Shown here: positions 1 through 64,000 of the stretch, piece after piece
How the letters are laid out: each line of letters begins with the position of its first letter
Numbering within the stretch: the first letter of the stretch is position 1
NCBI GenBank assembly: GCA_030427085.1
Contig: JAUHXH010000003.1
Location: forward strand, 62,001-126,000
DNA length: 64,000 nt
Source: Gammaproteobacteria bacterium
GTDB lineage: Bacteria > Pseudomonadota > Gammaproteobacteria > Pseudomonadales > Halieaceae
Direction: 5' to 3'
Notes under the pieces: generated by a model
Databases searched by the model: none
Told to the model about the DNA's origin: nothing
What the model saw: only the letters and a program-made list of their open reading frames with translations
Made by a program: the position numbers and the translations under genes

Positions 1-937
1 AGCGCACGATCACGTCACCGGGCTCAATACCACCTTTATCAGCGGGACCATCTTTCGTCAGTTGCGCTACCAGTGCACCCATCGGACGATCCAGACCCAG
101 CGACTCGGCAAGGTTAACGTCCACATCCTGGATGCTCACACCCAGCCAGCCGCGGGTGACCGCACCGTGTTCTTTCAACTGCTCAACAACGTTGATCACC
201 ACGTTCACTGGAATGGAGAACGACAGGCCGATGGAACCACCGGATCGGGTGTAGATCTGCGAATTCACGCCGACCACTTCGCCATCCAGGTTAAACAGCG
301 GCCCACCGGAGTTACCGGGGTTGATGGCCACGTCGGTCTGGATGAAAGGCACATAGTTTTCGCGTTGTTCTGTGGGCAGGCTGCGACCCATCGCACTGAC
401 GATGCCCGCAGTGACTGAATAATCCAGGCCAAAGGGCGAGCCGATGGCCAGCACCCATTCACCTACGTCCAGTTTGTTCGGCTCCGCCAGCTTCAGCGTG
501 GGAAGGTCATCGCCATCAACTTTTAGCAGCGCAAGATCCGAACGCGGGTCAGTACCCACAACTTCAGCATCGAACTCTCGACGGTCAGCCAGGCGAATAG
601 ACACTTCTTCAGCACCTTCCACCACATGGTTGTTGGTCACCACGTAACCGTTATCCGACAGGATAAAGCCGGAACCCACTGCCATGGGGCGCTGCTGCTG
701 AGGCTGCTGCGGCGCGCGACGCTCGAAGAATTTGCGCAGGTAGTCAGGGATTTCCTGCATTTGCGGATGTCGGCCATAGCCGGGCGACTGGGTCACGATG
801 ATCTTCACCACCGCGGGGGAATTGTCTTTCACGATCTCGCGAAAATCCGGCAGCCCTGTGACTGCACTCGCCACCATGGAAGCGCACATCAGGACCAGAC
901 CCACAGCGTAGGCATAGCTTGTCTTGGCTCGATTCAT
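1..937 (-). CDS. mucD: MucD/DegP-type periplasmic serine protease (partial, C-terminus off window)
   Basis: Trypsin-like HtrA/Do-family protease that degrades misfolded envelope proteins. The ATG is at 937 and opens a signal peptide (MNRAKTSYAYAVGLVLMCAS). The catalytic triad is visible: His in TNNHVV, Asp in SDLALLK and Ser in NPGNSGGPLF. A first PDZ domain begins near GWLGVSI and runs off the window edge, so the C-terminus is missing. It lies 51 bp downstream of rseC in the sigma-E operon. This matches the position of mucD in Pseudomonas-type algU-mucABCD clusters, where it limits envelope stress and sigma activation. The family call is firm; the choice between MucD and DegP rests on context. 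Confidence 0.93.
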   Translation of the reverse strand, partial: MNRAKTSYAYAVGLVLMCASMVASAVTGLPDFREIVKDNSPAVVKIIVTQSPGYGRHPQMQEIPDYLRKFFERRAPQQPQQQRPMAVGSGFILSDNGYVVTNNHVVEGAEEVSIRLADRREFDAEVVGTDPRSDLALLKVDGDDLPTLKLAEPNKLDVGEWVLAIGSPFGLDYSVTAGIVSAMGRSLPTEQRENYVPFIQTDVAINPGNSGGPLFNLDGEVVGVNSQIYTRSGGSIGLSFSIPVNVVINVVEQLKEHGAVTRGWLGVSIQDVDVNLAESLGLDRPMGALVAQLTKDGPADKGGIEPGDVIVR

Positions 938-988
938 AACTTCTCCGTGCTCAAGGGTTTCAAAAACAGGTAGGGGTTAAATGGGTAT

Positions 989-1459
989 TCAAGTAGTGGA
1001 AATCAAGGCCGCCTCGCGCGGCGAGGGCCCCAGTAAAACGGGCTGGAAATCGCTGTCGTCGCGATGGCGGCGGGCATGCCAGCGCACTGCTATCAGGCCA
1101 ATACCGAAACCGGTGGCAGCGCCGGCCACTGCCGCCAGATCACCGCCCACCAGGGTTTCGGCGAGGAGCACCCCGGCCAGAATGCCCAGCAGTGGCAACA
1201 CGTAAAGAATGAAAGAGCCGCGTAAAAGCAGCTGTTCGGGAATGCTGATGGTGACAGTGTCGCCCACCTGGTAGCGGCTGGTGTCCTGCCCGCGGGCCAG
1301 CGCGCGCACGAAATTACTGCGGCCGCCGCCCATCTCCTGCATCAGGCCGTGACCACAACCTTTGCGTGCGGAGCAGCTGCCGCAGGTGCTGCGGCGCAAT
1401 GTCTCTACCCAGAGACTGTCGCTTTCCACGGCGACCACGCGCCCGGTTTCCGTTAACAA
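989..1459 (-). CDS. rseC: RseC/MucC family sigma-E regulatory membrane protein
   Basis: Small inner-membrane protein of the RseC/MucC family, a positive modulator of sigma-E signalling that is also linked to SoxR reduction. The N-terminal cysteine cluster CGSCSARKGCGHGL is the family hallmark. Two hydrophobic helices follow (around FILYVLPLLGILAGVLLAE and LAAVAGAATGFGIGLIAV), then a basic tail. I place the start at TTG 1459, one base after the rseB stop, giving 156 aa that begin LLTETGRVV as in the family. An ATG at 1522 would extend it 63 bases into rseB and adds no conserved sequence. Fourth gene of the rpoE operon. Confidence 0.88.
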   Translation of the reverse strand: MLTETGRVVAVESDSLWVETLRRSTCGSCSARKGCGHGLMQEMGGGRSNFVRALARGQDTSRYQVGDTVTISIPEQLLLRGSFILYVLPLLGILAGVLLAETLVGGDLAAVAGAATGFGIGLIAVRWHARRHRDDSDFQPVLLGPSPREAALISTT

Positions 1460-1460
1460 C

Positions 1461-2426
1461 TCAAGGGCTCCAGCGGATCGAATCGACCACCATGCGCGCG
1501 GTATTGAGCGGCACTTCGCCAATTAAAGTGGCGAGCACTACGCCGTCGGCACGTTTGATGCCACGGGTGTAGGTAGTGGTGCCACCCTTGCGCACCATGC
1601 CTTCGCCGGGCGGCAGCGGGCGGTCGGGTTGCTCCAGGAAGATGGAAAACACAGCCAGGCCATCGGTGTAAGTCTGGCTGTGGCCACGTGGGTCAGCATC
1701 GGCAGCCAGGGTGAATCCAGCCGGCAGCCAATGCACATGCCAGGGGGCTACCTGCTTGGCAGCGTGCATCACCGGGTGCTTGGCGTGGTGGGCAGCGGCC
1801 TCGTCGTTGAGCGTAAGCTCCTGATCGGTGCTCGGCGAGCCAACACTGACACTGGCAAACTGGAAGCGCTCCAACGGCACGCCACCCTTGCCAAGAATTT
1901 GCATTTTCATCAGCAAACCGGTTTCTGAATCCAGCGCCAGGCGGTAACCGTAACGGAACATATCCCGCGGGGCGATAGTCAGTTGGATGCTGGGCCGGCC
2001 CGCCACGCGCTCCTGCCCCACCACGTCGATGCGATAAAAGCGGGAGATGCCGCAATCATCGGTGCTGGAGGCATCCAGCCGTAGCAGCTGGTGGCCCGGG
2101 TGGACGCATTCCAGCGGGTGCGCCTTGCGCATTACATCGCCGCCTTTGCCCACCAGTAGGGACATGTGCTCCTCTTCCTGTCCGCCGCTGACACTGTGGC
2201 TGATGTTCATGACCTGAGTGTCGTCACCCCGCTCGTAGGTGACTACCCCCTGGTAATCCACTTCGGACAGGGCGCGCGACATCTTGTCGAGCCAGGCCAG
2301 GGCCCGGGGATCAGTGGAGGGGCATTCGCTGCTGCGGGCCAGAGCCGGAACCAGCGCAGTTGCCAGCAATGCCGGCAACAAAAAAATCTGGCGGACCCGG
2401 GGTGATCGGCGTTGTACTGCGTGCAC
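1461..2426 (-). CDS. rseB: RseB/MucB periplasmic sigma-E regulator
   Basis: Periplasmic sensor that binds the periplasmic part of RseA/MucA and shields it from the DegS-type protease. The 321-residue product has a signal peptide (hydrophobic LLPALLATALVPALA, then ARSSEC). A LolA-like N-terminal fold follows (residues about 40-210, with FRYGYRLALDSETGLL) and then the smaller RseB C-terminal domain (TYTRGIKRADGVVLATLIGEVP). The start is GTG 2426, preceded by GGGAG at suitable spacing. It begins 15 bases after rseA and abuts rseC, consistent with one transcript. Confidence 0.92.
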   Translation of the reverse strand: MHAVQRRSPRVRQIFLLPALLATALVPALARSSECPSTDPRALAWLDKMSRALSEVDYQGVVTYERGDDTQVMNISHSVSGGQEEEHMSLLVGKGGDVMRKAHPLECVHPGHQLLRLDASSTDDCGISRFYRIDVVGQERVAGRPSIQLTIAPRDMFRYGYRLALDSETGLLMKMQILGKGGVPLERFQFASVSVGSPSTDQELTLNDEAAAHHAKHPVMHAAKQVAPWHVHWLPAGFTLAADADPRGHSQTYTDGLAVFSIFLEQPDRPLPPGEGMVRKGGTTTYTRGIKRADGVVLATLIGEVPLNTARMVVDSIRWSP

Positions 2427-2441
2427 TACGACTCCCTTCCC

Positions 2442-3047
2442 TTACAGCGCTTCGACTTTGGCGTAGGGCACCATGCCCTGGGGTGTGTTCAATGACGCGT
2501 GGGCCGCGTGATCGGCCATGTAGCGCTCCATATTGCGGCGGGCCAACTCGCGGTAAACGGCGCGAACTTCGGCGCGATTGGGTGACAGCGGCTGGGAGCC
2601 GTAGGTCATTTGTACCGGTACGGCACCGGAGCGATTCAACATACCCACGGGCGATACGCCCGAAGCGATGCTGACCGGCGGATTGTAACCGCTGCTGTCG
2701 CCGCTCTGCCCCCACTGTACGCCTCCCACTACCACCACAGCGGCGACCGAGGCGGCAACCGCCAGACTGGCGACGGGACGTAACAGGGATTGGATTTTGC
2801 TGGGTTGGGCGGAGGGTGTTTCGGAGGTTTCTGCCTCGCCCGTGATGGCGGCGCGAACACCGGCGGAGATATCGATCGACAGGGAGGCAGTCGCTTGCCC
2901 GCCGATGGCATTGCGAACCGCGTGGTAACGTACCCAGGTCTGGCGCAGCTCCTTGTCGCCACTGTGTTTCAGGAGTCGTTCCAGCTCCAGTTCGCTGGCC
3001 CGGTCATCCATCAGGGCTGAGAGGGATTCACGCATCAATTCTGACAT
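2442..3047 (-). CDS. rseA: RseA/MucA anti-sigma-E factor
   Basis: Inner-membrane anti-sigma factor that holds RpoE inactive until regulated proteolysis. The cytoplasmic N-terminus (MSELMRESLSALMDDRASEL, residues 1-50) is the RseA_N sigma-binding domain. A single membrane segment lies near residues 92-112 (SLAVAASVAAVVVVGG), followed by a periplasmic domain of about 85 residues that should bind RseB. Length (201 aa) fits the family. It starts at ATG 3047, 30 bases after rpoE. No mucA-type truncation is present. Confidence 0.93.
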   Translation of the reverse strand: MSELMRESLSALMDDRASELELERLLKHSGDKELRQTWVRYHAVRNAIGGQATASLSIDISAGVRAAITGEAETSETPSAQPSKIQSLLRPVASLAVAASVAAVVVVGGVQWGQSGDSSGYNPPVSIASGVSPVGMLNRSGAVPVQMTYGSQPLSPNRAEVRAVYRELARRNMERYMADHAAHASLNTPQGMVPYAKVEAL

Positions 3048-3077
3048 GCTCGTTCCTTTCGCGCGGTGCGCGATTGT

Positions 3078-3677
3078 TTACTGTTGCGCCTGTGCAGGCG
3101 CGCCATCCAACTGCAGTTTTACCTGCTTGTCTATTGCCTCACGTGCGCGGAAGATCCGCGAACGCACCGTACCGACAGGGCAATCCATTACCTCGGCGAT
3201 ATCCTCGTAACTCAGACCATCAAATTCACGCAAAGTTACCGCAGTGCGTAAATCATCCGGCAAATCGCTGATGGCCTGCTCCACCACGGCCCGCAACTCT
3301 TCACCGAACAGTGTCTCTTCCGGTGAGCTGTGATCCCGCAGCGCACCGCCACCTTCGTAGTACTCTGCATCCTCGATTTCCACATCACTGCCGGGTGGAC
3401 GCCGGGAACGGGACACCAGATGGTTTTTGGCGGTATTGATCGCAATCCGGTATAGCCAGGTGTAAAAGGCGCTGTCCCCGCGGAAATTGGGCAGGGCGCG
3501 ATACGCCTTGATGAATGCCTCCTGGGCAACATCCTGTACCTCGCTGGCGTCGTGCACGTAGCGGCTGATCAGGCCCAGAATCTTGTGCTGGTATTTCAAT
3601 ACCAGCAGATCAAAGGCTCGCGAATCGCCGCGTTGTACCTTGGCTACCAGTTGTTTGTCGCTCTGTTCGGCGGTCAC
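3078..3677 (-). CDS. rpoE: RNA polymerase sigma factor RpoE/AlgU (ECF, extracytoplasmic stress)
   Basis: Sigma-E, which directs transcription of envelope-stress genes. Region 2 (residues about 20-90) carries KYQHKILGLISRY and DVAQEAFIKAYRALPNFRGD. Region 4 (about 130-185) carries the helix-turn-helix DGLSYEDIAEVMDCPVGTVRSRI. Length 199 aa is usual. The start is GTG 3677 with GGAGG ten bases upstream. It heads rpoE-rseA-rseB-rseC-mucD, and a good sigma-E consensus promoter lies about 70 bases upstream, so positive autoregulation is expected. Confidence 0.96.
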   Translation of the reverse strand: MTAEQSDKQLVAKVQRGDSRAFDLLVLKYQHKILGLISRYVHDASEVQDVAQEAFIKAYRALPNFRGDSAFYTWLYRIAINTAKNHLVSRSRRPPGSDVEIEDAEYYEGGGALRDHSSPEETLFGEELRAVVEQAISDLPDDLRTAVTLREFDGLSYEDIAEVMDCPVGTVRSRIFRAREAIDKQVKLQLDGAPAQAQQ

Positions 3678-3743
3678 GCCCCGCTATCCTCCGTGAAGCC
3701 TGGCCACCTGCCGACAGCGGCGTCCCCCGTAAAGTACCGATTG

Positions 3744-3770
3744 TAAGAGGGATGATTCGTCACAAAGTTC
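3744..3770 (-). promoter_or_regulatory. Sigma-E-type promoter of the rpoE operon
   Basis: On the minus strand GAACTT (3770-3765) is followed by a 16-base spacer and TCTTA (3748-3744). The sigma-E/AlgU consensus is GAACTT with 16-17 bases to TCtgA. It reads toward rpoE and sits 67 bases from its GTG, as expected for an autoregulated sigma-E promoter. Confidence 0.75.
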
Positions 3771-3821
3771 CCCGGTGAGAAAATTCCTTTCTGGGCGGCT
3801 GCTCGTATATACTCGCCCATC

Positions 3822-3837
3822 GCCCCCGATTGGGGGC
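3822..3837 (+). other. Short hairpin in the nadB leader
   Basis: GCCCCC, loop GATT, GGGGGC gives a perfect 6-bp stem between a possible -10 hexamer (TATACT, 3808-3813) and nadB. No T-run follows, so it is not a terminator. It may affect the nadB mRNA leader; function unknown. Confidence 0.35.
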
Positions 3838-3894
3838 TAAGTAATTGAGAAGCATGGACTATTTTGGGCCGCAAGGCCAGTAATGCAAGGGCTG

Positions 3895-5481
3895 ATGAGC
3901 GCACGACACGAACACGATGTACTCGTTATTGGCAGCGGTGCCGCCGGCTTATCGGCGGCTTTACGCCTGCCTGCCCATTATCGAATTGCGGTGATCTCCA
4001 AGGCCGAACTGACCCAGGGCTCCACCTTCTGGGCCCAGGGCGGCATGGCTGCGGTGCTGCACACCAAAGACACCGTCGATTCCCATGTAGAGGATACCCT
4101 CAACGCCGGCGCCGGCCTGTGCCACCGCGACGCGGTGGAATTCACCGTGCGCGAAAGCCGGGCGGCAGTGGAGTGGCTGGTGGACCAGGGCGTGGATTTC
4201 GACCGCTGGCACGAAACCGACCACAGCGACTTTCATCTCACCCGCGAAGGCGGACACAGTCGGCGCCGGATTATTCACGCCGCAGACGCCACCGGCCGCG
4301 CGATTTCCGAGGTACTGACGGAACGGGCCCTGGCGGCTGAGAATATTGAAACCTTCGAACACCGGGTAGCGGTGGACCTGGTAGTGCGCGACGGCCACTG
4401 CCACGGGGCCTACATCCTGAATCGCGCCACCGGCAATGTGGAACTGTTCAGTGCCCGTGCCGTGGTCCTGGCCACTGGCGGGGCCAGCAAGGCCTACCTT
4501 TATACCAGCAACCCCGATGGGGCCAGCGGCGACGGCATCGCCATGGCCTGGCGGGCGGGCTGCCGTGTGGCAAACCTGGAATTCAACCAGTTCCACCCGA
4601 CTTGCCTGTACCACCCCAAAGCCAAGTCCTTTCTGATCTCTGAAGCCCTGCGCGGAGAAGGTGGCCTGCTGCGACTGCCGGACGGCGAGCGCTTCATGCA
4701 GCGCTTCGATGAACGCGCGGAACTGGCGCCCCGCGATATCGTGGCCCGCGCCATCGACCACGAGATGAAGCGCCTTGGTGTGGATTGCGTGTACCTGGAT
4801 ATCTCCCACAAGCCGCTGGAATTTATCGAATCCCACTTTCCCACCATCGCTGCGCGTTGCCGGGAATTTGGAATCGACATCAGCAAGGAACCCATTCCCG
4901 TCGTACCCGCCGCGCATTACACCTGCGGCGGCGTAGTGGTGGATACCAACGGCAGCACGGATGTGGCCGGCCTGTATGCCATTGGTGAGACTTCATTTAC
5001 CGGGCTACACGGTGCCAATCGCATGGCCAGCAACTCACTGCTGGAATGCATCGTCTACGCCACTGCCAGCGCGGCCCACATCAGCCAACACTTTGACGCT
5101 TTCCCGCCGCCCGGCGACGCGCCGAACTGGGATGAAAGCCAGGTGACCGACTCCGACGAAGACGTGGTGATCTCCCACAACTGGGATGAGCTGCGCCGCT
5201 TCATGTGGGACTACGTGGGGATTGTGCGCACCAACAAACGGCTGGCGCGTGCCCAGCACCGGATTGAAATGCTGCAGGCGGAGATCGCCGAGTACTACAG
5301 CAACTACAAGGTCAGTAATGACCTGCTGGAATTGCGTAACCTGGCGATGGTCGCGCAGCTGATGATCCGCTGCGCCCAGTCGCGCAAGGAAAGCCGCGGC
5401 CTGCACTTCACGCTGAATTACCCGGAGTTGTTGGACGAAGCTCGCGATACGGTGCTCACCCCCGACAACAGCCCCGGCTGA
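3895..5481 (+). CDS. nadB: L-aspartate oxidase NadB
   Basis: Flavoenzyme oxidising L-aspartate to iminoaspartate, the first step of de novo NAD synthesis (partner NadA). The N-terminal FAD-binding motif is [17 protein letters not shown]. Family blocks seen include [44 protein letters not shown] and the C-terminal [20 protein letters not shown]. The C-terminal helical domain ([12 protein letters not shown]) is present. I prefer ATG 3895 ([13 protein letters not shown]), preceded by AAGGG, over ATG 3883, which adds four residues. It diverges from the rpoE operon, the arrangement also found in pseudomonads. Confidence 0.96.
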
Positions 5482-5498
5482 GCGTCCCGTTCAGGCTA

Positions 5499-5945
5499 CT
5501 AGTTTGGCTCGAGGCGCAGGCGAACACGCAATCGCCGCAGACTGTCGGCATCGCTCGCATCCGACAGCAGGAAAAAGTGATAGCGCTTGCGGTACGTTAA
5601 GTCGCGCAGCGAAAACGCCGTAACCCAGTCAAGGCAAGTTACCGGCCCCACCGGCTGTACAGACTGCCACTGCCCCCGCCAATGCAACAGCCAGTCCTCA
5701 CCGTACACCTCGATGGTTGCCGCCCGGTTGCGGGCCCGCTGCTCCAGCCATACCAGCACTGCCAGTATCAGTACTGCCGGTACACCCTGCCACCAATGCA
5801 AACGCCACAGGTAATAAAGGCTCAGCCCCGAACAGGCCAGAACCGGGAGGAGGATGGCTCGCGCCAGATAGCGCGAGGGCTGTAGTTCAACGCGGAGTGC
5901 GGGCGAAGGCGAGAATCTGGTCGACGATGGTGGCGAGTTCGGCAT
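5499..5945 (-). CDS. ygfX: YgfX/CptA-like inner-membrane protein
   Basis: Small membrane protein of the YgfX family, encoded next to sdhE in many gammaproteobacteria; in E. coli YgfX was described as affecting cytoskeletal proteins (CptA). Two hydrophobic segments are visible (AILLPVLACSGLSLYYLW and GVPAVLILAVLVWLEQ). A beta-rich cytoplasmic tail follows, containing EDWLLHWRGQW and TYRKRYHFFLLSDA. ATG 5945 gives 148 aa and overlaps the end of sdhE by 59 bases. The conserved part begins near RVELQPSRY, where no standard start codon exists, so the true start is uncertain. Confidence 0.75.
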   Translation of the reverse strand: MPNSPPSSTRFSPSPALRVELQPSRYLARAILLPVLACSGLSLYYLWRLHWWQGVPAVLILAVLVWLEQRARNRAATIEVYGEDWLLHWRGQWQSVQPVGPVTCLDWVTAFSLRDLTYRKRYHFFLLSDASDADSLRRLRVRLRLEPN

Positions 5946-6144
5946 CTTGCGGGCGCTCCCTGCCCAGGAACCAGGCAAACAATTCCTGGTCCTCACACTC
6001 CATCAGCTGCCGGAAGCGCGCCTGATCCTCCGCCGACAACTCGGCAAAACGCTGGTCCACGAAGGGTGCCAGCACCAGGTCCAGTTCCAGCATGCCGCGC
6101 CGGGCGGCCCAGCGCATTCGTTTCAGTTCCGCCGCGTCTGTCAT
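5887..6144 (-). CDS. sdhE: FAD assembly factor SdhE
   Basis: Small soluble factor (85 aa) that promotes covalent FAD attachment to succinate dehydrogenase SdhA. The diagnostic RGxxE motif appears in RRGMLELDLVLAPFV, followed by FRQLMECEDQELFAWFLGRE, a near-perfect family signature. ATG 6144 is chosen; an upstream in-frame TTG (6150) adds only two residues. Its end overlaps ygfX, so the two are probably translated from one message. Confidence 0.93.
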   Translation of the reverse strand: MTDAAELKRMRWAARRGMLELDLVLAPFVDQRFAELSAEDQARFRQLMECEDQELFAWFLGRERPQDAELATIVDQILAFARTPR

Positions 6145-6276
6145 TTCCAATGAGCTTCCTGGGAGTAATGGCGCGACATTATACCCGAGCCCGCGCCGTT
6201 ACGAGTGCCGGCAAGCTGACAGCGGCTCACAGCTTGACTACTATAGTCGCCCTGCCCTCTCCGCTGGAACATCACA

Positions 6277-7209
6277 TTGAGCCACCGCTATACAGAACTG
6301 GACAACGAAGCCCTGCTGCACATTGAAGGCCCGGACGCCAGCAAGTTCGCCCAGGGGCAGTTCACCTGCGACCTGCGCCAGTTGAGTGAACAACAGGCTT
6401 TGTTGGGCGCCTACTGCAATCCGCAGGGCCGCATGGTGTGTGACTTTCTGCTGGCCCAACCCGGTGCCGATCATCTGGTGCTGCGCATGCGCGCGGACAT
6501 CGTGGACCAGGCCGCCAGCGTGATCGGCAAATACATCCTGTTCTCCAAGGCCGAGATAATCCAGCCACCGACCTGGCGCTGCTTCGGGTTGTGGGGGGAA
6601 GGTGCCGGAAGTTGGGTGGCGCAGCAAGCCGGCAACGAGCTGGCGGAACCGCTGGCCAGCGTTGCTTTCGGTAATGGCGCCATCGTTCGGGTACCTGGCG
6701 AGGATGCCCGCTTTGAGTGCTATCTGCCCGCAGACGCCGCTGAAGATTTTGTCGCAGCGCTAGCCGAAAACGGTGAAGCCGGTACTCGCAGCGAGTGGGA
6801 ACTGGGCAGTATCGTGGCCGGCATGGCCCGCATCGAAGCCCCCACTGTGGAAGAGTTCATCCCACAGATGCTCAACTACGACCTCAGCGGCCATGTCAGC
6901 TTCACCAAAGGTTGTTACACCGGCCAGGAAGTGGTGGCTCGAATGCACTACCGCGGGAAACCCAAGCGGCGATTGTATCGCGCAACAGTGGTAGCGACTG
7001 CCCCGGAAGCCGGTACTGCATTGTTCAGCGCGGCAGCATCACAAGCCGTGGGGAATATCATCAACGCGGTGCCCGAGGCCGATGGCGCGCAAGTACTGTT
7101 CAATGCCACTGAGGCCGGCCTTGAACAGGGCCTGCATCTTGAGAGTATTGAGGGACCAGATTTGGAACTCCTGCCCCTACCCGCCAATTTGCAGCCCGCG
7201 ACGGACTAA
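6277..7209 (+). CDS. ygfZ: YgfZ/GcvT folate-binding protein
   Basis: Tetrahydrofolate-binding protein that supports assembly or repair of certain iron-sulfur enzymes such as MiaB. The signature KGCYTGQEVVARMHYRG, with the conserved cysteine, is intact at residues about 210-227. The N-terminal GcvT-like part (LLHIEGPDASKFAQGQFTCD) is also typical. The start is TTG 6277 (MSHRYTELD), because no ATG or GTG precedes the conserved block. It diverges from sdhE-ygfX with about 130 bases between. Confidence 0.92.
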   Translation: MSHRYTELDNEALLHIEGPDASKFAQGQFTCDLRQLSEQQALLGAYCNPQGRMVCDFLLAQPGADHLVLRMRADIVDQAASVIGKYILFSKAEIIQPPTWRCFGLWGEGAGSWVAQQAGNELAEPLASVAFGNGAIVRVPGEDARFECYLPADAAEDFVAALAENGEAGTRSEWELGSIVAGMARIEAPTVEEFIPQMLNYDLSGHVSFTKGCYTGQEVVARMHYRGKPKRRLYRATVVATAPEAGTALFSAAASQAVGNIINAVPEADGAQVLFNATEAGLEQGLHLESIEGPDLELLPLPANLQPATD

Positions 7210-7238
7210 ACCCCGGATTCACGCAGCGCCAGCTGCGT

Positions 7239-7934
7239 TCAATCGTTTACCTGATCGGGCAAACGCCACTCAATGGGTACCTCGCCCCGGGACTGCAGGT
7301 ACTCATTCGCCGCAGCAAAATGCCCGCAGCCAAAAAAGCCCCGATGTGCGCTCAGTGGCGAGGGGTGCGGCGCTTTCAGCACGCAGTGTTTTTGACCGTC
7401 GATGTGCGCACCCTTGCGCTGAGCGTAGGCGCCCCAGAGCATGAACACCACGCCCTCTCGGTGAGCGTTGATCGCTTCGATCACACGATCGGTAAATTGC
7501 TCCCAACCCTGCCCCTGATGGGACGCCGCCCTGCCCCGCTCCACTGACAACACGCTGTTCAGCAACAACACACCCTGATCGGCCCAGGCGGTGAGGCAAC
7601 CGTGCGCGGGCATTTCGATGTCCAGTTCCTGGCGAATTTCCTTGTAGATATTCACCAGTGACGGCGGCAACGGCACACCCGGGCGCACTGAAAAACACAG
7701 CCCGTGTGCCTGGTCGTCACCGTGGTAGGGGTCCTGCCCCAGTATCACCACTTTCACTTTATCGAGCGGGGTATGATTCAGGGCGTTAAACATTTCCTTG
7801 CCGGGCGGGAAGATCACCTTGCCGGCGCTTTTTTCCTGCCGTAGGAACGTTTTCAGCGCCAGCATGTAGGGCTGTTCGAACTCCGGCGCCAACTTCCGCA
7901 GCCAGCTCTCCTCCAGTTGGATCTCACTGGCCAT
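7239..7934 (-). CDS. ung: Uracil-DNA glycosylase
   Basis: Family 1 UDG, which excises uracil from DNA in base-excision repair. The water-activating motif GQDPYHG (Asp about 68) and the leucine-loop motif [13 protein letters not shown] are intact; LLLNSVLSV is the conserved uracil-pocket strand. 231 aa. The ATG at 7934 overlaps the TGA of the upstream cofCGH gene by one base (TGATG), so it appears to be the last, translationally coupled gene of the F420 operon. That is an unusual context for ung. Confidence 0.96.
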
Positions 7935-10900
7935 CAATTACAGGCCGCCAGTGGGAATACGGCTGCGATAACGGAAGCGTCGTCCAGCCAGCGTAGTGGC
8001 TGCTCTGCCAATACTTTCGGCCTGGCGTGCTTGCCCGCGGCGGTGTTGTCCAGTTCGGCCAGTGGGCCGGCGTGGCGGGCGCGTGTTTGTTGTTCCAGCG
8101 GCGCATCCGCGTACAGGGTGGTCCGCACCCGCGGTTCGCGCCCCGCTTTACGAATAACACCTTCCAGCCGGGATATATCCCACTCCTGCCCGTGCCCCGC
8201 TCCTGCTGCGCGGGTAATGCTTTCATTCATCAGGGTGCCACCCAGATCATTGGCCCCCGCCGCCAGGCAAGTAGCCACGCCCGCTTCGCCCATCTTCACC
8301 CAGGAAGTCTGGATATTGTCGATCAGGCCGTGGAACACCAGTCGCGCTACCGCGTGCATCAATACCGCCTCGCGGAAGGTTGGCCCGGGGCGACTGGCAC
8401 CGCGCAGGAACATGGGGGCTTCCATGTGAACGAAGGGCAAGGGGACGAACTCAGTAAACCCACTAGTACGCGCCTGCAATTCACGAATGGCGAGTAAATG
8501 GGCCGCCCAGTGGTGCGGGCGGTCGAGATGGCCGTACATAATGGTGGCGGTGGTTTTGAAACCGGCATTGTGAGCCGCCGTCATCACCTCGAGCCACTGG
8601 GCTGTATTCAGCTTGTCGGGGCAGAGCACGTCCCGAACTTCATCGTGGAGCACTTCCGCTGCGGTGCCTGGCAATGTGTCCAAACCGGCCTGTCGCAGTT
8701 GCGTGAGAAAGTCTGCCAGAGAAACGCCCAGCGTCTGCGCGCCCTGCCAAACCTCCAGTGGGGAGAAGGCGTGAATGTGCATATCTGGGCATGCCGAGCG
8801 TACCGTATGCAGAATATCGAGGTAGGTCTGGCCAGTGTAATCCGGGTGAATGCCACCCTGCATGCACACCTCGGTGGCACCGCGCGTCCAGGCCTCACGC
8901 GTGCGACGGGCGATCTCCTCGGCACTGATATCGTAGGGCGCGCCGCGTAGTTCTGCATTGTGGCGTCCTTTGGAAAAGGCGCAAAAACGGCATTTGAAGT
9001 AACACACATTGGTGTAATTGATATTGCGGTTAACCACGAAGGAGACTTTGTCGCCGCAGCGCTGTCGGCGTAATTGGTCTGCGCGCTCGACAACCTGCCG
9101 GAAGGCGTCGCCGCGGCTTTGGAATAGTCGTTCTACATCGTCAACCGAGAGGTCCTCGCCTTGCTCGCAACGCGCCAGAATCGACTCCAGGCCGGTAGGG
9201 TTTGAGGGTGACGCGCTACTTAACAGCGCCGCCTCAACCGCAGGCACCGGCTGTTCTTCTCCAGGGCTCCAGCAATCACTGCGGCCAAAGCCACTGGCGT
9301 CAGACAATTTCTGCACCGGGCCTCGAACCGCCGGGTCGAGCCAACGCTCGGGTGCGCAAACATACTGTGGATACAGGGTTAAACGCTCGTCGAGATGCTT
9401 TCCGGCCGCAGCAGTTTCGCGCCGCAGCTGATCCAGATGCGGCCACGGGGCTTCCGGATTAACGTGATCTGGCGTGAGCGGCGACACCCCGCCCCAATCG
9501 TTGATACCGGCGGCCACCAGTTGTGGCAGTACGCCCGGGCTGAGATTCGGCGGTGCCTGGATGTTCATATCCGGCCCGAACACCAGCCGCGCCACAGCGA
9601 TGGTCCACAACAGTTCTTCCAGATCCGGCTCCGGTGCGCTCGCCATCAATGTGCCCGGCTTGGCGCGGAAATTCTGGATAATTACTTCCTGCAGGTGCCC
9701 GTGGCGCTGGTGACTCTCGCGCAAGGCCAACAGGGATTCGATGCGCTCGCGCCGGGTTTCGCCGATCCCGATGAGAATGCCGGACGTAAAGGGCACCGAA
9801 GCTGCACCTGCACGTTCCAGTGTTTCGAGACGGCGCGCCGGCACCTTATCCGGGGAGCCGTAGTGGGGCATCCCCTTCTGGCACAGGCGTTCCGATGCGG
9901 ATTCCAGCATGATGCCCATCGACGCTGAAACCGGACGCAGCAACGCGAGTTCTTCCTCGCTCATGCAACCGGCGTTGATATGAGGCAGCAGGCCGGTTTC
10001 TGTGAGCACTCGACCGGCCACGTGCGCCACATACTCCAGGGTGGTCTCAAAACCCATCGCCTGCAGTGCTTTGCGGGCCGCCGAGTAGCGCAATTCGGGG
10101 CGTTCACCCAGGGTAAACAGTGCCTCTTTACAGCCCTGTTCAGCGCCTTGCTGACAGAGGCGCAGCACTTCTTCCACCGGCAGATAGGCCTGCTCCAGAT
10201 GGCGCGGTGTCTGGGCGAAGGTGCAGTAGTGGCAAACATCGCGACACAGTTGCGTCAGTGGAATAAAAACCTTGCGGGAGTAGGTCACCACATTGCCGTG
10301 GCCGGCATCGCGCAGTTTTGCTGCCGCTTCGAGTAACGCGGGCGACGCGGGTTGATCCGCCAGCGCCAGAGCCTGCTCTTTTGATAGGGGTCTGTCCCCT
10401 AATTTAAGGCAGCGCTGGGTGTGGGGGCCGGCTTGCTCGATGTGTTGCTGCAGCAGGTCCAGGTCGGCGGGTTGATCGATGTCGAGCGACAGGCCCCAGC
10501 GTTGTAGCACGACGGTTTCAAACCCTGCGCTTTGAAATATCTGCTGGTGCTGGGCACAGCTATCGTCACCGAAGGCTAAGCCAGCCTGATACCCCACCGG
10601 GCACAACAACGCGTTAGTACCGTGTTGATGACGGTCACAGGCGATAACGGCGGTGCTGCCCCCTTCCCCAACGGCCAATAAGGCGTTCAGGTCGTGCTCT
10701 GTCAGGGCAGGCAGGTCGCCGTGAATGATCAGGTGAGCGTGCTGTTCACTACCCTTGGCGGACAGAACTGCCTTCAACACATCATTTAACCCCGCGGTGG
10801 GCGCGCAAACGAGACTCGACTCCGGCACATGCGTCAAACCATAACGCTGGGCCAGAAGGGGCGCGACCGGGTCGTCGGAAAGCAGCAGTATTTCGTCCAG

Positions 10901-11038
10901 CGCGGCACACTGCACCAGAACGCTCAGTACATCCTCCACCATGGCCTGCGCCAGAGCACGACGCTCGCTGGGGCTTAACACACTTGCCAGGCGAGTCTTG
11001 GCAGCCGCCAGATCCTTCAGGGGCAGAACTACTCGCAC
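7934..11038 (-). CDS. Trifunctional CofC-CofG-CofH fusion (F420 guanylyltransferase and FO synthase)
   Basis: Fusion of three F420 enzymes. Residues 1 to about 205 are CofC/FbiD-like ([42 protein letters not shown]), the guanylyltransferase that activates a three-carbon acid. Residues about 235-590 are CofG, with radical-SAM cysteines C265/C269/C272 (LCRDVCHYC). Residues about 635-1010 are CofH, with C679/C683/C686 (VCYFKCRFC). CofG and CofH together make FO from tyrosine and the 5-amino-6-ribitylaminouracil pathway intermediate. I choose GTG 11038 ([10 protein letters not shown]), overlapping cofD by 10 bases; GTG 11080 would add 14 non-conserved residues. Actinobacterial FbiC joins only CofG and CofH. 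The CofC-CofG linker contains a palindromic repeat. Confidence 0.93.
10386..10408. repeat. REP-like palindrome inside the CofC-CofG linker
   Basis: AGGGG, TCTGT, CCCCT (10386-10400) followed by AATTTAAG. On the coding strand this reads TTAAATTAGGGGACAGACCCC and is translated in frame as LKLGDRPL, just after the CofC domain. From memory, GGGGACAGACCCC palindromes recur as dispersed intergenic repeats in gammaproteobacterial genomes. Only one copy was noticed here, so repeat status is an inference. Confidence 0.5.
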
Positions 11039-11979
11039 GACACACGCCCGACCTGGTCCAGCACGAACTGCGCCAGACACTGCTTGCTCTCGCGATCTTT
11101 CATCACGGTGTTCGTTACCCCCACTTCCACCCCTGTGGCTTCTCTTATCTGCGGCGCCAATTCGGCGTCGCTGTCGTCCAGTATGAACATATCCAGCAAA
11201 TTGCCATAGTGCCGGGCCACTTCCAGCGCGGTCACCGGCATCTGTAACTCCCGCATCATTTTAGCAGTGGGCCCCTTGATGGCCTGCCCCGCCACAATGG
11301 GCGATACCGCGATCACAGGTGCCGCGCACTGAACCAGCGCCTCACGATACGCTGCAATAGAGAGGATGGGGTCGATGCTAACGAAGGGGTTGGAAGGGCA
11401 GATCACCACGGCTTGCAATGAAGGGTCCTGCAGCGCCGCAATTGCCGGGGGATGCGGGCGAGCCACATCGCTGCCGGAAAAACTGAAGCCAGTCACGCGC
11501 GGCTCACACTGTCGCCCCACGAAGTAATCCTGAAATGAGAGGTCCCCTGCTTCGCTGTGGACAACCGTGGCCACGGGATCATCACTCATGGGCCAGAGCT
11601 GCGTGTGCAGTTGATGGGTGTCCGCCAGCCCCGCCGTCACTGCACTCAGGCTCGCGCCGGCGCGCAATTGCCCGGTGCGTAACAGGTGTGTGGCGATGTC
11701 CTTGTCGCCCAGGCGAAACCAGGTGGCGCCGCCTATGGCCTCAAGCGCTTCCATGGTGTGCCAGCTTTCACCTTCCAGCCCCCAGCCTTGCGTGGGGTGG
11801 CTGCGGCCGGACAGGGTGTACAACAAGGTGTCCAGGTCGGGACTGATATGCAGTCCGAGATGTTCAAAATCGTCTGCGGTGTTGACCAGCACACCGAGTG
11901 CGCCGGGGGGTAGAACATCCATCAGGCCTAAACAGAGTTTGGCGCCGCCCACTCCGCCAGATAAGGCAAGCACCTTCAT
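11029..11979 (-). CDS. cofD: 2-phospho-L-lactate transferase CofD
   Basis: Transfers the activated three-carbon phosphate moiety from the CofC product to FO, giving F420-0 or dehydro-F420-0. The start is ATG 11979 (MKVLALSGGVGGAKL), whose GGVGGAKL loop is the CofD signature. Also visible are NTADDFEHLGLHISPDLDT, FRLGDKDIATHLLRT and the C-terminal ICPSNPFVSIDPIL and SPIVAGQAIKGPTAKMM. 316 aa is normal. The reading frame extends upstream to 12090 but that part overlaps cofE and is not conserved. It lies 14 bases after cofE and overlaps the cofCGH start. Confidence 0.95.
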   Translation of the reverse strand: MKVLALSGGVGGAKLCLGLMDVLPPGALGVLVNTADDFEHLGLHISPDLDTLLYTLSGRSHPTQGWGLEGESWHTMEALEAIGGATWFRLGDKDIATHLLRTGQLRAGASLSAVTAGLADTHQLHTQLWPMSDDPVATVVHSEAGDLSFQDYFVGRQCEPRVTGFSFSGSDVARPHPPAIAALQDPSLQAVVICPSNPFVSIDPILSIAAYREALVQCAAPVIAVSPIVAGQAIKGPTAKMMRELQMPVTALEVARHYGNLLDMFILDDSDAELAPQIREATGVEVGVTNTVMKDRESKQCLAQFVLDQVGRVSCE

Positions 11980-11993
11980 TTCGCTGGCGCCAC

Positions 11994-12761
11994 TCACCGG
12001 AACAAATCCACGGCGCGGTCCCGCAACAGAGCACCGCTCCCCGCCTCTGCCGCCGGGAAGTGAAAGCCCCGCACCAGTACTATCGGGCAAGCTTCCGCCG
12101 CCTGCCCCATCACCAGCGACGCGGCCGCGGCCAGTTCGTCGGCCACCGCCGGCTCGGTTACTTCCAGCCGGCGCCCGTAGAGGTCGGTTTCACCGATCTG
12201 GTTGTGCAGTACAGCAAAGCCCGCCGAGCCCAAGGTAATGCCCACGGTGCCGTTGCGCCAGGCCCGCCCGGCGCTGTCGTTGATCAATACGCCCGGTGCT
12301 ACACCACAGGCATCGCGCAAAGCTGTTCGCAAGCGCGCGGCGGAGGCATCCGGGTCCTCCGGCAGCAACAGCACCTGATCCCGGCCCGCCGCGTCCGGAA
12401 TGTTGGATTTATCGATACCGGCATTGGCATGCACATAGCCATTGCGATGTTCTACCACGATGACCCCGGGACGGCTGCGCAGCACCTCCCGCGACTCACG
12501 CAGAATCAGCTCCACTTGTCGGGGGTCTTTGTCGGTAGATTCTGCCAGCGCCATGGCCTCTTCGCCGGGCGTGACCTCGTCGAGCACCACATAGCGCCCT
12601 TCCGCTTTGGAAACGATCTTCTGCGCCAGTACCAGCACGTCGCCCGCTTCAAGGACCAGACCATTGTGTGCCAGCGATGCCGACACCAGTGCAGCCAGGT
12701 CATCCCCCGGCTGCACCAAAGGAAAATCCCGTAGCCCGATCAGTTCGAGCCGGCGCGTCAT
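11994..12761 (-). CDS. cofE: F420-0:gamma-glutamyl ligase CofE
   Basis: GTP-dependent ligase that adds gamma-linked glutamates to F420-0. Family blocks include DVLVLAQKIVSKAEGR, NGYVHANAGIDKSNIP and GVLINDSAGRAWRNGTVGIT. The 255-aa length equals a stand-alone CofE. The C-terminal nitroreductase-like domain of actinobacterial FbiB, which reduces dehydro-F420-0, is absent. ATG 12761 overlaps the npdG TGA (ATGA), indicating coupling. Confidence 0.94.
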   Translation of the reverse strand: MTRRLELIGLRDFPLVQPGDDLAALVSASLAHNGLVLEAGDVLVLAQKIVSKAEGRYVVLDEVTPGEEAMALAESTDKDPRQVELILRESREVLRSRPGVIVVEHRNGYVHANAGIDKSNIPDAAGRDQVLLLPEDPDASAARLRTALRDACGVAPGVLINDSAGRAWRNGTVGITLGSAGFAVLHNQIGETDLYGRRLEVTEPAVADELAAAASLVMGQAAEACPIVLVRGFHFPAAEAGSGALLRDRAVDLFR

Positions 12762-13444
12762 TCCACCGGGTCCAACCCGGAGATGCGAATGCCCGCGTGA
12801 CACTTGTACTGACGGTTGATGGTGATCAACACCGAAGTCAGGGCTTCTGCCGCCGCAGCATTGTCGATGGGCCCGGCGTGGAAGCCGCGCATACCGGCCG
12901 CCTCCACCAGCGTGATGACCTGCGCACGGGCTTCCTTGTCGTTGCCGCAAACCAGCACATCGCAATCCACACCAGCACCTTCCTGAAGATGGTGAGCTGC
13001 CACGTTCTGGAAAGCGGATACCACTGCGACCGATTCACCCAGCAGGTTCTGGGCAATCTGCCCGGCGCTGCCCCCCTGAGGAAGTTGTACTCGCCCCACC
13101 TTCGGTGGCACCAGCGGTACGGTCACGTCGATCAGGATTTTGCCGGCCAGCGCTGGCTTAACCTGCTCCAGGGTGCTGGCCTGATGACTGAAGGGGACGG
13201 TGAGCGCCACGATATCCGCCGCCTCGGCAGCGGCCAGGTTTTCCATCGCCTGAACAGAGACTTCCCCCACGCCGCGCTCGGCCATAATCTCGCGCAGATC
13301 CGCCACCGCCGCGTCAGCCTTTTCCAGTGTGCGCGACCCCACAATCACCTGGTAACCCGCCTGTGCCCAGCGCCGCGCCAAACCGGTACCCAGGTCGCCC
13401 GTTCCACCCAATATCGCCAGTGTCGGCAGTGATTCGATCGTCAT
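12758..13444 (-). CDS. npdG: NADPH-dependent F420 reductase NpdG
   Basis: F420H2:NADP+ oxidoreductase family: exchanges hydride between NADPH and F420 and so links the F420 pool to central metabolism. The Rossmann motif ILGGTGDLGTGLARRWA is at the N-terminus. VGSRTLEKA, the NADP-phosphate-binding strand, and the C-terminal GFHAGPIDNAAAAEALTS are characteristic. ATG 13444 gives 228 aa; the open frame continues upstream without conservation. First gene of the F420 operon. It is the only F420-using enzyme recognised here, so client oxidoreductases must lie elsewhere. Confidence 0.93.
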   Translation of the reverse strand: MTIESLPTLAILGGTGDLGTGLARRWAQAGYQVIVGSRTLEKADAAVADLREIMAERGVGEVSVQAMENLAAAEAADIVALTVPFSHQASTLEQVKPALAGKILIDVTVPLVPPKVGRVQLPQGGSAGQIAQNLLGESVAVVSAFQNVAAHHLQEGAGVDCDVLVCGNDKEARAQVITLVEAAGMRGFHAGPIDNAAAAEALTSVLITINRQYKCHAGIRISGLDPVE

Positions 13445-13521
13445 AGTCTGATTCCTTCGTGAGCTGCGCACGGGGAAGTACCCGCACGGCTGCGGTGCAG
13501 CGGATTTGCTATTGCCGAGGC

Positions 13522-13550
13522 ATAGTAAGTAAAAGGATTGGCCCCCACAA
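13522..13550 (-). promoter_or_regulatory. Possible sigma-70 promoter of the npdG-cof operon
   Basis: Minus strand: TTGTGG (13550-13545), 17-base spacer, TACTAT (13527-13522), about 75 bases before the npdG ATG. Each hexamer matches the consensus at four of six positions. Confidence 0.4.
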
Positions 13551-13733
13551 GGCACCATCGCGGTGCACAAAAAGCGACCAGCGGGACCTGATCATATAGC
13601 TAAACCACAATACGTCCACGGCGGGCAAGTTCGGGAATGTTGTTTCTGCCAGTCAGTAGGTATACTGCCCGAGGGAACTCAGGGAAGGGGCCCATCAAGC
13701 ATAACAAGCCGCCAAGGTAGGTTCTAACCCAAT

Positions 13734-16700
13734 ATGCCAGAAGTACAAGCCTTTACAGTGTCGCAGGCCGCAACACTGGAACTGGAACAGTCTGCCCACC
13801 TGTCGGGCACCGTCAGCCAATGGCGTGAAGCCGGATTGGATCTCAGCTCGGTCAAAGTACTGCGCGGCTCACAGACCAGCGGCAAGATCAGCCTGGTTGC
13901 GGGCACCCCCGGCACCCTCCAGTTTGAGGGGCTGTTCGACGATGAAGGCGCGCTACCGCCACTGGAGGTGTCGGTGCGCAATGCCGCGGGGACAACCCTG
14001 CAACTGGAATTCATGGCGGGCCAACAGGCCATCGTGGACCGCATTTCACGCGCACTCGGCTTCGACACAAGTGACGATACAGGCGACGACACCGCGCCTG
14101 AACCACCCCCGCTGCCCAAAACCGGGCGCGGCGTAGACCAGAATGCACTCGACTATCTGCGTGAAAGCGCGGACAAGGAACTGGGCACACGCTATCGCCA
14201 GTTCCTGGTCAAGCTAACCGATCACCTGTTCGACCTGTCCAACATTGAAGGCACCGCCTCCGGCTACAACCGTCACTATGAAGTGATGAACCTGGTCAAG
14301 CGCGGCAGCGACGACATCGCCGCCCACTTTCTGCGACTGATCGACGAGGGCTTCGATCGACTCCTGCAGCAAGACCCAAACCGGAATGACAGCGATGCCA
14401 CCGACGCCGATACCGACCTGAACCTGGTCGACCTGAATGAATTCGAAGACCACCTGGCCATTGCCAAAATCATCAAGACCGGCGAGAACCTGCATGGTCC
14501 CGCACTGGAGTGTCTGACGCTGCGGCTGGCGGAAATCGTGGACCAACCGCCTGAGCTGGTGCGCCTGCCCATCCACGTGGCCCCCATCTGCCGTGCGATG
14601 CGCGATTCGCTGTCGTCGCTGGAGATCGCCACTGACATCGTAGTGGAAGTACAGGATTTGTTTGTGGAAGCGATCCTGCGCGAACTGGGTGACTACTACG
14701 AGCAGGAAAACCGGACGCTGAAAAAGCTCGGCTTCGCGCCCAACGTGGAAGAAGAGATCAAACGCCACGGTTCCATTCTCAAACGGCGCAAAGAGGAACC
14801 AAAGCGCAAACCACCCTCTGAGCCCCCCGCCGACACGAACGAGCCCACAACCGAAGCACCCCAGGAAACAACAGCACCTGCTACCGAAACCGCGGCACCG
14901 GCCAGCGGGTCCGCCACTGGAGCGCCGGCCACAACCGCTGCGCCCGCCGCTGGCGGTGGTGCACCGGGCGGGTCACTCAATCCCGACAGCCTGTATCAGT
15001 CGGTGATCGACGCACTGAACTTCCGCCGGGAAGCCGAATCATTGCAGGCCCGCGGTGTGCCCCTGGATGAATCCACCGGCGCAGCGGCAAGTGGCTTCAG
15101 TGGCGAGGAAGGTAGCACGGCCACAGCCGCAGCTGACACCAACACCAATCCCGCTGACGCCGCCGCCATCGCCCAGGCCCTGAATGCCTTGCAGCGCGAC
15201 CAGCAGGCCCGAGCCTCGCTGAATACTCAGGGCTCACTACGCGAATATCTGGCCAAGAACCAGGCCAGCATGTCGGGTCTGGAAGGCACCACCGGGCTGG
15301 CCGCAGACACCCTCAACCAGATCGATCTGGTCGACAACCTCTTCGGCAGTATCCAGTCGCAACTGGATGTCACCGCCGAATTGCGCCCCGCCCTGGGAGA
15401 CCTGCAAATTCCACTGGCACGACTGGCGCTGCTGGAGCCGCAGTTTTTCCTCAACCGCGACCACCCCGCTCGCGGCGTCATTGACGCCCTGGCGCTGCTG
15501 TCAAACAGCGCCAACTACCCCAACAAAGCACTGGAAAATCGTGTCCAGGGCATCGTTGATGACATCGTCACCAATTACGACAGCGACAGCGACATCTTCG
15601 ACCGCGCCCTGCAACAGGTGGACCGGCTGGTCAACCAGCAGGAGCGTGCACTGGCCCGCAACGTGGAACGCGTGGTCAAAACCGAGGATGGCCAGCAGCG
15701 TCTGCAGAAAGCGCAGCTTGCAGTAAACCGCATCGTTCGCACCCGCATCCGCCCACCCGCCGCACCCACGGTGCTGGTAGACCTCATTGAAAGCGGCTGG
15801 CGCGATCTGCTGGTGCTGACCCACATCAAGCAGGGGCCGGAGAGCAAGGGCTGGAAGGATCAGGTCAAGTCTCTCGACCTGCTGTCCCTGTGGTTGATCG
15901 AGCAGCAAAAGGGTGACCTGGACGAAGAGATCCTTGTGCAGCGGCAACTGGAGGCGGAGCCCTTCATCGACATGCTGCAGCAGCAGATCTCCTCGGCCCT
16001 GCCCACCAACGTAGCCCACGTTGAAGTACTGCAAACACTGCGCGATGTGTTGGCCGGCCGCCTGCCGATTGCCACCACCCGCATTTCCGATACTGAAGGC
16101 GCTCCCCAACCGAAACCGGAAGAAATCCGCGCCAAAATCGACACCCTGCCGCGCCTGCGCCGCTGGGTACGGCGGGTTGAGCAACTGGAGCTGGGCACCT
16201 GGCTGAACTACAAAAACCGGGAAGGCCACAAGCGTCGCATGCAACTGGCCTGGGTCAGTGAGGAAAAAGACCGCTACATATTTGTTAATGAACGCGGCCA
16301 GAAAAACGCCGACCTGACCTCGGTACAACTGGCCCGGCAACTGAGCAAAGGGGTACGACCGCCTCCGCCGTCCGACCAGATGTCGCTGGTGGACCAGAGT
16401 ATGTACACCACGCTGGAGCACGTACAGAAGTCACTGAGCTTCGCCAACAACCACGATTCCCTGACCAAGCTGATCAATCGCGAGACCTTCGAAAGCCAGG
16501 TGGATCGCGCCCTGCTCCACGCCCAGCGCCGGCAGTCACAACACGCATTGATGTTCCTCGACATCGACCAGTTCGAGCTGGTGAACGACGTCTACGACAC
16601 CAGCACCGGCGACCTGGTACTGACCGAGTTCGCACGCCTGCTGGCCCAGCTCCACGGCAAGAAAACGTCATCCGCGCGACTGCAGGACGACGAGTTCGGC

Positions 16701-17753
16701 GTGTTGATGCTGGATCGCGATCCGGAACAGGCCGTAGCCGCCGCGGACCGGATTCGCTCCGACATCAACGCCAGTTCGGTTGATGTGGACGGCGAGAAAA
16801 TTCTGTTCAGTGTAAGCATCGGGGTTGCCCCCATCCTGCCCCACAGCCCGCCGGTGCCCGACCTGCTGGAGCACGCCGAAACCGCGATGCGACTGGCCAA
16901 GTCCGCCGGCCGCAACAGCGTGGCGCTGTTCACCGAAGACCAGCGCGAGATTGAAGAACAGAAACGCCAGCAGGCCGCCACCATCGCCGAGTTGGAACAC
17001 ACCATCGAAACCGACCGCTTCATTCTGCGCGCACAACCCATTGTGCAAACCTCGGTGGACGACGGCGCGCCGGTGGCGAACCACTTCGAAATTCTGCTCG
17101 GCCTGAAAAACAGCGACGGCACCCTGTCTTCACCACAGGAATTTATTCTGGCGGCGGAACGCTACGGCTACATGACCCAGGTGGACCGCTGGGTAGTGCG
17201 CGAAACCTTCAGCTGGATCAGCCACCTGATGGACGCGCAAAAAGAAGTGCCCTACTTGTCCATCAACATCTCCGGCAACAGCGTCACCGACGACGCCTTC
17301 ATGGAATTCCTGCTGGAACAAATCTCCGACTGGGGCGTGGGCACCAGCAAGCTGTGTTTCGAAATCACCGAAACCGGCACGATTACCAACCTGGTAAAAG
17401 CCGCCGATTTCGTTCGTGCCTTCCGCAATATCGGCTGCCGCTTCTCGCTGGACGATTTCGGCACCGGACTGGCATCGCACAACTACCTGCGCGAACTGCC
17501 TGTGGATTACGTGAAGATCGACGGCACCTTCATCACCAACATCAGCGAAAACCGCAACGACTACGCCATGGCACGCTCGATCAACGACCTGGCCCACTTC
17601 CTCGGCCAGAAAACCATTGCCGAGTCAGTGGAGAACGAAGCGATCCGCGATGTGCTGAAGGAAATCGGCGTGGACTACCTGCAGGGCTGGGGCGTGGGTA
17701 AACCGCGGCCGCTGGATGAAATTACTGAAGAGTTGTCTAGTTTGGAGAAGTAG
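13734..17753 (+). CDS. DUF1631 protein with degenerate GGDEF and EAL domains
   Basis: Large cyclic-di-GMP-related signalling protein (1339 aa) with no membrane segment. Residues about 1-105 form a beta-rich N-terminal domain. A DUF1631-type helical region is split by a Pro/Ala/Thr-rich linker (about 350-410). GGDEF spans about 906-1065 and EAL about 1092-1335. GGDEF retains DSLTKLINR and DIDQFELVND, but the active-site loop reads LQDDEF instead of GGDEF, so cyclase activity is unlikely. EAL keeps its key acids (FEILLGL, DDFGTGLASH, KIDGTFI, IAESVEN), so phosphodiesterase activity is possible. It is divergent from npdG; a -10-like TATACT (13661-13666) lies upstream. Confidence 0.9.
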   Translation: MPEVQAFTVSQAATLELEQSAHLSGTVSQWREAGLDLSSVKVLRGSQTSGKISLVAGTPGTLQFEGLFDDEGALPPLEVSVRNAAGTTLQLEFMAGQQAIVDRISRALGFDTSDDTGDDTAPEPPPLPKTGRGVDQNALDYLRESADKELGTRYRQFLVKLTDHLFDLSNIEGTASGYNRHYEVMNLVKRGSDDIAAHFLRLIDEGFDRLLQQDPNRNDSDATDADTDLNLVDLNEFEDHLAIAKIIKTGENLHGPALECLTLRLAEIVDQPPELVRLPIHVAPICRAMRDSLSSLEIATDIVVEVQDLFVEAILRELGDYYEQENRTLKKLGFAPNVEEEIKRHGSILKRRKEEPKRKPPSEPPADTNEPTTEAPQETTAPATETAAPASGSATGAPATTAAPAAGGGAPGGSLNPDSLYQSVIDALNFRREAESLQARGVPLDESTGAAASGFSGEEGSTATAAADTNTNPADAAAIAQALNALQRDQQARASLNTQGSLREYLAKNQASMSGLEGTTGLAADTLNQIDLVDNLFGSIQSQLDVTAELRPALGDLQIPLARLALLEPQFFLNRDHPARGVIDALALLSNSANYPNKALENRVQGIVDDIVTNYDSDSDIFDRALQQVDRLVNQQERALARNVERVVKTEDGQQRLQKAQLAVNRIVRTRIRPPAAPTVLVDLIESGWRDLLVLTHIKQGPESKGWKDQVKSLDLLSLWLIEQQKGDLDEEILVQRQLEAEPFIDMLQQQISSALPTNVAHVEVLQTLRDVLAGRLPIATTRISDTEGAPQPKPEEIRAKIDTLPRLRRWVRRVEQLELGTWLNYKNREGHKRRMQLAWVSEEKDRYIFVNERGQKNADLTSVQLARQLSKGVRPPPPSDQMSLVDQSMYTTLEHVQKSLSFANNHDSLTKLINRETFESQVDRALLHAQRRQSQHALMFLDIDQFELVNDVYDTSTGDLVLTEFARLLAQLHGKKTSSARLQDDEFGVLMLDRDPEQAVAAADRIRSDINASSVDVDGEKILFSVSIGVAPILPHSPPVPDLLEHAETAMRLAKSAGRNSVALFTEDQREIEEQKRQQAATIAELEHTIETDRFILRAQPIVQTSVDDGAPVANHFEILLGLKNSDGTLSSPQEFILAAERYGYMTQVDRWVVRETFSWISHLMDAQKEVPYLSINISGNSVTDDAFMEFLLEQISDWGVGTSKLCFEITETGTITNLVKAADFVRAFRNIGCRFSLDDFGTGLASHNYLRELPVDYVKIDGTFITNISENRNDYAMARSINDLAHFLGQKTIAESVENEAIRDVLKEIGVDYLQGWGVGKPRPLDEITEELSSLEK

Positions 17754-17800
17754 GGGCAGGCAGCGCGTACTACCAACCCCTGCTTGGTAAGCTACCCAAC

Positions 17801-18400
17801 TCACTGACCCGAAGCTGCACCCATCATCTCCATCAATGCTTTTTTCTCAGCATCGCTCATCGCAGGCGCATTGCTGCAACGTTGGTCGGTTTTCTGGATA
17901 GCAGAGATAAGCGTTTTGCCGATGGGCAAGGGGTCACAACCGTGGCCTGTCTCGCAGATCATGTCCCACTGTGGCTCTGCTTTGACATGGCAGGCAAAAC
18001 AGTTGCCGCCGAAGCGATTGACCACATCCACAAAGCCACGCTTGCCGATTTTGGTCTCACCGGAACTGACATCGAGTTCGAAGAATTCCCAATCGTTGGT
18101 GACAGGACTGGTGTCCGCGGGCAACTTCACCATCACCTCACCTGGCACCAGTTGAACGACCGAACCCACGGGGTAGGTGCCGCCGTTTTCTGAATTCGCA
18201 ACGGCCAGTGTTGCGTCAATATTGCCGAGCAGGTTATCCACGAAGAAGTCGCGCACGGGTGTCATTTCAAACAGACAGTTAAAACTATCCTCGGTGACTT
18301 CGAAGCTCTCCTCCGCGGTGGCCGATGCTGAGTGCAACACCAGCACACCAAACATACCGCCCAAGCAATGCTTCCCCAATTTCGATAGCAATTTATTCAT
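17801..18400 (-). CDS. Exported monohaem cytochrome, P460-like
   Basis: 199 aa with a signal peptide (LGGMFGVLVLHSASATA) and a single c-type haem motif CFACH (C134, C137, H138) toward the C-terminus. GTYPVGSVVQLVPGEVMVK and WEFFELDVSSG before the haem site resemble the cytochrome P460/c'-beta fold. K92 (EVMVKLP) might correspond to the cross-linking lysine. P460 cytochromes handle hydroxylamine or NO; the substrate here is unknown. It diverges from an OhrR/MarR-type regulator with paired operator-like motifs between them, suggesting redox- or stress-controlled expression. The monohaem exported nature is firm; the P460 assignment is moderate. Confidence 0.6.
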   Translation of the reverse strand: MNKLLSKLGKHCLGGMFGVLVLHSASATAEESFEVTEDSFNCLFEMTPVRDFFVDNLLGNIDATLAVANSENGGTYPVGSVVQLVPGEVMVKLPADTSPVTNDWEFFELDVSSGETKIGKRGFVDVVNRFGGNCFACHVKAEPQWDMICETGHGCDPLPIGKTLISAIQKTDQRCSNAPAMSDAEKKALMEMMGAASGQ

Positions 18401-18479
18401 TACCTAACCTCTCCCAACTCTTGATTGAATAGCCCAAGTCGAACAGCAAGACAGTTTTTCAGATTAATTTGACAGCAAG

Positions 18480-18536
18480 TAGTTTGCGCACAATATATCT
18501 TGATACTTGCCAAGTCAATTAGTTTGCGCGCAAAAT
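18480..18536. promoter_or_regulatory. Paired OhrR/MarR-type operator candidates
   Basis: TAGTTTGCGCACAA (18480-18493) and TAGTTTGCGCGCAA (18520-18533) are near-identical direct copies 40 bases apart. The second contains the perfect 12-bp palindrome TTTGCGCGCAAA (18523-18534), which abuts the regulator's ATG at 18535. Placement fits autorepression and control of the divergent cytochrome gene. Confidence 0.6.
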
Positions 18537-19014
18537 GCCCGACATGAGTAAGTCACCCACCCCCACTCCGCGAAACGATTACCTGAAACTCGACAAACAG
18601 GTGTGTCATTCGGTGTATTCGGCCGCGAACGCATTGGTCCGCGCGTATCGCCCGCTATTGGAACCCCTGGATTTAACCTACCCGCAATACCTGGTGATGC
18701 TAAGTCTGTGGGAAAACGATGGCGTTAACATCAAACACATCAGCGAGCACACGCGACTGGACTCAGGCACATTAACTCCGATACTGAAACGCCTGGAGCA
18801 GAAGCAGTTGTTACAGCGCCTGGCCTCTCCCGAGGACGAGCGCCAAAAAGTCATCACGCTAACCAGGGCTGGAAAAAATTTGCGGCGCAAAGCCGAGGTG
18901 ATTCCACAGCAGATTTATTGCAACGGCATTTCTGATCTAGAGAAAATCCTGCAATTGAAAACGCTCTGTGAAGAGATGTACGAGGAATTGACCCGCAATG
19001 GCTTGCGGGTCTGA
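18535..19014 (+). CDS. MarR-family regulator, OhrR-like
   Basis: 159-aa winged-helix repressor. The N-terminal LDKQVCHSVYSAANALVRAY aligns with OhrR proteins, whose single reactive cysteine (here Cys24) senses organic peroxides. The DNA-binding wing is SPEDERQKVITLTRAGKNL and the recognition helix DSGTLTPILKRLEQ. ATG 18535 lies immediately beside the operator-like palindrome; ATG 18544 is an alternative and neither has a clear ribosome-binding site. No ohr gene is adjacent, so the target may be the divergent cytochrome or another locus. Confidence 0.85.
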   Translation: MPDMSKSPTPTPRNDYLKLDKQVCHSVYSAANALVRAYRPLLEPLDLTYPQYLVMLSLWENDGVNIKHISEHTRLDSGTLTPILKRLEQKQLLQRLASPEDERQKVITLTRAGKNLRRKAEVIPQQIYCNGISDLEKILQLKTLCEEMYEELTRNGLRV

Positions 19015-19031
19015 GTACGTCGAGTGATAGC

Positions 19032-20438
19032 TCAGGTCAGCAAGGCCTGCGGCGGGTGAGTACATTCCAGCGGTTCGCCCAGCAATGCTTCAAGGTCGGG
19101 CAACAGAAAGGCATCGTCTTCCGACGCAAAGCTGATTGAGGTGCCCGTGGCGCCGGCCCGGCCGGTACGGCCAATACGGTGCACGTAATCTTCCGGATCC
19201 TCGGGCAGGTTGTAGTTCACCACGTGTGACACGCCGTCCACATGGATGCCGCGCCCGGCCACGTCGGTGGCCACCAGCACTTTGATCTCGCCGTCCTTGA
19301 ATTGCTCCAGCGTGCGGGTGCGCTTGTTCTGGGGAATTTCGCCGGAGAGGATGCCGGCGCGGATGCCGGATTTGCGCAGGCGCTCGTGTAGTTTGCGCAC
19401 CTGGTCGCGCCGGTTGGCAAATACAATCACGCTGTCGGCGTCTTTCGAGCGCAGCAGGTTCAGCAACACGCGGTAGCGTTGCTGGGACGACACCAGATAG
19501 ACCTTCTGGTCCACCGTATCAGCCGCAGTGTGCTCGGGCTCAATTTCAACCGTCACCGGGTGGTAAGTCCACTGGGCGGAGAGGTTGATGATGTCCTGGG
19601 TGAAGGTGGCGGAGAACAGCAGCGTCTGGCGGTCTTCCTTGCGCGGGGTGGCACGCACGATGCGTTTGACCTGGGGAATGAAACCCATGTCCAGCATGCG
19701 ATCGGCTTCGTCCAGCACCAGGGTTTCTACCCGATCGAGATAAATATCGCGACGGGTCATGAAGTCGATCAGCCGGCCCGGGGTAGCCACCACCAGGTCC
19801 ACCACATTGCTGGCCAGTTTATTGAGTTGCTTCTGGTAATCCGCGCCGCCAATCAGGGCCACTGTATTGAGCCCGGTGTGCTTACCCAGGTCGTGGGCAT
19901 CCGCGGCGATCTGCATCACCAGTTCGCGGGTGGGCGCGATCACCAGTGCCCGGGGCTCGCCGAGAAAGCGCTCGGTCTCCGGCGGATGGTTGAGCAGGTC
20001 GTTGAAGATAGTAATCAGGAAGGCGGCCGTTTTGCCGGTACCCGTCTGGGCCTTGCCGATAGCGTCATTACCTTGCAGGGTGTGCGGTAACACCGCGCCC
20101 TGAATCGGGGAGCAGTACTGGAAGCCCAGATCGGCAATGCCGTGCATCAACTCGTCCCGCAAGCCCAGGTCGTGGAAGCGCACCTCACCCTCGCGGGGCT
20201 CAACCTGAAAGTCATCCACACTCCAGGGCGCCGGGGCTGCAGCTTCCTGACCTTGCCCTTGTCCTTTGCCGCGACGGCGGCGCCGTTTCTGGCCGGCCGG
20301 TTTGTCGGCGGATTCCCCCTGGGGCGAACGCGGTTTCTTGCTGGCTTCGGCCTGCGGCTTTGCCGGTGCGGCTTCGCTCTTGCGTTCCGCGGCCTCGGCC
20401 TCACGGCTGCCGAGGCGTCCGAACAAACTCTTGATCAC
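19032..20438 (-). CDS. rhlB: DEAD-box ATP-dependent RNA helicase RhlB
   Basis: RNA helicase, a typical degradosome component. Motifs: Q-motif region [13 protein letters not shown], Walker [23 protein letters not shown] in [17 protein letters not shown] in LLFSATF, and [11 protein letters not shown] basic low-complexity N-terminal extension (about residues 15-70, with [14 protein letters not shown]) is common in pseudomonad-type RhlB and probably binds RNA. 468 aa from GTG 20438. Confidence 0.9.
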
Positions 20439-20496
20439 TGTTGCGTCTTCCGTACTTGCTCAAAAAACGCGCTAGTCTACCACTGTAGTGGCCAAA

Positions 20497-21078
20497 TTAC
20501 CCCGCAGAAGGAAAGATCCTGCCGAGGTAATAATCGAGGCTGGTATAGCGCCCACCCCCGGTGAAAAACAGCGCCAGCAGCATCACGAAGTACGTTACCG
20601 CGAACTCAACGCCATTATTGAGAATGACGTAGGTGCCCATCTCTGTCAGCCAGTCGTAATTGCCGTGCACCTGCAGCAGCTCCCTCGCCGCGCCAAGGCG
20701 ATTGGCAATTTCCGGCGCAGAGCTGTCGGCAATGGCCGCCCATCCGTGATCCCAGTGTACCGTCCAGGCGGCCACCGCCATGGTGAACATCAGGGGCAGG
20801 CACACCCAACGCGTTGCCAGACCCAGCGCCAGCAATACGGCTCCAATGGCTTCGGTGTAGGCAGCGAGATAGGCCATCAGGGTGGGAAACGGAAACTCCA
20901 GACTGTGTTCAAACCAGTAAATGGTGCCCTCCATGCCGGAGATTTTCATCGTGCCTGCGGCCCAGAAGACCGGCACAAGGTATAATCTCAGCGCCAACGG
21001 CCCAAGGCCCTCTGCGGGTTTTAACAACCCACAGGCCAGCCGCTGTAGGCTGTAATATCCCTCCACAATTGCGTTCAT
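20497..21078 (-). CDS. DoxX-family membrane protein
   Basis: 193-aa inner-membrane protein with four hydrophobic helices. They include LALRLYLVPVFWAAGTMKI, LAAYTEAIGAVLLALGLATRW and FAVTYFVMLLALFFTGGGRY, matching the DoxX family (HvfX-like members occur beside bufferin and copper loci). The start is ATG 21078 (MNAIVEGYY). A HWDHGW segment lies in the loop after helix 3. No bufferin partner gene is adjacent, so the role is unassigned. Confidence 0.78.
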   Translation of the reverse strand: MNAIVEGYYSLQRLACGLLKPAEGLGPLALRLYLVPVFWAAGTMKISGMEGTIYWFEHSLEFPFPTLMAYLAAYTEAIGAVLLALGLATRWVCLPLMFTMAVAAWTVHWDHGWAAIADSSAPEIANRLGAARELLQVHGNYDWLTEMGTYVILNNGVEFAVTYFVMLLALFFTGGGRYTSLDYYLGRIFPSAG

Positions 21079-21160
21079 GCAGTACTCCAACGGTGAATGC
21101 TAGTGCTATGACCCTGGTGGCCAGGGAAAGTTTTACCCAAAATCGAAAGCGTACCAGCCC

Positions 21161-22564
21161 ATGAAGGAAAAGGCTTTTCTCCCCGATCGCAGCGAAGCGA
21201 AAACCCTGCTAAAACTGGCCAGCCCGGTGCTGATTGCCCAACTCGCGCAGATGGGCACCGGGGTGGTCGACACCATTATGTCGGGGCGTTACAACGCGGT
21301 GGATTTGGCGGCGATTGCCGTGGGTTACAACATCTGGTTGCCGCTGTATCTCATTCCACTGGGGATGATGCTGGCGGGCACCGCCATCGTGGCGCAGGAT
21401 TTCGGCGCGCGCCGTCTGAAGCGCGTGCGACTGGCCCTGCCACAATTGCTGTGGGTATCGCTCGCCCTCGGCGGCCTGCTGGCGCCGCTGTGCTATTACT
21501 GCGAACCCATCCTGCGCTTACTCGAACTGGATGCGGACACCCACGCCAAAGCGCTGGCTTATCTGCAGGCTACCGCCTTTGGCCTGCCCGGAGCCGCCTT
21601 GTTCCAGGCCTTGCGCTGCCACACCCAGGGCGTGGGCATTATGCGCCCCTTCGCAGTGGCCAGCGTGTTGGGCTTCATCGCCAACATCCCGCTGAACTAC
21701 GCCTTTATTTACGGCCGCTGGGGCATTCCCGAAATGGGCGCCGCAGGCTGCGGTTGGGCCACGGCGATATCCATGTGGCTGAGTGTGGTGCTGATTATGG
21801 CTTACTGCGCCTGGAGTCGGGTGATGCGACGCTACATGCCGGCGCTGGCCTGGTACTGGCCGAAGCTGAAAGCGGTGAAAGAGATTGTGGTACTGGGCAC
21901 GCCCATCGCATTGACCTTTTTCTTCGAGGTGGCGGTGTTTTCGCTGATCAGCCTGTTTATCGCCACGCTGGGTAATACCGCGATGGCGGCGCACCAGATC
22001 GCCTTCAATATGTACGATGTGATGTATATGCCCATGGTGGCTATTGGTACCGCCATCACCACGCGAATCGGTCACGGTATCGGTGCCCAGGATAAGGTGG
22101 CGGTGAATCGCGCCGTGTCCACCGGCATGCTGCTGGCGCTCGCCATCGGTCTGGGGTGCTCCGCCACCATGTTGCTGATTCCCGACCTGGTGGCGCAGGT
22201 GTACACCACGGACAAGGTCATCCGCACACTGGCCGTTACGCTGGTGCAGTTGGCGGGATTGTTTGTGGTGATGGATGCGCTGCAGGTCTCTGCCGCCGCG
22301 GCGCTGCGCGCCTATAAAGACACACGGGTGCCCTTCCTGATTATGTGTTTGTCCTATTGGCTGCTGGCCTTGCCCCTGGGTTACTGGCTCGGCATGGTCA
22401 CCACTGACGATCCAGCCCAGGGCACCATGCGCTGGTGGGCGGGGATGATTGCGGGTATCTCGGTAGCTGCGATGCTGGTGTGCTGGCGCCTGTACCACTT
22501 CCTGCACCGGCCATTGCCGCAATTGAGCAGGCAGGACATTCAGGAAATGGAATTGGCGGAGTAG
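21161..22564 (+). CDS. MATE-family multidrug/Na+ efflux transporter
   Basis: 467 aa, about 12 transmembrane helices, NorM-type. The two MATE repeats are visible: LLKLASPVLIAQLAQMGTGVVDTIMSGRY at the N-terminus and GTPIALTFFFEVAVFSLISL mid-protein. It is expected to export cationic compounds in exchange for Na+ or H+. It is a single gene between doxX (divergent) and prmC (convergent, 4 bases apart). Substrate unknown. Confidence 0.93.
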   Translation: MKEKAFLPDRSEAKTLLKLASPVLIAQLAQMGTGVVDTIMSGRYNAVDLAAIAVGYNIWLPLYLIPLGMMLAGTAIVAQDFGARRLKRVRLALPQLLWVSLALGGLLAPLCYYCEPILRLLELDADTHAKALAYLQATAFGLPGAALFQALRCHTQGVGIMRPFAVASVLGFIANIPLNYAFIYGRWGIPEMGAAGCGWATAISMWLSVVLIMAYCAWSRVMRRYMPALAWYWPKLKAVKEIVVLGTPIALTFFFEVAVFSLISLFIATLGNTAMAAHQIAFNMYDVMYMPMVAIGTAITTRIGHGIGAQDKVAVNRAVSTGMLLALAIGLGCSATMLLIPDLVAQVYTTDKVIRTLAVTLVQLAGLFVVMDALQVSAAAALRAYKDTRVPFLIMCLSYWLLALPLGYWLGMVTTDDPAQGTMRWWAGMIAGISVAAMLVCWRLYHFLHRPLPQLSRQDIQEMELAE

Positions 22565-22568
22565 TCCC

Positions 22569-23396
22569 TCAAGCCGGCCATTGACCGCCGGTGATTCGCT
22601 CCAGCCCGGCCGCATCACGCCGGGTGGTAACTCGTGCAAACCCCTGCGCCTGCAGGAGTTCGCGCACTGCGGCACCCTGCTCAAAGCCGTGTTCCATCAA
22701 CAGCCAGCCTCCCGGCACCAACTGTGCCGGTGCTGTCTCACAGAGTTCCCGTAAATCGGCCAGGCCCGCTTCGCCCGCCGCCAGCGCGCTGCTCGGCTCG
22801 AAGCGCAGGTCCCCCTGCTGGAGGTGTGCATCGTCCGGGTCGATGTAGGGCGGATTACTGGCAATCAGGTGCCACTGCCCTTGCAGGGGCCGCAACCAGT
22901 GCGCAGCGCAAAACCTCACCTGTGTTAGCGCATTGTCGCGTGCATTCAGCCTGGCCGTGTGCAGTGCGGGGGCGCTGGCGTCAGTGGCCAGCACATCCCA
23001 TTCGGGCCGCTCTTTCGCCAGTGCCAGCGCAATCGCGCCGGTGCCCGTACCCAAATCCAGCACCCGGGCCTGTGGTGGTAAAGACAGCGATAGCGCCCAC
23101 TCCACCAGTGTTTCGGTTTCCGGTCGGGGAATCAGGGTGTGAGCATTGACGCGCAAATCGAGCGACCAGAACTCCCGATAGCCAATCAGATAGGCTACCG
23201 GCTCTCCGCGCTGACGGGCAGACAACAAGGCTTGATAACGCTGTTCCAGTGCTGAGCTAACCTCAGCTTCAGGCCAGGCATAGAGATAGCTGCGATCGCG
23301 TTCCAGCACATGGCACAGCAGTACTTCAGCGTCGCGCCGCGGGCTGTCGCCGGGCAGTTCATTACCGCGGCGCAACAGATCGGCTACTGTCGCCAA
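22569..23396 (-). CDS. prmC: Release factor glutamine methyltransferase PrmC
   Basis: N5-glutamine methyltransferase acting on the GGQ of RF1/RF2. The SAM motif is VLDLGTGTGAIALALA and the catalytic motif NPPY appears in LIASNPPYIDPDD. The N-terminal helical domain contains RRDAEVLLCHVLERDRSYLY. 275 aa. The start is TTG 23396, one base after the prfA stop, as expected for coupled translation in hemA-prfA-prmC. Confidence 0.95.
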   Translation of the reverse strand: MATVADLLRRGNELPGDSPRRDAEVLLCHVLERDRSYLYAWPEAEVSSALEQRYQALLSARQRGEPVAYLIGYREFWSLDLRVNAHTLIPRPETETLVEWALSLSLPPQARVLDLGTGTGAIALALAKERPEWDVLATDASAPALHTARLNARDNALTQVRFCAAHWLRPLQGQWHLIASNPPYIDPDDAHLQQGDLRFEPSSALAAGEAGLADLRELCETAPAQLVPGGWLLMEHGFEQGAAVRELLQAQGFARVTTRRDAAGLERITGGQWPA

Positions 23397-23397
23397 A

Positions 23398-24483
23398 TCA
23401 GGACTCGGACAGCGCGGCCAACTGGTCCGCCTGGTATTCCTGACGCAGCGGCCCCACCACCGTGTCCATGTCGCCCTGCATCACCTCATCCAGTTTGTAC
23501 AACGTGAGATTGATGCGGTGATCGGTAACACGGCCCTGGGGAAAGTTGTAAGTGCGAATACGGTCGGAGCGGTCGCCGCTGCCAACCAGGTTGCGACGCT
23601 CCTCGGCCTGCTCGGCCGCGGCTTTGTCCTGCGCGCTGGTGAGCAGCTTTGCTTGCAGCAGCGACATCGCGCGGGCGCGGTTCTTGTGCTGGGAACGCTC
23701 GTCCTGACACTCCACCACCACGCCGCTCGGCAGGTGAGTAATGCGCACCGCAGAGTCGGTCTTGTTAACGTGCTGACCACCGGCACCGGAGGCCCGGAAG
23801 GTATCGATACGCAGGTCGGCCTTGTTGATTTCGACCTCGTCCACCTCATCAGGCTCGGCCATCACTGCCACCGTGCAGGCGGAGGTGTGGATGCGTCCCT
23901 GGCTCTCGGTTTCGGGCACCCGTTGTACGCGGTGAGCGCCGGATTCAAACTTCAGGTGGGCGTACACGTCGCGCCCTTCTACCCGGGTGATGATTTCCTT
24001 ATAGCCGCCGTGCTCCCCGGTACGCTCGGACAGAATCTCGATGCGCCAGCCCTTGTTCTCGGCGTAGCGCGTGTACATGCGAAACAGGTCGCCGGAGAAA
24101 ATCGCCGCTTCGTCACCGCCGGTGCCAGCGCGAATTTCCAGAAACACGTTGTGGGAATCGTTGGGGTCGCGCGGCAACAACAGCGTCTGCAACTCCAGCT
24201 CCAGTTCGTCCCGACGCACCTGCCCGCTATCCAGCTCTTCCTGGGCCATCTCGCGCAGATCCGGGTCGGCATCGGCCATCATCACTTCGGCCTCTTCCAG
24301 GTCGGCCATCACCTGGCGGTAATCGGCGTAGCACTTCACCACGCCTTCCAGTTCAGAGTACTCGCGGGACAATTCCCGGAAGCGATCCTGGTCGGCAATG
24401 GTCTGGGCGTCACCCAGCAGGGCGGCCACCTCTTCATGACGATCGCTGAGGGTGTCGAGTTTGCTCTGGATGGATGCTTTCAT
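23398..24483 (-). CDS. prfA: Peptide chain release factor 1
   Basis: RF1, which terminates translation at UAA and UAG. GGQ is in [17 protein letters not shown]. The anticodon-like segment lies in [18 protein letters not shown], and the coiled N-terminal domain precedes it. 361 aa is standard. The ATG at 24483 shares one base with the hemA TAA (TAATG). Confidence 0.97.
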
Positions 24484-25850
24484 TAACCGGTTTTTTCCAC
24501 GGGTGTATCGACCGCCGTTGCCGAGGAGTCGGGCGCGTTCTCGGCGGGTACGTCGTCGTTCAAGTTGTTGTTTTCGTCTTCGCGATCAGACTCATTCAGA
24601 CCCAGCAGCGCGCGCGCCAGTGCCAGTTGCTTGCGATCGCCGCCGGCGCTGGCCTCTTTGAGGCCGGCAGTAGGCGCGTGAATCAATTTGTTGGTGATAC
24701 CGCGGGCCAGGTCTTTTACCACGCGCACAGGGTCTTCACCTCTTGTCAGTGCCTTTAAAGCGCGCTCCAACTCCGCATCGCGGGTGGATTCCGACTGACG
24801 GCGGTACTGGCGCACGGCGTCAACGGCCCCCCGGGCACGACTTTCCTGACGGAAGCGTGCCAGCCCCTCTTCGATAATAAGATCGGCTTTGCTGGCCTCC
24901 TCCTGACGACTGCGGATGTTTTCATCCACGATTTCGCGCAGGTCGTCCACGCTGTAGAGGTAGACGTCTGCCAGCTCACCCACCTGCGGCTCGATGTCGC
25001 GAGGGACCGCGATATCCACCATCAACATCGGCCGGTGCCGGCGCTGCTTCAGCGCCTGCTCCACCGCGCCCTTACCCAGAATGGGCAACTGGCTGGCAGT
25101 GGAGGTAATCACAATGTCGGCGTGTTCCAGCTGCTGGGGAATATCGGCCAACAGGACCGCCTCTGCACCAAACTGTGCCGCCAGCTCGCGGGCCCGACCC
25201 AAAGTGCGATTGGCGATCACCAGTCGGGACACGCCGGCTTCGCGCAAGTGGCGGGCCACCAGTTCGATCGTTTCCCCCGCTCCCACCAGCAGGGCGCTGT
25301 TGTTGTGCAGGTCGGAGAAGATATGCCCAGCCAGGTCCACTGCGGCATAGGCCACCGATACCGGATTCTCCCCAATGGCGGTATCGGTGCGTACCCGCTT
25401 GGCCACCGCGAACACCCGCTGGAACAGGCGGCCGAGTTCTCCATTGACGGTGCCCGCCTCCTGGGCCACCGCGTGGGCGGACTTCATCTGCCCCAGAATC
25501 TGCGGTTCACCCAGCACCATGGAATCCAGGCCGCTGGCCACCTTCATCATATGCCGCAGGGCGTGCTCGCCGGTGTGCTGATAGCTGTTGTCAGACAGGG
25601 CATCCTCGGGCAGATGATGATACGTGGCCAGCCACCGCAGCATTTCAGCGGTAGACTGGGTCGCGTCGGCTCGCGGCCAGGCGTAGAGCTCAGTGCGGTT
25701 GCAGGTGGACAGGATCACGGCCTCGTCCACAGCAGCGCGTTCGCACAGGTCCTGCAGGGCCTCCGATACCTGATCGGCGGCAAAGGCAACCCGCTCGCGG
25801 ATTTCTACCGGCGCGGTATTGTGATTGATGCCGAGTGCGATGAGCGTCAT
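24483..25850 (-). CDS. hemA: Glutamyl-tRNA reductase
   Basis: Reduces glutamyl-tRNA(Glu) to glutamate-1-semialdehyde, the first committed step of C5 tetrapyrrole synthesis. The catalytic cysteine lies in [15 protein letters not shown] (Cys50). The NADPH domain has [17 protein letters not shown], and the C-terminal dimerisation helix is present. The last 30 or so residues are acidic and Asn-rich ([14 protein letters not shown]), a non-conserved tail that lengthens the protein to 455 aa. It diverges from the TPR-lolB operon. Confidence 0.96.
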
Positions 25851-26092
25851 GAAAATCTGGTGTCGAGCGCTGCCGGCGCCTTACCGGGTGCCGCATGCCC
25901 CCTCTGGTGCCTGCTGGAAAATTCCGCGAATTTTAACAAGTTAGCGGCCAAAGTGCAGACCAATAGCGCTTTGATTAATTCCAAGCTCAGGTTCGATCCC
26001 ATGAATCGAAATTAGCCTGTGTGGGTTTCCCGCCGAAGCTGTGTCATCATTGAAGCATGAAGTGTTTACCGCGCCCGCGGTCCGAGCGCCCG

Positions 26093-27853
26093 ATGCCCAA
26101 GATCCGCTTGCTTCCCCTGCTGTTCGCCAGTGCCCTGTTAGGGGCCTGCGCCACCGGCGGGGATATCGCCGACAATACCGTTGTCGCCGCACCCGTTGCT
26201 GAACCGCCACCCCCGGCGCCAGAACTGCCGGAACGGGCGATTCCCGCCGACAGCCTGCACGATTTGCTGGTGGCCGAGTTCGCCTTGCGCCGCCAGCAGT
26301 ACGGTGTGGCCCTGCAGCGCTACGCTGAACAGGCACCGATTCTGCGCGATGCCGGCGTCAGCGCCCACACCACCCACCTGGCACAATATCTGCGCCGGGA
26401 GCCGGAAGCACTGGCTGCCGTCAAATTGTGGGTAGAACTGGAGCCCGACAATGCCGAGGCCAACTACACCCTGGCCACCCTGCTGACCCACCGCGGCGAA
26501 ACGGTCGCCGCTGTACCCCACATGGCCGCGGCCGCGCGAGCGGGCAAAGCGGTGAACTTCCCGCTACTGGCGAGCGACTTTGAGCTGCTCCCACCGGCCC
26601 AGCAGGACGCATTGATTCGTGAGCTGGAAGCCCTGCAACCGGAATTCCCCGGCAATACCCAACTGCTGATTGCGCTGGCCATTATGTACGAAGAGCGCGG
26701 CGCAGCAGACAATTCGCTGACCCAGCTGGCCCAGGTGTTCGAACGGGAAGCGTTCCAGCCCCAGGCCGTACTGCTGGAGGCCAAAATCCTGCAGGAAAAC
26801 GGCGACAGTGAACCCTTCAAACGGATGGAAGAAGCACTGGAGGCGGACCCTGACAACACGCGGCTGCGCCTGCAGTACGCCCGCCTGCTGACTCGCACCG
26901 ACCTCACCGCCGCCCGCCAACAGTTCGAAATTCTGTCAGCGAACAACCCCAGCGATCCCGAGTTGCTGTTGTCGCTGGCCCTGATAAACCGGGAAACAGA
27001 GAACTTTCTGGAGGCTCGTGCCTACCTGCGCCAGTTGCTGTCCCTGGGGCAACGCACAGATGAAGCCCATTACTACCTGGGCCGCATCGCTGAAGATCAA
27101 CGGGACCTGAAAGAAGCCGTTCGCCATTACTCCCAGGTCACCGACGGCCGTGAATTCCTGAACGCCAACAGCCGTGTGGGGCGCATTCTCATCGATACTG
27201 GCCAGGAAGCCGAAATCCACGGCTATTTCAATCAATTGCGCATGGCCTATCCACAGCGACGCGAACAGCTTTACGGTCTGGAAGCCAACCTGCTGGGGCA
27301 GGCACAGCGCCGGGACCTCGCCATGGTGGTGCTCAACCAGGGGCTGTCGGAATTGCCCGAAGCAACCTCGTTGCAGTATGCACGCTCCATGCTGGGCGAA
27401 CAGCAGGGTGACATGGCGCTGATGGAAAGCGACCTGCGGGCCATTATCGCTCGCGAGCCGAACAACGCCACCGCGCTCAATGCCCTGGGTTACACCCTGG
27501 CCAACCGTACCGAGCGCTACGCCGAAGCCGAAGACCTGATCAGCCGTGCCCTCGCCCTGCAACCCAACGAACCCTCCATCCTGGATTCCATGGGCTGGGT
27601 GAAATTCCGGCTGGGCGATTACGCCGAAGCCGAGCGTTACCTGCGCCAGGCATTTGCAGCCTTCCCCGATCCGGAGATTGCCGCTCACCTGGGCGAGGTA
27701 CTGTGGGTCAAGGGTGACAGCCGCGAAGCCCTGGATATCTGGCGTAGTGCCCTCATCGACAATCCACAACATACCGTACTGGTGGACACGCTCAATCGGC
27801 TGGGCGTTGATCGCGCCACTGCACTGGCGGGCCATCCCGACACCCAGCAATGA
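26093..27853 (+). CDS. TPR-repeat lipoprotein
   Basis: Predicted outer-membrane-targeted lipoprotein made largely of tetratricopeptide repeats. The signal peptide MPKIRLLPLLFASALLGAC ends in the lipobox LGAC, which supports ATG 26093 over the upstream ATG 26057. TPRs are clearest at the C-terminus (NATALNALGYTLANRTERYA, PSILDSMGWVKFRLGDYAEA). The same gene lies upstream of lolB in pseudomonads. Its stop overlaps the lolB start (ATGA). Probably a scaffold for envelope protein interactions; the exact role is unknown. Confidence 0.9.
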   Translation: MPKIRLLPLLFASALLGACATGGDIADNTVVAAPVAEPPPPAPELPERAIPADSLHDLLVAEFALRRQQYGVALQRYAEQAPILRDAGVSAHTTHLAQYLRREPEALAAVKLWVELEPDNAEANYTLATLLTHRGETVAAVPHMAAAARAGKAVNFPLLASDFELLPPAQQDALIRELEALQPEFPGNTQLLIALAIMYEERGAADNSLTQLAQVFEREAFQPQAVLLEAKILQENGDSEPFKRMEEALEADPDNTRLRLQYARLLTRTDLTAARQQFEILSANNPSDPELLLSLALINRETENFLEARAYLRQLLSLGQRTDEAHYYLGRIAEDQRDLKEAVRHYSQVTDGREFLNANSRVGRILIDTGQEAEIHGYFNQLRMAYPQRREQLYGLEANLLGQAQRRDLAMVVLNQGLSELPEATSLQYARSMLGEQQGDMALMESDLRAIIAREPNNATALNALGYTLANRTERYAEAEDLISRALALQPNEPSILDSMGWVKFRLGDYAEAERYLRQAFAAFPDPEIAAHLGEVLWVKGDSREALDIWRSALIDNPQHTVLVDTLNRLGVDRATALAGHPDTQQ

Positions 27854-28434
27854 AGTGCCATGCCATCGCGCTGCTGCTCTGCGCAGTCGCGTTTCTGTCA
27901 GCCTGTAGTTCTCAACCTGCACTACCGCCCGAGAGTGCCGACTGGAGCGCCCAACGCAACACACTGCAGGCGCTGACCAACTACCGGGCCAGCGGAAAGA
28001 TTGCCCTGCGCAGTGACGGCAGTTCCGAAACCGCGTCCTTCGACTGGCGCCAACAGGGCACATACACCGAGCTACAGGTGCATGGCCCACTGGGTTTGCA
28101 GGCCACGCAAATCGTTCGCGATGGCGCGGAATTGCGGATCGAGCGTGATGGCAGCACCGAAATTCTGGACTTGAACGACACCGATACCCTGCGGCAGCGT
28201 ACTGGCTGGGAACTCCCGCTGGACCTGCTGCCCGCCTGGCTGCGCGGCCTGCCGGGCCCGGCCGCAAATGATCTGCGCTTTGAGAGCGGGCGCCTGGTGC
28301 ACTTCTCGCAATCAGGTTGGGCGGTGGCTTACCCGGCCTACGGCAGCTTTGATGGCCTCCACTTGCCAACCCGCATTGAGCTACAACGCGCCGACACCCG
28401 CGCCCGCCTCCTCATCCGCCGCTGGGAACACTGA
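27850..28434 (+). CDS. lolB: Outer-membrane lipoprotein receptor LolB
   Basis: Accepts lipoproteins from LolA and inserts them in the outer membrane. The lipobox LSAC follows a short hydrophobic signal (ALLLCAVAFLSACSS). The body shows LolB features: YRASGKIALRS, SFDWRQQGTYTELQVHGPLG and PAWLRGLPGP. 194 aa. Its ATG overlaps the TPR gene stop, and its TGA is followed directly by the ispE ATG. Confidence 0.93.
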   Translation: MKCHAIALLLCAVAFLSACSSQPALPPESADWSAQRNTLQALTNYRASGKIALRSDGSSETASFDWRQQGTYTELQVHGPLGLQATQIVRDGAELRIERDGSTEILDLNDTDTLRQRTGWELPLDLLPAWLRGLPGPAANDLRFESGRLVHFSQSGWAVAYPAYGSFDGLHLPTRIELQRADTRARLLIRRWEH

Positions 28435-29268
28435 ATGGCGCTGACCCTACTGTCCCCAGCCAAGCTCAACCTCTTCCTCCACATTACCGGGCGCCGGGCG
28501 GATGGCTACCACGAACTGCAGACCCTGTTTCAGTTGCTGGACTGGGGCGATGAGATGCACTTTGAGGTAAATGACAGCGGCAACATCCGCGTGGATATGG
28601 GGGCATCACCGCCAATTCCACTTCAGGACAACCTGATCTGGCGGGCTGCTACCTTGCTGCAACGTGGGGGCCAGGGCGTAGATATCAGGGTGCACAAGCG
28701 TATCCCGGCCGGTGGTGGACTCGGCGGAGGCAGTTCCAATGCGGCCACCACCTTGCTCGCACTGAACGCATTGTGGGGTTGTGATCTCGAGCGCGCCGAA
28801 TTGCGCCGGCTGGGGTTGAAAATGGGCGCCGATGTACCCGTGTTTGTCGGCGGCCACAGCGCCTGGGCCGAGGGCGTGGGCGAGCACCTGCAAGCGGTGG
28901 AACTGCCGCCGCGCTGGTACCTCGTGATCACCCCCGATGCCGCCATCAGCACCGGGGAAATTTTTTCCCACCCAAGATTGACACGGGACACCTCTCCCAT
29001 CACAATAGCCGCCTTTTTCGAGGGCACCTCCCGAAACGACTGCCAACCGATTGCCGAAGCACTCTACCCAGAGGTGGCCAAGGCCTTGAATTGGTTGGGA
29101 AATTTCGCGGAATCCCGGCTGACCGGAACCGGCGCAAGCCTGTTCGCCAGCTTCCCCTCGAAAGCCGAGGCCGAGGCCATCGCGACACAAGTTCCTGCCC
29201 AGTGGCAGGCCGTTGTCGCCAGAGGAATTAACCGTTCCCCTGTACTGGATGCGCTCGCTCTCACTTGA
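28435..29268 (+). CDS. ispE: 4-diphosphocytidyl-2-C-methyl-D-erythritol kinase
   Basis: GHMP kinase of the MEP isoprenoid pathway. The N-terminal block is LLSPAKLNLFLHITGRRADGYHEL. The ATP-binding loop IPAGGGLGGGSSNAATTLLAL is intact, and the C-terminal GTGASLFASF is the GHMP motif 3. 277 aa. It follows lolB without a gap and is followed by tRNA-Gln. Confidence 0.96.
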   Translation: MALTLLSPAKLNLFLHITGRRADGYHELQTLFQLLDWGDEMHFEVNDSGNIRVDMGASPPIPLQDNLIWRAATLLQRGGQGVDIRVHKRIPAGGGLGGGSSNAATTLLALNALWGCDLERAELRRLGLKMGADVPVFVGGHSAWAEGVGEHLQAVELPPRWYLVITPDAAISTGEIFSHPRLTRDTSPITIAAFFEGTSRNDCQPIAEALYPEVAKALNWLGNFAESRLTGTGASLFASFPSKAEAEAIATQVPAQWQAVVARGINRSPVLDALALT

Positions 29269-29274
29269 AATTAC

Positions 29275-29349
29275 TGGGGTGTCGCCAAGCGGCAAGGCAC
29301 CGGGTTTTGATCCCGGCATTCGCAGGTTCGAATCCTGCCACCCCAGCCA
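29275..29349 (+). tRNA. tRNA-Gln (UUG)
   Basis: The acceptor stem TGGGGTG pairs with CACCCCA. The anticodon stem CCGGG/CCCGG encloses TTTTGAT, giving anticodon TTG. The T-arm is GCAGG TTCGAAT CCTGC, with discriminator G and an encoded CCA. Its position between ispE and prs is conserved in gammaproteobacteria. Confidence 0.96.
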
Positions 29350-29411
29350 TATATCGAAGCTCGATTTACCTTCGGCATGAAGAAGGCAATTCAAGCCTCA
29401 AAGTTTGAACC

Positions 29412-29516
29412 GGCAGGATTAGAACCAGGTTCGACTAACGCCAAAGGCGTTAGGGCGCACTCGCAAAGCGAGGGCGGGCGAAGCCCAAGGGCCGCAGGCC
29501 CGCAGTCAATCCTGCC
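29412..29516. repeat. Structured hairpin cluster between tRNA-Gln and prs
   Basis: GGCAGGATT (29412-29420) and AATCCTGCC (29508-29516) form a perfect 9-bp outer inverted repeat. Inside are four hairpins with 3-base loops: CTAACGCC-AAA-GGCGTTAG (29435-29453), CTCGC-AAA-GCGAG (29460-29472), GGGC-GAA-GCCC (29476-29486) and GGGCC-GCA-GGCCC (29489-29501). AATCCTGCCAC also duplicates the 3' T-arm of the tRNA-Gln just upstream. Open frames across it are not believable as proteins. It could be a dispersed repeat or a structured transcript segment. Confidence 0.7.
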
Positions 29517-29722
29517 ACGTCGCGAAGCCACATCCGGCCCAGCGACAAAAAAAGCCCGCAAAGCCAGCACAGCAATACGAGCCAAGCGCCCACCATCCGG
29601 CACTAAAAACTCGCCCAATGCTGCTGTAGAATGGGCGCCCGAAAACGCGATGCCATGCACCGTAGGTGCCTGGCATTTTTTGGATGCACCCGTTTCATTG
29701 CAGTTAAAAAAGGCAGCTTACA

Positions 29723-30670
<948 letters not shown>

Positions 30671-30742
30671 GGGCATCGCTTTTAGCAACCCGCTGCAGAA
30701 CCGGTCGCAGGTAATGCAGCGAATATCAAAGGAGTCATGACA

Positions 30743-31405
30743 ATGTCTGACCAATTTGAAGTAAACGCCGAAGCGCGTGAGGACATGGGGAAAGGTGCGA
30801 GCCGCCGCCTGCGTCGTCTCGCGGATCACATCCCCGCCATCATCTACGGCGGTGACAAGGACCCCCAGCCCCTGACCCTGATCCGCAAGGACCTGGAAAA
30901 GAGCCTGGAAAACGAAGCTTTCTACAGCCACGTACTGACCATCAACGTCGCTGGCAAGAAAGAGAAAGCCATCCTGAAAGACCTGCAGCGTCACCCCGCT
31001 AAAGATCTGGTCATGCACGCTGACTTCATGCGTGTAGACGACAAGACTGCGATCAAGGTGCACGTACCCGTTCACTTCATCAACGAAGAAGCGTGTAAAG
31101 GCGTTAAGCTGCAAGGCGGCATGATCCAGCACCAGGCTACCGACATCGAAGTACTGTGTCTGCCGGGCGATATCCCCGAGTACATCGAAGTGGATATGCT
31201 GGAACTGGAAACAGGCGCCATCGTTCACCTGTCTGACGTAACCCTGCCCGAAGGCGTAACCTCCGTGGCACTGGCCCTGGGCGAAGACCACGACCTGGCG
31301 ATCGCCGCGGTTCTGGCGCCGAAAGGCGGTGCAGACGAAGACGAAGAAGAAGCAGCCCCCGCTGCTGACGCTGACGCCGGCGAAGAAGAAGGCAGCGAGG
31401 ACTAA
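30743..31405 (+). CDS. rplY: 50S ribosomal protein L25 (long, CTC type)
   Basis: 5S-rRNA-binding ribosomal protein of the longer two-domain TL5/CTC class (220 aa). The N-terminal L25 domain has REDMGKGASRRLRRLADHIPAIIYGG and the C-terminal beta domain VPVHFINEEACKGVKLQGG. The tail is very acidic (EDEEEAAPAADADAGEEEGSED). ATG 30743 is preferred because AAGGAG lies 8 bases upstream; ATG 30737 is too close to it. Confidence 0.95.
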   Translation: MSDQFEVNAEAREDMGKGASRRLRRLADHIPAIIYGGDKDPQPLTLIRKDLEKSLENEAFYSHVLTINVAGKKEKAILKDLQRHPAKDLVMHADFMRVDDKTAIKVHVPVHFINEEACKGVKLQGGMIQHQATDIEVLCLPGDIPEYIEVDMLELETGAIVHLSDVTLPEGVTSVALALGEDHDLAIAAVLAPKGGADEDEEEAAPAADADAGEEEGSED

Positions 31406-31432
31406 TCCTCCTCCCGTCGAGGTAACCCCGCA

Positions 31433-32023
31433 TTGACCACCGACATCAAACTGGTCGTTGGGCTGGGCAACCCCGGTAGCGAATACCGGGGTACCCGACA
31501 CAATGCGGGGGCCGACTTCGTTGAGGCACTGGCCCGCCGGGCCGGTGCCACTCTCAGCGCAGAATCCCGATTTCACGGCCTCGCTGGCCGGGCCACTTTT
31601 AACGGCCACGATCTGCGCCTGTTAATCCCCACCACGTTCATGAACCGCAGCGGACAGTCCGTAGCGGCGCTGGCAAGTTTTTTTAAATTCCTGCCGGAAC
31701 AAATTCTGATTGCCCACGACGAACTCGATATCGCACCCGGCACCGCCCGTTTCAAATTCGGCGGCGGCCACGGCGGCCACAACGGCCTGCGCGACATCAT
31801 TCCGGCGCTGGGCAACAACCGTGACTTTCATCGCCTGCGCGTTGGCATCGGCCATCCGGGGCACGCCTCGAAAGTAAGCGGCTATGTATTGAGTCGCCCT
31901 TCGGCGGCAGACCGAGAGCGCATCGACGCCAGCATCGACGAGGCGCTGGACGCCCTGCCCCTGCTACTCGATGGCGACAGCACCCGCGCCATGACGCGCC
32001 TGCACAGTTTCAGCGCGGCCTGA
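31433..32023 (+). CDS. pth: Peptidyl-tRNA hydrolase
   Basis: Releases peptides from stalled peptidyl-tRNA. The family start [20 protein letters not shown] includes the catalytic His. The conserved [12 protein letters not shown] and [20 protein letters not shown] are intact. 196 aa. The start is TTG 31433 with GAGG upstream. Located between rplY and ychF as in other gammaproteobacteria. Confidence 0.96.
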
Positions 32024-32053
32024 GCCGCCAACACCGATTCAAAGGAAGATCAG

Positions 32054-33148
32054 ATGGGTATCAAATGCGGCATTGTCGGCCTGCCCAACGTAGGTAAGTC
32101 CACTCTGTTTAACGCCCTGACCAAGGCGGGTATCGATGCGGAGAACTTCCCGTTCTGCACCATCGAGCCCAACGCCGGCGTGGTGCCTGTGCCTGACCCG
32201 CGCCAGACGCGTATTTCCGAAATCGTCAAACCGGAACGCGAAATCGCCACCACCATGGAATTTGTCGACATCGCAGGCCTTGTGGCTGGCGCTTCGAAAG
32301 GTGAAGGGCTCGGTAACCAGTTCCTCGCCAACATTCGCGAGACCGACGCCATTGCTCACGTGGTGCGCTGCTTCGACGACGACAACGTGATTCACGTGTC
32401 CAACAAAATCGACCCGCGCTCCGACATTGAAGTGATCAACACCGAGCTGGCGCTGGCCGACCTTGAAAGCTGCGAGAAGCAGTTGCAGAAGGTCGTTCGC
32501 ACGGCCAAAGGCGGCGATAAAGAAGCCATCGCCATGAAGGCCCTGCTGGAAGACAAACTCCTGCCGCAGCTCAACGAGGCGCTGCCTGTGCGTGCGCTGG
32601 AGTTGAACGACAATGAAAAAGCCCTGGTGAAGCAACTGTTCCTGCTGACCACCAAACCGACCATGTACATCGCCAACGTGGACGAGGACGGCTTCGAGGA
32701 CAATCCCCATCTGGACACCGTGCGCGAGATTGCCGCCAGTGAAAATGCCGCGGTGGTTCCGATTTGCAACAAACTCGAATCGGAGATCGTTGAGCTGGAC
32801 GACGCCGAGCGCCTGGAATTTTTGCAGGACCTGGGCATGGACGAACCCGGCCTGGACAAGGTGATCCGCGCCGGTTACGAATTACTCGGCCTGCACACCT
32901 ACTTCACCGCCGGTGAAAAAGAAGTGCGCGCATGGACCGTGAAAGTGGGCGCCACCGCACCCGAGGCGGCCGGCGTGATCCACACCGACTTCCAGAAAGG
33001 CTTCATCCGTGCCGAGGTGGTGGCCTACGACGACTTTATCGCCAACAACGGTGAACAGGGCGCCAAGGAAGCCGGCCGCTGGCGCCTGGAAGGCAAGGAC
33101 TACATCGTTAAAGACGGCGACATCATCCACTTCCGCTTCAACGTTTAA
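32054..33148 (+). CDS. ychF: Redox-regulated ATPase YchF/OLA1
   Basis: Ribosome-associated Obg-family P-loop NTPase that prefers ATP. The P-loop is [15 protein letters not shown], with switch/G3 [19 protein letters not shown]. The usual NKxD is replaced by the YchF-type CNKLES, and a C-terminal TGS domain ([19 protein letters not shown]) is present. 364 aa. AAAGGAAG lies upstream of ATG 32054. Confidence 0.97.
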
Positions 33149-33158
33149 GTCCGAACAG

Positions 33159-33186
33159 GGTGAGCGGCTGCCTCCAGCCGTTCACC
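33159..33186. terminator. Hairpin between ychF and the convergent PDZ gene
   Basis: GGTGAGCGGCTG, loop CCTC, CAGCCGTTCACC forms a 12-bp stem with one G-T wobble. There is no strong T-run, so intrinsic termination is uncertain. Its position between convergent genes fits a bidirectional stop or an mRNA 3' stabiliser. Confidence 0.5.
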
Positions 33187-34015
33187 CCTCCGGTGGCAAG
33201 CTCAGGCTGCGACCACCACTCACGCCCATCGGCCCCCGTGGCATTGCTATTTGCACCCGCTGCCCGTCGCCGCGCTGCACCTCCAGCAACACCGACTCGC
33301 CCATCTCTCCGCGATAGCTGGCGGTGCGCAAGTCTTCAAAACTGAACAGTCGCTCACTGTTGTAGCTCAGCAGAACATCGCCCTGCTGTAGCCCGGCGCG
33401 CTCAGCGGCAGAGCCCGCCACAACATTGCCCACCACAACGCGATTGGGGTAACCGCTGGCATAGAGATAGCGGTCATAGGCCGAATCGCCCAATTCCTCG
33501 CGCATGAGGTCGCGCCCATTGGGCGGTGGTGGATCGGCCAGAAACCGTTCCCGCCGAGCCGCCCAGTCCTGTTCAAAGCCGTCCAGGAAGGTCTGCTCCG
33601 CACGCTGGCGCAGAAAATCGAACTCCTCCGTGGTCAGCCCCGCCTGCTGAAGGCGCTCTACCTGGGCCTCCTGCGCCACTTGCCGCTGATCGGTATTGCG
33701 CTCGATGGGCAAGCCGTCCGAGGGAGCAAGCTCAATGGGCGTATCTTCCATACTTTCATCACCCCGGCTTTGCGGGATTCCCGGCAGTTCAGCCACGGGC
33801 AAGGCGTGCAGAGCCTGCAGGGCCGACACCTGTTTACTCAGGGACTCCTGTGCCTGCTGTAAGGACTGCATTTGTTGCGTCAATTCGCTGCTGGTGACGG
33901 CCAATTCAGCACCTTCACCCAGCCTCGGTGCCGCCGCGCCCCACTTTCCGAGCAGCCAGGCGAACGCCGCTCCCGCCAGGAACACTGCCAGCCCCACCCA
34001 GATTCGCATCGTCAT
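33182..34015 (-). CDS. Membrane-anchored PDZ-domain protein
   Basis: 277 aa. An N-terminal hydrophobic anchor (RIWVGLAVFLAGAAFAWLLG) leads into a coiled-coil-prone stretch (LTQQMQSLQQAQESLSKQVSALQ). A helical middle (DFLRQRAEQTFLDGFEQDWAARRERFL) follows. One PDZ domain lies at the C-terminus (VVAGSAAERAGLQQGDVLLSYNSERLFSF). No protease domain is present, so it is probably a periplasmic adaptor or substrate-binding protein. AGGAGGG precedes ATG 34015; ATG 34009 is an alternative. Specific role unknown. Confidence 0.8.
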   Translation of the reverse strand: MTMRIWVGLAVFLAGAAFAWLLGKWGAAAPRLGEGAELAVTSSELTQQMQSLQQAQESLSKQVSALQALHALPVAELPGIPQSRGDESMEDTPIELAPSDGLPIERNTDQRQVAQEAQVERLQQAGLTTEEFDFLRQRAEQTFLDGFEQDWAARRERFLADPPPPNGRDLMREELGDSAYDRYLYASGYPNRVVVGNVVAGSAAERAGLQQGDVLLSYNSERLFSFEDLRTASYRGEMGESVLLEVQRGDGQRVQIAMPRGPMGVSGGRSLSLPPEG

Positions 34016-34118
34016 TACCCTCCTGTTGCCACAGTATAGGCTGTGCGCTTGTTGACAGCCCGGAAGATGCGGGAGCACCATAGGCTCCCCCCTACCCTTC
34101 AGCTATGGGAGAGACATC

Positions 34119-34616
34119 ATGTTACGCGGCATCGGACTTGTAACCCTGATCACCTGCTCACTCAGCGCCTGGGCTCAAGAGACCCCTCCCCCGGAAGAAA
34201 AAAGCGCTTGGCAAGAAGTCGGTGACGCCGCCGGTGAGACCTGGGACAAAACCAAAGAGGCAACAGGCGAGAGCTGGGAAAAAACCAAGGACGCCAGCGG
34301 TAAGGCCTGGGATAAAACCAAGGAAACCAGCGGCGAAGCCTGGGACGCGACCAAAGAAGGCAGCAGCAAAGCCTGGGACAAAACCAAGGAGACCAGCGGT
34401 GAAGCCTGGGACGCGACCAAAGAAGGTAGCCACAAGGCCTGGGATAAAACCAAGGAAACCAGCAGCGAAGCCTGGGACGCGACCAAAGAAGGTAGCCACA
34501 AGGCCTGGGATAAAACCAAGGAAACCAGCAGCGAAGCCTGGGAAAAGACCAAAGAGGTCAGCGGTGACGCCTGGGACAAGGTTAGCGGCGAGGACGACCC
34601 TGCGGACGGAGAATGA
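34119..34616 (+). CDS. Exported 11-residue-repeat (LEA-like) protein
   Basis: 165 aa with a signal peptide (LVTLITCSLSAWA, cleavage before QE). About eleven tandem 11-residue repeats follow, of the form xAWDKTKETSG. They alternate between AWDKTKETSGE and AWDATKEGSHK, giving a 22-residue (66-bp) super-repeat. The pattern of Trp and charged Lys/Glu/Asp predicts a long amphipathic helix, as in group 3 LEA or YtxH-like proteins. No catalytic motif. A periplasmic or envelope stress-protection role is possible but unproven. Near-identical DNA repeats imply recent expansion. A hairpin terminator follows. Confidence 0.8.
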   Translation: MLRGIGLVTLITCSLSAWAQETPPPEEKSAWQEVGDAAGETWDKTKEATGESWEKTKDASGKAWDKTKETSGEAWDATKEGSSKAWDKTKETSGEAWDATKEGSHKAWDKTKETSSEAWDATKEGSHKAWDKTKETSSEAWEKTKEVSGDAWDKVSGEDDPADGE

Positions 34617-34620
34617 AATT

Positions 34621-34650
34621 GCCCGGCAAAACCACTGCCGGGCTATCTGT
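34621..34650 (+). terminator. Terminator-like hairpin after the repeat protein
   Basis: GCCCGGCA, loop AAACCAC, TGCCGGGC (34621-34643), an 8-bp perfect stem, then TATCTGTTTTG. It lies between convergent genes and may serve both. Confidence 0.6.
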
Positions 34651-34661
34651 TTTGAGCGCGC

Positions 34662-36488
34662 TTAGTTAACCGTCCAGCCACACTGGCGGTCGGCGTTTTG
34701 CTCGTCCAGCCACGCTTTCAGGGGCGCGAAGTACGCCAGCATCGCGCCCGGATCCACATCGCGGTCACCGGTGAACGCTTCCAGCGTATCCTGCCACGGC
34801 GCGCTGCGGCCGGCGGTCAGCATGGTGTTCAAGGCTTCCCCCGCTTTCTTGCTTCCGTAGGCCGAACACTGGTGCAGAGGCCCCTCAAAACCGGCGAGTT
34901 CACACATCCGCTGGTGGAACTGGAACTGCAGCAAGTGCGCCAGGAAGTAGCGGCTGTAAGACACATTGGAGGGAATGTGGTACTTGGCGCCGGGATCGAA
35001 GTGATCCTCGGTACGCGTCACCGGCGCGGTCACGCCCTGGTATTCCTCGCGCAGCGCCCACCAGGCCTGGTTGTAGTTAGCGGGCTCCACCTCACCGGAA
35101 AACACCTGCCAGCGCCATTTGTCCATGATCAAGCCGAAGGGCAGGAAGGCGACTTTGTCGAGTGCGGTCTTCATCAGCTGGGCAATTTCCGCCTCTTCGG
35201 TGCTGGCCGGCAACTCGTCGAGGAAGCCGATCTTCACCAGGTATTCCGGTGTCACCGAGAGCGCGATGGCATCACCCACGGCCTCGTGGAAGCCCACATT
35301 GGCGGAACCGCGATGGAAGTAGTCCTGCTGGTTGTAAGCGCGCTGGTAGTAATTGTGGCCCAGTTCGTGGTGCACCACGCCAAACTCCTCACCGGTACGC
35401 TGGATACACATCTTGATGCGCAGGTCGTCCACGTCGTCCAGGTTCCAGGCACTGGCGTGACAAACCACCTCTCGATCCTGAGGGCGAGTGAACAAGGAGC
35501 GCTCGTAGAAAGTCTCCGGTAGCGGCTCAAAGCCCAGCGAGGAAAAGAACGCCTCGGCAGTGCGAGCCATGTCGACTGCGCTCATGTCGCGCTCTTCGAG
35601 GATTTCGGTCAGGTCGTAGGGCGCTTGCGATTTGCCACCCATCACCACGTCCTCGATGTTGGCCCAACCCTGGGCCCACATATTGCCCAGCAGGTGGGCC
35701 GGAATCATGCCATTGTCTGGCATCACGTCGTCGCCGTACTGCGCTTCCAGTTGTGCGCCCACGTGGCACTGCAGCGCCTCGTAGAGCGGCTTGGCTTCCT
35801 GCCAGTAGCGGTCCATGTCCGCGGCAAAGGCGTCGCTGCTCATATCGAAGCGGCTGCGCCAGTAATCGCCGAGATCCTTGTAGCCCAGATCACGGGCGCC
35901 GGTATTAGCCAGTTCCACCATACGCGCGTAGAGCGGACGCATGGGCTTGGAGGCTTCGCGCCAGCCGGCCCACAGTTCACGCAGTTCAGCTTCGTTACGG
36001 CTGTTGGCCATGCGCAGGCTCATGTCGCGCAATACCTGGCAGTCACCCTCGGCATTGCAGTATTTTCCGGTGGAATAAATATTCTCGAGTTCGGCACCCA
36101 GAGACACCAGTTCCGCGGTGAGCGCTTCATCCGCCGGAGCCGGCAAGGTGACTTTGTGGCGGATCATTTCCAGGTCGCGCAGGGTCGACTCACTCAGACC
36201 CTCGCCATCTGCCATGAAATCGCGCGCCATGCGAGCAGTGGCCATGCCGTTCAGGGTTACCTGCTTTTTGATGTCCACCACCTGGTTTTGCGTGTCGTAA
36301 GTGATGAAATTCTGGAAAATCCACTCGGCGCGATTTTCCTTCAGGGAGAGTTCCCCGGCACGCTGGCCGGCAAGGTCGATAAATTCCCGAACTTCCGTTT
36401 CAGTGGCGGCCTGGGCACCGCAGGCCAGGCCCAGCAGCGAGGCCAGCGCCCAGCGCCGGGGGCCCGACAATGAGTTAGTTGTAATCAT
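34662..36488 (-). CDS. M2-family zinc peptidyl-dipeptidase (ACE-like)
   Basis: 608 aa, periplasmic by its signal peptide (WALASLLGLACGAQA). The zinc motif HHELGH (near residue 377) and the third ligand in NVGFHEAVGDAIALS match the M2 family of angiotensin-converting-enzyme homologues. C-terminal family blocks (VSYSRYFLAHLLQFQFH) are also conserved. It likely removes dipeptides from the C-termini of imported peptides. It is a single gene with a leader of about 270 bases upstream shared with the divergent importer operon. Confidence 0.93.
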   Translation of the reverse strand: MITTNSLSGPRRWALASLLGLACGAQAATETEVREFIDLAGQRAGELSLKENRAEWIFQNFITYDTQNQVVDIKKQVTLNGMATARMARDFMADGEGLSESTLRDLEMIRHKVTLPAPADEALTAELVSLGAELENIYSTGKYCNAEGDCQVLRDMSLRMANSRNEAELRELWAGWREASKPMRPLYARMVELANTGARDLGYKDLGDYWRSRFDMSSDAFAADMDRYWQEAKPLYEALQCHVGAQLEAQYGDDVMPDNGMIPAHLLGNMWAQGWANIEDVVMGGKSQAPYDLTEILEERDMSAVDMARTAEAFFSSLGFEPLPETFYERSLFTRPQDREVVCHASAWNLDDVDDLRIKMCIQRTGEEFGVVHHELGHNYYQRAYNQQDYFHRGSANVGFHEAVGDAIALSVTPEYLVKIGFLDELPASTEEAEIAQLMKTALDKVAFLPFGLIMDKWRWQVFSGEVEPANYNQAWWALREEYQGVTAPVTRTEDHFDPGAKYHIPSNVSYSRYFLAHLLQFQFHQRMCELAGFEGPLHQCSAYGSKKAGEALNTMLTAGRSAPWQDTLEAFTGDRDVDPGAMLAYFAPLKAWLDEQNADRQCGWTVN

Positions 36489-36758
36489 GGTTATCCTCTG
36501 TTGATTGGGTCAGCCAACCCGCATGGCGGGACCAGGCGGGAGGCAATCCCCATTAAGACGGTTGAGCGGGGATTTCCTGCAATCGAGGTTGTTAGTGTAG
36601 CCAATGTAAACCTAAGAACTACGTGGATGATCGGGCCAAACTTGCGGTTGCAGAGCGAAATGCGTTTAATTTGCAGCCGTAGATAACAACGGGCACATAC
36701 GGGGTAGCGCTCGCCGGATTCCTCGGGAAGTGGCACCGTATTCATAAAGGACATCATC

Positions 36759-37790
36759 ATGAACCAGCCCCCACTGGCCGGACGCACTTTCTTTGCGCTG
36801 CTAAGCACCCTGTTTTGCCTGAATACCGCAGCGCAGGCGGCCGAGGTCAACGTTTATTCGGCCCGCAAGGAAGCCCTGATCAAACCCCTCCTGGACCAAT
36901 TCAGCGAGGAGACTGGCATCACCGTAAATCTGGTGACTGGGTCTGGCGACGCCCTCCTCACCCGCCTGCAAAGTGAGGGGCGCAATTCCCCCGCCGACCT
37001 GCTGCTCACTACCGATGCGGGCCGACTGTACCGCGCCCAGGAAGCGGGTGTATTGCAGGCTGTGGCGTCCGAAACACTGAACACCGCGGTACCTGCGCAC
37101 CTGCGTAGCGAGGACGGTTTCTGGTACGGCCTGTCAGTGCGGGCGCGGGTGATCGTTTATGCGCCGGACCGCGTGCAGCCAGAACAACTCAGCACTTACG
37201 AAACCCTCGCCGAGCCCCAGTGGAAGGGCCGCGTGTGTATCCGCTCCTCGGGCAACATCTACAACCAGTCCCTGGTTGCCAGCATGCTGGCAGCCGATGG
37301 CGAAGCCGCCACCAGCGAGTGGATGAAGGGGCTGGTTGCCAATTTCGCCCGACCACCCCAGGGCGGCGATCGCGACCAGATCAAAGCGGTGGCTGCGGGG
37401 CAGTGTGATGTGGCAGTGGTCAACAGTTACTACCTCGGCGGCATGATCACCGGCGGCGACACCGCCGAGCAGGCGGCTGCAGCGAAGGTGGCTCTGTTCT
37501 GGCCCAATCAAAGCGGCCGCGGCGCGCATGTTAATGTCAGTGGCGCAGGCGTGACCAAAGCGGCAAAAAATCACGATCAGGCGGTGGCATTAATTGAGTT
37601 TCTGGCCCGTGATGCCAGCCAGCAGTGGTACGCTCAGACCAACAACGAATTTCCCATCCGGCCGGACATCCCGGTGAGCCCGACGCTGGCCTCCTGGGGA
37701 GCATTCAAGGGGGATGCGCTAAACGTGACCGAGCTCGGCAGTCGCAATGCCGAGGCGGTAAAAGCCATGGACCGGGCAGGCTGGAAGTAA
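36759..37790 (+). CDS. fbpA: Fe(3+)-type ABC transporter substrate-binding protein
   Basis: Periplasmic binding protein, 343 aa, with signal peptide MNQPPLAGRTFFALLSTLFC ending at AQA. The mature start EVNVYSARKEALIKPLLDQF and WKGRVCIRSSGNIYNQSLVA match the FbpA/IdiA/FutA ferric-iron group. It heads an importer operon with permease and ATPase. No convincing Fur box was found upstream, so iron regulation is not shown by the sequence. The ligand could be another metal or anion. Confidence 0.85.
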   Translation: MNQPPLAGRTFFALLSTLFCLNTAAQAAEVNVYSARKEALIKPLLDQFSEETGITVNLVTGSGDALLTRLQSEGRNSPADLLLTTDAGRLYRAQEAGVLQAVASETLNTAVPAHLRSEDGFWYGLSVRARVIVYAPDRVQPEQLSTYETLAEPQWKGRVCIRSSGNIYNQSLVASMLAADGEAATSEWMKGLVANFARPPQGGDRDQIKAVAAGQCDVAVVNSYYLGGMITGGDTAEQAAAAKVALFWPNQSGRGAHVNVSGAGVTKAAKNHDQAVALIEFLARDASQQWYAQTNNEFPIRPDIPVSPTLASWGAFKGDALNVTELGSRNAEAVKAMDRAGWK

Positions 37791-37806
37791 TACGCCAACG
37801 CCACCG

Positions 37807-39441
37807 ATGAGTCCCGCTTCCGGCCGGCTGCTCTGGCGCAGCGCCCTGCTGCTCTGCGCCTTGCTACTGGCACTGCCGGTGCTGGTGATCATCACCAGTT
37901 TGTTTTCGCCATTCGGCCCCGCGTGGGACCATTTGCGCGAAACCGTTCTCACCGATTACCTGACGAACACCTTGTGGCTTGTGCTCGGGGTGGGAATGTT
38001 GGCGACCTTTCTCGGCGTAAGCACGGCCTGGCTAAATGCCTGCTGCGACTACCCCGGACGCCGTTTTTTTGACTGGGCGCTGATGCTGCCGCTGGCCATG
38101 CCGGCCTACATCATCGCCTACACCTACACCGGCTTGCTGGACTATCCTGGCCCGGTACAGAGCGCATTGCGGGAGAGTTTTGGTTGGGGGTATGGCGATT
38201 ACTGGTTTCCGCCCATCCGCAGCCTGGGCGGCGCCATCGCCATGTTGGCGCTGGTACTTTACCCCTACATCTACCTGCTCACCCGCATTGCCCTGCTGGA
38301 ACAAGGCGCGGCGCTGGCCGAGGCCAGTCGCAGTTTGGGCCTGGGCCCCTGGCAAACCTTCCGTCGCGTTACCCTGCCCCTCGTGCGCCCCGCTATCGCG
38401 GCAGGCCTCAGCCTGGTGTTGATGGAAACGCTGGCCGATTTCGGCACTGTGGATTATTTCGGCGTAGCGGCCTTTACCACCGGGATATTTCGCACGTGGT
38501 ATGGACTGGGCGACCTTAACAGCGCCGCGCAGCTGGCTGCCCTGTTACTGCTGTTCATATTCGTGCTGTTTGCTGCAGAGCGCGCCTCGCGCGGGCGCAT
38601 GCGCTTCTATCCACACAGCAAGCGGCCGCCACCACGCATTCCCCTGCGTGGCACCCGCGCCATCCTCGCCATGGTGTTCGCCGCCATCGTCCTGATTCTG
38701 GGTTTCGCGCTACCCGCCTTTCAGTTGAGCATCTGGGCACTACAACGGTGGGCGACAACCGATACTTCGGCCTTCCTGTCGCTGGTCACAAACACCTTTA
38801 CCGTGGCCGCCGCTGCGTCGCTGCTCTGCCTGCTGGTGGCCCTGCTGCTGGCCTATGGCCGGCGACTCCACCCCCGCCCCCTCGAAACCATGGCCGTGCG
38901 GGTTTCCAGCATGGGCTACGCAGTACCCGGCACGGTGATCGCCGTAGGCGTGATGATTCCCTTTGGTACCTTCGACAACTGGTTTGACGGACAGATGCGG
39001 GACCACTTTGGCGTGTCCACCGGACTGCTATTGAGTGGCACCCTGGCGGCCCTGCTATTCGCCTATGTGGTGCGTTTTCTGTCCGTTTCGCTGCAATCGG
39101 TAGAGTCCGGCCTGACCCGCGTGCGCCCCGCCTATGACGAGTCTGCGCGCGCGCTGGGTGATGGCCCCCTGCGGGTGCTGGGCCGTGTCCATTTGCCTCT
39201 GCTACGCGGTAGCCTGCTCACCGCACTGCTATTGGTATTCGTAGATGTGCTGAAAGAACTGCCAGCAACCCTGATCCTGCGCCCCTTCAACTTCAATACC
39301 CTGGCGGTACGCAGCTACGAACTGGCGTCTGACGAACGACTGGCCGATGCCGCGCTACCAGCGCTAACTATCGTGGCCATTGGCCTGCTGCCGGTGATCT
39401 TGCTTACCCGTAGCCAGATGCGCGAGACTGCCGACCCATGA
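37807..39441 (+). CDS. fbpB: ABC transporter permease (FbpB-like, fused two-domain)
   Basis: 544 aa with about 12 membrane helices and two BinB/FbpB permease modules. The EAA-type coupling loops are visible as EASRSLGLGPWQTFRRVTLP in the first half and ESARALGDGPLRVLGRVHLP in the second. It is the inner-membrane channel of the importer. It starts 17 bases after the binding-protein gene and overlaps the ATPase gene by four bases (ATGA). Confidence 0.9.
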   Translation: MSPASGRLLWRSALLLCALLLALPVLVIITSLFSPFGPAWDHLRETVLTDYLTNTLWLVLGVGMLATFLGVSTAWLNACCDYPGRRFFDWALMLPLAMPAYIIAYTYTGLLDYPGPVQSALRESFGWGYGDYWFPPIRSLGGAIAMLALVLYPYIYLLTRIALLEQGAALAEASRSLGLGPWQTFRRVTLPLVRPAIAAGLSLVLMETLADFGTVDYFGVAAFTTGIFRTWYGLGDLNSAAQLAALLLLFIFVLFAAERASRGRMRFYPHSKRPPPRIPLRGTRAILAMVFAAIVLILGFALPAFQLSIWALQRWATTDTSAFLSLVTNTFTVAAAASLLCLLVALLLAYGRRLHPRPLETMAVRVSSMGYAVPGTVIAVGVMIPFGTFDNWFDGQMRDHFGVSTGLLLSGTLAALLFAYVVRFLSVSLQSVESGLTRVRPAYDESARALGDGPLRVLGRVHLPLLRGSLLTALLLVFVDVLKELPATLILRPFNFNTLAVRSYELASDERLADAALPALTIVAIGLLPVILLTRSQMRETADP

Positions 39442-40475
39442 GCAATCAGCTTCACATATCCGCCGTTGATGTCTGTTACGGCGAAGACCGCGTGGTAAGC
39501 GGTGTCTCGTTAGCCTTGGAAAGCGGGGAAATCGGTTGCCTGCTCGGGCCTTCCGGCTGTGGCAAAACGTCCCTGCTGCGCGCTATCGGCGGTTTTGAGC
39601 CAGTCACCGCCGGCGCCATCACCCTTCATGGCCGCCTGCTGAGCGAACCCGGCCGGCAGGTGCCACCGGAGCTGCGGCGCATTGGCATGGTGTTTCAGGA
39701 CTATGCCCTGTTTCCCCATCTGAACATTGGTGACAATGTGGGCTATGGGCTGCATCAGCTTGGGAGAGCGGAGCGTCAGGTGCGCATTGACGAGCTGCTG
39801 ACCCTGGTGGGCCTGGAAGCCAGCGCTAAGGCGATGCCCCACGAACTATCCGGCGGCCAGCAACAGCGCGTTGCCCTGGCCCGCGCCCTGGCGCCACAGC
39901 CTGAATTGTTGTTGCTCGATGAACCCTTCTCCAATCTGGACCAGAGCCTGCGCGAATCGCTGGCGGCGGAAGTACGCGCCCTGCTAAAGGCACAGCAGGT
40001 GACCGCGCTGATGGTGACCCACGACCAGCATGAGGCTTTCGCCCTCGCCGACAACATCACCCTGATGCGGGAGGGCCGCGTAGTGCAACAGGGCACTGCG
40101 TATGAGCTCTATCACCAACCCGCGGCGCCCTTTGCGGCGGAGTTTATTGGACAGGGCAATGTGCTGGACCTGGAGATCACGGAGCAAGGTGAGTTGCCGT
40201 TAGGGCTGGGCCCCTATTCAGGTTCCGCGCCACCCGGTTCCCGAATTCGCCTGCTGATTCGCCCGGATGATGTAAAGCACGCCGACGATGCCACGCTGCG
40301 CCTGCCCATCACGGCCCGCAGTTTTCGCGGGGCACACTACCTGTACGAATTGAGCCTGCCCGATGGGCAGCGCATTACCAGCCTTACCCCCAGTCACGTG
40401 AGCCTTTCCGTAGGCGAATTACTGCCCATTCACCTCGATCTTCGGGACCTGGTGGAGTTACAACAACAGATCTGA
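39438..40475 (+). CDS. fbpC: ABC transporter ATP-binding protein (FbpC-like)
   Basis: 345-aa ATPase of the importer. Walker A GPSGCGKTSLL, signature ELSGGQQQRVALARAL, Walker B LLLLDEPFSNLD and the switch His in MVTHDQHEAFA are all intact. A C-terminal regulatory TOBE-like domain of about 110 residues (IRLLIRPDDVKHADD) is present as in FbpC and PotA-type ATPases. Translationally coupled to the permease. Confidence 0.92.
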   Translation: MSNQLHISAVDVCYGEDRVVSGVSLALESGEIGCLLGPSGCGKTSLLRAIGGFEPVTAGAITLHGRLLSEPGRQVPPELRRIGMVFQDYALFPHLNIGDNVGYGLHQLGRAERQVRIDELLTLVGLEASAKAMPHELSGGQQQRVALARALAPQPELLLLDEPFSNLDQSLRESLAAEVRALLKAQQVTALMVTHDQHEAFALADNITLMREGRVVQQGTAYELYHQPAAPFAAEFIGQGNVLDLEITEQGELPLGLGPYSGSAPPGSRIRLLIRPDDVKHADDATLRLPITARSFRGAHYLYELSLPDGQRITSLTPSHVSLSVGELLPIHLDLRDLVELQQQI

Positions 40476-40493
40476 ATTAGATATTGGAGCCTT

Positions 40494-41873
40494 ATGGTCA
40501 ACTATCTGGGAAAAGCACTGGACACACTGGCCAGCAACTACTGGTTCATACCGGGGGTAATGGCCCTGGGCGCTTTCATTACCGCGGCCTACCTCACCCA
40601 GAGTGAGTTTGTTTACCGACTGGACTCTTCACCACTGCTGGGCTGGTTACACTATTTTGAGCCCACCGGTGCTCGTGCGCTGATGGGCACCATCGCCGGC
40701 TCCATGATTACTGTTGCCGGCGTCACCTTCTCCATCACTATCTCGGCGATTGTCCACGCCACCTCCCAGTTTGGCCCGCGCTTGCTGACCAACTTCATGC
40801 AGGACCGGGCCAACCAGTTCACTCTCGGTACTTTCATAGCCACTTTTCTTTACTGCCTGGTGGTACTGAGCAGCATCAGGGACAGCTCAACCGTCGAGGC
40901 TGCCTTTGTCCCCTACCTTGCGGTGCTGATCGGGCTGGGCTTTGCGGTGGCGAGCACCGCGGTGCTGATTTACTTCGTGCATCATGTGCCCGCCTCTATC
41001 CACGCGTCTCACGTTATTTCATCCATCGGCACGCTGCTGGTCGATGAGATCCGCGATCACTATGTCACGCGTAATCAGGCGGAGGGACCGTCGGGCGAAA
41101 TCCTTGCCGATAGCACACCGGCGGAACAGGTATCCGACATGCAGGCGGTGCGCTCGCCTTTCACCGGGTATGTACAGTTTCTGGATGCCGACAAACTCTG
41201 TGCCATTGCGCTGGAGCTGGACACCCTGATCATCCTCAACGCCAAACCCGGCGATTTCGTGAGTTTTGGTGACTTCCTGGCGTGGGTGGGCACCGATCAG
41301 GCTCTCGATGATGACACAGCAGAGCGCATTGGCGACTACTTCTTGTGTGGGAACCGACGCACGCCCGCCCAGGATCTGCGCTTCCTTGCCAATGAGCTGG
41401 TGGAAATCGCAACCCGTGCCTTATCACCCGGCATCAACGACCCCTTCACCGCCATGCTGTGCATTGATTGGCTGGGCAGTGCCTTTGCAGTAATCGCCGG
41501 CCGCCATTCCAGACGCTACGCAATCCAGGATGGACAAGGGAATCTGCGACTACTGATCCCGATGACCACCGGCACCGAATTCATTATTCAGACCCTGGAT
41601 AAACTGGCACCCTATGTTTCAAGAGATAGAAACGCCACCCTGCACCTGCAGGCCATGTTGGGGCGGCTGCTGATCAACACCCGCTGTACGGGTGGCTTTG
41701 ATGAGGTGCAGACAAGTGCGGGGGAGCTCTGTGAACGCGCCGCAGCACACCTCGATGACGGCGACGCCCATCTGGTGCGGCAACGCAACGAAGTGTTGCA
41801 GTCGATATCAATCGATGCCGCTCAGAACGCCGCCATCTGCCGGCAGCACCACTGGTTGGGTGGTAGTAACTGA
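40494..41873 (+). CDS. DUF2254 membrane protein
   Basis: 459 aa of the DUF2254 family. Four membrane helices fill the N-terminal 180 residues, including YWFIPGVMALGAFITAAYL, GTIAGSMITVAGVTFSITISAI and YLAVLIGLGFAVASTAVLIYFV. A cytoplasmic region follows with SPFTGYVQFLDADKLCAIAL and RALSPGINDPFTAMLCIDWLG, both family hallmarks. It lies 18 bases after the ATPase gene and may be co-transcribed with the importer. Function of the family is unknown. Confidence 0.85.
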   Translation: MVNYLGKALDTLASNYWFIPGVMALGAFITAAYLTQSEFVYRLDSSPLLGWLHYFEPTGARALMGTIAGSMITVAGVTFSITISAIVHATSQFGPRLLTNFMQDRANQFTLGTFIATFLYCLVVLSSIRDSSTVEAAFVPYLAVLIGLGFAVASTAVLIYFVHHVPASIHASHVISSIGTLLVDEIRDHYVTRNQAEGPSGEILADSTPAEQVSDMQAVRSPFTGYVQFLDADKLCAIALELDTLIILNAKPGDFVSFGDFLAWVGTDQALDDDTAERIGDYFLCGNRRTPAQDLRFLANELVEIATRALSPGINDPFTAMLCIDWLGSAFAVIAGRHSRRYAIQDGQGNLRLLIPMTTGTEFIIQTLDKLAPYVSRDRNATLHLQAMLGRLLINTRCTGGFDEVQTSAGELCERAAAHLDDGDAHLVRQRNEVLQSISIDAAQNAAICRQHHWLGGSN

Positions 41874-41922
41874 ATCCCTGCGGGTGGGTTCCCGGGGGTG
41901 TGCCATTTGCCCGGCCAAGCGC

Positions 41923-41981
41923 TTGACTTGCACCGGAAAGTTCCGGAAAATGCGCGCCTTCTCAGGGACAGCTAGTCCCTG
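41923..41981 (+). promoter_or_regulatory. Possible promoter and leader hairpins of tRNA-Met
   Basis: TTGACT (41923-41928) is a good -35 with only a weak -10 (AAAATG, near 41947). The spacer contains the perfect palindrome CCGGAA-AG-TTCCGG (41933-41946). A second inverted repeat CAGGGAC-AGCTA-GTCCCTG (41963-41981) lies just before the tRNA. Confidence 0.35.
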
Positions 41982-41992
41982 CAGCCTGATGT

Positions 41993-42069
41993 GGCTACGT
42001 AGCTCAGCTGGTTAGAGCACAGCATTCATAATGCTGGGGTCGGTGGTTCAAGTCCACCCGTAGCTACCA
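41993..42069 (+). tRNA. tRNA-Met (CAU), elongator type
   Basis: 77 nt. GGCTACG pairs with CGTAGCT, with a G-T closing pair. The D-arm is GCTCAGCTGGTTAGAGC. The anticodon stem CAGCA/TGCTG flanks TTCATAA, giving anticodon CAT. The T-arm is GGTGG TTCAAGT CCACC, with an encoded CCA. The start GGCTACGTAGCTCAG closely matches E. coli elongator tRNA-Met; the initiator-type GGG/CCC anticodon stem is absent. Confidence 0.95.
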
Positions 42070-42203
42070 CACAACCCTCTGATTTTATTAGCTTTTGCCC
42101 TACCCCTTTGGCGGGACACGGGCATCCATCCGTACCCGATTGATAGCGCCGCTCACACGCTTTTCTGAGGAATATCAAGTCTCGCTTCCCGCGGCTGACT
42201 AGA

Positions 42204-43022
42204 ATGAGCTCACTGATTGCGTGGAAACTGGCCATGACGCTTCCAATTGCAGCCGGCCTTGTGCTGATTCTGCTGGTGCTGTTACACCTGCTGAGGTGGG
42301 GGCGGCACGATCCCGACGTATTCTCTCCGGTAGCCGCCTGGTCGCGCGCCGGGATTTACGCCTGCTGCTGCCTGTTACTGGGTGCGGCCACGGGTGCTCT
42401 CGATGCGCTCCTCAGCGATCCATTGGTTGATCCTGGTCAGCTAACGGACCCCCTGTGGCTAGCGTCTGCTGGCCTGATCACCGTTTTTATAGTCTGGGCC
42501 TACTGGATCTACTGGTATCGCAACACGTTACGCTTCGGCCGACGCGTGGAGTTCCAGCCCCAGCTGCTGTTCGGGTTGGCCTGGGGATTCTGTACCGGAC
42601 TGCTGTTCCTGAGCTACTGGCATATCGCCGCCATGCTGGTCGGCGAGTGGGGCCGATGGGCGGTATGGCTCGTCGCCTATGTCATGATTTCAGTGTGGCA
42701 GGCGCTGTGGATGGATATGTTCTGGGACGTCTGGGTGTCCCCCGAGCACGACAGTCCCGACTCGATACGCGCCAAGGTGCTGCGCACCCATATTCCCAAC
42801 ATGACATTGTGCCTGGCATGGTTCGCCGTGTACGAGAACTACTGGATTTTCGTCGGCTGGCAGACAATCGCGCTGTTGGCCGCGTCCTTCGGTATGCGTA
42901 TGCCTTCACCCTGGAACCGTGAGCCGACACCCCCAGCCAGGCGAGTTCCCGGATTGTTGGGTCTGCCCAGGGCGGGTGGCTACGTGGGAGACACAGATAG
43001 TGGACACCATCCCCGTCTCTGA
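42204..43022 (+). CDS. Polytopic membrane protein of unknown function
   Basis: 272 aa with roughly six hydrophobic helices, for example TLPIAAGLVLILLVLLHLL, LWLASAGLITVFIVWAYWIYW and WGRWAVWLVAYVMISVWQAL. The sequence is Trp-rich, and the hydrophilic C-terminus (about 40 residues) is Pro/Arg/Gly-rich. I do not recognise the family. ATG 42204 is used; ATG 42234 would still keep the first helix. It is the first gene after tRNA-Met, at the start of the more accessory part of the window. Confidence 0.65.
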   Translation: MSSLIAWKLAMTLPIAAGLVLILLVLLHLLRWGRHDPDVFSPVAAWSRAGIYACCCLLLGAATGALDALLSDPLVDPGQLTDPLWLASAGLITVFIVWAYWIYWYRNTLRFGRRVEFQPQLLFGLAWGFCTGLLFLSYWHIAAMLVGEWGRWAVWLVAYVMISVWQALWMDMFWDVWVSPEHDSPDSIRAKVLRTHIPNMTLCLAWFAVYENYWIFVGWQTIALLAASFGMRMPSPWNREPTPPARRVPGLLGLPRAGGYVGDTDSGHHPRL

Positions 43023-43054
43023 GCAGCGCACGGCACGAACGGTTTCACGCCCGT

Positions 43055-43528
43055 TCAGGTTGGGTCCTGGTAGTTTTGATCAGGCGCTGGCGTTTCTACC
43101 GTACCCGGGGACTCGCACAGAAACGGTGTTCCCTTCCGTGACGCGTGGTACGAATACTCCGAGCCAGCGGTGCGAAGCACGATGTGCACGCCAGGCGACA
43201 AGACCATCAGGTAGCCACGATCCGGCTTGGGGCAGCCGAGAGCACTTGAGCGCCAGGTTACGTATTCCGCTCGCATGACATCAATATCTTCGGTGTCGGG
43301 TGTTTTCGAACCGCGACGTTCGCGCAGGTCGGTGATGGCTTGCTCGACCATCGCCAGTAATTCCGCATTCAACGGCCTTTGTGTGTTCAATGCTTCACCC
43401 TCCGCAGCGGCCGGCGTGTCACCCTTGGTCACATGCAGTTGTACCCCTGTCATCAACTCTGCATCGTCCGGCGTTTCTGAAACTTCAACCCCGCAAGCTG
43501 ACGAGGCGAAAGCAAGCAGCACAAACAT
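43055..43528 (-). CDS. Putative lipoprotein of unknown function
   Basis: 157 aa. ATG 43528 gives a short signal MFVLLAFASSACGVE with a lipobox-like SSAC; a GTG at 43564 is also possible. The C-terminal half, WRSSALGCPKPDRGYLMVL followed by SPGVHIVLRTAG and YSYHASRKGTPFLC, resembles a small module I have seen in other exported bacterial proteins with a paired Cys pattern, but I cannot name it. No neighbouring gene gives a functional clue. Confidence 0.55.
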   Translation of the reverse strand: MFVLLAFASSACGVEVSETPDDAELMTGVQLHVTKGDTPAAAEGEALNTQRPLNAELLAMVEQAITDLRERRGSKTPDTEDIDVMRAEYVTWRSSALGCPKPDRGYLMVLSPGVHIVLRTAGSEYSYHASRKGTPFLCESPGTVETPAPDQNYQDPT

Positions 43529-44029
43529 CCCTTTATAAAGGCACGATGCCACGCGGCCTAACACCGCACAATTGCAATCATAGACAGAGAAATATATCCC
43601 ACGGATCGCCTCCCTTCGCTGTGAACACGGATTTTCATAATAGGCGTTGGCCGATTACATTGCGATATCGATGCGCTGAATCTCTCTTATCCAGCGTTAC
43701 CTCTGCTCATGGATCATGTGCGCACTTGCCCCCGTTCACTGTCAGCTTTTTTTACAGTGCGTCCAGAATCGTTCCCGCCCCATTATTCAACCGTCTGTTT
43801 TTATTCAACAATTTGTTTCTGGCGCGATCCTTGCGTGCTCAAAACCAGACGATAAAGATTACTTTGAGTCGGTAGACAAGGCTGCGAATGGGTGTGGACA
43901 AGTTGGCCGATGGGACACTATTTGGCCAATAAGAGTTAGCTGTCGTGTCACGAGACTCAAGGTTAGTTGTTCTTATCGCTAGTACTTCAGCTTCTTTTTA
44001 CTAGTCAAATACTGATATTGGGGTGCACT
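43529..44029. other. Intergenic region without a recognisable gene
   Basis: About 500 bases, more AT-rich than its surroundings, between the divergent lipoprotein gene and the cohesin-like gene. It contains a TTGGCCAA palindrome near 43924. No convincing coding frame, promoter hexamer pair or RNA gene was identified. Confidence 0.5.
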
Positions 44030-44647
44030 TTGATTAAGAAAATATTACGTCGTGTTTCGGAAGCGGTATGTCTTTTAGCCCTGAGCGGGTCTGTTCATGC
44101 TACGGCCATTTTCCTGGAGCCGGTTGAGCAGTTTATTGACCTTGGCGTGGGATTCACGCTGGATGTAAACGTCTCCGGGCTCGGAGCCGGTTCTGCGCCC
44201 TCACTCGGGGCGTGGGATATCGATTTGACCTACGATCCAACCGTCGTCACTCCCGTCGCTGTATTGTTCGGCGATCCGGTACTAGGCAACCAGTTGGATT
44301 TGTTCGGCTTCGGACTAAATCCTGTAGGCGGTGGCATATCAGCCCCAGGGGTACTGGATATTTTCGAGATATCTCTCGATTTCCCTGATGACCTAGACTT
44401 GTTCCAGGCCGATGCCTTTACCCTGGCGCAGGTGACCTTTGCCACTATTGCCAAGGGTGTCAGTTCACTCTCTATCAGCGACGCTTTACTGAGCGATTCC
44501 CTCGGTGGCGAGATTCCAGTCCTTTCAATTGGGTCCGCCCGAGTGAAGGTGGTGCCTGTACCTCACACACTGGCGCTCTTCGCAGTCGGTCTTTTCGGTT
44601 TACATCAGCTGCGACGCGCAAGGCGTCAGCGCTTCGCAAAGACGTAA
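44030..44647 (+). CDS. Cohesin-like domain protein with PEP-CTERM-type anchor
   Basis: 205 aa from TTG 44030 (MIKKILRRVSEAVCLLALSG). A signal peptide ends near VHA. The body matches a cohesin-type beta-sandwich: FIDLGVGFTLDVNVSGLG, LGAWDIDLTYDPTVVTPVAV and FTLAQVTFATIAKGVSSL. The C-terminus VPVPHTLALFAVGLFGLHQLRRARR is a PEP-CTERM-like sorting tail (short motif, hydrophobic helix, Arg cluster), predicting exosortase processing and surface display. The next gene carries a dockerin, so the two may bind. The start codon is uncertain; a good terminator follows. Confidence 0.72.
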   Translation: MIKKILRRVSEAVCLLALSGSVHATAIFLEPVEQFIDLGVGFTLDVNVSGLGAGSAPSLGAWDIDLTYDPTVVTPVAVLFGDPVLGNQLDLFGFGLNPVGGGISAPGVLDIFEISLDFPDDLDLFQADAFTLAQVTFATIAKGVSSLSISDALLSDSLGGEIPVLSIGSARVKVVPVPHTLALFAVGLFGLHQLRRARRQRFAKT

Positions 44648-44649
44648 AG

Positions 44650-44690
44650 TCGCCGCGCGACTAGACCACCTTAAAGCGGCGATTTTTTTT
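44650..44690 (+). terminator. Rho-independent terminator after the cohesin-like gene
   Basis: TCGCCGC (44650-44656) pairs with GCGGCGA (44676-44682) and is followed directly by eight T residues (44683-44690). Confidence 0.75.
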
Positions 44691-44741
44691 CGCGTTATGG
44701 CGACTCAGAAAATGCCCCCCCATCCCCCGCGTGTGGGGTAG

Positions 44742-44817
44742 TGCCGGTCGAGAAATCACCGGCAAATTCCTGTACCAACCCCTTTGTGGGTTGGCGCAGT
44801 TTGAGACTCATCGAGTC
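44742..44817 (+). promoter_or_regulatory. Three consecutive hairpins in the subtilase leader
   Basis: TGCCGGT/ACCGGCA (44742-44764), CCAACCC-CTTTGT-GGGTTGG (44775-44794) and GACTC-ATC-GAGTC (44805-44817) lie in tandem upstream of the subtilase ATG. There is no T-run. They could be operators or a structured 5' leader. Confidence 0.4.
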
Positions 44818-44873
44818 AGGCTTTGATCGGCAGACTCTGTCAAGAACAACGAAATAGCCCGAGGACACTCGCT

Positions 44874-47800
44874 ATGATCCGTAAGTTGGCAACGATTACC
44901 CTATCACTGGGTTTAACTTCTGCAGTAATAGCAATAGCTTCTGATACACCAACGCCGTCGGGAGACCCCGATGTAGCATTCCTCCAACGAACCACAGCCA
45001 AGAACGTCAACCCCAACCGCAGGCCCCACCAGGACCTGCAGGGAAATGGGGAGGTGTCCCGCTACATCGTTCAATTCGAGGGCGATGCGGTACCTCTGGC
45101 ACTCGCCAAACTCTCGCAGCGAGGCCAGCAACAGCCCGACGGCTCGAGTGACACCGTGGATATGTCCTCGTCGGCAGCCCAACAACAGATCAGTACACTG
45201 CAAGGCGAGCAGGGTGCAATTCTCGGAAGAATTTCCTCGGAAGCGGGGTCAGTCGAGATTCTGCGCACGCACCAGCGCGCACTGAACGCCGCCGTTATCA
45301 GAATGTCAGCTGTGACCGCCCAGCGGGTGCAGAACATTCCCGGCGTATTGGCAGTGGAGCGCGATCAGGCAGTAGAACTGAGCACGCCAGACAGCGTACC
45401 GTTTATCGGTGCGGACCAGCTGTGGGACGGTAGCGCTACCAGCGGAACCCCCTACCTCGGGGAAGGTATCGTTGTCGGCATCATCGACAGTGGTATCAAC
45501 CATGCACACCCCTCATTCGCAGCGACAGGTGCTGACGGGTACACAGTCGTTAACCCACTCGGTGACGGTAACTACCTGGGCGAATGCGTCTCCACTCCGG
45601 CGCTGTGTAACTCCAAACTTATTGGCGCGTACACGTTTCTCGACGCACAAACCAGCACTCCACCTGATGAGATCCTGCTACCCGGTGATACGCCCTCGAG
45701 AGATACGGACGGCCACGGTTCCCATGTGGCTTCAACCGCAGCTGGCAACGTGCTGTCTAACATTGCCCTCCCCGACGCCGACGGCAATCCGGGGTCCATC
45801 GTATTCGGCCAGGTTGCCGGCGTGGCACCCCATGCCAACCTGGTCGCCTTCAAGGTCTGTGCACCGTCATGCTTCTTCTCCGACATCGTCGCCGCTGTCG
45901 ATCAGGCAATCGCCGACGGCGTGGTCGATGTGCTGAACCATTCCATTGGCTCGCCTGCGGGTAGCCCCTGGGCATCAGCGCAGGCAACGGCTTTTCTGAA
46001 CGCGCGCGCAGCTGGCATCTTCGTGGCTAACTCCGCCGGGAACAGCGGCCCGGGCGCAGGCACCGCAGAGGCCGCCGGCAATGCACCCTGGGTGGCGGGC
46101 GTTGCGGCAACAACCCATGACCGTTCCTACCCGTCGAAGTTTCTACAGGACATGACTGGCGGCGATACCACACCACCGGCTGACATCACCGGCGCATCCG
46201 TATCCGGTGGCATCACCGGCGACATCGTGTACGCAGGTGACTTCCCCACCGCTAACGGCAGCGCCAATGACACGCAACCGGAGCAATGCCTGGACCCATT
46301 CCCTCCCGGTACCTTCACAGCGGACCAGATCGTGCTCTGTGATCGCGGCAGCATCGCGCGAACCGCCAAAGGGCAGAACGTGCGTGACGGTGGCGCCGGT
46401 GGCTTTATCCTCGGCAACTTGTCTGGTGGTGCCACGTCGGTGAACGCTGATTCACACGTGATCCCCGCAATACACATCGATTCTGACGATGCTGATGACA
46501 TGCGCACCTGGCTCGCCACCGGCACTGATCACGTGGGCACCATTACGTCCGTCGATACCGCTGTCACAGATCCTGCAGCGGGCGATAACCTGGCTGGTTT
46601 CAGCTCCCGCGGCCCCTACACCGGCTTCGACATTCTGGCACCAAACACGGCGGCACCCGGTTCCGATATTCTGGCAGCGGGTGCTGAATTAACGCCGGCG
46701 CAGGTTGATCTAATCGGCATTCTCTACGCGGGCACCCCCTCTGAGAATCCATCCGTTCCCGGAGATTTCGGCGCTATTGGCGGTACATCCATGGCAAGCC
46801 CGCACATCGCCGGCACCGCGGCGTTGCTCAAGCAGGCGCGTCCGGGTTGGTCTGACGCGGAGGTCCTCTCAGCAATCATGACCACTGGCACGTGGGATCT
46901 CGTCAAGGAAGATGGCGTCACCCCAGCTGACCCCTTCGATTTTGGTGGCGGTCGGGTCCGGGTGGATCAAGCCGTGAATGCTGGCCTGCTGCTCGATGAG
47001 ACCAGCAGTAATTTTGAAGCTGCCGATCCCGCCCTTGGCGGCGATCCTGCAACCCTCAACGTCGCCGGTCTGGTGAAACAGAACTGTGTGCTCGAATGCT
47101 CCTGGACCCGTACTGTGAAAGCCACAGATGGCGGTTCCTGGACGACTTCAACCTCTGATCCCAGCATCAGTGTCAATCCCACCAGTTTCAGTTTGGCGGC
47201 CGGTGAAACACAGGTGCTCGAGGTCAGTGTCAATGCTTCTGGCCTTCCGACCGATGTATGGGCTCACGGGCGGGTCAATCTTCTGCCTGCTGCCGGCCCC
47301 GATCAACATCTGACAGTGTCCTTTGTGCCCACTGGCGGCGAGGTGCCTACAGAACTGGAGATCACCGCCAGTCGAGATGCGGATTCTTTCCTGGTCCAAG
47401 GCCTCATGTCGGTTGAGATCACCGATATGCAAGTTGCTGTCAATGGCTTCGTGGCACCGACAGAGACTGCTATGAGCCTGGATCAGGACAGCGATAACAG
47501 CACACCCTATGATGACCCAACAGACGGTGCGGACTTTGTCCTTGTCCCGATTCCGGGTGGGGATATCCGCTTCGTTGCTTTCACTGAGGATGCGACTACG
47601 GATTCGCCCGACCTCGATTTGCGTGTCGGTTTCGATGCTAACGGAAACGGCGTGCCGGAAGATTTTGAAGAGATCTGCATCAGCGCTTCAGCATCTTCCA
47701 ACGAGACTTGCGACATTTCGGGTTCCGCGCCTCCTGGAAACCTGTGGGTATTGGTGCAGAACTGGCAATCGTCAGCAACACCGCCAGACAATGCGATTCT

Positions 47801-49241
47801 GAGTACTGCTCTGATCGCCGGTGACGCGGGTAATGTAACCGTTGACGCACCCACTACAGTGCCACAGCTGACACCTTACGATGTCCGCCTGATCTGGGAT
47901 CTGCCCCCTTCAGACGTTGGGGACCGTTTCTTCGGCTCGGTAACCCTGGGATCGGACGCGTCTAATCCCGGTAACATCGGCACGATCCCTGTGACGATTG
48001 TGCGCGGACCGGACGATGTCATGTTCGAGGTCAGCGATGTAATGCCGCAGGCCGGCGATACACTCACCTTCTCGATTGAAGTGGCGCCGAATCTCACGCC
48101 AGAAGATCGGAACTACACTATCGATGCTGCGATACCGGCCGGCTTTACGCTCGTACCCGGGTCGATCACCGGTGGTGGAACCGAATCTGGCGGTGTAATC
48201 AACTGGGGCGTTTCCCAGCCATCGCTGCTCGGCACACCCCCGACTTACGACGTGGTAACCAGCAATGATAACGCGGCCTGTGCGGCGCCATTCGCCAACA
48301 GCGGTGGTTATGTCGACCTTGAGGCATTCGCCATCTACCCGGATACCAGCGTCGTTGGTGACACGGTTACCTTTACTGCCTTCGGTGGTCAGAACTTCAA
48401 CTTCTACGGTGAGACCCTCACCGGTGGGTTGAATTTCACGGATGACGGCTTTGCCTTCTTCGGTGATCCGGCGGCAACGGGTCCGCTCCCGTTCATTAAT
48501 CAGCCCATTCCGAGTGTTGCTGACCCCAACAGCCTGATGGCGGTACTGTGGCGGGACTTCATTATCCCGACGCCTAGCACCACACCAGGGTCAGTGGTTG
48601 GGGTCTCCCTCGCCACTGCCGGTCCCGATCTGTCGATTATCGAATACGACAATCTGGAATCCTGGCCCGGTGGCGGCGGTGACAGCATCGACATCCAGGT
48701 GGCTATCCGCGGCGCAGCGAATAACTCACCAGACGTCTTTGAGATCATCTTCGCCTTCGATAACGTCAACGATGGTGGCAATCCATTCGGTACGATTGGC
48801 GTAGAAGACGCAACCGGGACGAACGGTACCCAGTACGCGTTCGACAACGTGGCTGTCACCGACGGTATGGCGATCTGCTTCGATCTGGCCGGCCCGTCGC
48901 TGGATCCGGTGGTGCTGACCTATCAGGTTACCGTCGATCCAGGAACAGAGGGCAGCACCATCACCTCAACCATGGAGAACGATGTCGATAGCGTGGGCGC
49001 AGAATTGGTCACTGAGACCATTGATGTAGAAGTTGGTTTGCCCCCGATCCCGGGTGATGTGAATGGTGACGGTGTGGTCGACCGCGCGGACCTCAATCTG
49101 ATTCTTGCGGCTCGCAATCAACCCGCAACCGGACCAGATGATCCTCGCGACATGAACGGCGACGGCGTGATCAACGCTCTGGACGCTCGCCTTCTGGTCC
49201 TTGCCTGCGATCTCCCGCGCTGCGCGACGCCAGTGCCCTGA
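44874..49241 (+). CDS. Secreted S8 subtilase with PA insert and C-terminal dockerin
   Basis: 1455 aa. ATG 44874 follows GAGGACACTCGCT and opens a signal peptide (LATITLSLGLTSAVIAIAS). An I9-like propeptide (RYIVQFEGDAVPLALA) precedes the catalytic domain. Asp205 (GIIDSGINHAHP), His281 (DTDGHGSHVAS) and Ser639 (GGTSMASPHIAG) form the triad. A PA domain is inserted at about 443-563 (ADQIVLCDRGSIARTAKGQN). Fn3/beta-rich modules follow, including a nidogen-like stretch (DDGFAFFG). Residues about 1392-1455 are a type I dockerin with two calcium loops (GDVNGDGVVDRADL, DMNGDGVINALDA). Dockerins bind cohesins, and a cohesin-like gene lies upstream. Probable extracellular protein degradation. Confidence 0.92.
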   Translation: MIRKLATITLSLGLTSAVIAIASDTPTPSGDPDVAFLQRTTAKNVNPNRRPHQDLQGNGEVSRYIVQFEGDAVPLALAKLSQRGQQQPDGSSDTVDMSSSAAQQQISTLQGEQGAILGRISSEAGSVEILRTHQRALNAAVIRMSAVTAQRVQNIPGVLAVERDQAVELSTPDSVPFIGADQLWDGSATSGTPYLGEGIVVGIIDSGINHAHPSFAATGADGYTVVNPLGDGNYLGECVSTPALCNSKLIGAYTFLDAQTSTPPDEILLPGDTPSRDTDGHGSHVASTAAGNVLSNIALPDADGNPGSIVFGQVAGVAPHANLVAFKVCAPSCFFSDIVAAVDQAIADGVVDVLNHSIGSPAGSPWASAQATAFLNARAAGIFVANSAGNSGPGAGTAEAAGNAPWVAGVAATTHDRSYPSKFLQDMTGGDTTPPADITGASVSGGITGDIVYAGDFPTANGSANDTQPEQCLDPFPPGTFTADQIVLCDRGSIARTAKGQNVRDGGAGGFILGNLSGGATSVNADSHVIPAIHIDSDDADDMRTWLATGTDHVGTITSVDTAVTDPAAGDNLAGFSSRGPYTGFDILAPNTAAPGSDILAAGAELTPAQVDLIGILYAGTPSENPSVPGDFGAIGGTSMASPHIAGTAALLKQARPGWSDAEVLSAIMTTGTWDLVKEDGVTPADPFDFGGGRVRVDQAVNAGLLLDETSSNFEAADPALGGDPATLNVAGLVKQNCVLECSWTRTVKATDGGSWTTSTSDPSISVNPTSFSLAAGETQVLEVSVNASGLPTDVWAHGRVNLLPAAGPDQHLTVSFVPTGGEVPTELEITASRDADSFLVQGLMSVEITDMQVAVNGFVAPTETAMSLDQDSDNSTPYDDPTDGADFVLVPIPGGDIRFVAFTEDATTDSPDLDLRVGFDANGNGVPEDFEEICISASASSNETCDISGSAPPGNLWVLVQNWQSSATPPDNAILSTALIAGDAGNVTVDAPTTVPQLTPYDVRLIWDLPPSDVGDRFFGSVTLGSDASNPGNIGTIPVTIVRGPDDVMFEVSDVMPQAGDTLTFSIEVAPNLTPEDRNYTIDAAIPAGFTLVPGSITGGGTESGGVINWGVSQPSLLGTPPTYDVVTSNDNAACAAPFANSGGYVDLEAFAIYPDTSVVGDTVTFTAFGGQNFNFYGETLTGGLNFTDDGFAFFGDPAATGPLPFINQPIPSVADPNSLMAVLWRDFIIPTPSTTPGSVVGVSLATAGPDLSIIEYDNLESWPGGGGDSIDIQVAIRGAANNSPDVFEIIFAFDNVNDGGNPFGTIGVEDATGTNGTQYAFDNVAVTDGMAICFDLAGPSLDPVVLTYQVTVDPGTEGSTITSTMENDVDSVGAELVTETIDVEVGLPPIPGDVNGDGVVDRADLNLILAARNQPATGPDDPRDMNGDGVINALDARLLVLACDLPRCATPVP

Positions 49242-49260
49242 TCGCTGTTCCCAGTACTCA

Positions 49261-49294
49261 AAGGGTGTGCACGTAAGTGCACACCCTTTTTTTT
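49261..49294 (+). terminator. Rho-independent terminator after the subtilase
   Basis: AAGGGTGTGCAC, loop GTAA, GTGCACACCCTT: a 12-bp perfect stem running into a T-run (49287-49294). Very strong. Confidence 0.9.
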
Positions 49295-49437
49295 GCTACC
49301 GGAAAATCAATTCGTCCAGCAGCCCGTGACTTCAGCTTCATGAATAAACTATATACATATTGCTAGTTGGAGCAGTAGCCCGGCGCTCGGGTATAACTTC
49401 ATTGTGGATCATCAATTGCAATGGAGAGGACAAGACC

Positions 49438-50148
49438 GTGGCCACTACTGATCGAAGACGCAACCTACCAGGAACCACCTTAGCGCGATGGGTTATCGCC
49501 GCCCTGTTGACGGTGACGATGGTCGTGCCGGCGCACGCCACCTTGATCGAACTCGTTCTCGACGTGCCCTCGGGCTTCGACCTGTCCCTGAATGGCGCAC
49601 CGGCCGCCCCCAGCGGCCATGTTACGGTGCGCGGGATACTGGACAATACGCTCCCCGAATTCAGGAGTGGCGGATCGGACTACGGCTATTTTGTCGTGAA
49701 TGAGATGTACTTCAGCGCGAGCAACTTCGGCATTGTGGATCAACTGGTAGTAACTTCTCATGACCCGCGTACCCTGGCATCGTCACTGCAGATCGCTCCC
49801 GATTTTTTTCGCCTGCATTTTAACGGCGGCGGTGGCTCGGGGGTTGGCCTGAGTGGCGGCACGCTCCCCACGGACCTGATGAGCGATGTAAACGATTTGT
49901 CCACATTGCCCATCGGTACGCATGCTTCCTTCAGCTATGCTTATGGTGTTAACGACTCGCCCAGAACGGGCATGCTCCTAACGCTGGCTTCCGGCGACAC
50001 ACTTGATGGGGTTGGGGGATCTGGAGTGTTTAGTGCCGGTGGGACACTTTCGGTGAACGCCTTCAGCGAAGTACCGGTGCCCGCGGCGCTGTGGCTGTTT
50101 GCCTCGGGCTTACTAGGGTTGTTCGGTATCAGGCGCAAATTGAACTGA
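49438..50148 (+). CDS. PEP-CTERM/VPLPA-type exported protein
   Basis: 236 aa from GTG 49438, preceded by GGAGAGGA. A signal peptide (WVIAALLTVTMVVPAHA) leads to a beta-rich, Gly/Ser-rich body with no recognised domain. The C-terminus VPVPAALWLFASGLLGLFGIRRK is a classic VPxPA sorting signal with hydrophobic helix and basic end, predicting exosortase-dependent export. Function unknown; probably an exopolysaccharide-associated surface protein as proposed for this class. Confidence 0.8.
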   Translation: MATTDRRRNLPGTTLARWVIAALLTVTMVVPAHATLIELVLDVPSGFDLSLNGAPAAPSGHVTVRGILDNTLPEFRSGGSDYGYFVVNEMYFSASNFGIVDQLVVTSHDPRTLASSLQIAPDFFRLHFNGGGGSGVGLSGGTLPTDLMSDVNDLSTLPIGTHASFSYAYGVNDSPRTGMLLTLASGDTLDGVGGSGVFSAGGTLSVNAFSEVPVPAALWLFASGLLGLFGIRRKLN

Positions 50149-50164
50149 CCATTTAATGGCTCAG

Positions 50165-50749
50165 CTACTGCAGGTCTGTACCGGTATCCAGCAGTATATA
50201 TACCCCGATACCGACCATGATAAGGCCGGGTAAATAATGCATAACGCGGCCCGGCTTTCCAAATCGCCGTAACCGGCGGGACAATTTCAGTATTAACCCA
50301 AGCCAGGCGCCCACGGCAACGACAAAGCCTGCGACGATAACAATTATTACGCCAGGCTCGCTTTCGGCGATCAGTGGGCCGAATACCAGCATTGTGTCTA
50401 CGCTGTTCGAAAGCAGCAGCACTGCGATGGCCCAGGTAGACGGTGCCGCCACCGCCGCCTGATCCGTTTCAGGCACGGACTGCAGGAGAACTCGCATCCC
50501 CAGAACTATCGGCAGCACGCCAAGATAACCGAGTGCACCAACCGGCAGGATCAGGGTAAACGCCGTAAAACAGAGGCAAACAACCAGTACCAGAACACTC
50601 GCGAGCAGAAAGCCGGAAATCACCGACCGTCGCTGCGGGTGGGCCGCAGTGATAGTCCCCAGCACCAGCAGGTTATCGAAATTCGTAGCCGCGTATGCCC
50701 CTATGATGAGCAACAGCGCACTTGCGATATCTATTTCACTCACAGGCAT
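50165..50749 (-). CDS. CadD-like cation transporter
   Basis: 194 aa, about six membrane helices, of the CadD/LysE-type superfamily. The N-terminal AYAATNFDNLLVLGTITAA corresponds to the conserved CadD motif with an acidic residue in helix 1. NSVDTMLVFGPLIA in the second half is the repeat counterpart. Family members export cadmium or related cations. It is convergent with the PEP-CTERM gene and divergent from the outer-membrane protein gene. Substrate not determinable. Confidence 0.75.
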   Translation of the reverse strand: MPVSEIDIASALLLIIGAYAATNFDNLLVLGTITAAHPQRRSVISGFLLASVLVLVVCLCFTAFTLILPVGALGYLGVLPIVLGMRVLLQSVPETDQAAVAAPSTWAIAVLLLSNSVDTMLVFGPLIAESEPGVIIVIVAGFVVAVGAWLGLILKLSRRLRRFGKPGRVMHYLPGLIMVGIGVYILLDTGTDLQ

Positions 50750-50863
50750 GGAAAGTCCTATCAGCGGCCATGGCAGCGCTGGCCATCTTTAACGCCGTTT
50801 CTTGATTCTTGGTAAGTATGCTGCATTTTGTTGCTGGTGCGCTCGCCTGTGGCGCAGCGGTGA

Positions 50864-50914
50864 CGCGAAATGACCGATGGACGCGCCGAAGCTGGGTAAT
50901 ACTCAACGTCAACG
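50864..50914 (+). promoter_or_regulatory. 51-bp conserved element, copy A (putative AraC site)
   Basis: CGCSAAATGACCGATGGAC, 7 variable bases, AGCTGGGYAATACT, 4 variable bases, GTCAAYG. Copy A lies 43 bases before the outer-membrane protein start. An ungapped second copy lies upstream of the araC-like gene and the DUF3604 gene. Block structure suggests a regulator-binding site overlapping a promoter. Confidence 0.65.
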
Positions 50915-50957
50915 GTTAGGAATGAAGCCGATAACCCGTTCCAGGGAGGGGGAGGCA

Positions 50958-51743
50958 ATGATCTGTCCACATGCACATTTGGGTAGAATGCGCCGCCTGA
51001 CGCTCGGAGCACTGTGGGTGATCCTGTCCCTTATTCAGCCGGCTGCAGCCGCTGATGAGTGGGCGTTTCAGCTTTCCCCTTATGCCTGGCTCGCAGGGAT
51101 GAAGGGCAATACTGGCAAACTCCCGGACGGTACACCGGTGTACACCGAGGTCTCTCCCAGCGACGTCGTTGAAGACGTCGAAGCAACGCTGATGCTCATT
51201 TTCAACGCCAATCGCGGTGCTCACGGGATCTACACGGATATATTCTTCGCGGACATCCAGTCCGACGAGGAAGTTCTGCCTCCACCTGTCGATCTATCGC
51301 TGAAGGTCCGGGCAAAAAATACTGTGGTTTCGGTCGCCTACCAGTACCAGTTTTTCCGAAGTGAGGCTGCAAGCGCGGAATTGATGGTCGGCGCGCGTTA
51401 TTGGGATACAGAGGCTCAGCTCAACTTCAAGGGCGGAGGTGGCTTGCTCGAGGGCCAGCGCCTGAGCAGCAGCGATTCCTGGGTTGACCCGCTGTTGGGT
51501 ATCAAGGGCAGTTTCCCACTGGGTGATTCCCGGTTCTACTTTGTAGGCGGCGGAGCGATCGGGGGCTTCAATGTAGGCTCCGATTGGTTTTACGAAGTGA
51601 GCGGCGCTGTTGGATACCGCTGGACCGACTCCATTGCGACGGCAGTGGGATACCGGCTGTTTGACGTCGATTACGACAACGACGATTTTCTGTATGACAT
51701 CACTCAACAGGGTTGGCAGATTGGCCTGAGTTGGAGCTTCTGA
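50958..51743 (+). CDS. Predicted outer-membrane beta-barrel protein
   Basis: 261 aa from ATG 50958, preceded by GGGAGGGGGAGG. A signal peptide (LTLGALWVILSLIQPAAAA) is followed by WAFQLSPYAWLAGMKGNTG. Alternating amphipathic strands continue to a terminal Phe (GWQIGLSWSF), as in outer-membrane barrels assembled by the Bam machinery. No substrate-specific motif. The conserved 51-bp element lies just upstream and the AraC-type gene is downstream and convergent, so this is a likely target of that regulator. Confidence 0.75.
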   Translation: MICPHAHLGRMRRLTLGALWVILSLIQPAAAADEWAFQLSPYAWLAGMKGNTGKLPDGTPVYTEVSPSDVVEDVEATLMLIFNANRGAHGIYTDIFFADIQSDEEVLPPPVDLSLKVRAKNTVVSVAYQYQFFRSEAASAELMVGARYWDTEAQLNFKGGGGLLEGQRLSSSDSWVDPLLGIKGSFPLGDSRFYFVGGGAIGGFNVGSDWFYEVSGAVGYRWTDSIATAVGYRLFDVDYDNDDFLYDITQQGWQIGLSWSF

Positions 51744-51750
51744 TCACAAG

Positions 51751-52824
51751 CTACGCGTATGTCTTCCGGAAGTCGGCGGGCGATGTCCCCGTCGCATTGC
51801 GAAAGGCGCGGGCAAAATTTGATGCGTCGGTGTAGGTGAGTTCCGAGGCTATCTCAGCGATTGATTTATCAGAGCTGGACAGCCATTTGCTGGCCAGTTG
51901 AACGCGAGCGTCGCTGAGGATTTGCTTGAAGCTCGTTCCATTATCGGCCAGGCGTCGTTGCAACTTGCGCGGGTTCATGCCCGCGGCTTCAGCCGTAACT
52001 GCAAGGCTCGTCGTACCCTCATGTAGCAGGGAGTCGACCAGAAACTCTATAGAACTTAAAAAACTGTCCGGGAAAGGTGGCACATTCGGCTCGCTTGTAC
52101 CGCGAGCCGGGAGCTTCGTAGTGCCATATGTAGTGCCATATGTAGTGCCATAGCTGGCGAGTGGTTTGAGCAACACAGATCGCCCCAGAGTCAGGGAAGA
52201 ATGGGCAAGCCCTGTCACTATTTTTCCGCCATGGGCAGATGCCCAATCCGCCAGTAGCGTATCGGTGCCTGTGCGTAATCCAATCTCGGTGGGGTTCCAG
52301 TCCGGCCCGATCATACCCCGCAGTGTATTAATGGTCAGTATCAGGGAATAGCCGTCGGCAATGGCAGGTCCAAGACCGCTGCCTCCGGCCAATACCTGAT
52401 TGATGCGTACGTCGTCCCCCTCTTCCGCCAACCAGTAGGTCAGGCCACGATTCTCCAGTGTGGAAATAAACCGGGAGCCTGTCTTCAGGTAGCCCTGTAC
52501 GTTGGCCGACTGCTGCAGGTTACGCCCGAATACACCGAGGTCGAAGGCCGAGGTCCTCTCTGCCACTTGTATGCCAAGGTCGGGCAGGTCTTCCCCGGTG
52601 GCCACCAGTTCGAGGAAGCGATAACCAGAGTGCAGCGACACCATGCCAGCCGGATTGGCAAGTTGCGTTAGTGGCAGGTTGGCCCGAAGCAACCACGGTT
52701 CTGCCGGACGGCCGGTGTCGTCAAGAAAGGTGATAAATGGGAATAACGAGCTGCTGCGTACGAAGGGTATCGGCGACGAACAGCAACAGCGGCGAGTTCC
52801 GGGCGGAGCGGATAATTGATCCAT
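51751..52824 (-). CDS. AraC-family transcriptional regulator
   Basis: 357 aa. The N-terminal about 220 residues form the 'arabinose-binding' sensor domain common in OruR-like regulators (ANPAGMVSLHSGYRFLEL). The C-terminal about 95 residues hold the two helix-turn-helix units: SLAVTAEAAGMNPRKLQRRL and KSIAEIASELTYTDASNFARAF, ending GTSPADFRKTYA. Start ATG 52824. The interdomain linker contains three YGTT units encoded by a 12-bp tandem repeat. Copies of a 51-bp element flank the gene, suggesting control of the neighbouring barrel, of DUF3604 and of itself. Confidence 0.88.
   Translation of the reverse strand: MDQLSAPPGTRRCCCSSPIPFVRSSSLFPFITFLDDTGRPAEPWLLRANLPLTQLANPAGMVSLHSGYRFLELVATGEDLPDLGIQVAERTSAFDLGVFGRNLQQSANVQGYLKTGSRFISTLENRGLTYWLAEEGDDVRINQVLAGGSGLGPAIADGYSLILTINTLRGMIGPDWNPTEIGLRTGTDTLLADWASAHGGKIVTGLAHSSLTLGRSVLLKPLASYGTTYGTTYGTTKLPARGTSEPNVPPFPDSFLSSIEFLVDSLLHEGTTSLAVTAEAAGMNPRKLQRRLADNGTSFKQILSDARVQLASKWLSSSDKSIAEIASELTYTDASNFARAFRNATGTSPADFRKTYA
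52118..52152. repeat. 12-bp tandem repeat (3 copies) in the AraC linker
   Basis: GTAGTGCCATAT repeated three times, the last copy lacking its final base. It encodes YGTT three times in frame on the minus strand. Copy-number change would alter linker length by four residues without a frameshift. Confidence 0.85.
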
Positions 52825-52877
52825 ATCAATATTCGGCGCTTTTTTCTAACGGGATAAGCGGCCAATCCATATTGTGT

Positions 52878-52928
52878 CGCCAAATGACCGATGGACTTAG
52901 TTTAGCTGGGCAATACTTGTAGTCAATG
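52878..52928 (+). promoter_or_regulatory. 51-bp conserved element, copy B (putative AraC site)
   Basis: Second, ungapped copy of the element at 50864-50914. It shares the 19-base first block (one variable position), the 14-base second block (one variable position) and GTCAAYG. It lies 54 bases upstream of the araC-like ATG and about 130 bases upstream of the DUF3604 start, in the divergent intergenic region. Confidence 0.65.
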
Positions 52929-52999
52929 CCTCAAGCGAAGGCACATCGACCCATGGGCAACCTCGAAAGTGGAAGCGATGGTGGGGCGAAACTCGTATG

Positions 53000-53005
53000 T
53001 ATAAT
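53000..53005 (+). promoter_or_regulatory. -10 hexamer of the DUF3604 gene
   Basis: Perfect TATAAT, 56 bases before the DUF3604 ATG at 53061. The -35 region is poor, consistent with an activator-dependent promoter. Confidence 0.45.
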
Positions 53006-53060
53006 TTTTGTATTCCGAATGGTCGGTCATTTTAGCGGTACTACCAAGAGGTGCCTCATT

Positions 53061-54983
53061 ATGAGCAGTAGTCGCATTTGGTTATTTCCAATCATCCTGG
53101 CTTATACGAGCCTGGTTTCTGCCCAGGACGCTGGTCAGCCTCCCGAGACGCCACCGTCCAGGGAAGATCCGGAGCTACCCTACTCCCCCTACGCTAACGG
53201 TACGGCACAGACCCATGTGTACTGGGGCGATACTCACCTGCATACCGCCTTCTCCATGGATGCAGGCGCTTTTGGCAACCGCCTGGGGCTGGACGAGGCC
53301 TATCGGCTTGCCCGTGGCGAGGAAGTCGAGTCCACCACGGCCGGGCGAGTCAGGCTGGCGCGGCCGCTGGATTTTCTGGTGATCGCTGACCACTCGGACA
53401 ACATGGGGTTTTTCCCTGATCTCTTTGGTGGCGACAAAGCCATCATGAAAGACCCCAAGGGTAAACAGTGGTACGACGACCTTCAGGCGGGCAAGGGCAT
53501 GGAGGTCGCCATGGAGATCATCGACTCATTCTCCCGCGGCACATTTCCCGATGCTCTGATGTACTGGCCGGATAGCCCGATGTTCGCCAGCGCCTGGGAC
53601 AAAACGATAGACGCCGCGGAAAAATATAACGAACCGGGACGATTCACTGCTTTCATTGGCTACGAGTGGACGTCGCAGGTCCCCCCGGGCCAAAACCTGC
53701 ACCGGGTGGTGATTTACCGTGACGGCGAGGAGAAGGCGCGCCAGACCGTACCCGCCACTACCTACCCGCCCCAGGGCAGCACCGACCCCGAGTACCTGTG
53801 GCAAAAACTGCAGGCTTACGAGGACAAAACCGACGGTAAATTACTGGCCATCGCCCATAACGGCAACCTGTCGAATGGCCTGATGTTTCCCCTCATCAAT
53901 CCAGTGGACGATAAGCCTCTCACACCAGAATATGTGCAAACCCGGGCGCGCTGGGAGCCCCTCTATGAAGTGACTCAGATTAAAGGGGATGGTGAAGCGC
54001 ACCCTCTGCTGTCACCGGACGACGAGTATGCCGACTATGGCACCTGGGACAAGGGCAACCTGAACCTGAGTGAACCAAAAACGGACGACATGCTACTGCA
54101 CGAATATGCCCGCAGTGCGCTGCTGCTGGGCCTCGAACTCGAGGCTGACTTGGGTACCAATCCGTATAAATTCGGCATGATCGGATCCACCGACAGCCAC
54201 ACTTCCCTGGCCACTGCCGACGATGACAATTTTTTCGGCAAACACTCCGGCTCGGAACCAGGTCCCGAGCGCATGAAGCACCCTTTCGCCTCTTTCGGCG
54301 GCAAGACCATTATGGGCTGGGAGACTCTGGCATCGGGTTACGCCGCCGTGTGGGCAACCGACAACAGCCGAGAGGCGCTGTTCGACGCGATGAAGCGCAA
54401 GGAAACGTACGCCACCACCGGCCCGCGAATGCTGGTGCGCTTCTTCGGCGGCTATAACTTCGATGCCGCCGACACCCGTACCCGTCAGCCGGCAAGGGTT
54501 GGCTACCGCAAGGGCGTACCGATGGGCGGCGACCTGCCAAAACCACCGGCTACTGATGCGTCTCCCAACTTCCTGATCGCTGCGCTCAAGGATCCGATCG
54601 GTGCGAACCTCGATCGTATCCAGGTCGTGAAGGGCTGGGTGGGGGCAGATGGCGAGCGTCACGAACGGATTTATGACGTAGCCGTGTCTGATGGCCGCAA
54701 GATCGGCAAGGATGGACGCTGCACTACGCCGGTAGGAAACACTGTTGATCTCAACAGCGCGACCTGGAGCAATAGCATCGGTGAAACGGAGTTTATCACT
54801 GCCTGGGAAGATCCAGATTTCGATCACGAACTCGCGGCCTTCTACTACGTGCGGGTCCTGGAGATCCCGACCCCTCGCTGGACCGCCTATGACAGCGCCT
54901 ACTATGGCGTGCCGTTGGAGAAAGGAGACAGCGGTATCCAACAGGAGAGAGCGTATACCTCACCCATCTGGTATACACCCTGA
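53061..54983 (+). CDS. DUF3604 exported protein (PHP-like metal hydrolase fold)
   Basis: 640 aa from ATG 53061, preceded by GAGGTG, with a signal peptide (RIWLFPIILAYTSLVSAQ). An upstream ATG (52926) would lie before the TATAAT and add no signal. Metal-site candidates typical of PHP-like folds are WGDTHLHTAFSMDA, DFLVIADHSDNMG, LAIAHNGNLSNG and GSTDSHTSL. The C-terminus is a beta-rich domain (YYVRVLEIPTPRWTAYDS). DUF3604 proteins are common in marine bacteria; no substrate is established to my knowledge. It is coupled to the downstream hydrolase through a CTGA overlap, and a conserved element shared with the barrel gene lies upstream. Confidence 0.88.
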   Translation: MSSSRIWLFPIILAYTSLVSAQDAGQPPETPPSREDPELPYSPYANGTAQTHVYWGDTHLHTAFSMDAGAFGNRLGLDEAYRLARGEEVESTTAGRVRLARPLDFLVIADHSDNMGFFPDLFGGDKAIMKDPKGKQWYDDLQAGKGMEVAMEIIDSFSRGTFPDALMYWPDSPMFASAWDKTIDAAEKYNEPGRFTAFIGYEWTSQVPPGQNLHRVVIYRDGEEKARQTVPATTYPPQGSTDPEYLWQKLQAYEDKTDGKLLAIAHNGNLSNGLMFPLINPVDDKPLTPEYVQTRARWEPLYEVTQIKGDGEAHPLLSPDDEYADYGTWDKGNLNLSEPKTDDMLLHEYARSALLLGLELEADLGTNPYKFGMIGSTDSHTSLATADDDNFFGKHSGSEPGPERMKHPFASFGGKTIMGWETLASGYAAVWATDNSREALFDAMKRKETYATTGPRMLVRFFGGYNFDAADTRTRQPARVGYRKGVPMGGDLPKPPATDASPNFLIAALKDPIGANLDRIQVVKGWVGADGERHERIYDVAVSDGRKIGKDGRCTTPVGNTVDLNSATWSNSIGETEFITAWEDPDFDHELAAFYYVRVLEIPTPRWTAYDSAYYGVPLEKGDSGIQQERAYTSPIWYTP

Positions 54984-56299
54984 GCGCGCGGGCACGACTG
55001 GTACGGTCGGCACTGTCAGTCCTGGCGGGACTGATAACCGGGGGCTGTACCACAGGCGGAGGTACTCCGGTGCTGGAGTTAATGCCCGCGCCGGGCGTGT
55101 ATGGCGAAGGGGATATCAACCCCTTCCTTGACGCGGAGCTGATTGATCACGGCGCCCAGCCAGCAGTGCTTTACGCCACCGACCGGGCGCCAGCCCAAAT
55201 GGACGATTCCCGCTATACCTACTACACCAACAAACGAGGCCATGTGCTCAGGCTGGGAGTGGCCCACGTTAACGTGGGCCATGACGAATCCATTACCTGG
55301 GACGAGGCACGCCGGATTTCCCTGCTGAAGAACCGCAGCGACAATTATCCCCTGCAGGTCGCCTCAGTAGAGGAGTTCGGACCCCTTGCGCAGACGGTGC
55401 GCCCCTTTGACGAGGAGATAGAAAAGAGCGAGGCACCCGGAGAGCGTTTTGTTGCAGAGGTGGAACGGCGATTGGCGCGCTCCAGAAGCCAGGACGTTTA
55501 CATCTACGTGCATGGTTACAAGGTTGATTTCGAAAACTCCGCATTGGTTTCGTCTGAGCTTTGGCACTTCCTCGGATACCAGGGCGTTTTTATTGCCTAT
55601 AGCTGGCCGACAACCGCAAAAACACTGGCCTACTTCTCCGACCTGGAAAACACCACCGCTTCCGCGCGGAAATTGCGACAACTCATCGTGTACTTGAGTC
55701 AGAACACCAGTGTCGAACGGATTCACGTGATTGGCTATAGCGCCGGTACTCGACTCGTTGCACGTACGATTGCCGATCTCGCCTTACTGGCCTACGGCCT
55801 CGACGAGCAAGAGCTACGGCAGAACGTAAGGCTGGGCCATGTAATTCTCACCGGTAGCGACGTTGACCGGGCCACCCTCGGCGGCTATTTGTTGGACGGC
55901 GCGGCGGAACTTCCCGATTCACTGACACTGTATCTGTCCTCCACGGATAAAGCGCTGGGAATGTCGCGGTTGGCGTTTGGCCGCTCTCGAGTCGGGCAAG
56001 TGGACGATATTTCAGAGGTAGGACCTGCCACCCGGGACTACTTCGAAAATACTCCAGCTTTGCGCATGATCGACGTCTCCGACGCCGAGGGGAGCACAAC
56101 GGGCAATGGGCATGCCTATTTTCGGGCCAGCCCCTGGGTCAGTAGTGATATTCTCACCACGCTGCTCTACGATCTCCCACCAGAGGCCCGTGGCCTGCAA
56201 CGCTCGGCAAAACTCCCTGTCTGGACGTTTCCCGACGACTACGTGGCCCGTATCAGAAGTGCGCTACGCAGCGTAAACCCGGAGCTGTTTCCGGACTGA
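54980..56299 (+). CDS. DUF900-type alpha/beta hydrolase lipoprotein with probable CTG start
   Basis: Serine hydrolase of the DUF900/COG4782 group. The nucleophile elbow is VIGYSAGTRLVA, with VYIYVHGYKVDFENSAL as the oxyanion strand, a SDVDR acid region and a C-terminal His in GNGHAYF. The first standard start (GTG 55070) lies after a good lipoprotein signal. Reading upstream in frame from CTG 54980 gives LSARARLVRSALSVLAGLIT then GGC, a basic n-region, hydrophobic core and acylation cysteine (Cys23). No ATG, GTG or TTG exists between the preceding in-frame stop and that signal. CTG 54980 overlaps the DUF3604 TGA (CTGA), suggesting coupled initiation. 439 aa. Confidence 0.72.
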   Translation: MSARARLVRSALSVLAGLITGGCTTGGGTPVLELMPAPGVYGEGDINPFLDAELIDHGAQPAVLYATDRAPAQMDDSRYTYYTNKRGHVLRLGVAHVNVGHDESITWDEARRISLLKNRSDNYPLQVASVEEFGPLAQTVRPFDEEIEKSEAPGERFVAEVERRLARSRSQDVYIYVHGYKVDFENSALVSSELWHFLGYQGVFIAYSWPTTAKTLAYFSDLENTTASARKLRQLIVYLSQNTSVERIHVIGYSAGTRLVARTIADLALLAYGLDEQELRQNVRLGHVILTGSDVDRATLGGYLLDGAAELPDSLTLYLSSTDKALGMSRLAFGRSRVGQVDDISEVGPATRDYFENTPALRMIDVSDAEGSTTGNGHAYFRASPWVSSDILTTLLYDLPPEARGLQRSAKLPVWTFPDDYVARIRSALRSVNPELFPD

Positions 56300-56329
56300 A
56301 CGGGCCGATGGCCGGCCTGTTGGATTGCC

Positions 56330-57178
56330 TCAAAAGCGGTAGTTGAGAAAGGCAGTGGGGCCATCGAAACTGATATCAAAGGTCTCGAGGCTGTTGTCAC
56401 TAGTGTGTTCGACTTCCATGTCCGTGGATTGATATCCGATCCCAAGGCTGAAATGATCACTGAAACGGTATTCACCGGTCGCATTGGCGAACAGGTATTT
56501 GCCGTCGTAGTCGTCAATGTTCACACTCAACCATCCAGTGTTGAAGCGCAGCGTCCAACGGTCCGAAAGCGCATAAATCATCCTCATACCCAGATTCGGC
56601 AAAGGCGCCAGCAGGTCATTCGCTGACTTTCTGATATTCCGCTCCTCCTCATTGACCGCCAGATTGGCGTCGAATTCGACTTCTACGTCGAAAGCATGAA
56701 TTCCACCGCCAAGTTGCAATTCGAATCGGTCTGATTTCACTACGCTGTACAGAACGTCGAGCATATAGATGTCGGCGGCGAACCGGGAGTCAAGCGCTGC
56801 GCCCACTTCGAAAACCTGGTCATCGTATTCGAAGCTCCGGCTAACAACCGTTTCGCCGCTGACACGATTGATAAAGGCGTGTGCAAACAGCGTCCAACGT
56901 GGCTTAAAGCGCCAGCGATAGCCAAACAACCCGCTCAGATATTGATCGTCTACCCCCAGATCGTCCAGGGATATGTCCCGCATCGGCCTGCCCTTGAGTG
57001 CAGCGGCCACAACGATATCAGCCGACTGCTGGAACACACCCAGCACCAACTCATGCCGTGCGGTCAGGGCCGTGTTACCCAATTCCTCTTGAGCAGAAGC
57101 ACTGGCGCAGAAAAACATTCCCACGCTGACAAAGAGCGTCAACACGGCCCTTGATTTGATATGGATAGCCTGGTGCAT
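56330..57178 (-). CDS. Predicted outer-membrane beta-barrel protein
   Basis: 282 aa from ATG 57178, preceded by a GGGGGCGG stretch. A signal peptide (AVLTLFVSVGMFFCASASA) is followed by alternating beta strands (YRWRFKPRWTLFAHAFINR, FELQLGGGIHAFDVEVEF, WTLRFNTGWLSVNIDDYDG). The C-terminus TAFLNYRF has the terminal Phe expected of outer-membrane proteins. No family name recognised. It diverges from the ECF sigma/vWA operon with about 120 bases between, so it could be a target of that sigma factor. Confidence 0.72.
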   Translation of the reverse strand: MHQAIHIKSRAVLTLFVSVGMFFCASASAQEELGNTALTARHELVLGVFQQSADIVVAAALKGRPMRDISLDDLGVDDQYLSGLFGYRWRFKPRWTLFAHAFINRVSGETVVSRSFEYDDQVFEVGAALDSRFAADIYMLDVLYSVVKSDRFELQLGGGIHAFDVEVEFDANLAVNEEERNIRKSANDLLAPLPNLGMRMIYALSDRWTLRFNTGWLSVNIDDYDGKYLFANATGEYRFSDHFSLGIGYQSTDMEVEHTSDNSLETFDISFDGPTAFLNYRF

Positions 57179-57299
57179 GCAACCGCCCCCTGATAGCGTA
57201 TTCGGGATAATCGAGCTTATTATTCTCATCGAAGTATAGTTTACCCAAGGATTCGGCGCCCCACATCGTCAAACCTGAAAACATCCACACAGGCCGGTC

Positions 57300-57824
57300 A
57301 TGAGTAGTGACCTAGAGGACAGAATCAATCGCGCGCAGCGCGGCGACCGGGAGGCGTTTTCGCGCCTCGTGGAGGAGCACTATGCCTCGATGTACCGCTT
57401 TGCCTTCAAATACGCGGGCAATCGCGAGGACGCCGAGGATATCACCCAGCAGGCATGCATCAAGCTGGCCCGCGTCCTGGGCCAGTTCCGCTTTGAAGCA
57501 GCGTTCACCACCTGGCTGTATCGACTGGTGGTTAACTGCGCACTGGACTGGCAGCGCAGCCGTAAACCCGCGGCTAACGAAGAAGTTTCCGAGCTGGAAA
57601 CCGATGACAGCCCAGACAGCGCTCTGCTGTTGCGACAGGTGCTGGAGCAGGTTGAAACAATGGGAGAGGGCTACCGTGAGGCGCTCGTGTTGGTGCTGGG
57701 CGAAGGGCTCAGCCACGCCGAGGCGGCCGCAATACTGGCGGTGAAGGAGTCCACCATCTCCTGGCGCCTCCACGAAATCCGCAAGCGGCTGAAAACGATG
57801 TATCAGCCGGGAGTTGAGGTATGA
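57300..57824 (+). CDS. ECF-type RNA polymerase sigma factor
   Basis: 174 aa. Region 2 has YRFAFKYAGNREDAEDITQQ and FTTWLYRLVVNCALDWQR. Region 4 has LGEGLSHAEAAAILAVKESTISWRLHEIRKRL. No C-terminal extension. The downstream vWA gene overlaps by four bases (ATGA), so that membrane protein may act as its anti-sigma factor. Subgroup not assigned. Autoregulation is likely for the class but no promoter was identified. Confidence 0.9.
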   Translation: MSSDLEDRINRAQRGDREAFSRLVEEHYASMYRFAFKYAGNREDAEDITQQACIKLARVLGQFRFEAAFTTWLYRLVVNCALDWQRSRKPAANEEVSELETDDSPDSALLLRQVLEQVETMGEGYREALVLVLGEGLSHAEAAAILAVKESTISWRLHEIRKRLKTMYQPGVEV

Positions 57825-59719
57825 ACGACGAAGAGCTTCAACAACTGTTCGCTCGCAACGAACACGCACCCGATGCGCAAGCCCGACAGAGAGCACTCGA
57901 TGCTGCCCTGGTCGCCTTCGACGCGGTGCAGACCGAGAAAAATACCGGGCATCACAGCCAAGGAACCGCCGATTACGAGCGTCTTACTCCCGAGCAAACA
58001 TCTCACGGGAGTAAGATCATGAACCTGACCGTCGCAAGCCCATCCCCCAGCCGCCGCTGGGTTTACAGTGGCCTGGCCAGTGCCGCTGTGCTGGTACTCG
58101 GCGTATTTATTACCCTTCAAGTACCCTGGCAGGGAGGCACGGAAGTGCTGGAGGCACCCCCGCGCGCTGACCGTATGGCTGCCGAGTCGCTGTCATTCCA
58201 GGCAATCCAGGCGACCGAAGAGGTGGTCGTCAGTGCCCAGAAGCGCGCAGCACAACCTGCCCCCGCTGCCCCCGTGGCCGATCTGATGGTGCCCCCGGCC
58301 TACTATGAACGCGGGCGGGATCGTTTCGCGGAAGTGGACGTTAACCCCATCAAACGGGTCGCGGAAGCACCGGTCTCCACCTTCTCCATCGACGTGGATA
58401 CCGCCGCCTACAGCTTTGTGCGTCGCATGCTCAATCAGGGCGTGTTACCGCAAAAGGCCGCAGTACGCGTGGAGGAAATGGTCAACTACTTCCATTACGA
58501 CTATCCCCTGCCCACGGCTCGGACAACGCCATTTTCTACCAGTGTTTCGGTGATGGACGCCCCCTGGAAAGCGGGCAATAAACTGGTTCACATCGGCATT
58601 CAGGGCTATGAACTACAGAGCGAGCAACCGCGCTCAAACCTGGTGCTCCTGCTGGACGTGTCCGGCTCGATGAACAGCCCGGACAAACTGCCGCTGGTGA
58701 AACAGTCCATGAGCATGCTGCTGTCCAAACTACAGCCGGAGGACACTGTATCCATCGTAGTCTACGCCGGCGCCGCCGGTACAGTGCTGGAACCCACAGC
58801 GGTGAAGGATAAACAGACAATTATCGCCGCACTCAATCGCCTGCAAGCGGGTGGCAGTACGGCCGGTGCAGACGGTATCCGGCTCGCCTACCAGCTGGCG
58901 GAGGCGCACTTTATCGAGGATGGGCTCAACCGTGTCATCCTTGCCACAGATGGCGATTTCAACGTCGGGATCAACAACCCCGAGGAGCTAAAGGGATACG
59001 TCGAACGCAAACGCGAATCCGGCGTTTACCTTTCAGTGCTCGGTTTCGGCCAGGGCAATTATCACGACGCACTGATGCAGGAACTGGCCCAGAATGGCAA
59101 TGGCGTTGCGGCCTATATCGACACCCTGAGCGAGGCACAGAAAGTGCTGGTGCACGAGGCCACCTCCTCCCTCTTCCCCATCGCCAAGGACGTAAAAATC
59201 CAGGTGGAATTCAATCCTGATACCGTCAGCGAATACCGACTGTTAGGCTATGAAACCCGGCAGCTAGCACAGGAGGATTTCAACAACGATGCCGTGGATG
59301 CCGGTGACATCGGTGCCGGGCACGGCGTCACCGCCATCTACGAAATCACCCCGGTGGGCAGCGCCAGTGGCGTGTACGAGCCCTCCCGCTATGGCAACGA
59401 ACCAGCCGCCAGCGGCAAGGGCGAGGAGTACGGCTTTCTCAAATTACGCTACAAACTGCCTGATGAAAGTACTTCCCGACTGATCAGCCAGCCAATAGCC
59501 ATGGACGCCCAGCCCTCCGGAACGCTGTTGCAGGAAGCCCGTTTTGCCACCGCCGTGGCCGGTTTCGCTGAATTGCTGCGCGGCGGCAAGTACAGCGGCA
59601 ACTGGGATTACAGCGACGCGCTGAATCTTGCCCAGGCCAACCGGGGGGATGACCCCTACGGTTATCGTGCGGAGCTGGTGCAATTGATTCGCAAGGCCGA
59701 GGTGGCGGAGGCGATGTAG
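57821..59719 (+). CDS. Membrane-anchored von Willebrand A protein (YfbK-like)
   Basis: 632 aa. Residues 1-78 are hydrophilic and probably cytoplasmic, and one membrane segment spans about 81-101 (VYSGLASAAVLVLGVFITLQV). The linker contains EEVVVSAQKRA, similar to N-termini of some TonB-dependent receptors. The YfbK-type N-terminal block PVSTFSIDVDTAAYSFVRRM precedes a vWA domain (about 272-440) with an intact MIDAS (DVSGSMNS, ATDGDFN). A DUF3520-type C-terminal region (YGFLKLRYKLP) follows. The topology resembles an anti-sigma factor, and the gene is coupled to the ECF sigma gene. A ligand- or metal-responsive sensor is possible. Confidence 0.85.
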   Translation: MNDEELQQLFARNEHAPDAQARQRALDAALVAFDAVQTEKNTGHHSQGTADYERLTPEQTSHGSKIMNLTVASPSPSRRWVYSGLASAAVLVLGVFITLQVPWQGGTEVLEAPPRADRMAAESLSFQAIQATEEVVVSAQKRAAQPAPAAPVADLMVPPAYYERGRDRFAEVDVNPIKRVAEAPVSTFSIDVDTAAYSFVRRMLNQGVLPQKAAVRVEEMVNYFHYDYPLPTARTTPFSTSVSVMDAPWKAGNKLVHIGIQGYELQSEQPRSNLVLLLDVSGSMNSPDKLPLVKQSMSMLLSKLQPEDTVSIVVYAGAAGTVLEPTAVKDKQTIIAALNRLQAGGSTAGADGIRLAYQLAEAHFIEDGLNRVILATDGDFNVGINNPEELKGYVERKRESGVYLSVLGFGQGNYHDALMQELAQNGNGVAAYIDTLSEAQKVLVHEATSSLFPIAKDVKIQVEFNPDTVSEYRLLGYETRQLAQEDFNNDAVDAGDIGAGHGVTAIYEITPVGSASGVYEPSRYGNEPAASGKGEEYGFLKLRYKLPDESTSRLISQPIAMDAQPSGTLLQEARFATAVAGFAELLRGGKYSGNWDYSDALNLAQANRGDDPYGYRAELVQLIRKAEVAEAM

Positions 59720-59842
59720 TTACGGGTGGCGGATATCAGCCTGACAGATAAGCCATATACAAAATATGGATTCGATTACTCGCCCTCCCTTTTCTAAGCT
59801 CGGAGTACAGGGAACAGCTTCCATTACTCCGGGGAGAATGCA

Positions 59843-60505
59843 ATGAAGTTCACGACTGTTAACCGCAGGAAGCGGTGGGCTACCTTGGCGTTTGCTGCGA
59901 TAACCTTCCTTACGGGCTACGCTCCGGCGCAGGCGGCCCTACTGACATTTCACTTCTGGGAGGAGTCTGGAGACGTATTGGCAACCGCTGTAGGCGATAT
60001 CGCTGACATCGGCGGGCCAACCAGTAATCTCGATAGCGTTTCACTGGTCTATCCCAGCATTCCCCTCATCTATCTGGGCGCGCTGGGTGTCTCCTCGGAC
60101 GTAACCAACCGGACGTTCGACCTGGATTTCGACTTTCCATCGTTCGGATCAAGCTTGTCCCCGATAGCGGACATCCACGCGGACCTGCCCCTGTACATGC
60201 GTAATGACGATTTCTTCTACCAGAGCGCAATGCTGTCCTTCGATGGTTCTTCGATTGCACGGTGGATTGGACACGATTTTGCCGATGTCGGCATCGTGCC
60301 GACTCTCTCGCCATTGAGTACCACCTACGGTGGCGGCCTGCACACCATCGCATTGTCGTTTGAGGCGCCGGCCGGACGCGGCGTGCCAATCCTCGGAACC
60401 CTGCTGCTGTTCAGCTCTGGGCTGGCCTTGCTACGGAGAAACCGCCGTAATACTCCCCGTCAGGAATCCCCGAAGATTCCCACTTCTGCCTTTCCTCCCG
60501 ACTGA
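59843..60505 (+). CDS. Exported protein with PEP-CTERM-like C-terminus
   Basis: 220 aa from ATG 59843 with GGGGAG upstream. A signal peptide (WATLAFAAITFLTGYAPAQA) precedes a body without recognised domain (LDSVSLVYPSIPLIYLGALG). The C-terminal VPILGTLLLFSSGLALLRRNRR resembles a PEP-CTERM anchor but is followed by about 20 extra residues, which is atypical. The 3' end overlaps the convergent asparaginase-like gene by 46 bases. Confidence 0.65.
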   Translation: MKFTTVNRRKRWATLAFAAITFLTGYAPAQAALLTFHFWEESGDVLATAVGDIADIGGPTSNLDSVSLVYPSIPLIYLGALGVSSDVTNRTFDLDFDFPSFGSSLSPIADIHADLPLYMRNDDFFYQSAMLSFDGSSIARWIGHDFADVGIVPTLSPLSTTYGGGLHTIALSFEAPAGRGVPILGTLLLFSSGLALLRRNRRNTPRQESPKIPTSAFPPD

Positions 60506-61506
60506 CGACTCCCCCGATACATCCCGGTAGTATTGAAGGGCAAGGTAACATTCCCCTCGGCATCCATCACAATCACCCCGCCGGTACCCCCGGCGGGTTT
60601 TAGCACCTGATGGATCACTTCATCGGCTGCAGCCTGTATCGATTTACCCTGGTACTGAACCCGGGCGCAGATATCCGCGGCCACGTTGTAGCGAATGAAG
60701 TATTCACCGTGGCCGGTAGCAGATACAGCGCAGGAGCGATTATCTGCAAAGGTGCCAGCGCCGATGATGGGTGAATCACCCACTCGGCCATAGCGTTTGG
60801 CGGTCATACCACCGGTCGATGTACCGGCGGCGAGATTACCGTGCTGGTCGAGTGCAACGGCACCTACCGTGCCCATTCGGTAGGCCACAGGCAGCGTATC
60901 CACGGACGCCTGATAGTCCTTGTCCTGCGTGTTTTGTCGATCCAGCTTTTCTTTTGCCTTGTCCAATTGCTCGCGGCGCACGTCGGTGTCGAACACTGCG
61001 TTGTCCACCATTTCCACACCCCGGGATCGGGCAAATTCCTCGGCGCCAGCGCCAGAGAGCATGACGAAGGGCGAATCCTCCATCACCATGCGCGCCAGGC
61101 TGATCGGGCTGGCCACCCGTTTGACACCGGCAACAGCGCCAGCCTGACGTGTTTTACCGTCCATGATGGAGGCATCGAGTTCGTGCTCGGCGTTATAGGT
61201 GTAGACGGCGCCCTTGCCGGCATTGAACAAGGGCGAGTATTCCAGTACCTGGATTGCCGCAATCACCGCGTCGATGCTGGTGCCACGACTTTCCAGAACG
61301 CTGTAGCCCGCATTCAATGCCTCTTCGAGCTTGGCGCGATAGGCGCTCTCTTTGGCGGGTGTCATGGCGGACTTTTCGATCGTACCGGCGCCGCCGTGTA
61401 TGGCGATGGCGAAAGTTGCGCGATCAGCGGGTGCCATTGGCGAATTCGCTGACACTGCCATACCCAAGGTCAGCAGGCAGCTTGCGAGGCAGAGTTTTTT
61501 AACCAT
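60460..61506 (-). CDS. iaaA: Isoaspartyl peptidase/L-asparaginase (Ntn hydrolase)
   Basis: 348 aa, exported (MVKKLCLASCLLTLGMAVSA). It belongs to the plant-type asparaginase/isoaspartyl peptidase family: N-terminal FAIAIHGGAGTIEKS, PLFNAGKGAVYT and the autocleavage site before Thr213 (RMGTVGAVALDQHGNLAAGT), followed by GRVGDSPIIGAGTFADN. It would self-cleave into two subunits and hydrolyse isoaspartyl dipeptides or asparagine. ATG 61506 has GAGGGAG upstream. It lies 20 bases downstream of the S9 peptidase, forming a peptide-scavenging pair. Confidence 0.94.
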   Translation of the reverse strand: MVKKLCLASCLLTLGMAVSANSPMAPADRATFAIAIHGGAGTIEKSAMTPAKESAYRAKLEEALNAGYSVLESRGTSIDAVIAAIQVLEYSPLFNAGKGAVYTYNAEHELDASIMDGKTRQAGAVAGVKRVASPISLARMVMEDSPFVMLSGAGAEEFARSRGVEMVDNAVFDTDVRREQLDKAKEKLDRQNTQDKDYQASVDTLPVAYRMGTVGAVALDQHGNLAAGTSTGGMTAKRYGRVGDSPIIGAGTFADNRSCAVSATGHGEYFIRYNVAADICARVQYQGKSIQAAADEVIHQVLKPAGGTGGVIVMDAEGNVTLPFNTTGMYRGSRQSGGKAEVGIFGDS

Positions 61507-61526
61507 GGTGATTTCGGCTCCCTCTT

Positions 61527-63662
61527 TCACGGTGCTGACGAATCTGGCTGGGCGACATTCAGGCCCAGGTGCGCAGCCATGAAGGCCCACATATCCGCGT
61601 ACTCGGCAATCACCATGGCCGTGGGTTTTCCGGCGCCATGGCCAGCGCGTGTCTGGATGCGGATCAGCACCGGGTCCTCCCCGCCCTGCGCCTGCTGTAG
61701 GCGGGCGATATACTTGAAGCTGTGCCCGGGCACCACTCGATCATCGGTGTCGGCGGTGGTTACCAGCACGGCCGGGTAGTCGGCGCCCTGCCGAATATTG
61801 TGATACGGCGAGTAAGCATACAACGCTTTGAATTCCTCGGGATTGTCGGAAGACCCGTAATCGTCTACCCAGAATCGTCCCGCGGTGAAACGCTGGAAGC
61901 GCAGCATATCCATCACCCCCACGGCGGGAATTGCTGCGGCGAACAGCTCCGGACGCTGGTTCACCACTGCCCCCACCAACAGTCCACCATTACTGCCACC
62001 GAAAATGCCGAGGTGCTCCGGGCTGGTGAACTTCTCTTTCTCAAGGTATTCCGCTGCAGCGATAAAATCGTCGAACACATTTTGCTTCTGCAATTTGGTA
62101 CCGGCTTTGTGCCAGGCCTCGCCGTACTCACCCCCACCGCGCAGGTTGGCCACGGCATACACGCCGCCCATATCCATCCACGCCAAACGGGTTACAGAAA
62201 AGGACGGTGTCAATGAGATATTGAATCCACCGTAGCCATACAGCAGGGTCGGTGCCTTGCCGTCACGTTTCAGGTCCTTGCGATGGGCGATAAACATCGG
62301 CACGCGAGTACCATCGCGAGAGCTGTAAAAGACCTGCTCCACCACGTAGTCGTCGGGATTGAAGGCCAGTTCCGGGCTCAGTGCCGGACTGCGCTTACCT
62401 GTGCGCATATCGTATTGGTAGATGGTGGCCGGACGGTTCAGTGAGGAGTAGCTGAAGTAGGTCAAGGGATCTTCCGGCGCGGAAGCAAAGCCACCTACAC
62501 TGCCGAGCCCTGGGAGACTGACGTCGCGTACTGCCTTGCCATCGAGGGTACGGATACTGACCACGTCATGGGCATCGTGCAAATAGCGCAGCACCAGATG
62601 CCCGCCAACGACGCTGGCACCCTCCAGAACATCGTCGGCCTGGGGTATCACTTCCTGCCACTCGCGGGATGCGGATTTCAGGTTGACCTTCACTATCCGG
62701 CCCCGCGGGGCGTCCAGCGAAGTGCGAAAATACGCGACGCCGTCCACTACTTCGATCAGGCTGAAATCGGCGCGAAAATCGTCCTCAAGCACGATAAGCG
62801 GCCAGTCCTTATTGGTGAGGTCGATAACTTCCAGCCGGTAGCGGTCATCGGTGCCAATCCAGGTGTTCATCACCAGGTACTGGCCAGCATGATCCACATC
62901 GGCACTGAATCCCCATTCGGGATGGTCCTGCCGCTGATGCACCAGGCGATCCTCACTCTGGGGTGTTCCGATGCGATGGAAGTACACCGCCATGTTGGTG
63001 TTCAGGCTTTGGAATTCTTCGCCCTGCTCAGGCTCGGGGTAGCGGCTGTAGAAGAAGCCACTTTCATCGGCCAGCCAACTGGCATGGGAAAACTTGACCC
63101 AGTGCAACTCGTCCGCCAGCGTATCGCCCGACTTCATGTCGCGAACCCGCCAGGTACGCCAGTCGCTGCCACCGTCCTGAATGCCATAGGCCACGTAGCG
63201 CCCGTCCGGGCTCACCGACAGCTCCGCCAGTGCCACTGTGCCATCTTCAGACCAGGTATTGGGGTCGAGTACGGTTTCGGCATCCTTTCCCGGTTCGTGG
63301 CTACGATAAACCACTGACTGATTCTGCAGGCCGTCATTGCGGCGGTAATAGTAGTAGTCGCCGTAGCGAACCGGAGTGGAATAGCGCTCGTAGTCCCACA
63401 ATTCCTTCATGCGCGAGGCGATAGCATCTCGCCCTGGCAGCTTTTCGAGGTAATCGAAGGTCACGGCATTTTGCGCCTCAACCCAGGCGGCAACCTGCTC
63501 CGATTCGCGCACGTCCTGTTCCAGCCAGCGGTAGGGGTCGGCCACGGTGGTGCCGTGGTAGTTGTCACTCTGATCTACGGTCGCAGTAGTTGGATAATCA
63601 ACTGCTAAAACTGTCGGTGCCAATAGGGCGGCTAGCGCACCTGCGCATGTCAGTCGGTTCAT
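61527..63662 (-). CDS. Prolyl oligopeptidase (S9A family)
   Basis: 711 aa with a signal peptide (LTCAGALAALLAPTVLA), so probably periplasmic. The N-terminal beta-propeller begins with VADPYRWLEQ. The C-terminal alpha/beta hydrolase carries Ser near 555 (GIFGGSNGGLLVGAVVNQRP), Asp near 639 (TTADTDDRVVPGHSFKY) and His near 672 (RAGHGAGKPT). It cleaves short peptides after proline. It is probably co-transcribed with the downstream isoaspartyl peptidase. Confidence 0.96.
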   Translation of the reverse strand: MNRLTCAGALAALLAPTVLAVDYPTTATVDQSDNYHGTTVADPYRWLEQDVRESEQVAAWVEAQNAVTFDYLEKLPGRDAIASRMKELWDYERYSTPVRYGDYYYYRRNDGLQNQSVVYRSHEPGKDAETVLDPNTWSEDGTVALAELSVSPDGRYVAYGIQDGGSDWRTWRVRDMKSGDTLADELHWVKFSHASWLADESGFFYSRYPEPEQGEEFQSLNTNMAVYFHRIGTPQSEDRLVHQRQDHPEWGFSADVDHAGQYLVMNTWIGTDDRYRLEVIDLTNKDWPLIVLEDDFRADFSLIEVVDGVAYFRTSLDAPRGRIVKVNLKSASREWQEVIPQADDVLEGASVVGGHLVLRYLHDAHDVVSIRTLDGKAVRDVSLPGLGSVGGFASAPEDPLTYFSYSSLNRPATIYQYDMRTGKRSPALSPELAFNPDDYVVEQVFYSSRDGTRVPMFIAHRKDLKRDGKAPTLLYGYGGFNISLTPSFSVTRLAWMDMGGVYAVANLRGGGEYGEAWHKAGTKLQKQNVFDDFIAAAEYLEKEKFTSPEHLGIFGGSNGGLLVGAVVNQRPELFAAAIPAVGVMDMLRFQRFTAGRFWVDDYGSSDNPEEFKALYAYSPYHNIRQGADYPAVLVTTADTDDRVVPGHSFKYIARLQQAQGGEDPVLIRIQTRAGHGAGKPTAMVIAEYADMWAFMAAHLGLNVAQPDSSAP

Positions 63663-63733
63663 TGGGTTCTCCGTTATTTTTAACTTCCGGGCTTGAAAGG
63701 CTGGGAGGCATAGTGACTGCGCCGGCCAAACTA

Positions 63734-64000
63734 TCAGTCGTTGATTTTCTTGACCAACTCGGACTTCAACATCATCTCGCCTACTTTATCCACGCGGCAA
63801 TCGATATTGTGATCGCCTTGTACGATACGATTGATCCTGGCTTTGGTGCCAATTTTGAGGACCGTTGAGCTGCCTTTCACCTTCAAATCCTTGATGAGTG
63901 TGGCGCTGTCACCTTCATAGAGGTCATTGCCATTGGCATCTTTTACAACTGGCCGCTCTTCGCCCTCTCCGTCAATACCGTCCTGCCACTCCTTACCACA
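63734..64000 (-). CDS. phnA: PhnA/YjdM family protein (partial, N-terminus off window)
   Basis: The C-terminal about 88 residues are present: [56 protein letters not shown] and a final KKIND with TGA at 63736-63734. This is the PhnA/YjdM C-terminal domain, whose family members have an N-terminal zinc ribbon. A CGKEW remnant at the window edge is consistent with it. Despite the historical name, a role in phosphonate use is not established for the family. Confidence 0.9.

Follow-up and report, generated by a model that had tools for sequence, protein, structure and literature searches.

According to our analysis, the pairing of a cohesin-like gene with a dockerin-coding gene, met here in a 64,000-nt stretch of gammaproteobacterial (Halieaceae) DNA (hereafter the window), is not a matter of chance. 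We consider it likely that a cohesin sorted by exosortase keeps dockerin-tagged cargo on the cell surface or within the matrix, the binding and the location being inferred. The pair would constitute a mooring module of one cohesin and one dockerin: the cohesin protein would be exported, its C-terminal tail processed by exosortase, and the processed protein would reach the outer surface or the exopolysaccharide matrix, where a subtilase, made with an I9 propeptide and secreted separately, would be held via its C-terminal dockerin. The two dockerin loops should bind calcium, and the dockerin is probably stiffened by a disulfide. A display system of this kind had been proposed in a sequence-only reading of the locus, and that proposal is supported by the evidence below, with physical binding and localisation still inferred.

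The cohesin-like protein and the dockerin-bearing protease

The upstream gene (44030..44647, + strand, TTG start) encodes a cohesin-like, PEP-CTERM-like protein of 205 aa, with a signal peptide at about residues 1-24, as judged by eye, and a predicted cohesin beta-sandwich at about residues 25-174 (44102..44551, +), assigned from an AlphaFold2 model and from Foldseek and VIA-align comparison with the PDB. The Pfam Cohesin model (PF00963) scores this protein at 18.0 bits, below the cut-off of 24.1, which one of 10 scanned family members passes (L083, 26.7). A PF00963 search of the window's own genome gave no match at E <= 0.001, and among 97 relatives matches occurred in only 6, so Pfam alone misses the pair and family profiles are needed. 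One of these, profile A4, a family profile of 13 rows, matched the solved cohesins 1g1k (E 7.9e-6) and 2vn5 (E 1.2e-5) with most of the domain covered, and 19 of its 20 matches to PDB sequences at E <= 1 were cohesin modules by label or entry title.

The best of five AlphaFold2 models of the window cohesin had a pLDDT of 79.3 (68 to 71 for the other four) and a pTM of 0.71. Foldseek gave 100 matches at E <= 0.001, and all 50 among those listed were cohesin entries; so were 49 of the 50 VIA-align matches listed, among which 2vo8 stood first (Z 16.9). The upstream gene had been read as a cohesin-like sandwich, and this is borne out by A4 profile homology and by the predicted fold, the Pfam score remaining sub-threshold; structure prediction, named at that time as a check that could speak against such a fold, has been carried out and did not refute it. 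The cohesin fold thus rests on prediction and profile, and calcium-dependent dockerin binding is inferred. We give hardly any credence to the suggestion that an unrelated beta-sandwich merely happens to lie beside a calcium-binding tail: the Pfam cohesin score taken by itself is weak, as this would require, but the fold searches and the adjacency repeated in new genomes already strongly disfavour it.

The downstream gene (44874..49241, +, ATG start) encodes a secreted S8 subtilase of 1455 aa, in which Pfam recognises an I9 propeptide, an S8 domain (127.6 bits) with a PA insert and a C-terminal dockerin. The S8 catalytic triad is complete (codons Asp 45486, His 45714, Ser 46788). The dockerin (49053..49238, +), defined by PF00404, alignments and a model, has two F-hand calcium loops with their following helices (first aspartates at 49056 and 49149) and a CxxxxC tail; Dockerin_1 (PF00404) scores 33.4 bits and meets its cut-off of 22.9, and this family has two matches in the window's own genome. 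In a Foldseek search with the dockerin model the first 31 rows were dockerin entries, of which only the first was at E <= 0.001, and the closest solved dockerin was 2y3n_B, whose entry title says type II complex. Of the earlier description, a secreted S8 protease ending in a two-loop type I dockerin, the S8 domain, the triad and the two loops hold, while "type I" is a Pfam family name only.

We also inspected the tails of 15 S8 homologues in relatives. In twelve the gene ends within the locus, and not one of the 12 carried a dockerin in its last 80 residues. The other three (L051, L055, L059) were cut, including the closest one (G031, 58% identity), and for this reason dockerin gain and loss cannot be told apart among them.

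Recurrence of the gene pair, its subtypes and its cargo

Cohesin and dockerin profiles were built separately, one per part. Among the 97 relatives a cohesin lay near a type-A dockerin tail in 6 of 8 dockerin genomes, with the genes no more than 2.2 kb apart; a single cohesin protein used as query matched 11 of the 97 genomes, and 7 of these matches were taken as cohesins, those in G024, G036, G026 and G013 being excluded after visual inspection because they matched in the tail only or were other PEP-CTERM proteins. In a set of 341 genomes the two genes were neighbours in all 10 of the genomes with a strong dockerin match, six of them new. The cohesin profile matched 100 genomes of this set, from which only the 11 over 90 bits were counted; most of the weaker rows among the matches listed covered the sorting tail alone, and two more (G145 and G248, 46 and 37 bits), in which the match extended over most of the domain beside other dockerins, were not counted. 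Six further dockerin matches (E 1.8e-6 to 8.6e-4) were set aside as belonging to other types. The two limits, the 90 bits for cohesin and the dockerin exclusion, were chosen after the scores were seen.

A set of 369 genomes added 13 new ones with the dockerin; in 12 of them the pair was adjoining, and in the thirteenth the adjacent cohesin was weak. Under a rough model of random placement the probability of at least 12 adjacent among 13 is 1.4e-31. Class-level searches used the stricter cuts of 1e-6 and 1e-9. In a sample of named loci (at least 11, from a scan of genome contigs) the pair was present in 7 of 11. One culturable carrier of the pair is Methylomonas sp. LW13 (L149, NZ_CP033381.1), where the dockerin gene lies at 8384-10177 of the locus and the cohesin gene at 10272-10877. 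For four type-matching dockerins (L146, L151, L153, L140) no cohesin occurred in the examined stretch, some being near contig ends, and beside L151 none was seen in the three forward frames of the 870-bp gap; likewise, no recognisable dockerin lay near the cohesins of G092, G513 and G509 or near one of the two in G599. The pairing, at first guessed from one locus, has found backing in the co-location in genomes outside profile building, in matched subtypes, and in the promoter layout, exosortase and PrsR described below.

The cohesin phylogeny, with both L150 cohesins in and L087 out, separates the cohesins paired with type-A dockerins from those paired with type-B ones by a single change, and the columns of the two dockerin cysteine pairs are concordant in 38 of 38; that the cysteines form disulfides is our inference. 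A mirror-tree comparison gave a modest correlation (r 0.34; 40 of 10000 permutations), uncorrected for species relatedness. In one genome (G007) a type-B pair occurs together with a type-A dockerin.

For gene order 34 pairs were reduced to 32, since L087 (12.7 kb apart) and one of the two tandem L150 pairs were dropped. These close pairs are on one strand in 31 of 32 cases, gaps of less than 130 bp between the paired genes are common, and it is mostly the end coding for the dockerin that points towards the cohesin gene (Fisher p 1.6e-4): with an N-terminal dockerin the cohesin is upstream in 8 of 8, with a C-terminal one it is downstream in 18 of 23. The window pair, with its C-terminal dockerin and upstream cohesin, is one of the 5 exceptions.

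The cargo differs between loci, and S8 occurred in only 2 of 30 scanned cargo proteins, which are thus mostly non-proteases. As members of both families recur with unrelated cargo in other bacteria, we see in them a display device that is indifferent to its cargo rather than a complex for degrading one substrate; the presence of the same pair in other Gram-negative bacteria with many cargo proteins suggests a general mooring of secreted proteins at the surface. The cohesin might bind the dockerin and yet serve as a periplasmic escort or inhibitor, which protects the cell from the protease or guides its secretion. A secreted protease may require a partner if it is to be exported safely, and the weak PEP-CTERM tail in the window leaves surface delivery not assured. 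We find this improbable, however, because a protease-specific role cannot explain a family whose partners elsewhere are mostly non-proteases, and the protease comes with an I9 propeptide of its own.

Sorting tail, exosortase and promoter layout

The C-terminal sorting-type tail of the window cohesin (44552..44644, +) consists of VPVPH, a hydrophobic helix and RRARRQR, as read from the sequence, the PEP-CTERM model PF07589 and the C-terminal helix of the predicted structure. PF07589 gives 17.8 bits against a cut-off of 20.7, which is not met, and the NCBIfam model TIGR02595 is not among the matches listed for the window protein at E <= 1. Signal peptide, VPxP-type motif, hydrophobic helix and basic end are all there by eye, so the resemblance is to PEP-CTERM proteins without a literal PEP (VPVPH instead of VPEP). 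The tail cut-off of PF07589 was passed by 4 of 10 scanned family members (L080, L084, L134, L135), and 3 of the 10 had no tail match whatever. The surface-sorting tail claimed from the first look is hence upheld in its layout of motif, helix and basic end, but not by a literal PEP or by a score above the Pfam cut-off.

The window's genome encodes an exosortase (PF09721, 246.4 bits, at G000:C7) and, about 20 kb from it, PrsR (TIGR02915, 699.9 bits against a cut-off of 502.6). Full-length exosortase was found in 13 of 14 cohesin genomes versus 13 of 35 other genomes, the latter hand-picked. Exosortase cleavage of the cohesin and its final location are inferred. If the tail were left unprocessed, the cohesin would remain in the inner membrane, with the periplasm as the place where the module works; VPVPH in place of VPEP and the more divergent tails of some family members, such as VSSP, would fit this. 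We regard it as still less probable than the escort role, given that VPxP variants are found across the cohesin family alongside clear VPEP tails, and that exosortase, PrsR and the PEP-CTERM promoter layout are all present.

This layout (43751..43834, +) comprises TTTACA at 43751-43756, a 63-nt spacer and the sigma-54-like TGGCGCGATCCTTGC at 43820-43834. It fits the PEP-CTERM promoter arrangement of TTTACA and sigma-54 with an average spacer of 62.8, as given by Haft et al. 2006 (PMC1569441). The + strand of the window has no other such arrangement and the - strand has one, near 62.3 kb; of 2000 dinucleotide shuffles made from the 465-nt region upstream of the cohesin gene, 5 contain one. Sigma-54-like sites alone are unremarkable (108 in the window versus 95 expected), and when 13 cohesin upstream regions were scanned for sigma-54, only that of the window stood out. 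A sigma-70 scan gave no information, and an Rfam scan of 43500-50300 returned nothing at gathering scores.

The two window genes may not form one operon: they are 226 bp apart, a terminator-like hairpin lies between them, and of the two only the cohesin gene has a sigma-54-type arrangement. The hairpin (44646..44690, +), directly after the cohesin stop, has an 11-bp stem and a 19-nt loop and runs into T8; its z is -1.69, with 13 of 200 shuffles equally or more stable, and it is absent from the output of our terminator scan, which permits loops of 3-8 only. That scan did report an intrinsic-terminator-like hairpin with a T run after the protease gene (49260..49289, +). The unusual gene order, the hairpin and the lack of a sigma-54-type arrangement at the protease gene imply that expression is perhaps uncoordinated. 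The arrangement before the cohesin gene only, and the hairpin, could also be taken to mean that the genes are linked merely through a common surface or matrix regulon, the dockerin binding another cohesin or the two proteins never meeting. This we hold to be about as doubtful as the escort role: the window's genome has one match to our first dockerin profile and one to profile A4 at E <= 1e-9, and of its three matches to cohesin profile A2 the one other among those listed covers a tail end only; besides, across genomes the cohesin subtype agrees with that of the dockerin, and many of the paired genes are less than 130 bp apart.

We would put at even chances the broader proposal of a widespread Gram-negative cassette, a cohesin gene plus a dockerin-coding end, which nearly any gene for a secreted protein could take up at either end, and in which exosortase puts the cohesin in the matrix and the cargo is moored non-covalently and perhaps reversibly, with PrsR/sigma-54 control in some species and at least two specificity classes (A, B).

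Relation to known systems

Non-cellulosomal cohesin and dockerin modules are reportedly the subject of Peer et al. 2009. Like the window proteins, those of Clostridium perfringens (2vo8, 2jh2, 2ozn) and Archaeoglobus fulgidus (2xdh) place cohesin and dockerin folds outside cellulosomes; however, 2vo8 and 2w1n of C. perfringens are, by title, modules of glycoside hydrolases, whereas the window family has a separate PEP-CTERM-like cohesin, many cargo types, and dockerins with two concordant cysteine pairs.

In ANME archaea and in their sulfate-reducing partners, cohesin and dockerin proteins were proposed to act in adhesion or extracellular assembly (PMC5244752, PMC9012536, PMC10553843), and archaeosortase or exosortase domains were counted in ANME genomes (PMC5244752); the accessible portions of these papers make no connection between the cohesin and PEP-CTERM, any type of promoter, or a two-gene unit that is conserved while its cargo changes. 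The PEP-CTERM/EpsH/PrsK-PrsR-PrsT system of Haft et al. 2006 (PMC1569441) shares the tail type, exosortase, PrsR and the TTTACA and sigma-54 layout, but the paper, in which the function of PEP-CTERM proteins is left open, mentions neither cohesin nor dockerin in its main text. The flocculation protein PepA, according to the accessible part of its description (PMC9850573), affects exopolysaccharide binding to cells; it is also a PEP-CTERM protein, but a different one from the window cohesin, on which the PepA model gives only a weak match (22.7 bits against a cut-off of 80).

In the CC-licensed PMC literature we found nothing that joins a dockerin or cohesin domain with PEP-CTERM, nor all three. 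If our interpretation is true, some PEP-CTERM proteins would have a job as receptors that keep other proteins on the surface or within the matrix, partners would be predicted for many unannotated gene pairs, which can be tested directly in a culturable strain, and short, possibly disulfide-stiffened cohesin-dockerin pairs may become usable as display tools.

It would also mean a Gram-negative counterpart of the surface-anchored cohesins in Gram-positive cellulosomes, of which that same literature yielded no description. Gram-positive scaffoldins are anchored by sortase or SLH. The marks of a cellulosome, a scaffoldin bearing several cohesins and carbohydrate-active cargo, are lacking here, as the window protein has a single cohesin and its partner is a protease; unlike the Gram-positive scaffoldins, the window has a PEP-CTERM-like tail in an exosortase genome, no multi-cohesin scaffoldin and protease cargo. 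The likeness is to the anchoring scaffoldins, ScaE of Ruminococcus flavefaciens and OlpC and OlpA of Clostridium thermocellum, likewise surface cohesins that receive a dockerin-bearing partner, and the structures of all three (2zf9, 4dh2 and 3ul4, respectively) are among the VIA-align matches of the window cohesin.

A cohesin gene beside a dockerin-bearing protease

The cohesin-like gene (TTG 44030 to 44647, + strand) codes for a 205-aa protein that begins like a signal peptide and has a beta-sandwich domain followed by a sorting-type tail. Beside it, the S8 protease gene (ATG 44874 to 49241, + strand) codes for 1455 aa with I9, S8, PA and Dockerin_1 domains by Pfam and catalytic triad codons at 45486, 45714 and 46788, which confirms the large dockerin-ending S8 protease of the sequence-only reading. 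The surface-sorting tail claimed there stands by its layout (VPVPH, hydrophobic stretch, RRARRQR) but not by its PEP-CTERM Pfam score, 17.8 bits under a cut-off of 20.7. The Cohesin score was also under its cut-off (18.0 against 24.1 bits), and therefore both features were examined by other means.

Judged by predicted fold and by profile, the 205-aa protein is a cohesin. Our 13-row cohesin-family profile, compared with PDB sequences, gave 20 matches at E <= 1. Labels or entry titles identify 19 of them as cohesin modules, with 1g1k (7.9e-6) and 2vn5 (1.2e-5) the strongest of these; the sole non-cohesin match, an Ig-like protein, ranked first via four short weak stretches. The best AlphaFold2 model (eight sequences as input) has a mean pLDDT of 79.3 and a pTM of 0.71, the remaining four having pLDDT 68 to 71. 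Among the matches listed for it, cohesin entries account for 50/50 in Foldseek and 49/50 in VIA-align (a cohesin of C. perfringens being the top match, Z 16.9), with 2o4e counted as a cohesin though titled only as an interaction module. The earlier question whether the small protein has a cohesin fold is answered favourably by this model and its Foldseek matches. For the dockerin model (pLDDT 82.3) the first 31 Foldseek rows are dockerin entries, and only the first, 2y3n_B, reached E <= 0.001.

Co-location and dockerin types

Homologues of the protease tail supplied the dockerin profile; those of the small protein, plus one row found through a Pfam search, supplied the cohesin profile. Adjacency played no part in choosing the rows. 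Tails of the window protease's type (type A) occur in 8/97 relatives' genomes, six of which (G000, the window's own, G047, G045, G056, G071 and G079) have a cohesin gene <=2.2 kb off, with 12.7 kb between the two in G006; no cohesin was found near the type-A dockerin of G007, borne by a GSDH protein (locus L140). In the order-level set, strong dockerin matches (E <= 9e-16) occurred in 10 of 341 genomes, and 10/10 had a strong cohesin match (>90 bits) on the same contig, the genes being <=2.2 kb apart. Six of these ten genomes were absent from profile building; six weaker dockerin matches were left out of the count, and G092 had a strong cohesin without an accompanying dockerin. Among 369 genomes of the class-level set, the dockerin (E <= 1e-6) was found in 14, 13 of them new, and the cohesin (E <= 1e-9) in 20. 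A cohesin match lay <=2.5 kb from the dockerin in 12/13 new dockerin genomes, for which a rough random-placement model gives a probability of ~1e-31 for at least 12; in the thirteenth, G733, 11 bp separate the dockerin from a cohesin match of 35 bits. This repeated adjacency supports the pairing proposed from the sequence alone. Named genomes gave at least 11 dockerin loci, and among the matches listed 7/11 have an adjoining cohesin: these pairs come from an Ectothiorhodospiraceae MAG, Paraglaciecola, Methylomonas sp. LW13, Roseateles, Desulfobacula and Methylibium, and a Burkholderiales MAG has two tandem pairs. No cohesin lies next door at L146, L151, L153 and L156 among these listed loci.

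Several cohesins without a type-A dockerin adjoin a different one (type B; L145, L207, L209, L210, L211, L213), which, read by pattern, ends in GPSG-like motifs after TSP3-like repeats. In a tree of 42 cohesins, made by a quick method with support < 80 on 18/39 inner branches, the six type-B cohesins and two partnerless ones fall into a single group (SH-aLRT 98), and one change, the minimum, suffices to explain the A/B labels. Cohesin and dockerin distance matrices correlate modestly (r 0.34; 40/10000 permutations), with species relatedness uncorrected. The type-B pair of G007 (L213, G007:C23) lies at 5099-8068.

Other cohesins of relatives (G006:C14:595670-598058; G024, G025, G036 and G049, at L006, L016 and L029-L036) include a scaffoldin-like 1516-aa frame with two cohesin matches and very long frames in which one chain combines a cohesin with a dockerin-like stretch. 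A second dockerin protein is encoded in the window's genome (L215, G000:C1:232500-242500; gene 3985-8607, - strand, 1540 aa); the C-terminal part of this protein gives TSP3 and cadherin-like matches. Its gene is overlapped by another (3074-3988, - strand) for a 304-aa protein, lipoprotein-like by eye and without a Pfam match; this pair is possibly a lipoprotein-anchored version of the same idea.

Gene order, cysteines and cargo

The fetched stretch contains a cohesin for 34/38 type-A dockerin ORFs, and 31/32 close pairs are on the same strand. The cohesin gene is upstream of N-terminal dockerins in 8/8 cases and downstream of C-terminal ones in 18/23 (Fisher p 1.6e-4), so that the dockerin-coding end usually points toward the cohesin gene, as though both were transmitted as a single cassette; the window pair is one of the five exceptions, and a lone mid-chain dockerin has its cohesin gene upstream. 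At L193 (G628; 6828-16993) a single cohesin gene stands between two dockerin genes, for 613 aa with a C-terminal and 2458 aa with an N-terminal dockerin, both dockerin ends being toward it.

An N-terminal cysteine and that of the DARxC motif are both kept in 26/38 dockerins and both missing in 12/38; the CxxxxC pair is kept in 36/38 and missing in 2/38 (two rows of this tally are identical copies). Since presence and absence are concordant within each pair, the pattern suggests two putative disulfides, of which the window dockerin retains only the second cysteine pair, CxxxxC.

Thirty of the 38 dockerin proteins were scanned with Pfam, which found S8 subtilases in 2/30 (the window and G695), IgGFc_binding in 4/30, LTD with an endonuclease-type domain in 3/30, glucose/sorbosone dehydrogenase in 2/30, and Ig, PKD or cadherin repeats in 4/30 (one under cut-off). 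Single cases are a GDSL lipase, NHL repeat, Reg_prop propeller, alpha/beta hydrolase, BNR repeats (under cut-off), a beta-helix with cytochrome c and a carboxypeptidase-regulatory-like protein; for the remaining 8/30 Pfam gave the dockerin alone or no match. With domains so varied, the module is not tied to proteolysis.

The LTD and Exo_endo_phos-type proteins of L138, L139 and L202, ending in a dockerin and adjoining a cohesin gene, are likely extracellular nucleases; related nucleases elsewhere have other sorting tails at the C-terminus. By eye, a neighbourhood recurs at L080, L135, L150 and L155, where a TolB- or WD40-like gene (~350-405 aa) adjoins a ~590-aa dockerin protein with a cohesin PEP-CTERM gene near. 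At L083 (G071; 3401-11998) a dockerin-bearing repeat protein is divided over two adjacent frames, 849 and >2000 aa, both in one reading frame, which an in-frame stop, or else an assembly error, could explain.

Sorting, regulation and the proposed module

A full-length exosortase (matched from model position 5 or earlier to position 249 or beyond) is present in 13/14 cohesin genomes and in 13/35 hand-picked others, G007 excluded (Fisher p 4e-4); it was not found in the cohesin genome G176, 74% complete. The association is not fully independent, because the cohesin profile takes in the tail. PrsR was above cut-off in 12/12 cohesin genomes tested, in 0/14 standard control genomes and in 0/4 others, which are weak controls because they were already known to lack exosortase. 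The exosortase and PrsR matches of the window's genome are ~20 kb apart.

Upstream of the cohesin gene TTTACA is followed, after 63 nt, by TGGCGCGATCCTTGC, a TTTACA and sigma-54 layout described for PEP-CTERM genes by Haft et al. 2006 (PMC1569441). It is the sole + strand case in the window, with one on the other strand, and arose in 5/2000 shuffles of the region. Sigma-54-like sites alone are common (108 in the window vs 95 expected), and when the regions upstream of 13 cohesin genes were scanned, that of the window was the only one to stand out. A looser-rule scan of 34 pairs, without a chance control, found exact TTTACA plus such a site before the cohesin in the window, L087, L081, L082 and L196; for L082 and L196 the sigma-54 match has three mismatches. 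Joint transcription of the window pair is doubtful, because the protease gene lacks this arrangement upstream and is separated from the cohesin gene by a terminator-like hairpin.

We propose, as the simplest account, that exosortase sorts the cohesin protein to the surface or matrix, where it would moor dockerin-tagged cargo; tail cleavage, location, binding and its calcium need are all inferred. Adjacency, matched types and changing cargo support a direct interaction, with binding itself inferred. Gram-positive cellulosomes have surface-anchored cohesins that such a module would resemble in function; ScaE, OlpC and OlpA, among the VIA-align matches listed for the cohesin model, are examples. 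The module itself is not a cellulosome, in line with the sequence-only reading. The literature searched contained nothing joining a cohesin domain, with or without a dockerin, or a dockerin to PEP-CTERM; prior mention cannot be excluded, because most subscription journals were outside the search. Cohesin, dockerin and exosortase appeared together, in that literature, only for methanotrophic archaea (PMC5244752).

Directly 3' of the protease gene, a second PEP-CTERM protein (VPVPAALWLFASGLLGLFGIRRK) is encoded at 49360-50148 (+ strand); it scores 21.2 bits with PF07589, above cut-off, and matches the PepA flocculation family weakly (33.1 bits, cut-off 80). An AraC-like regulator gene (51751-52824, - strand) has, by eye, a short tandem repeat at 52124-52150, of period 12 bp, giving GTTY repeats in the protein.
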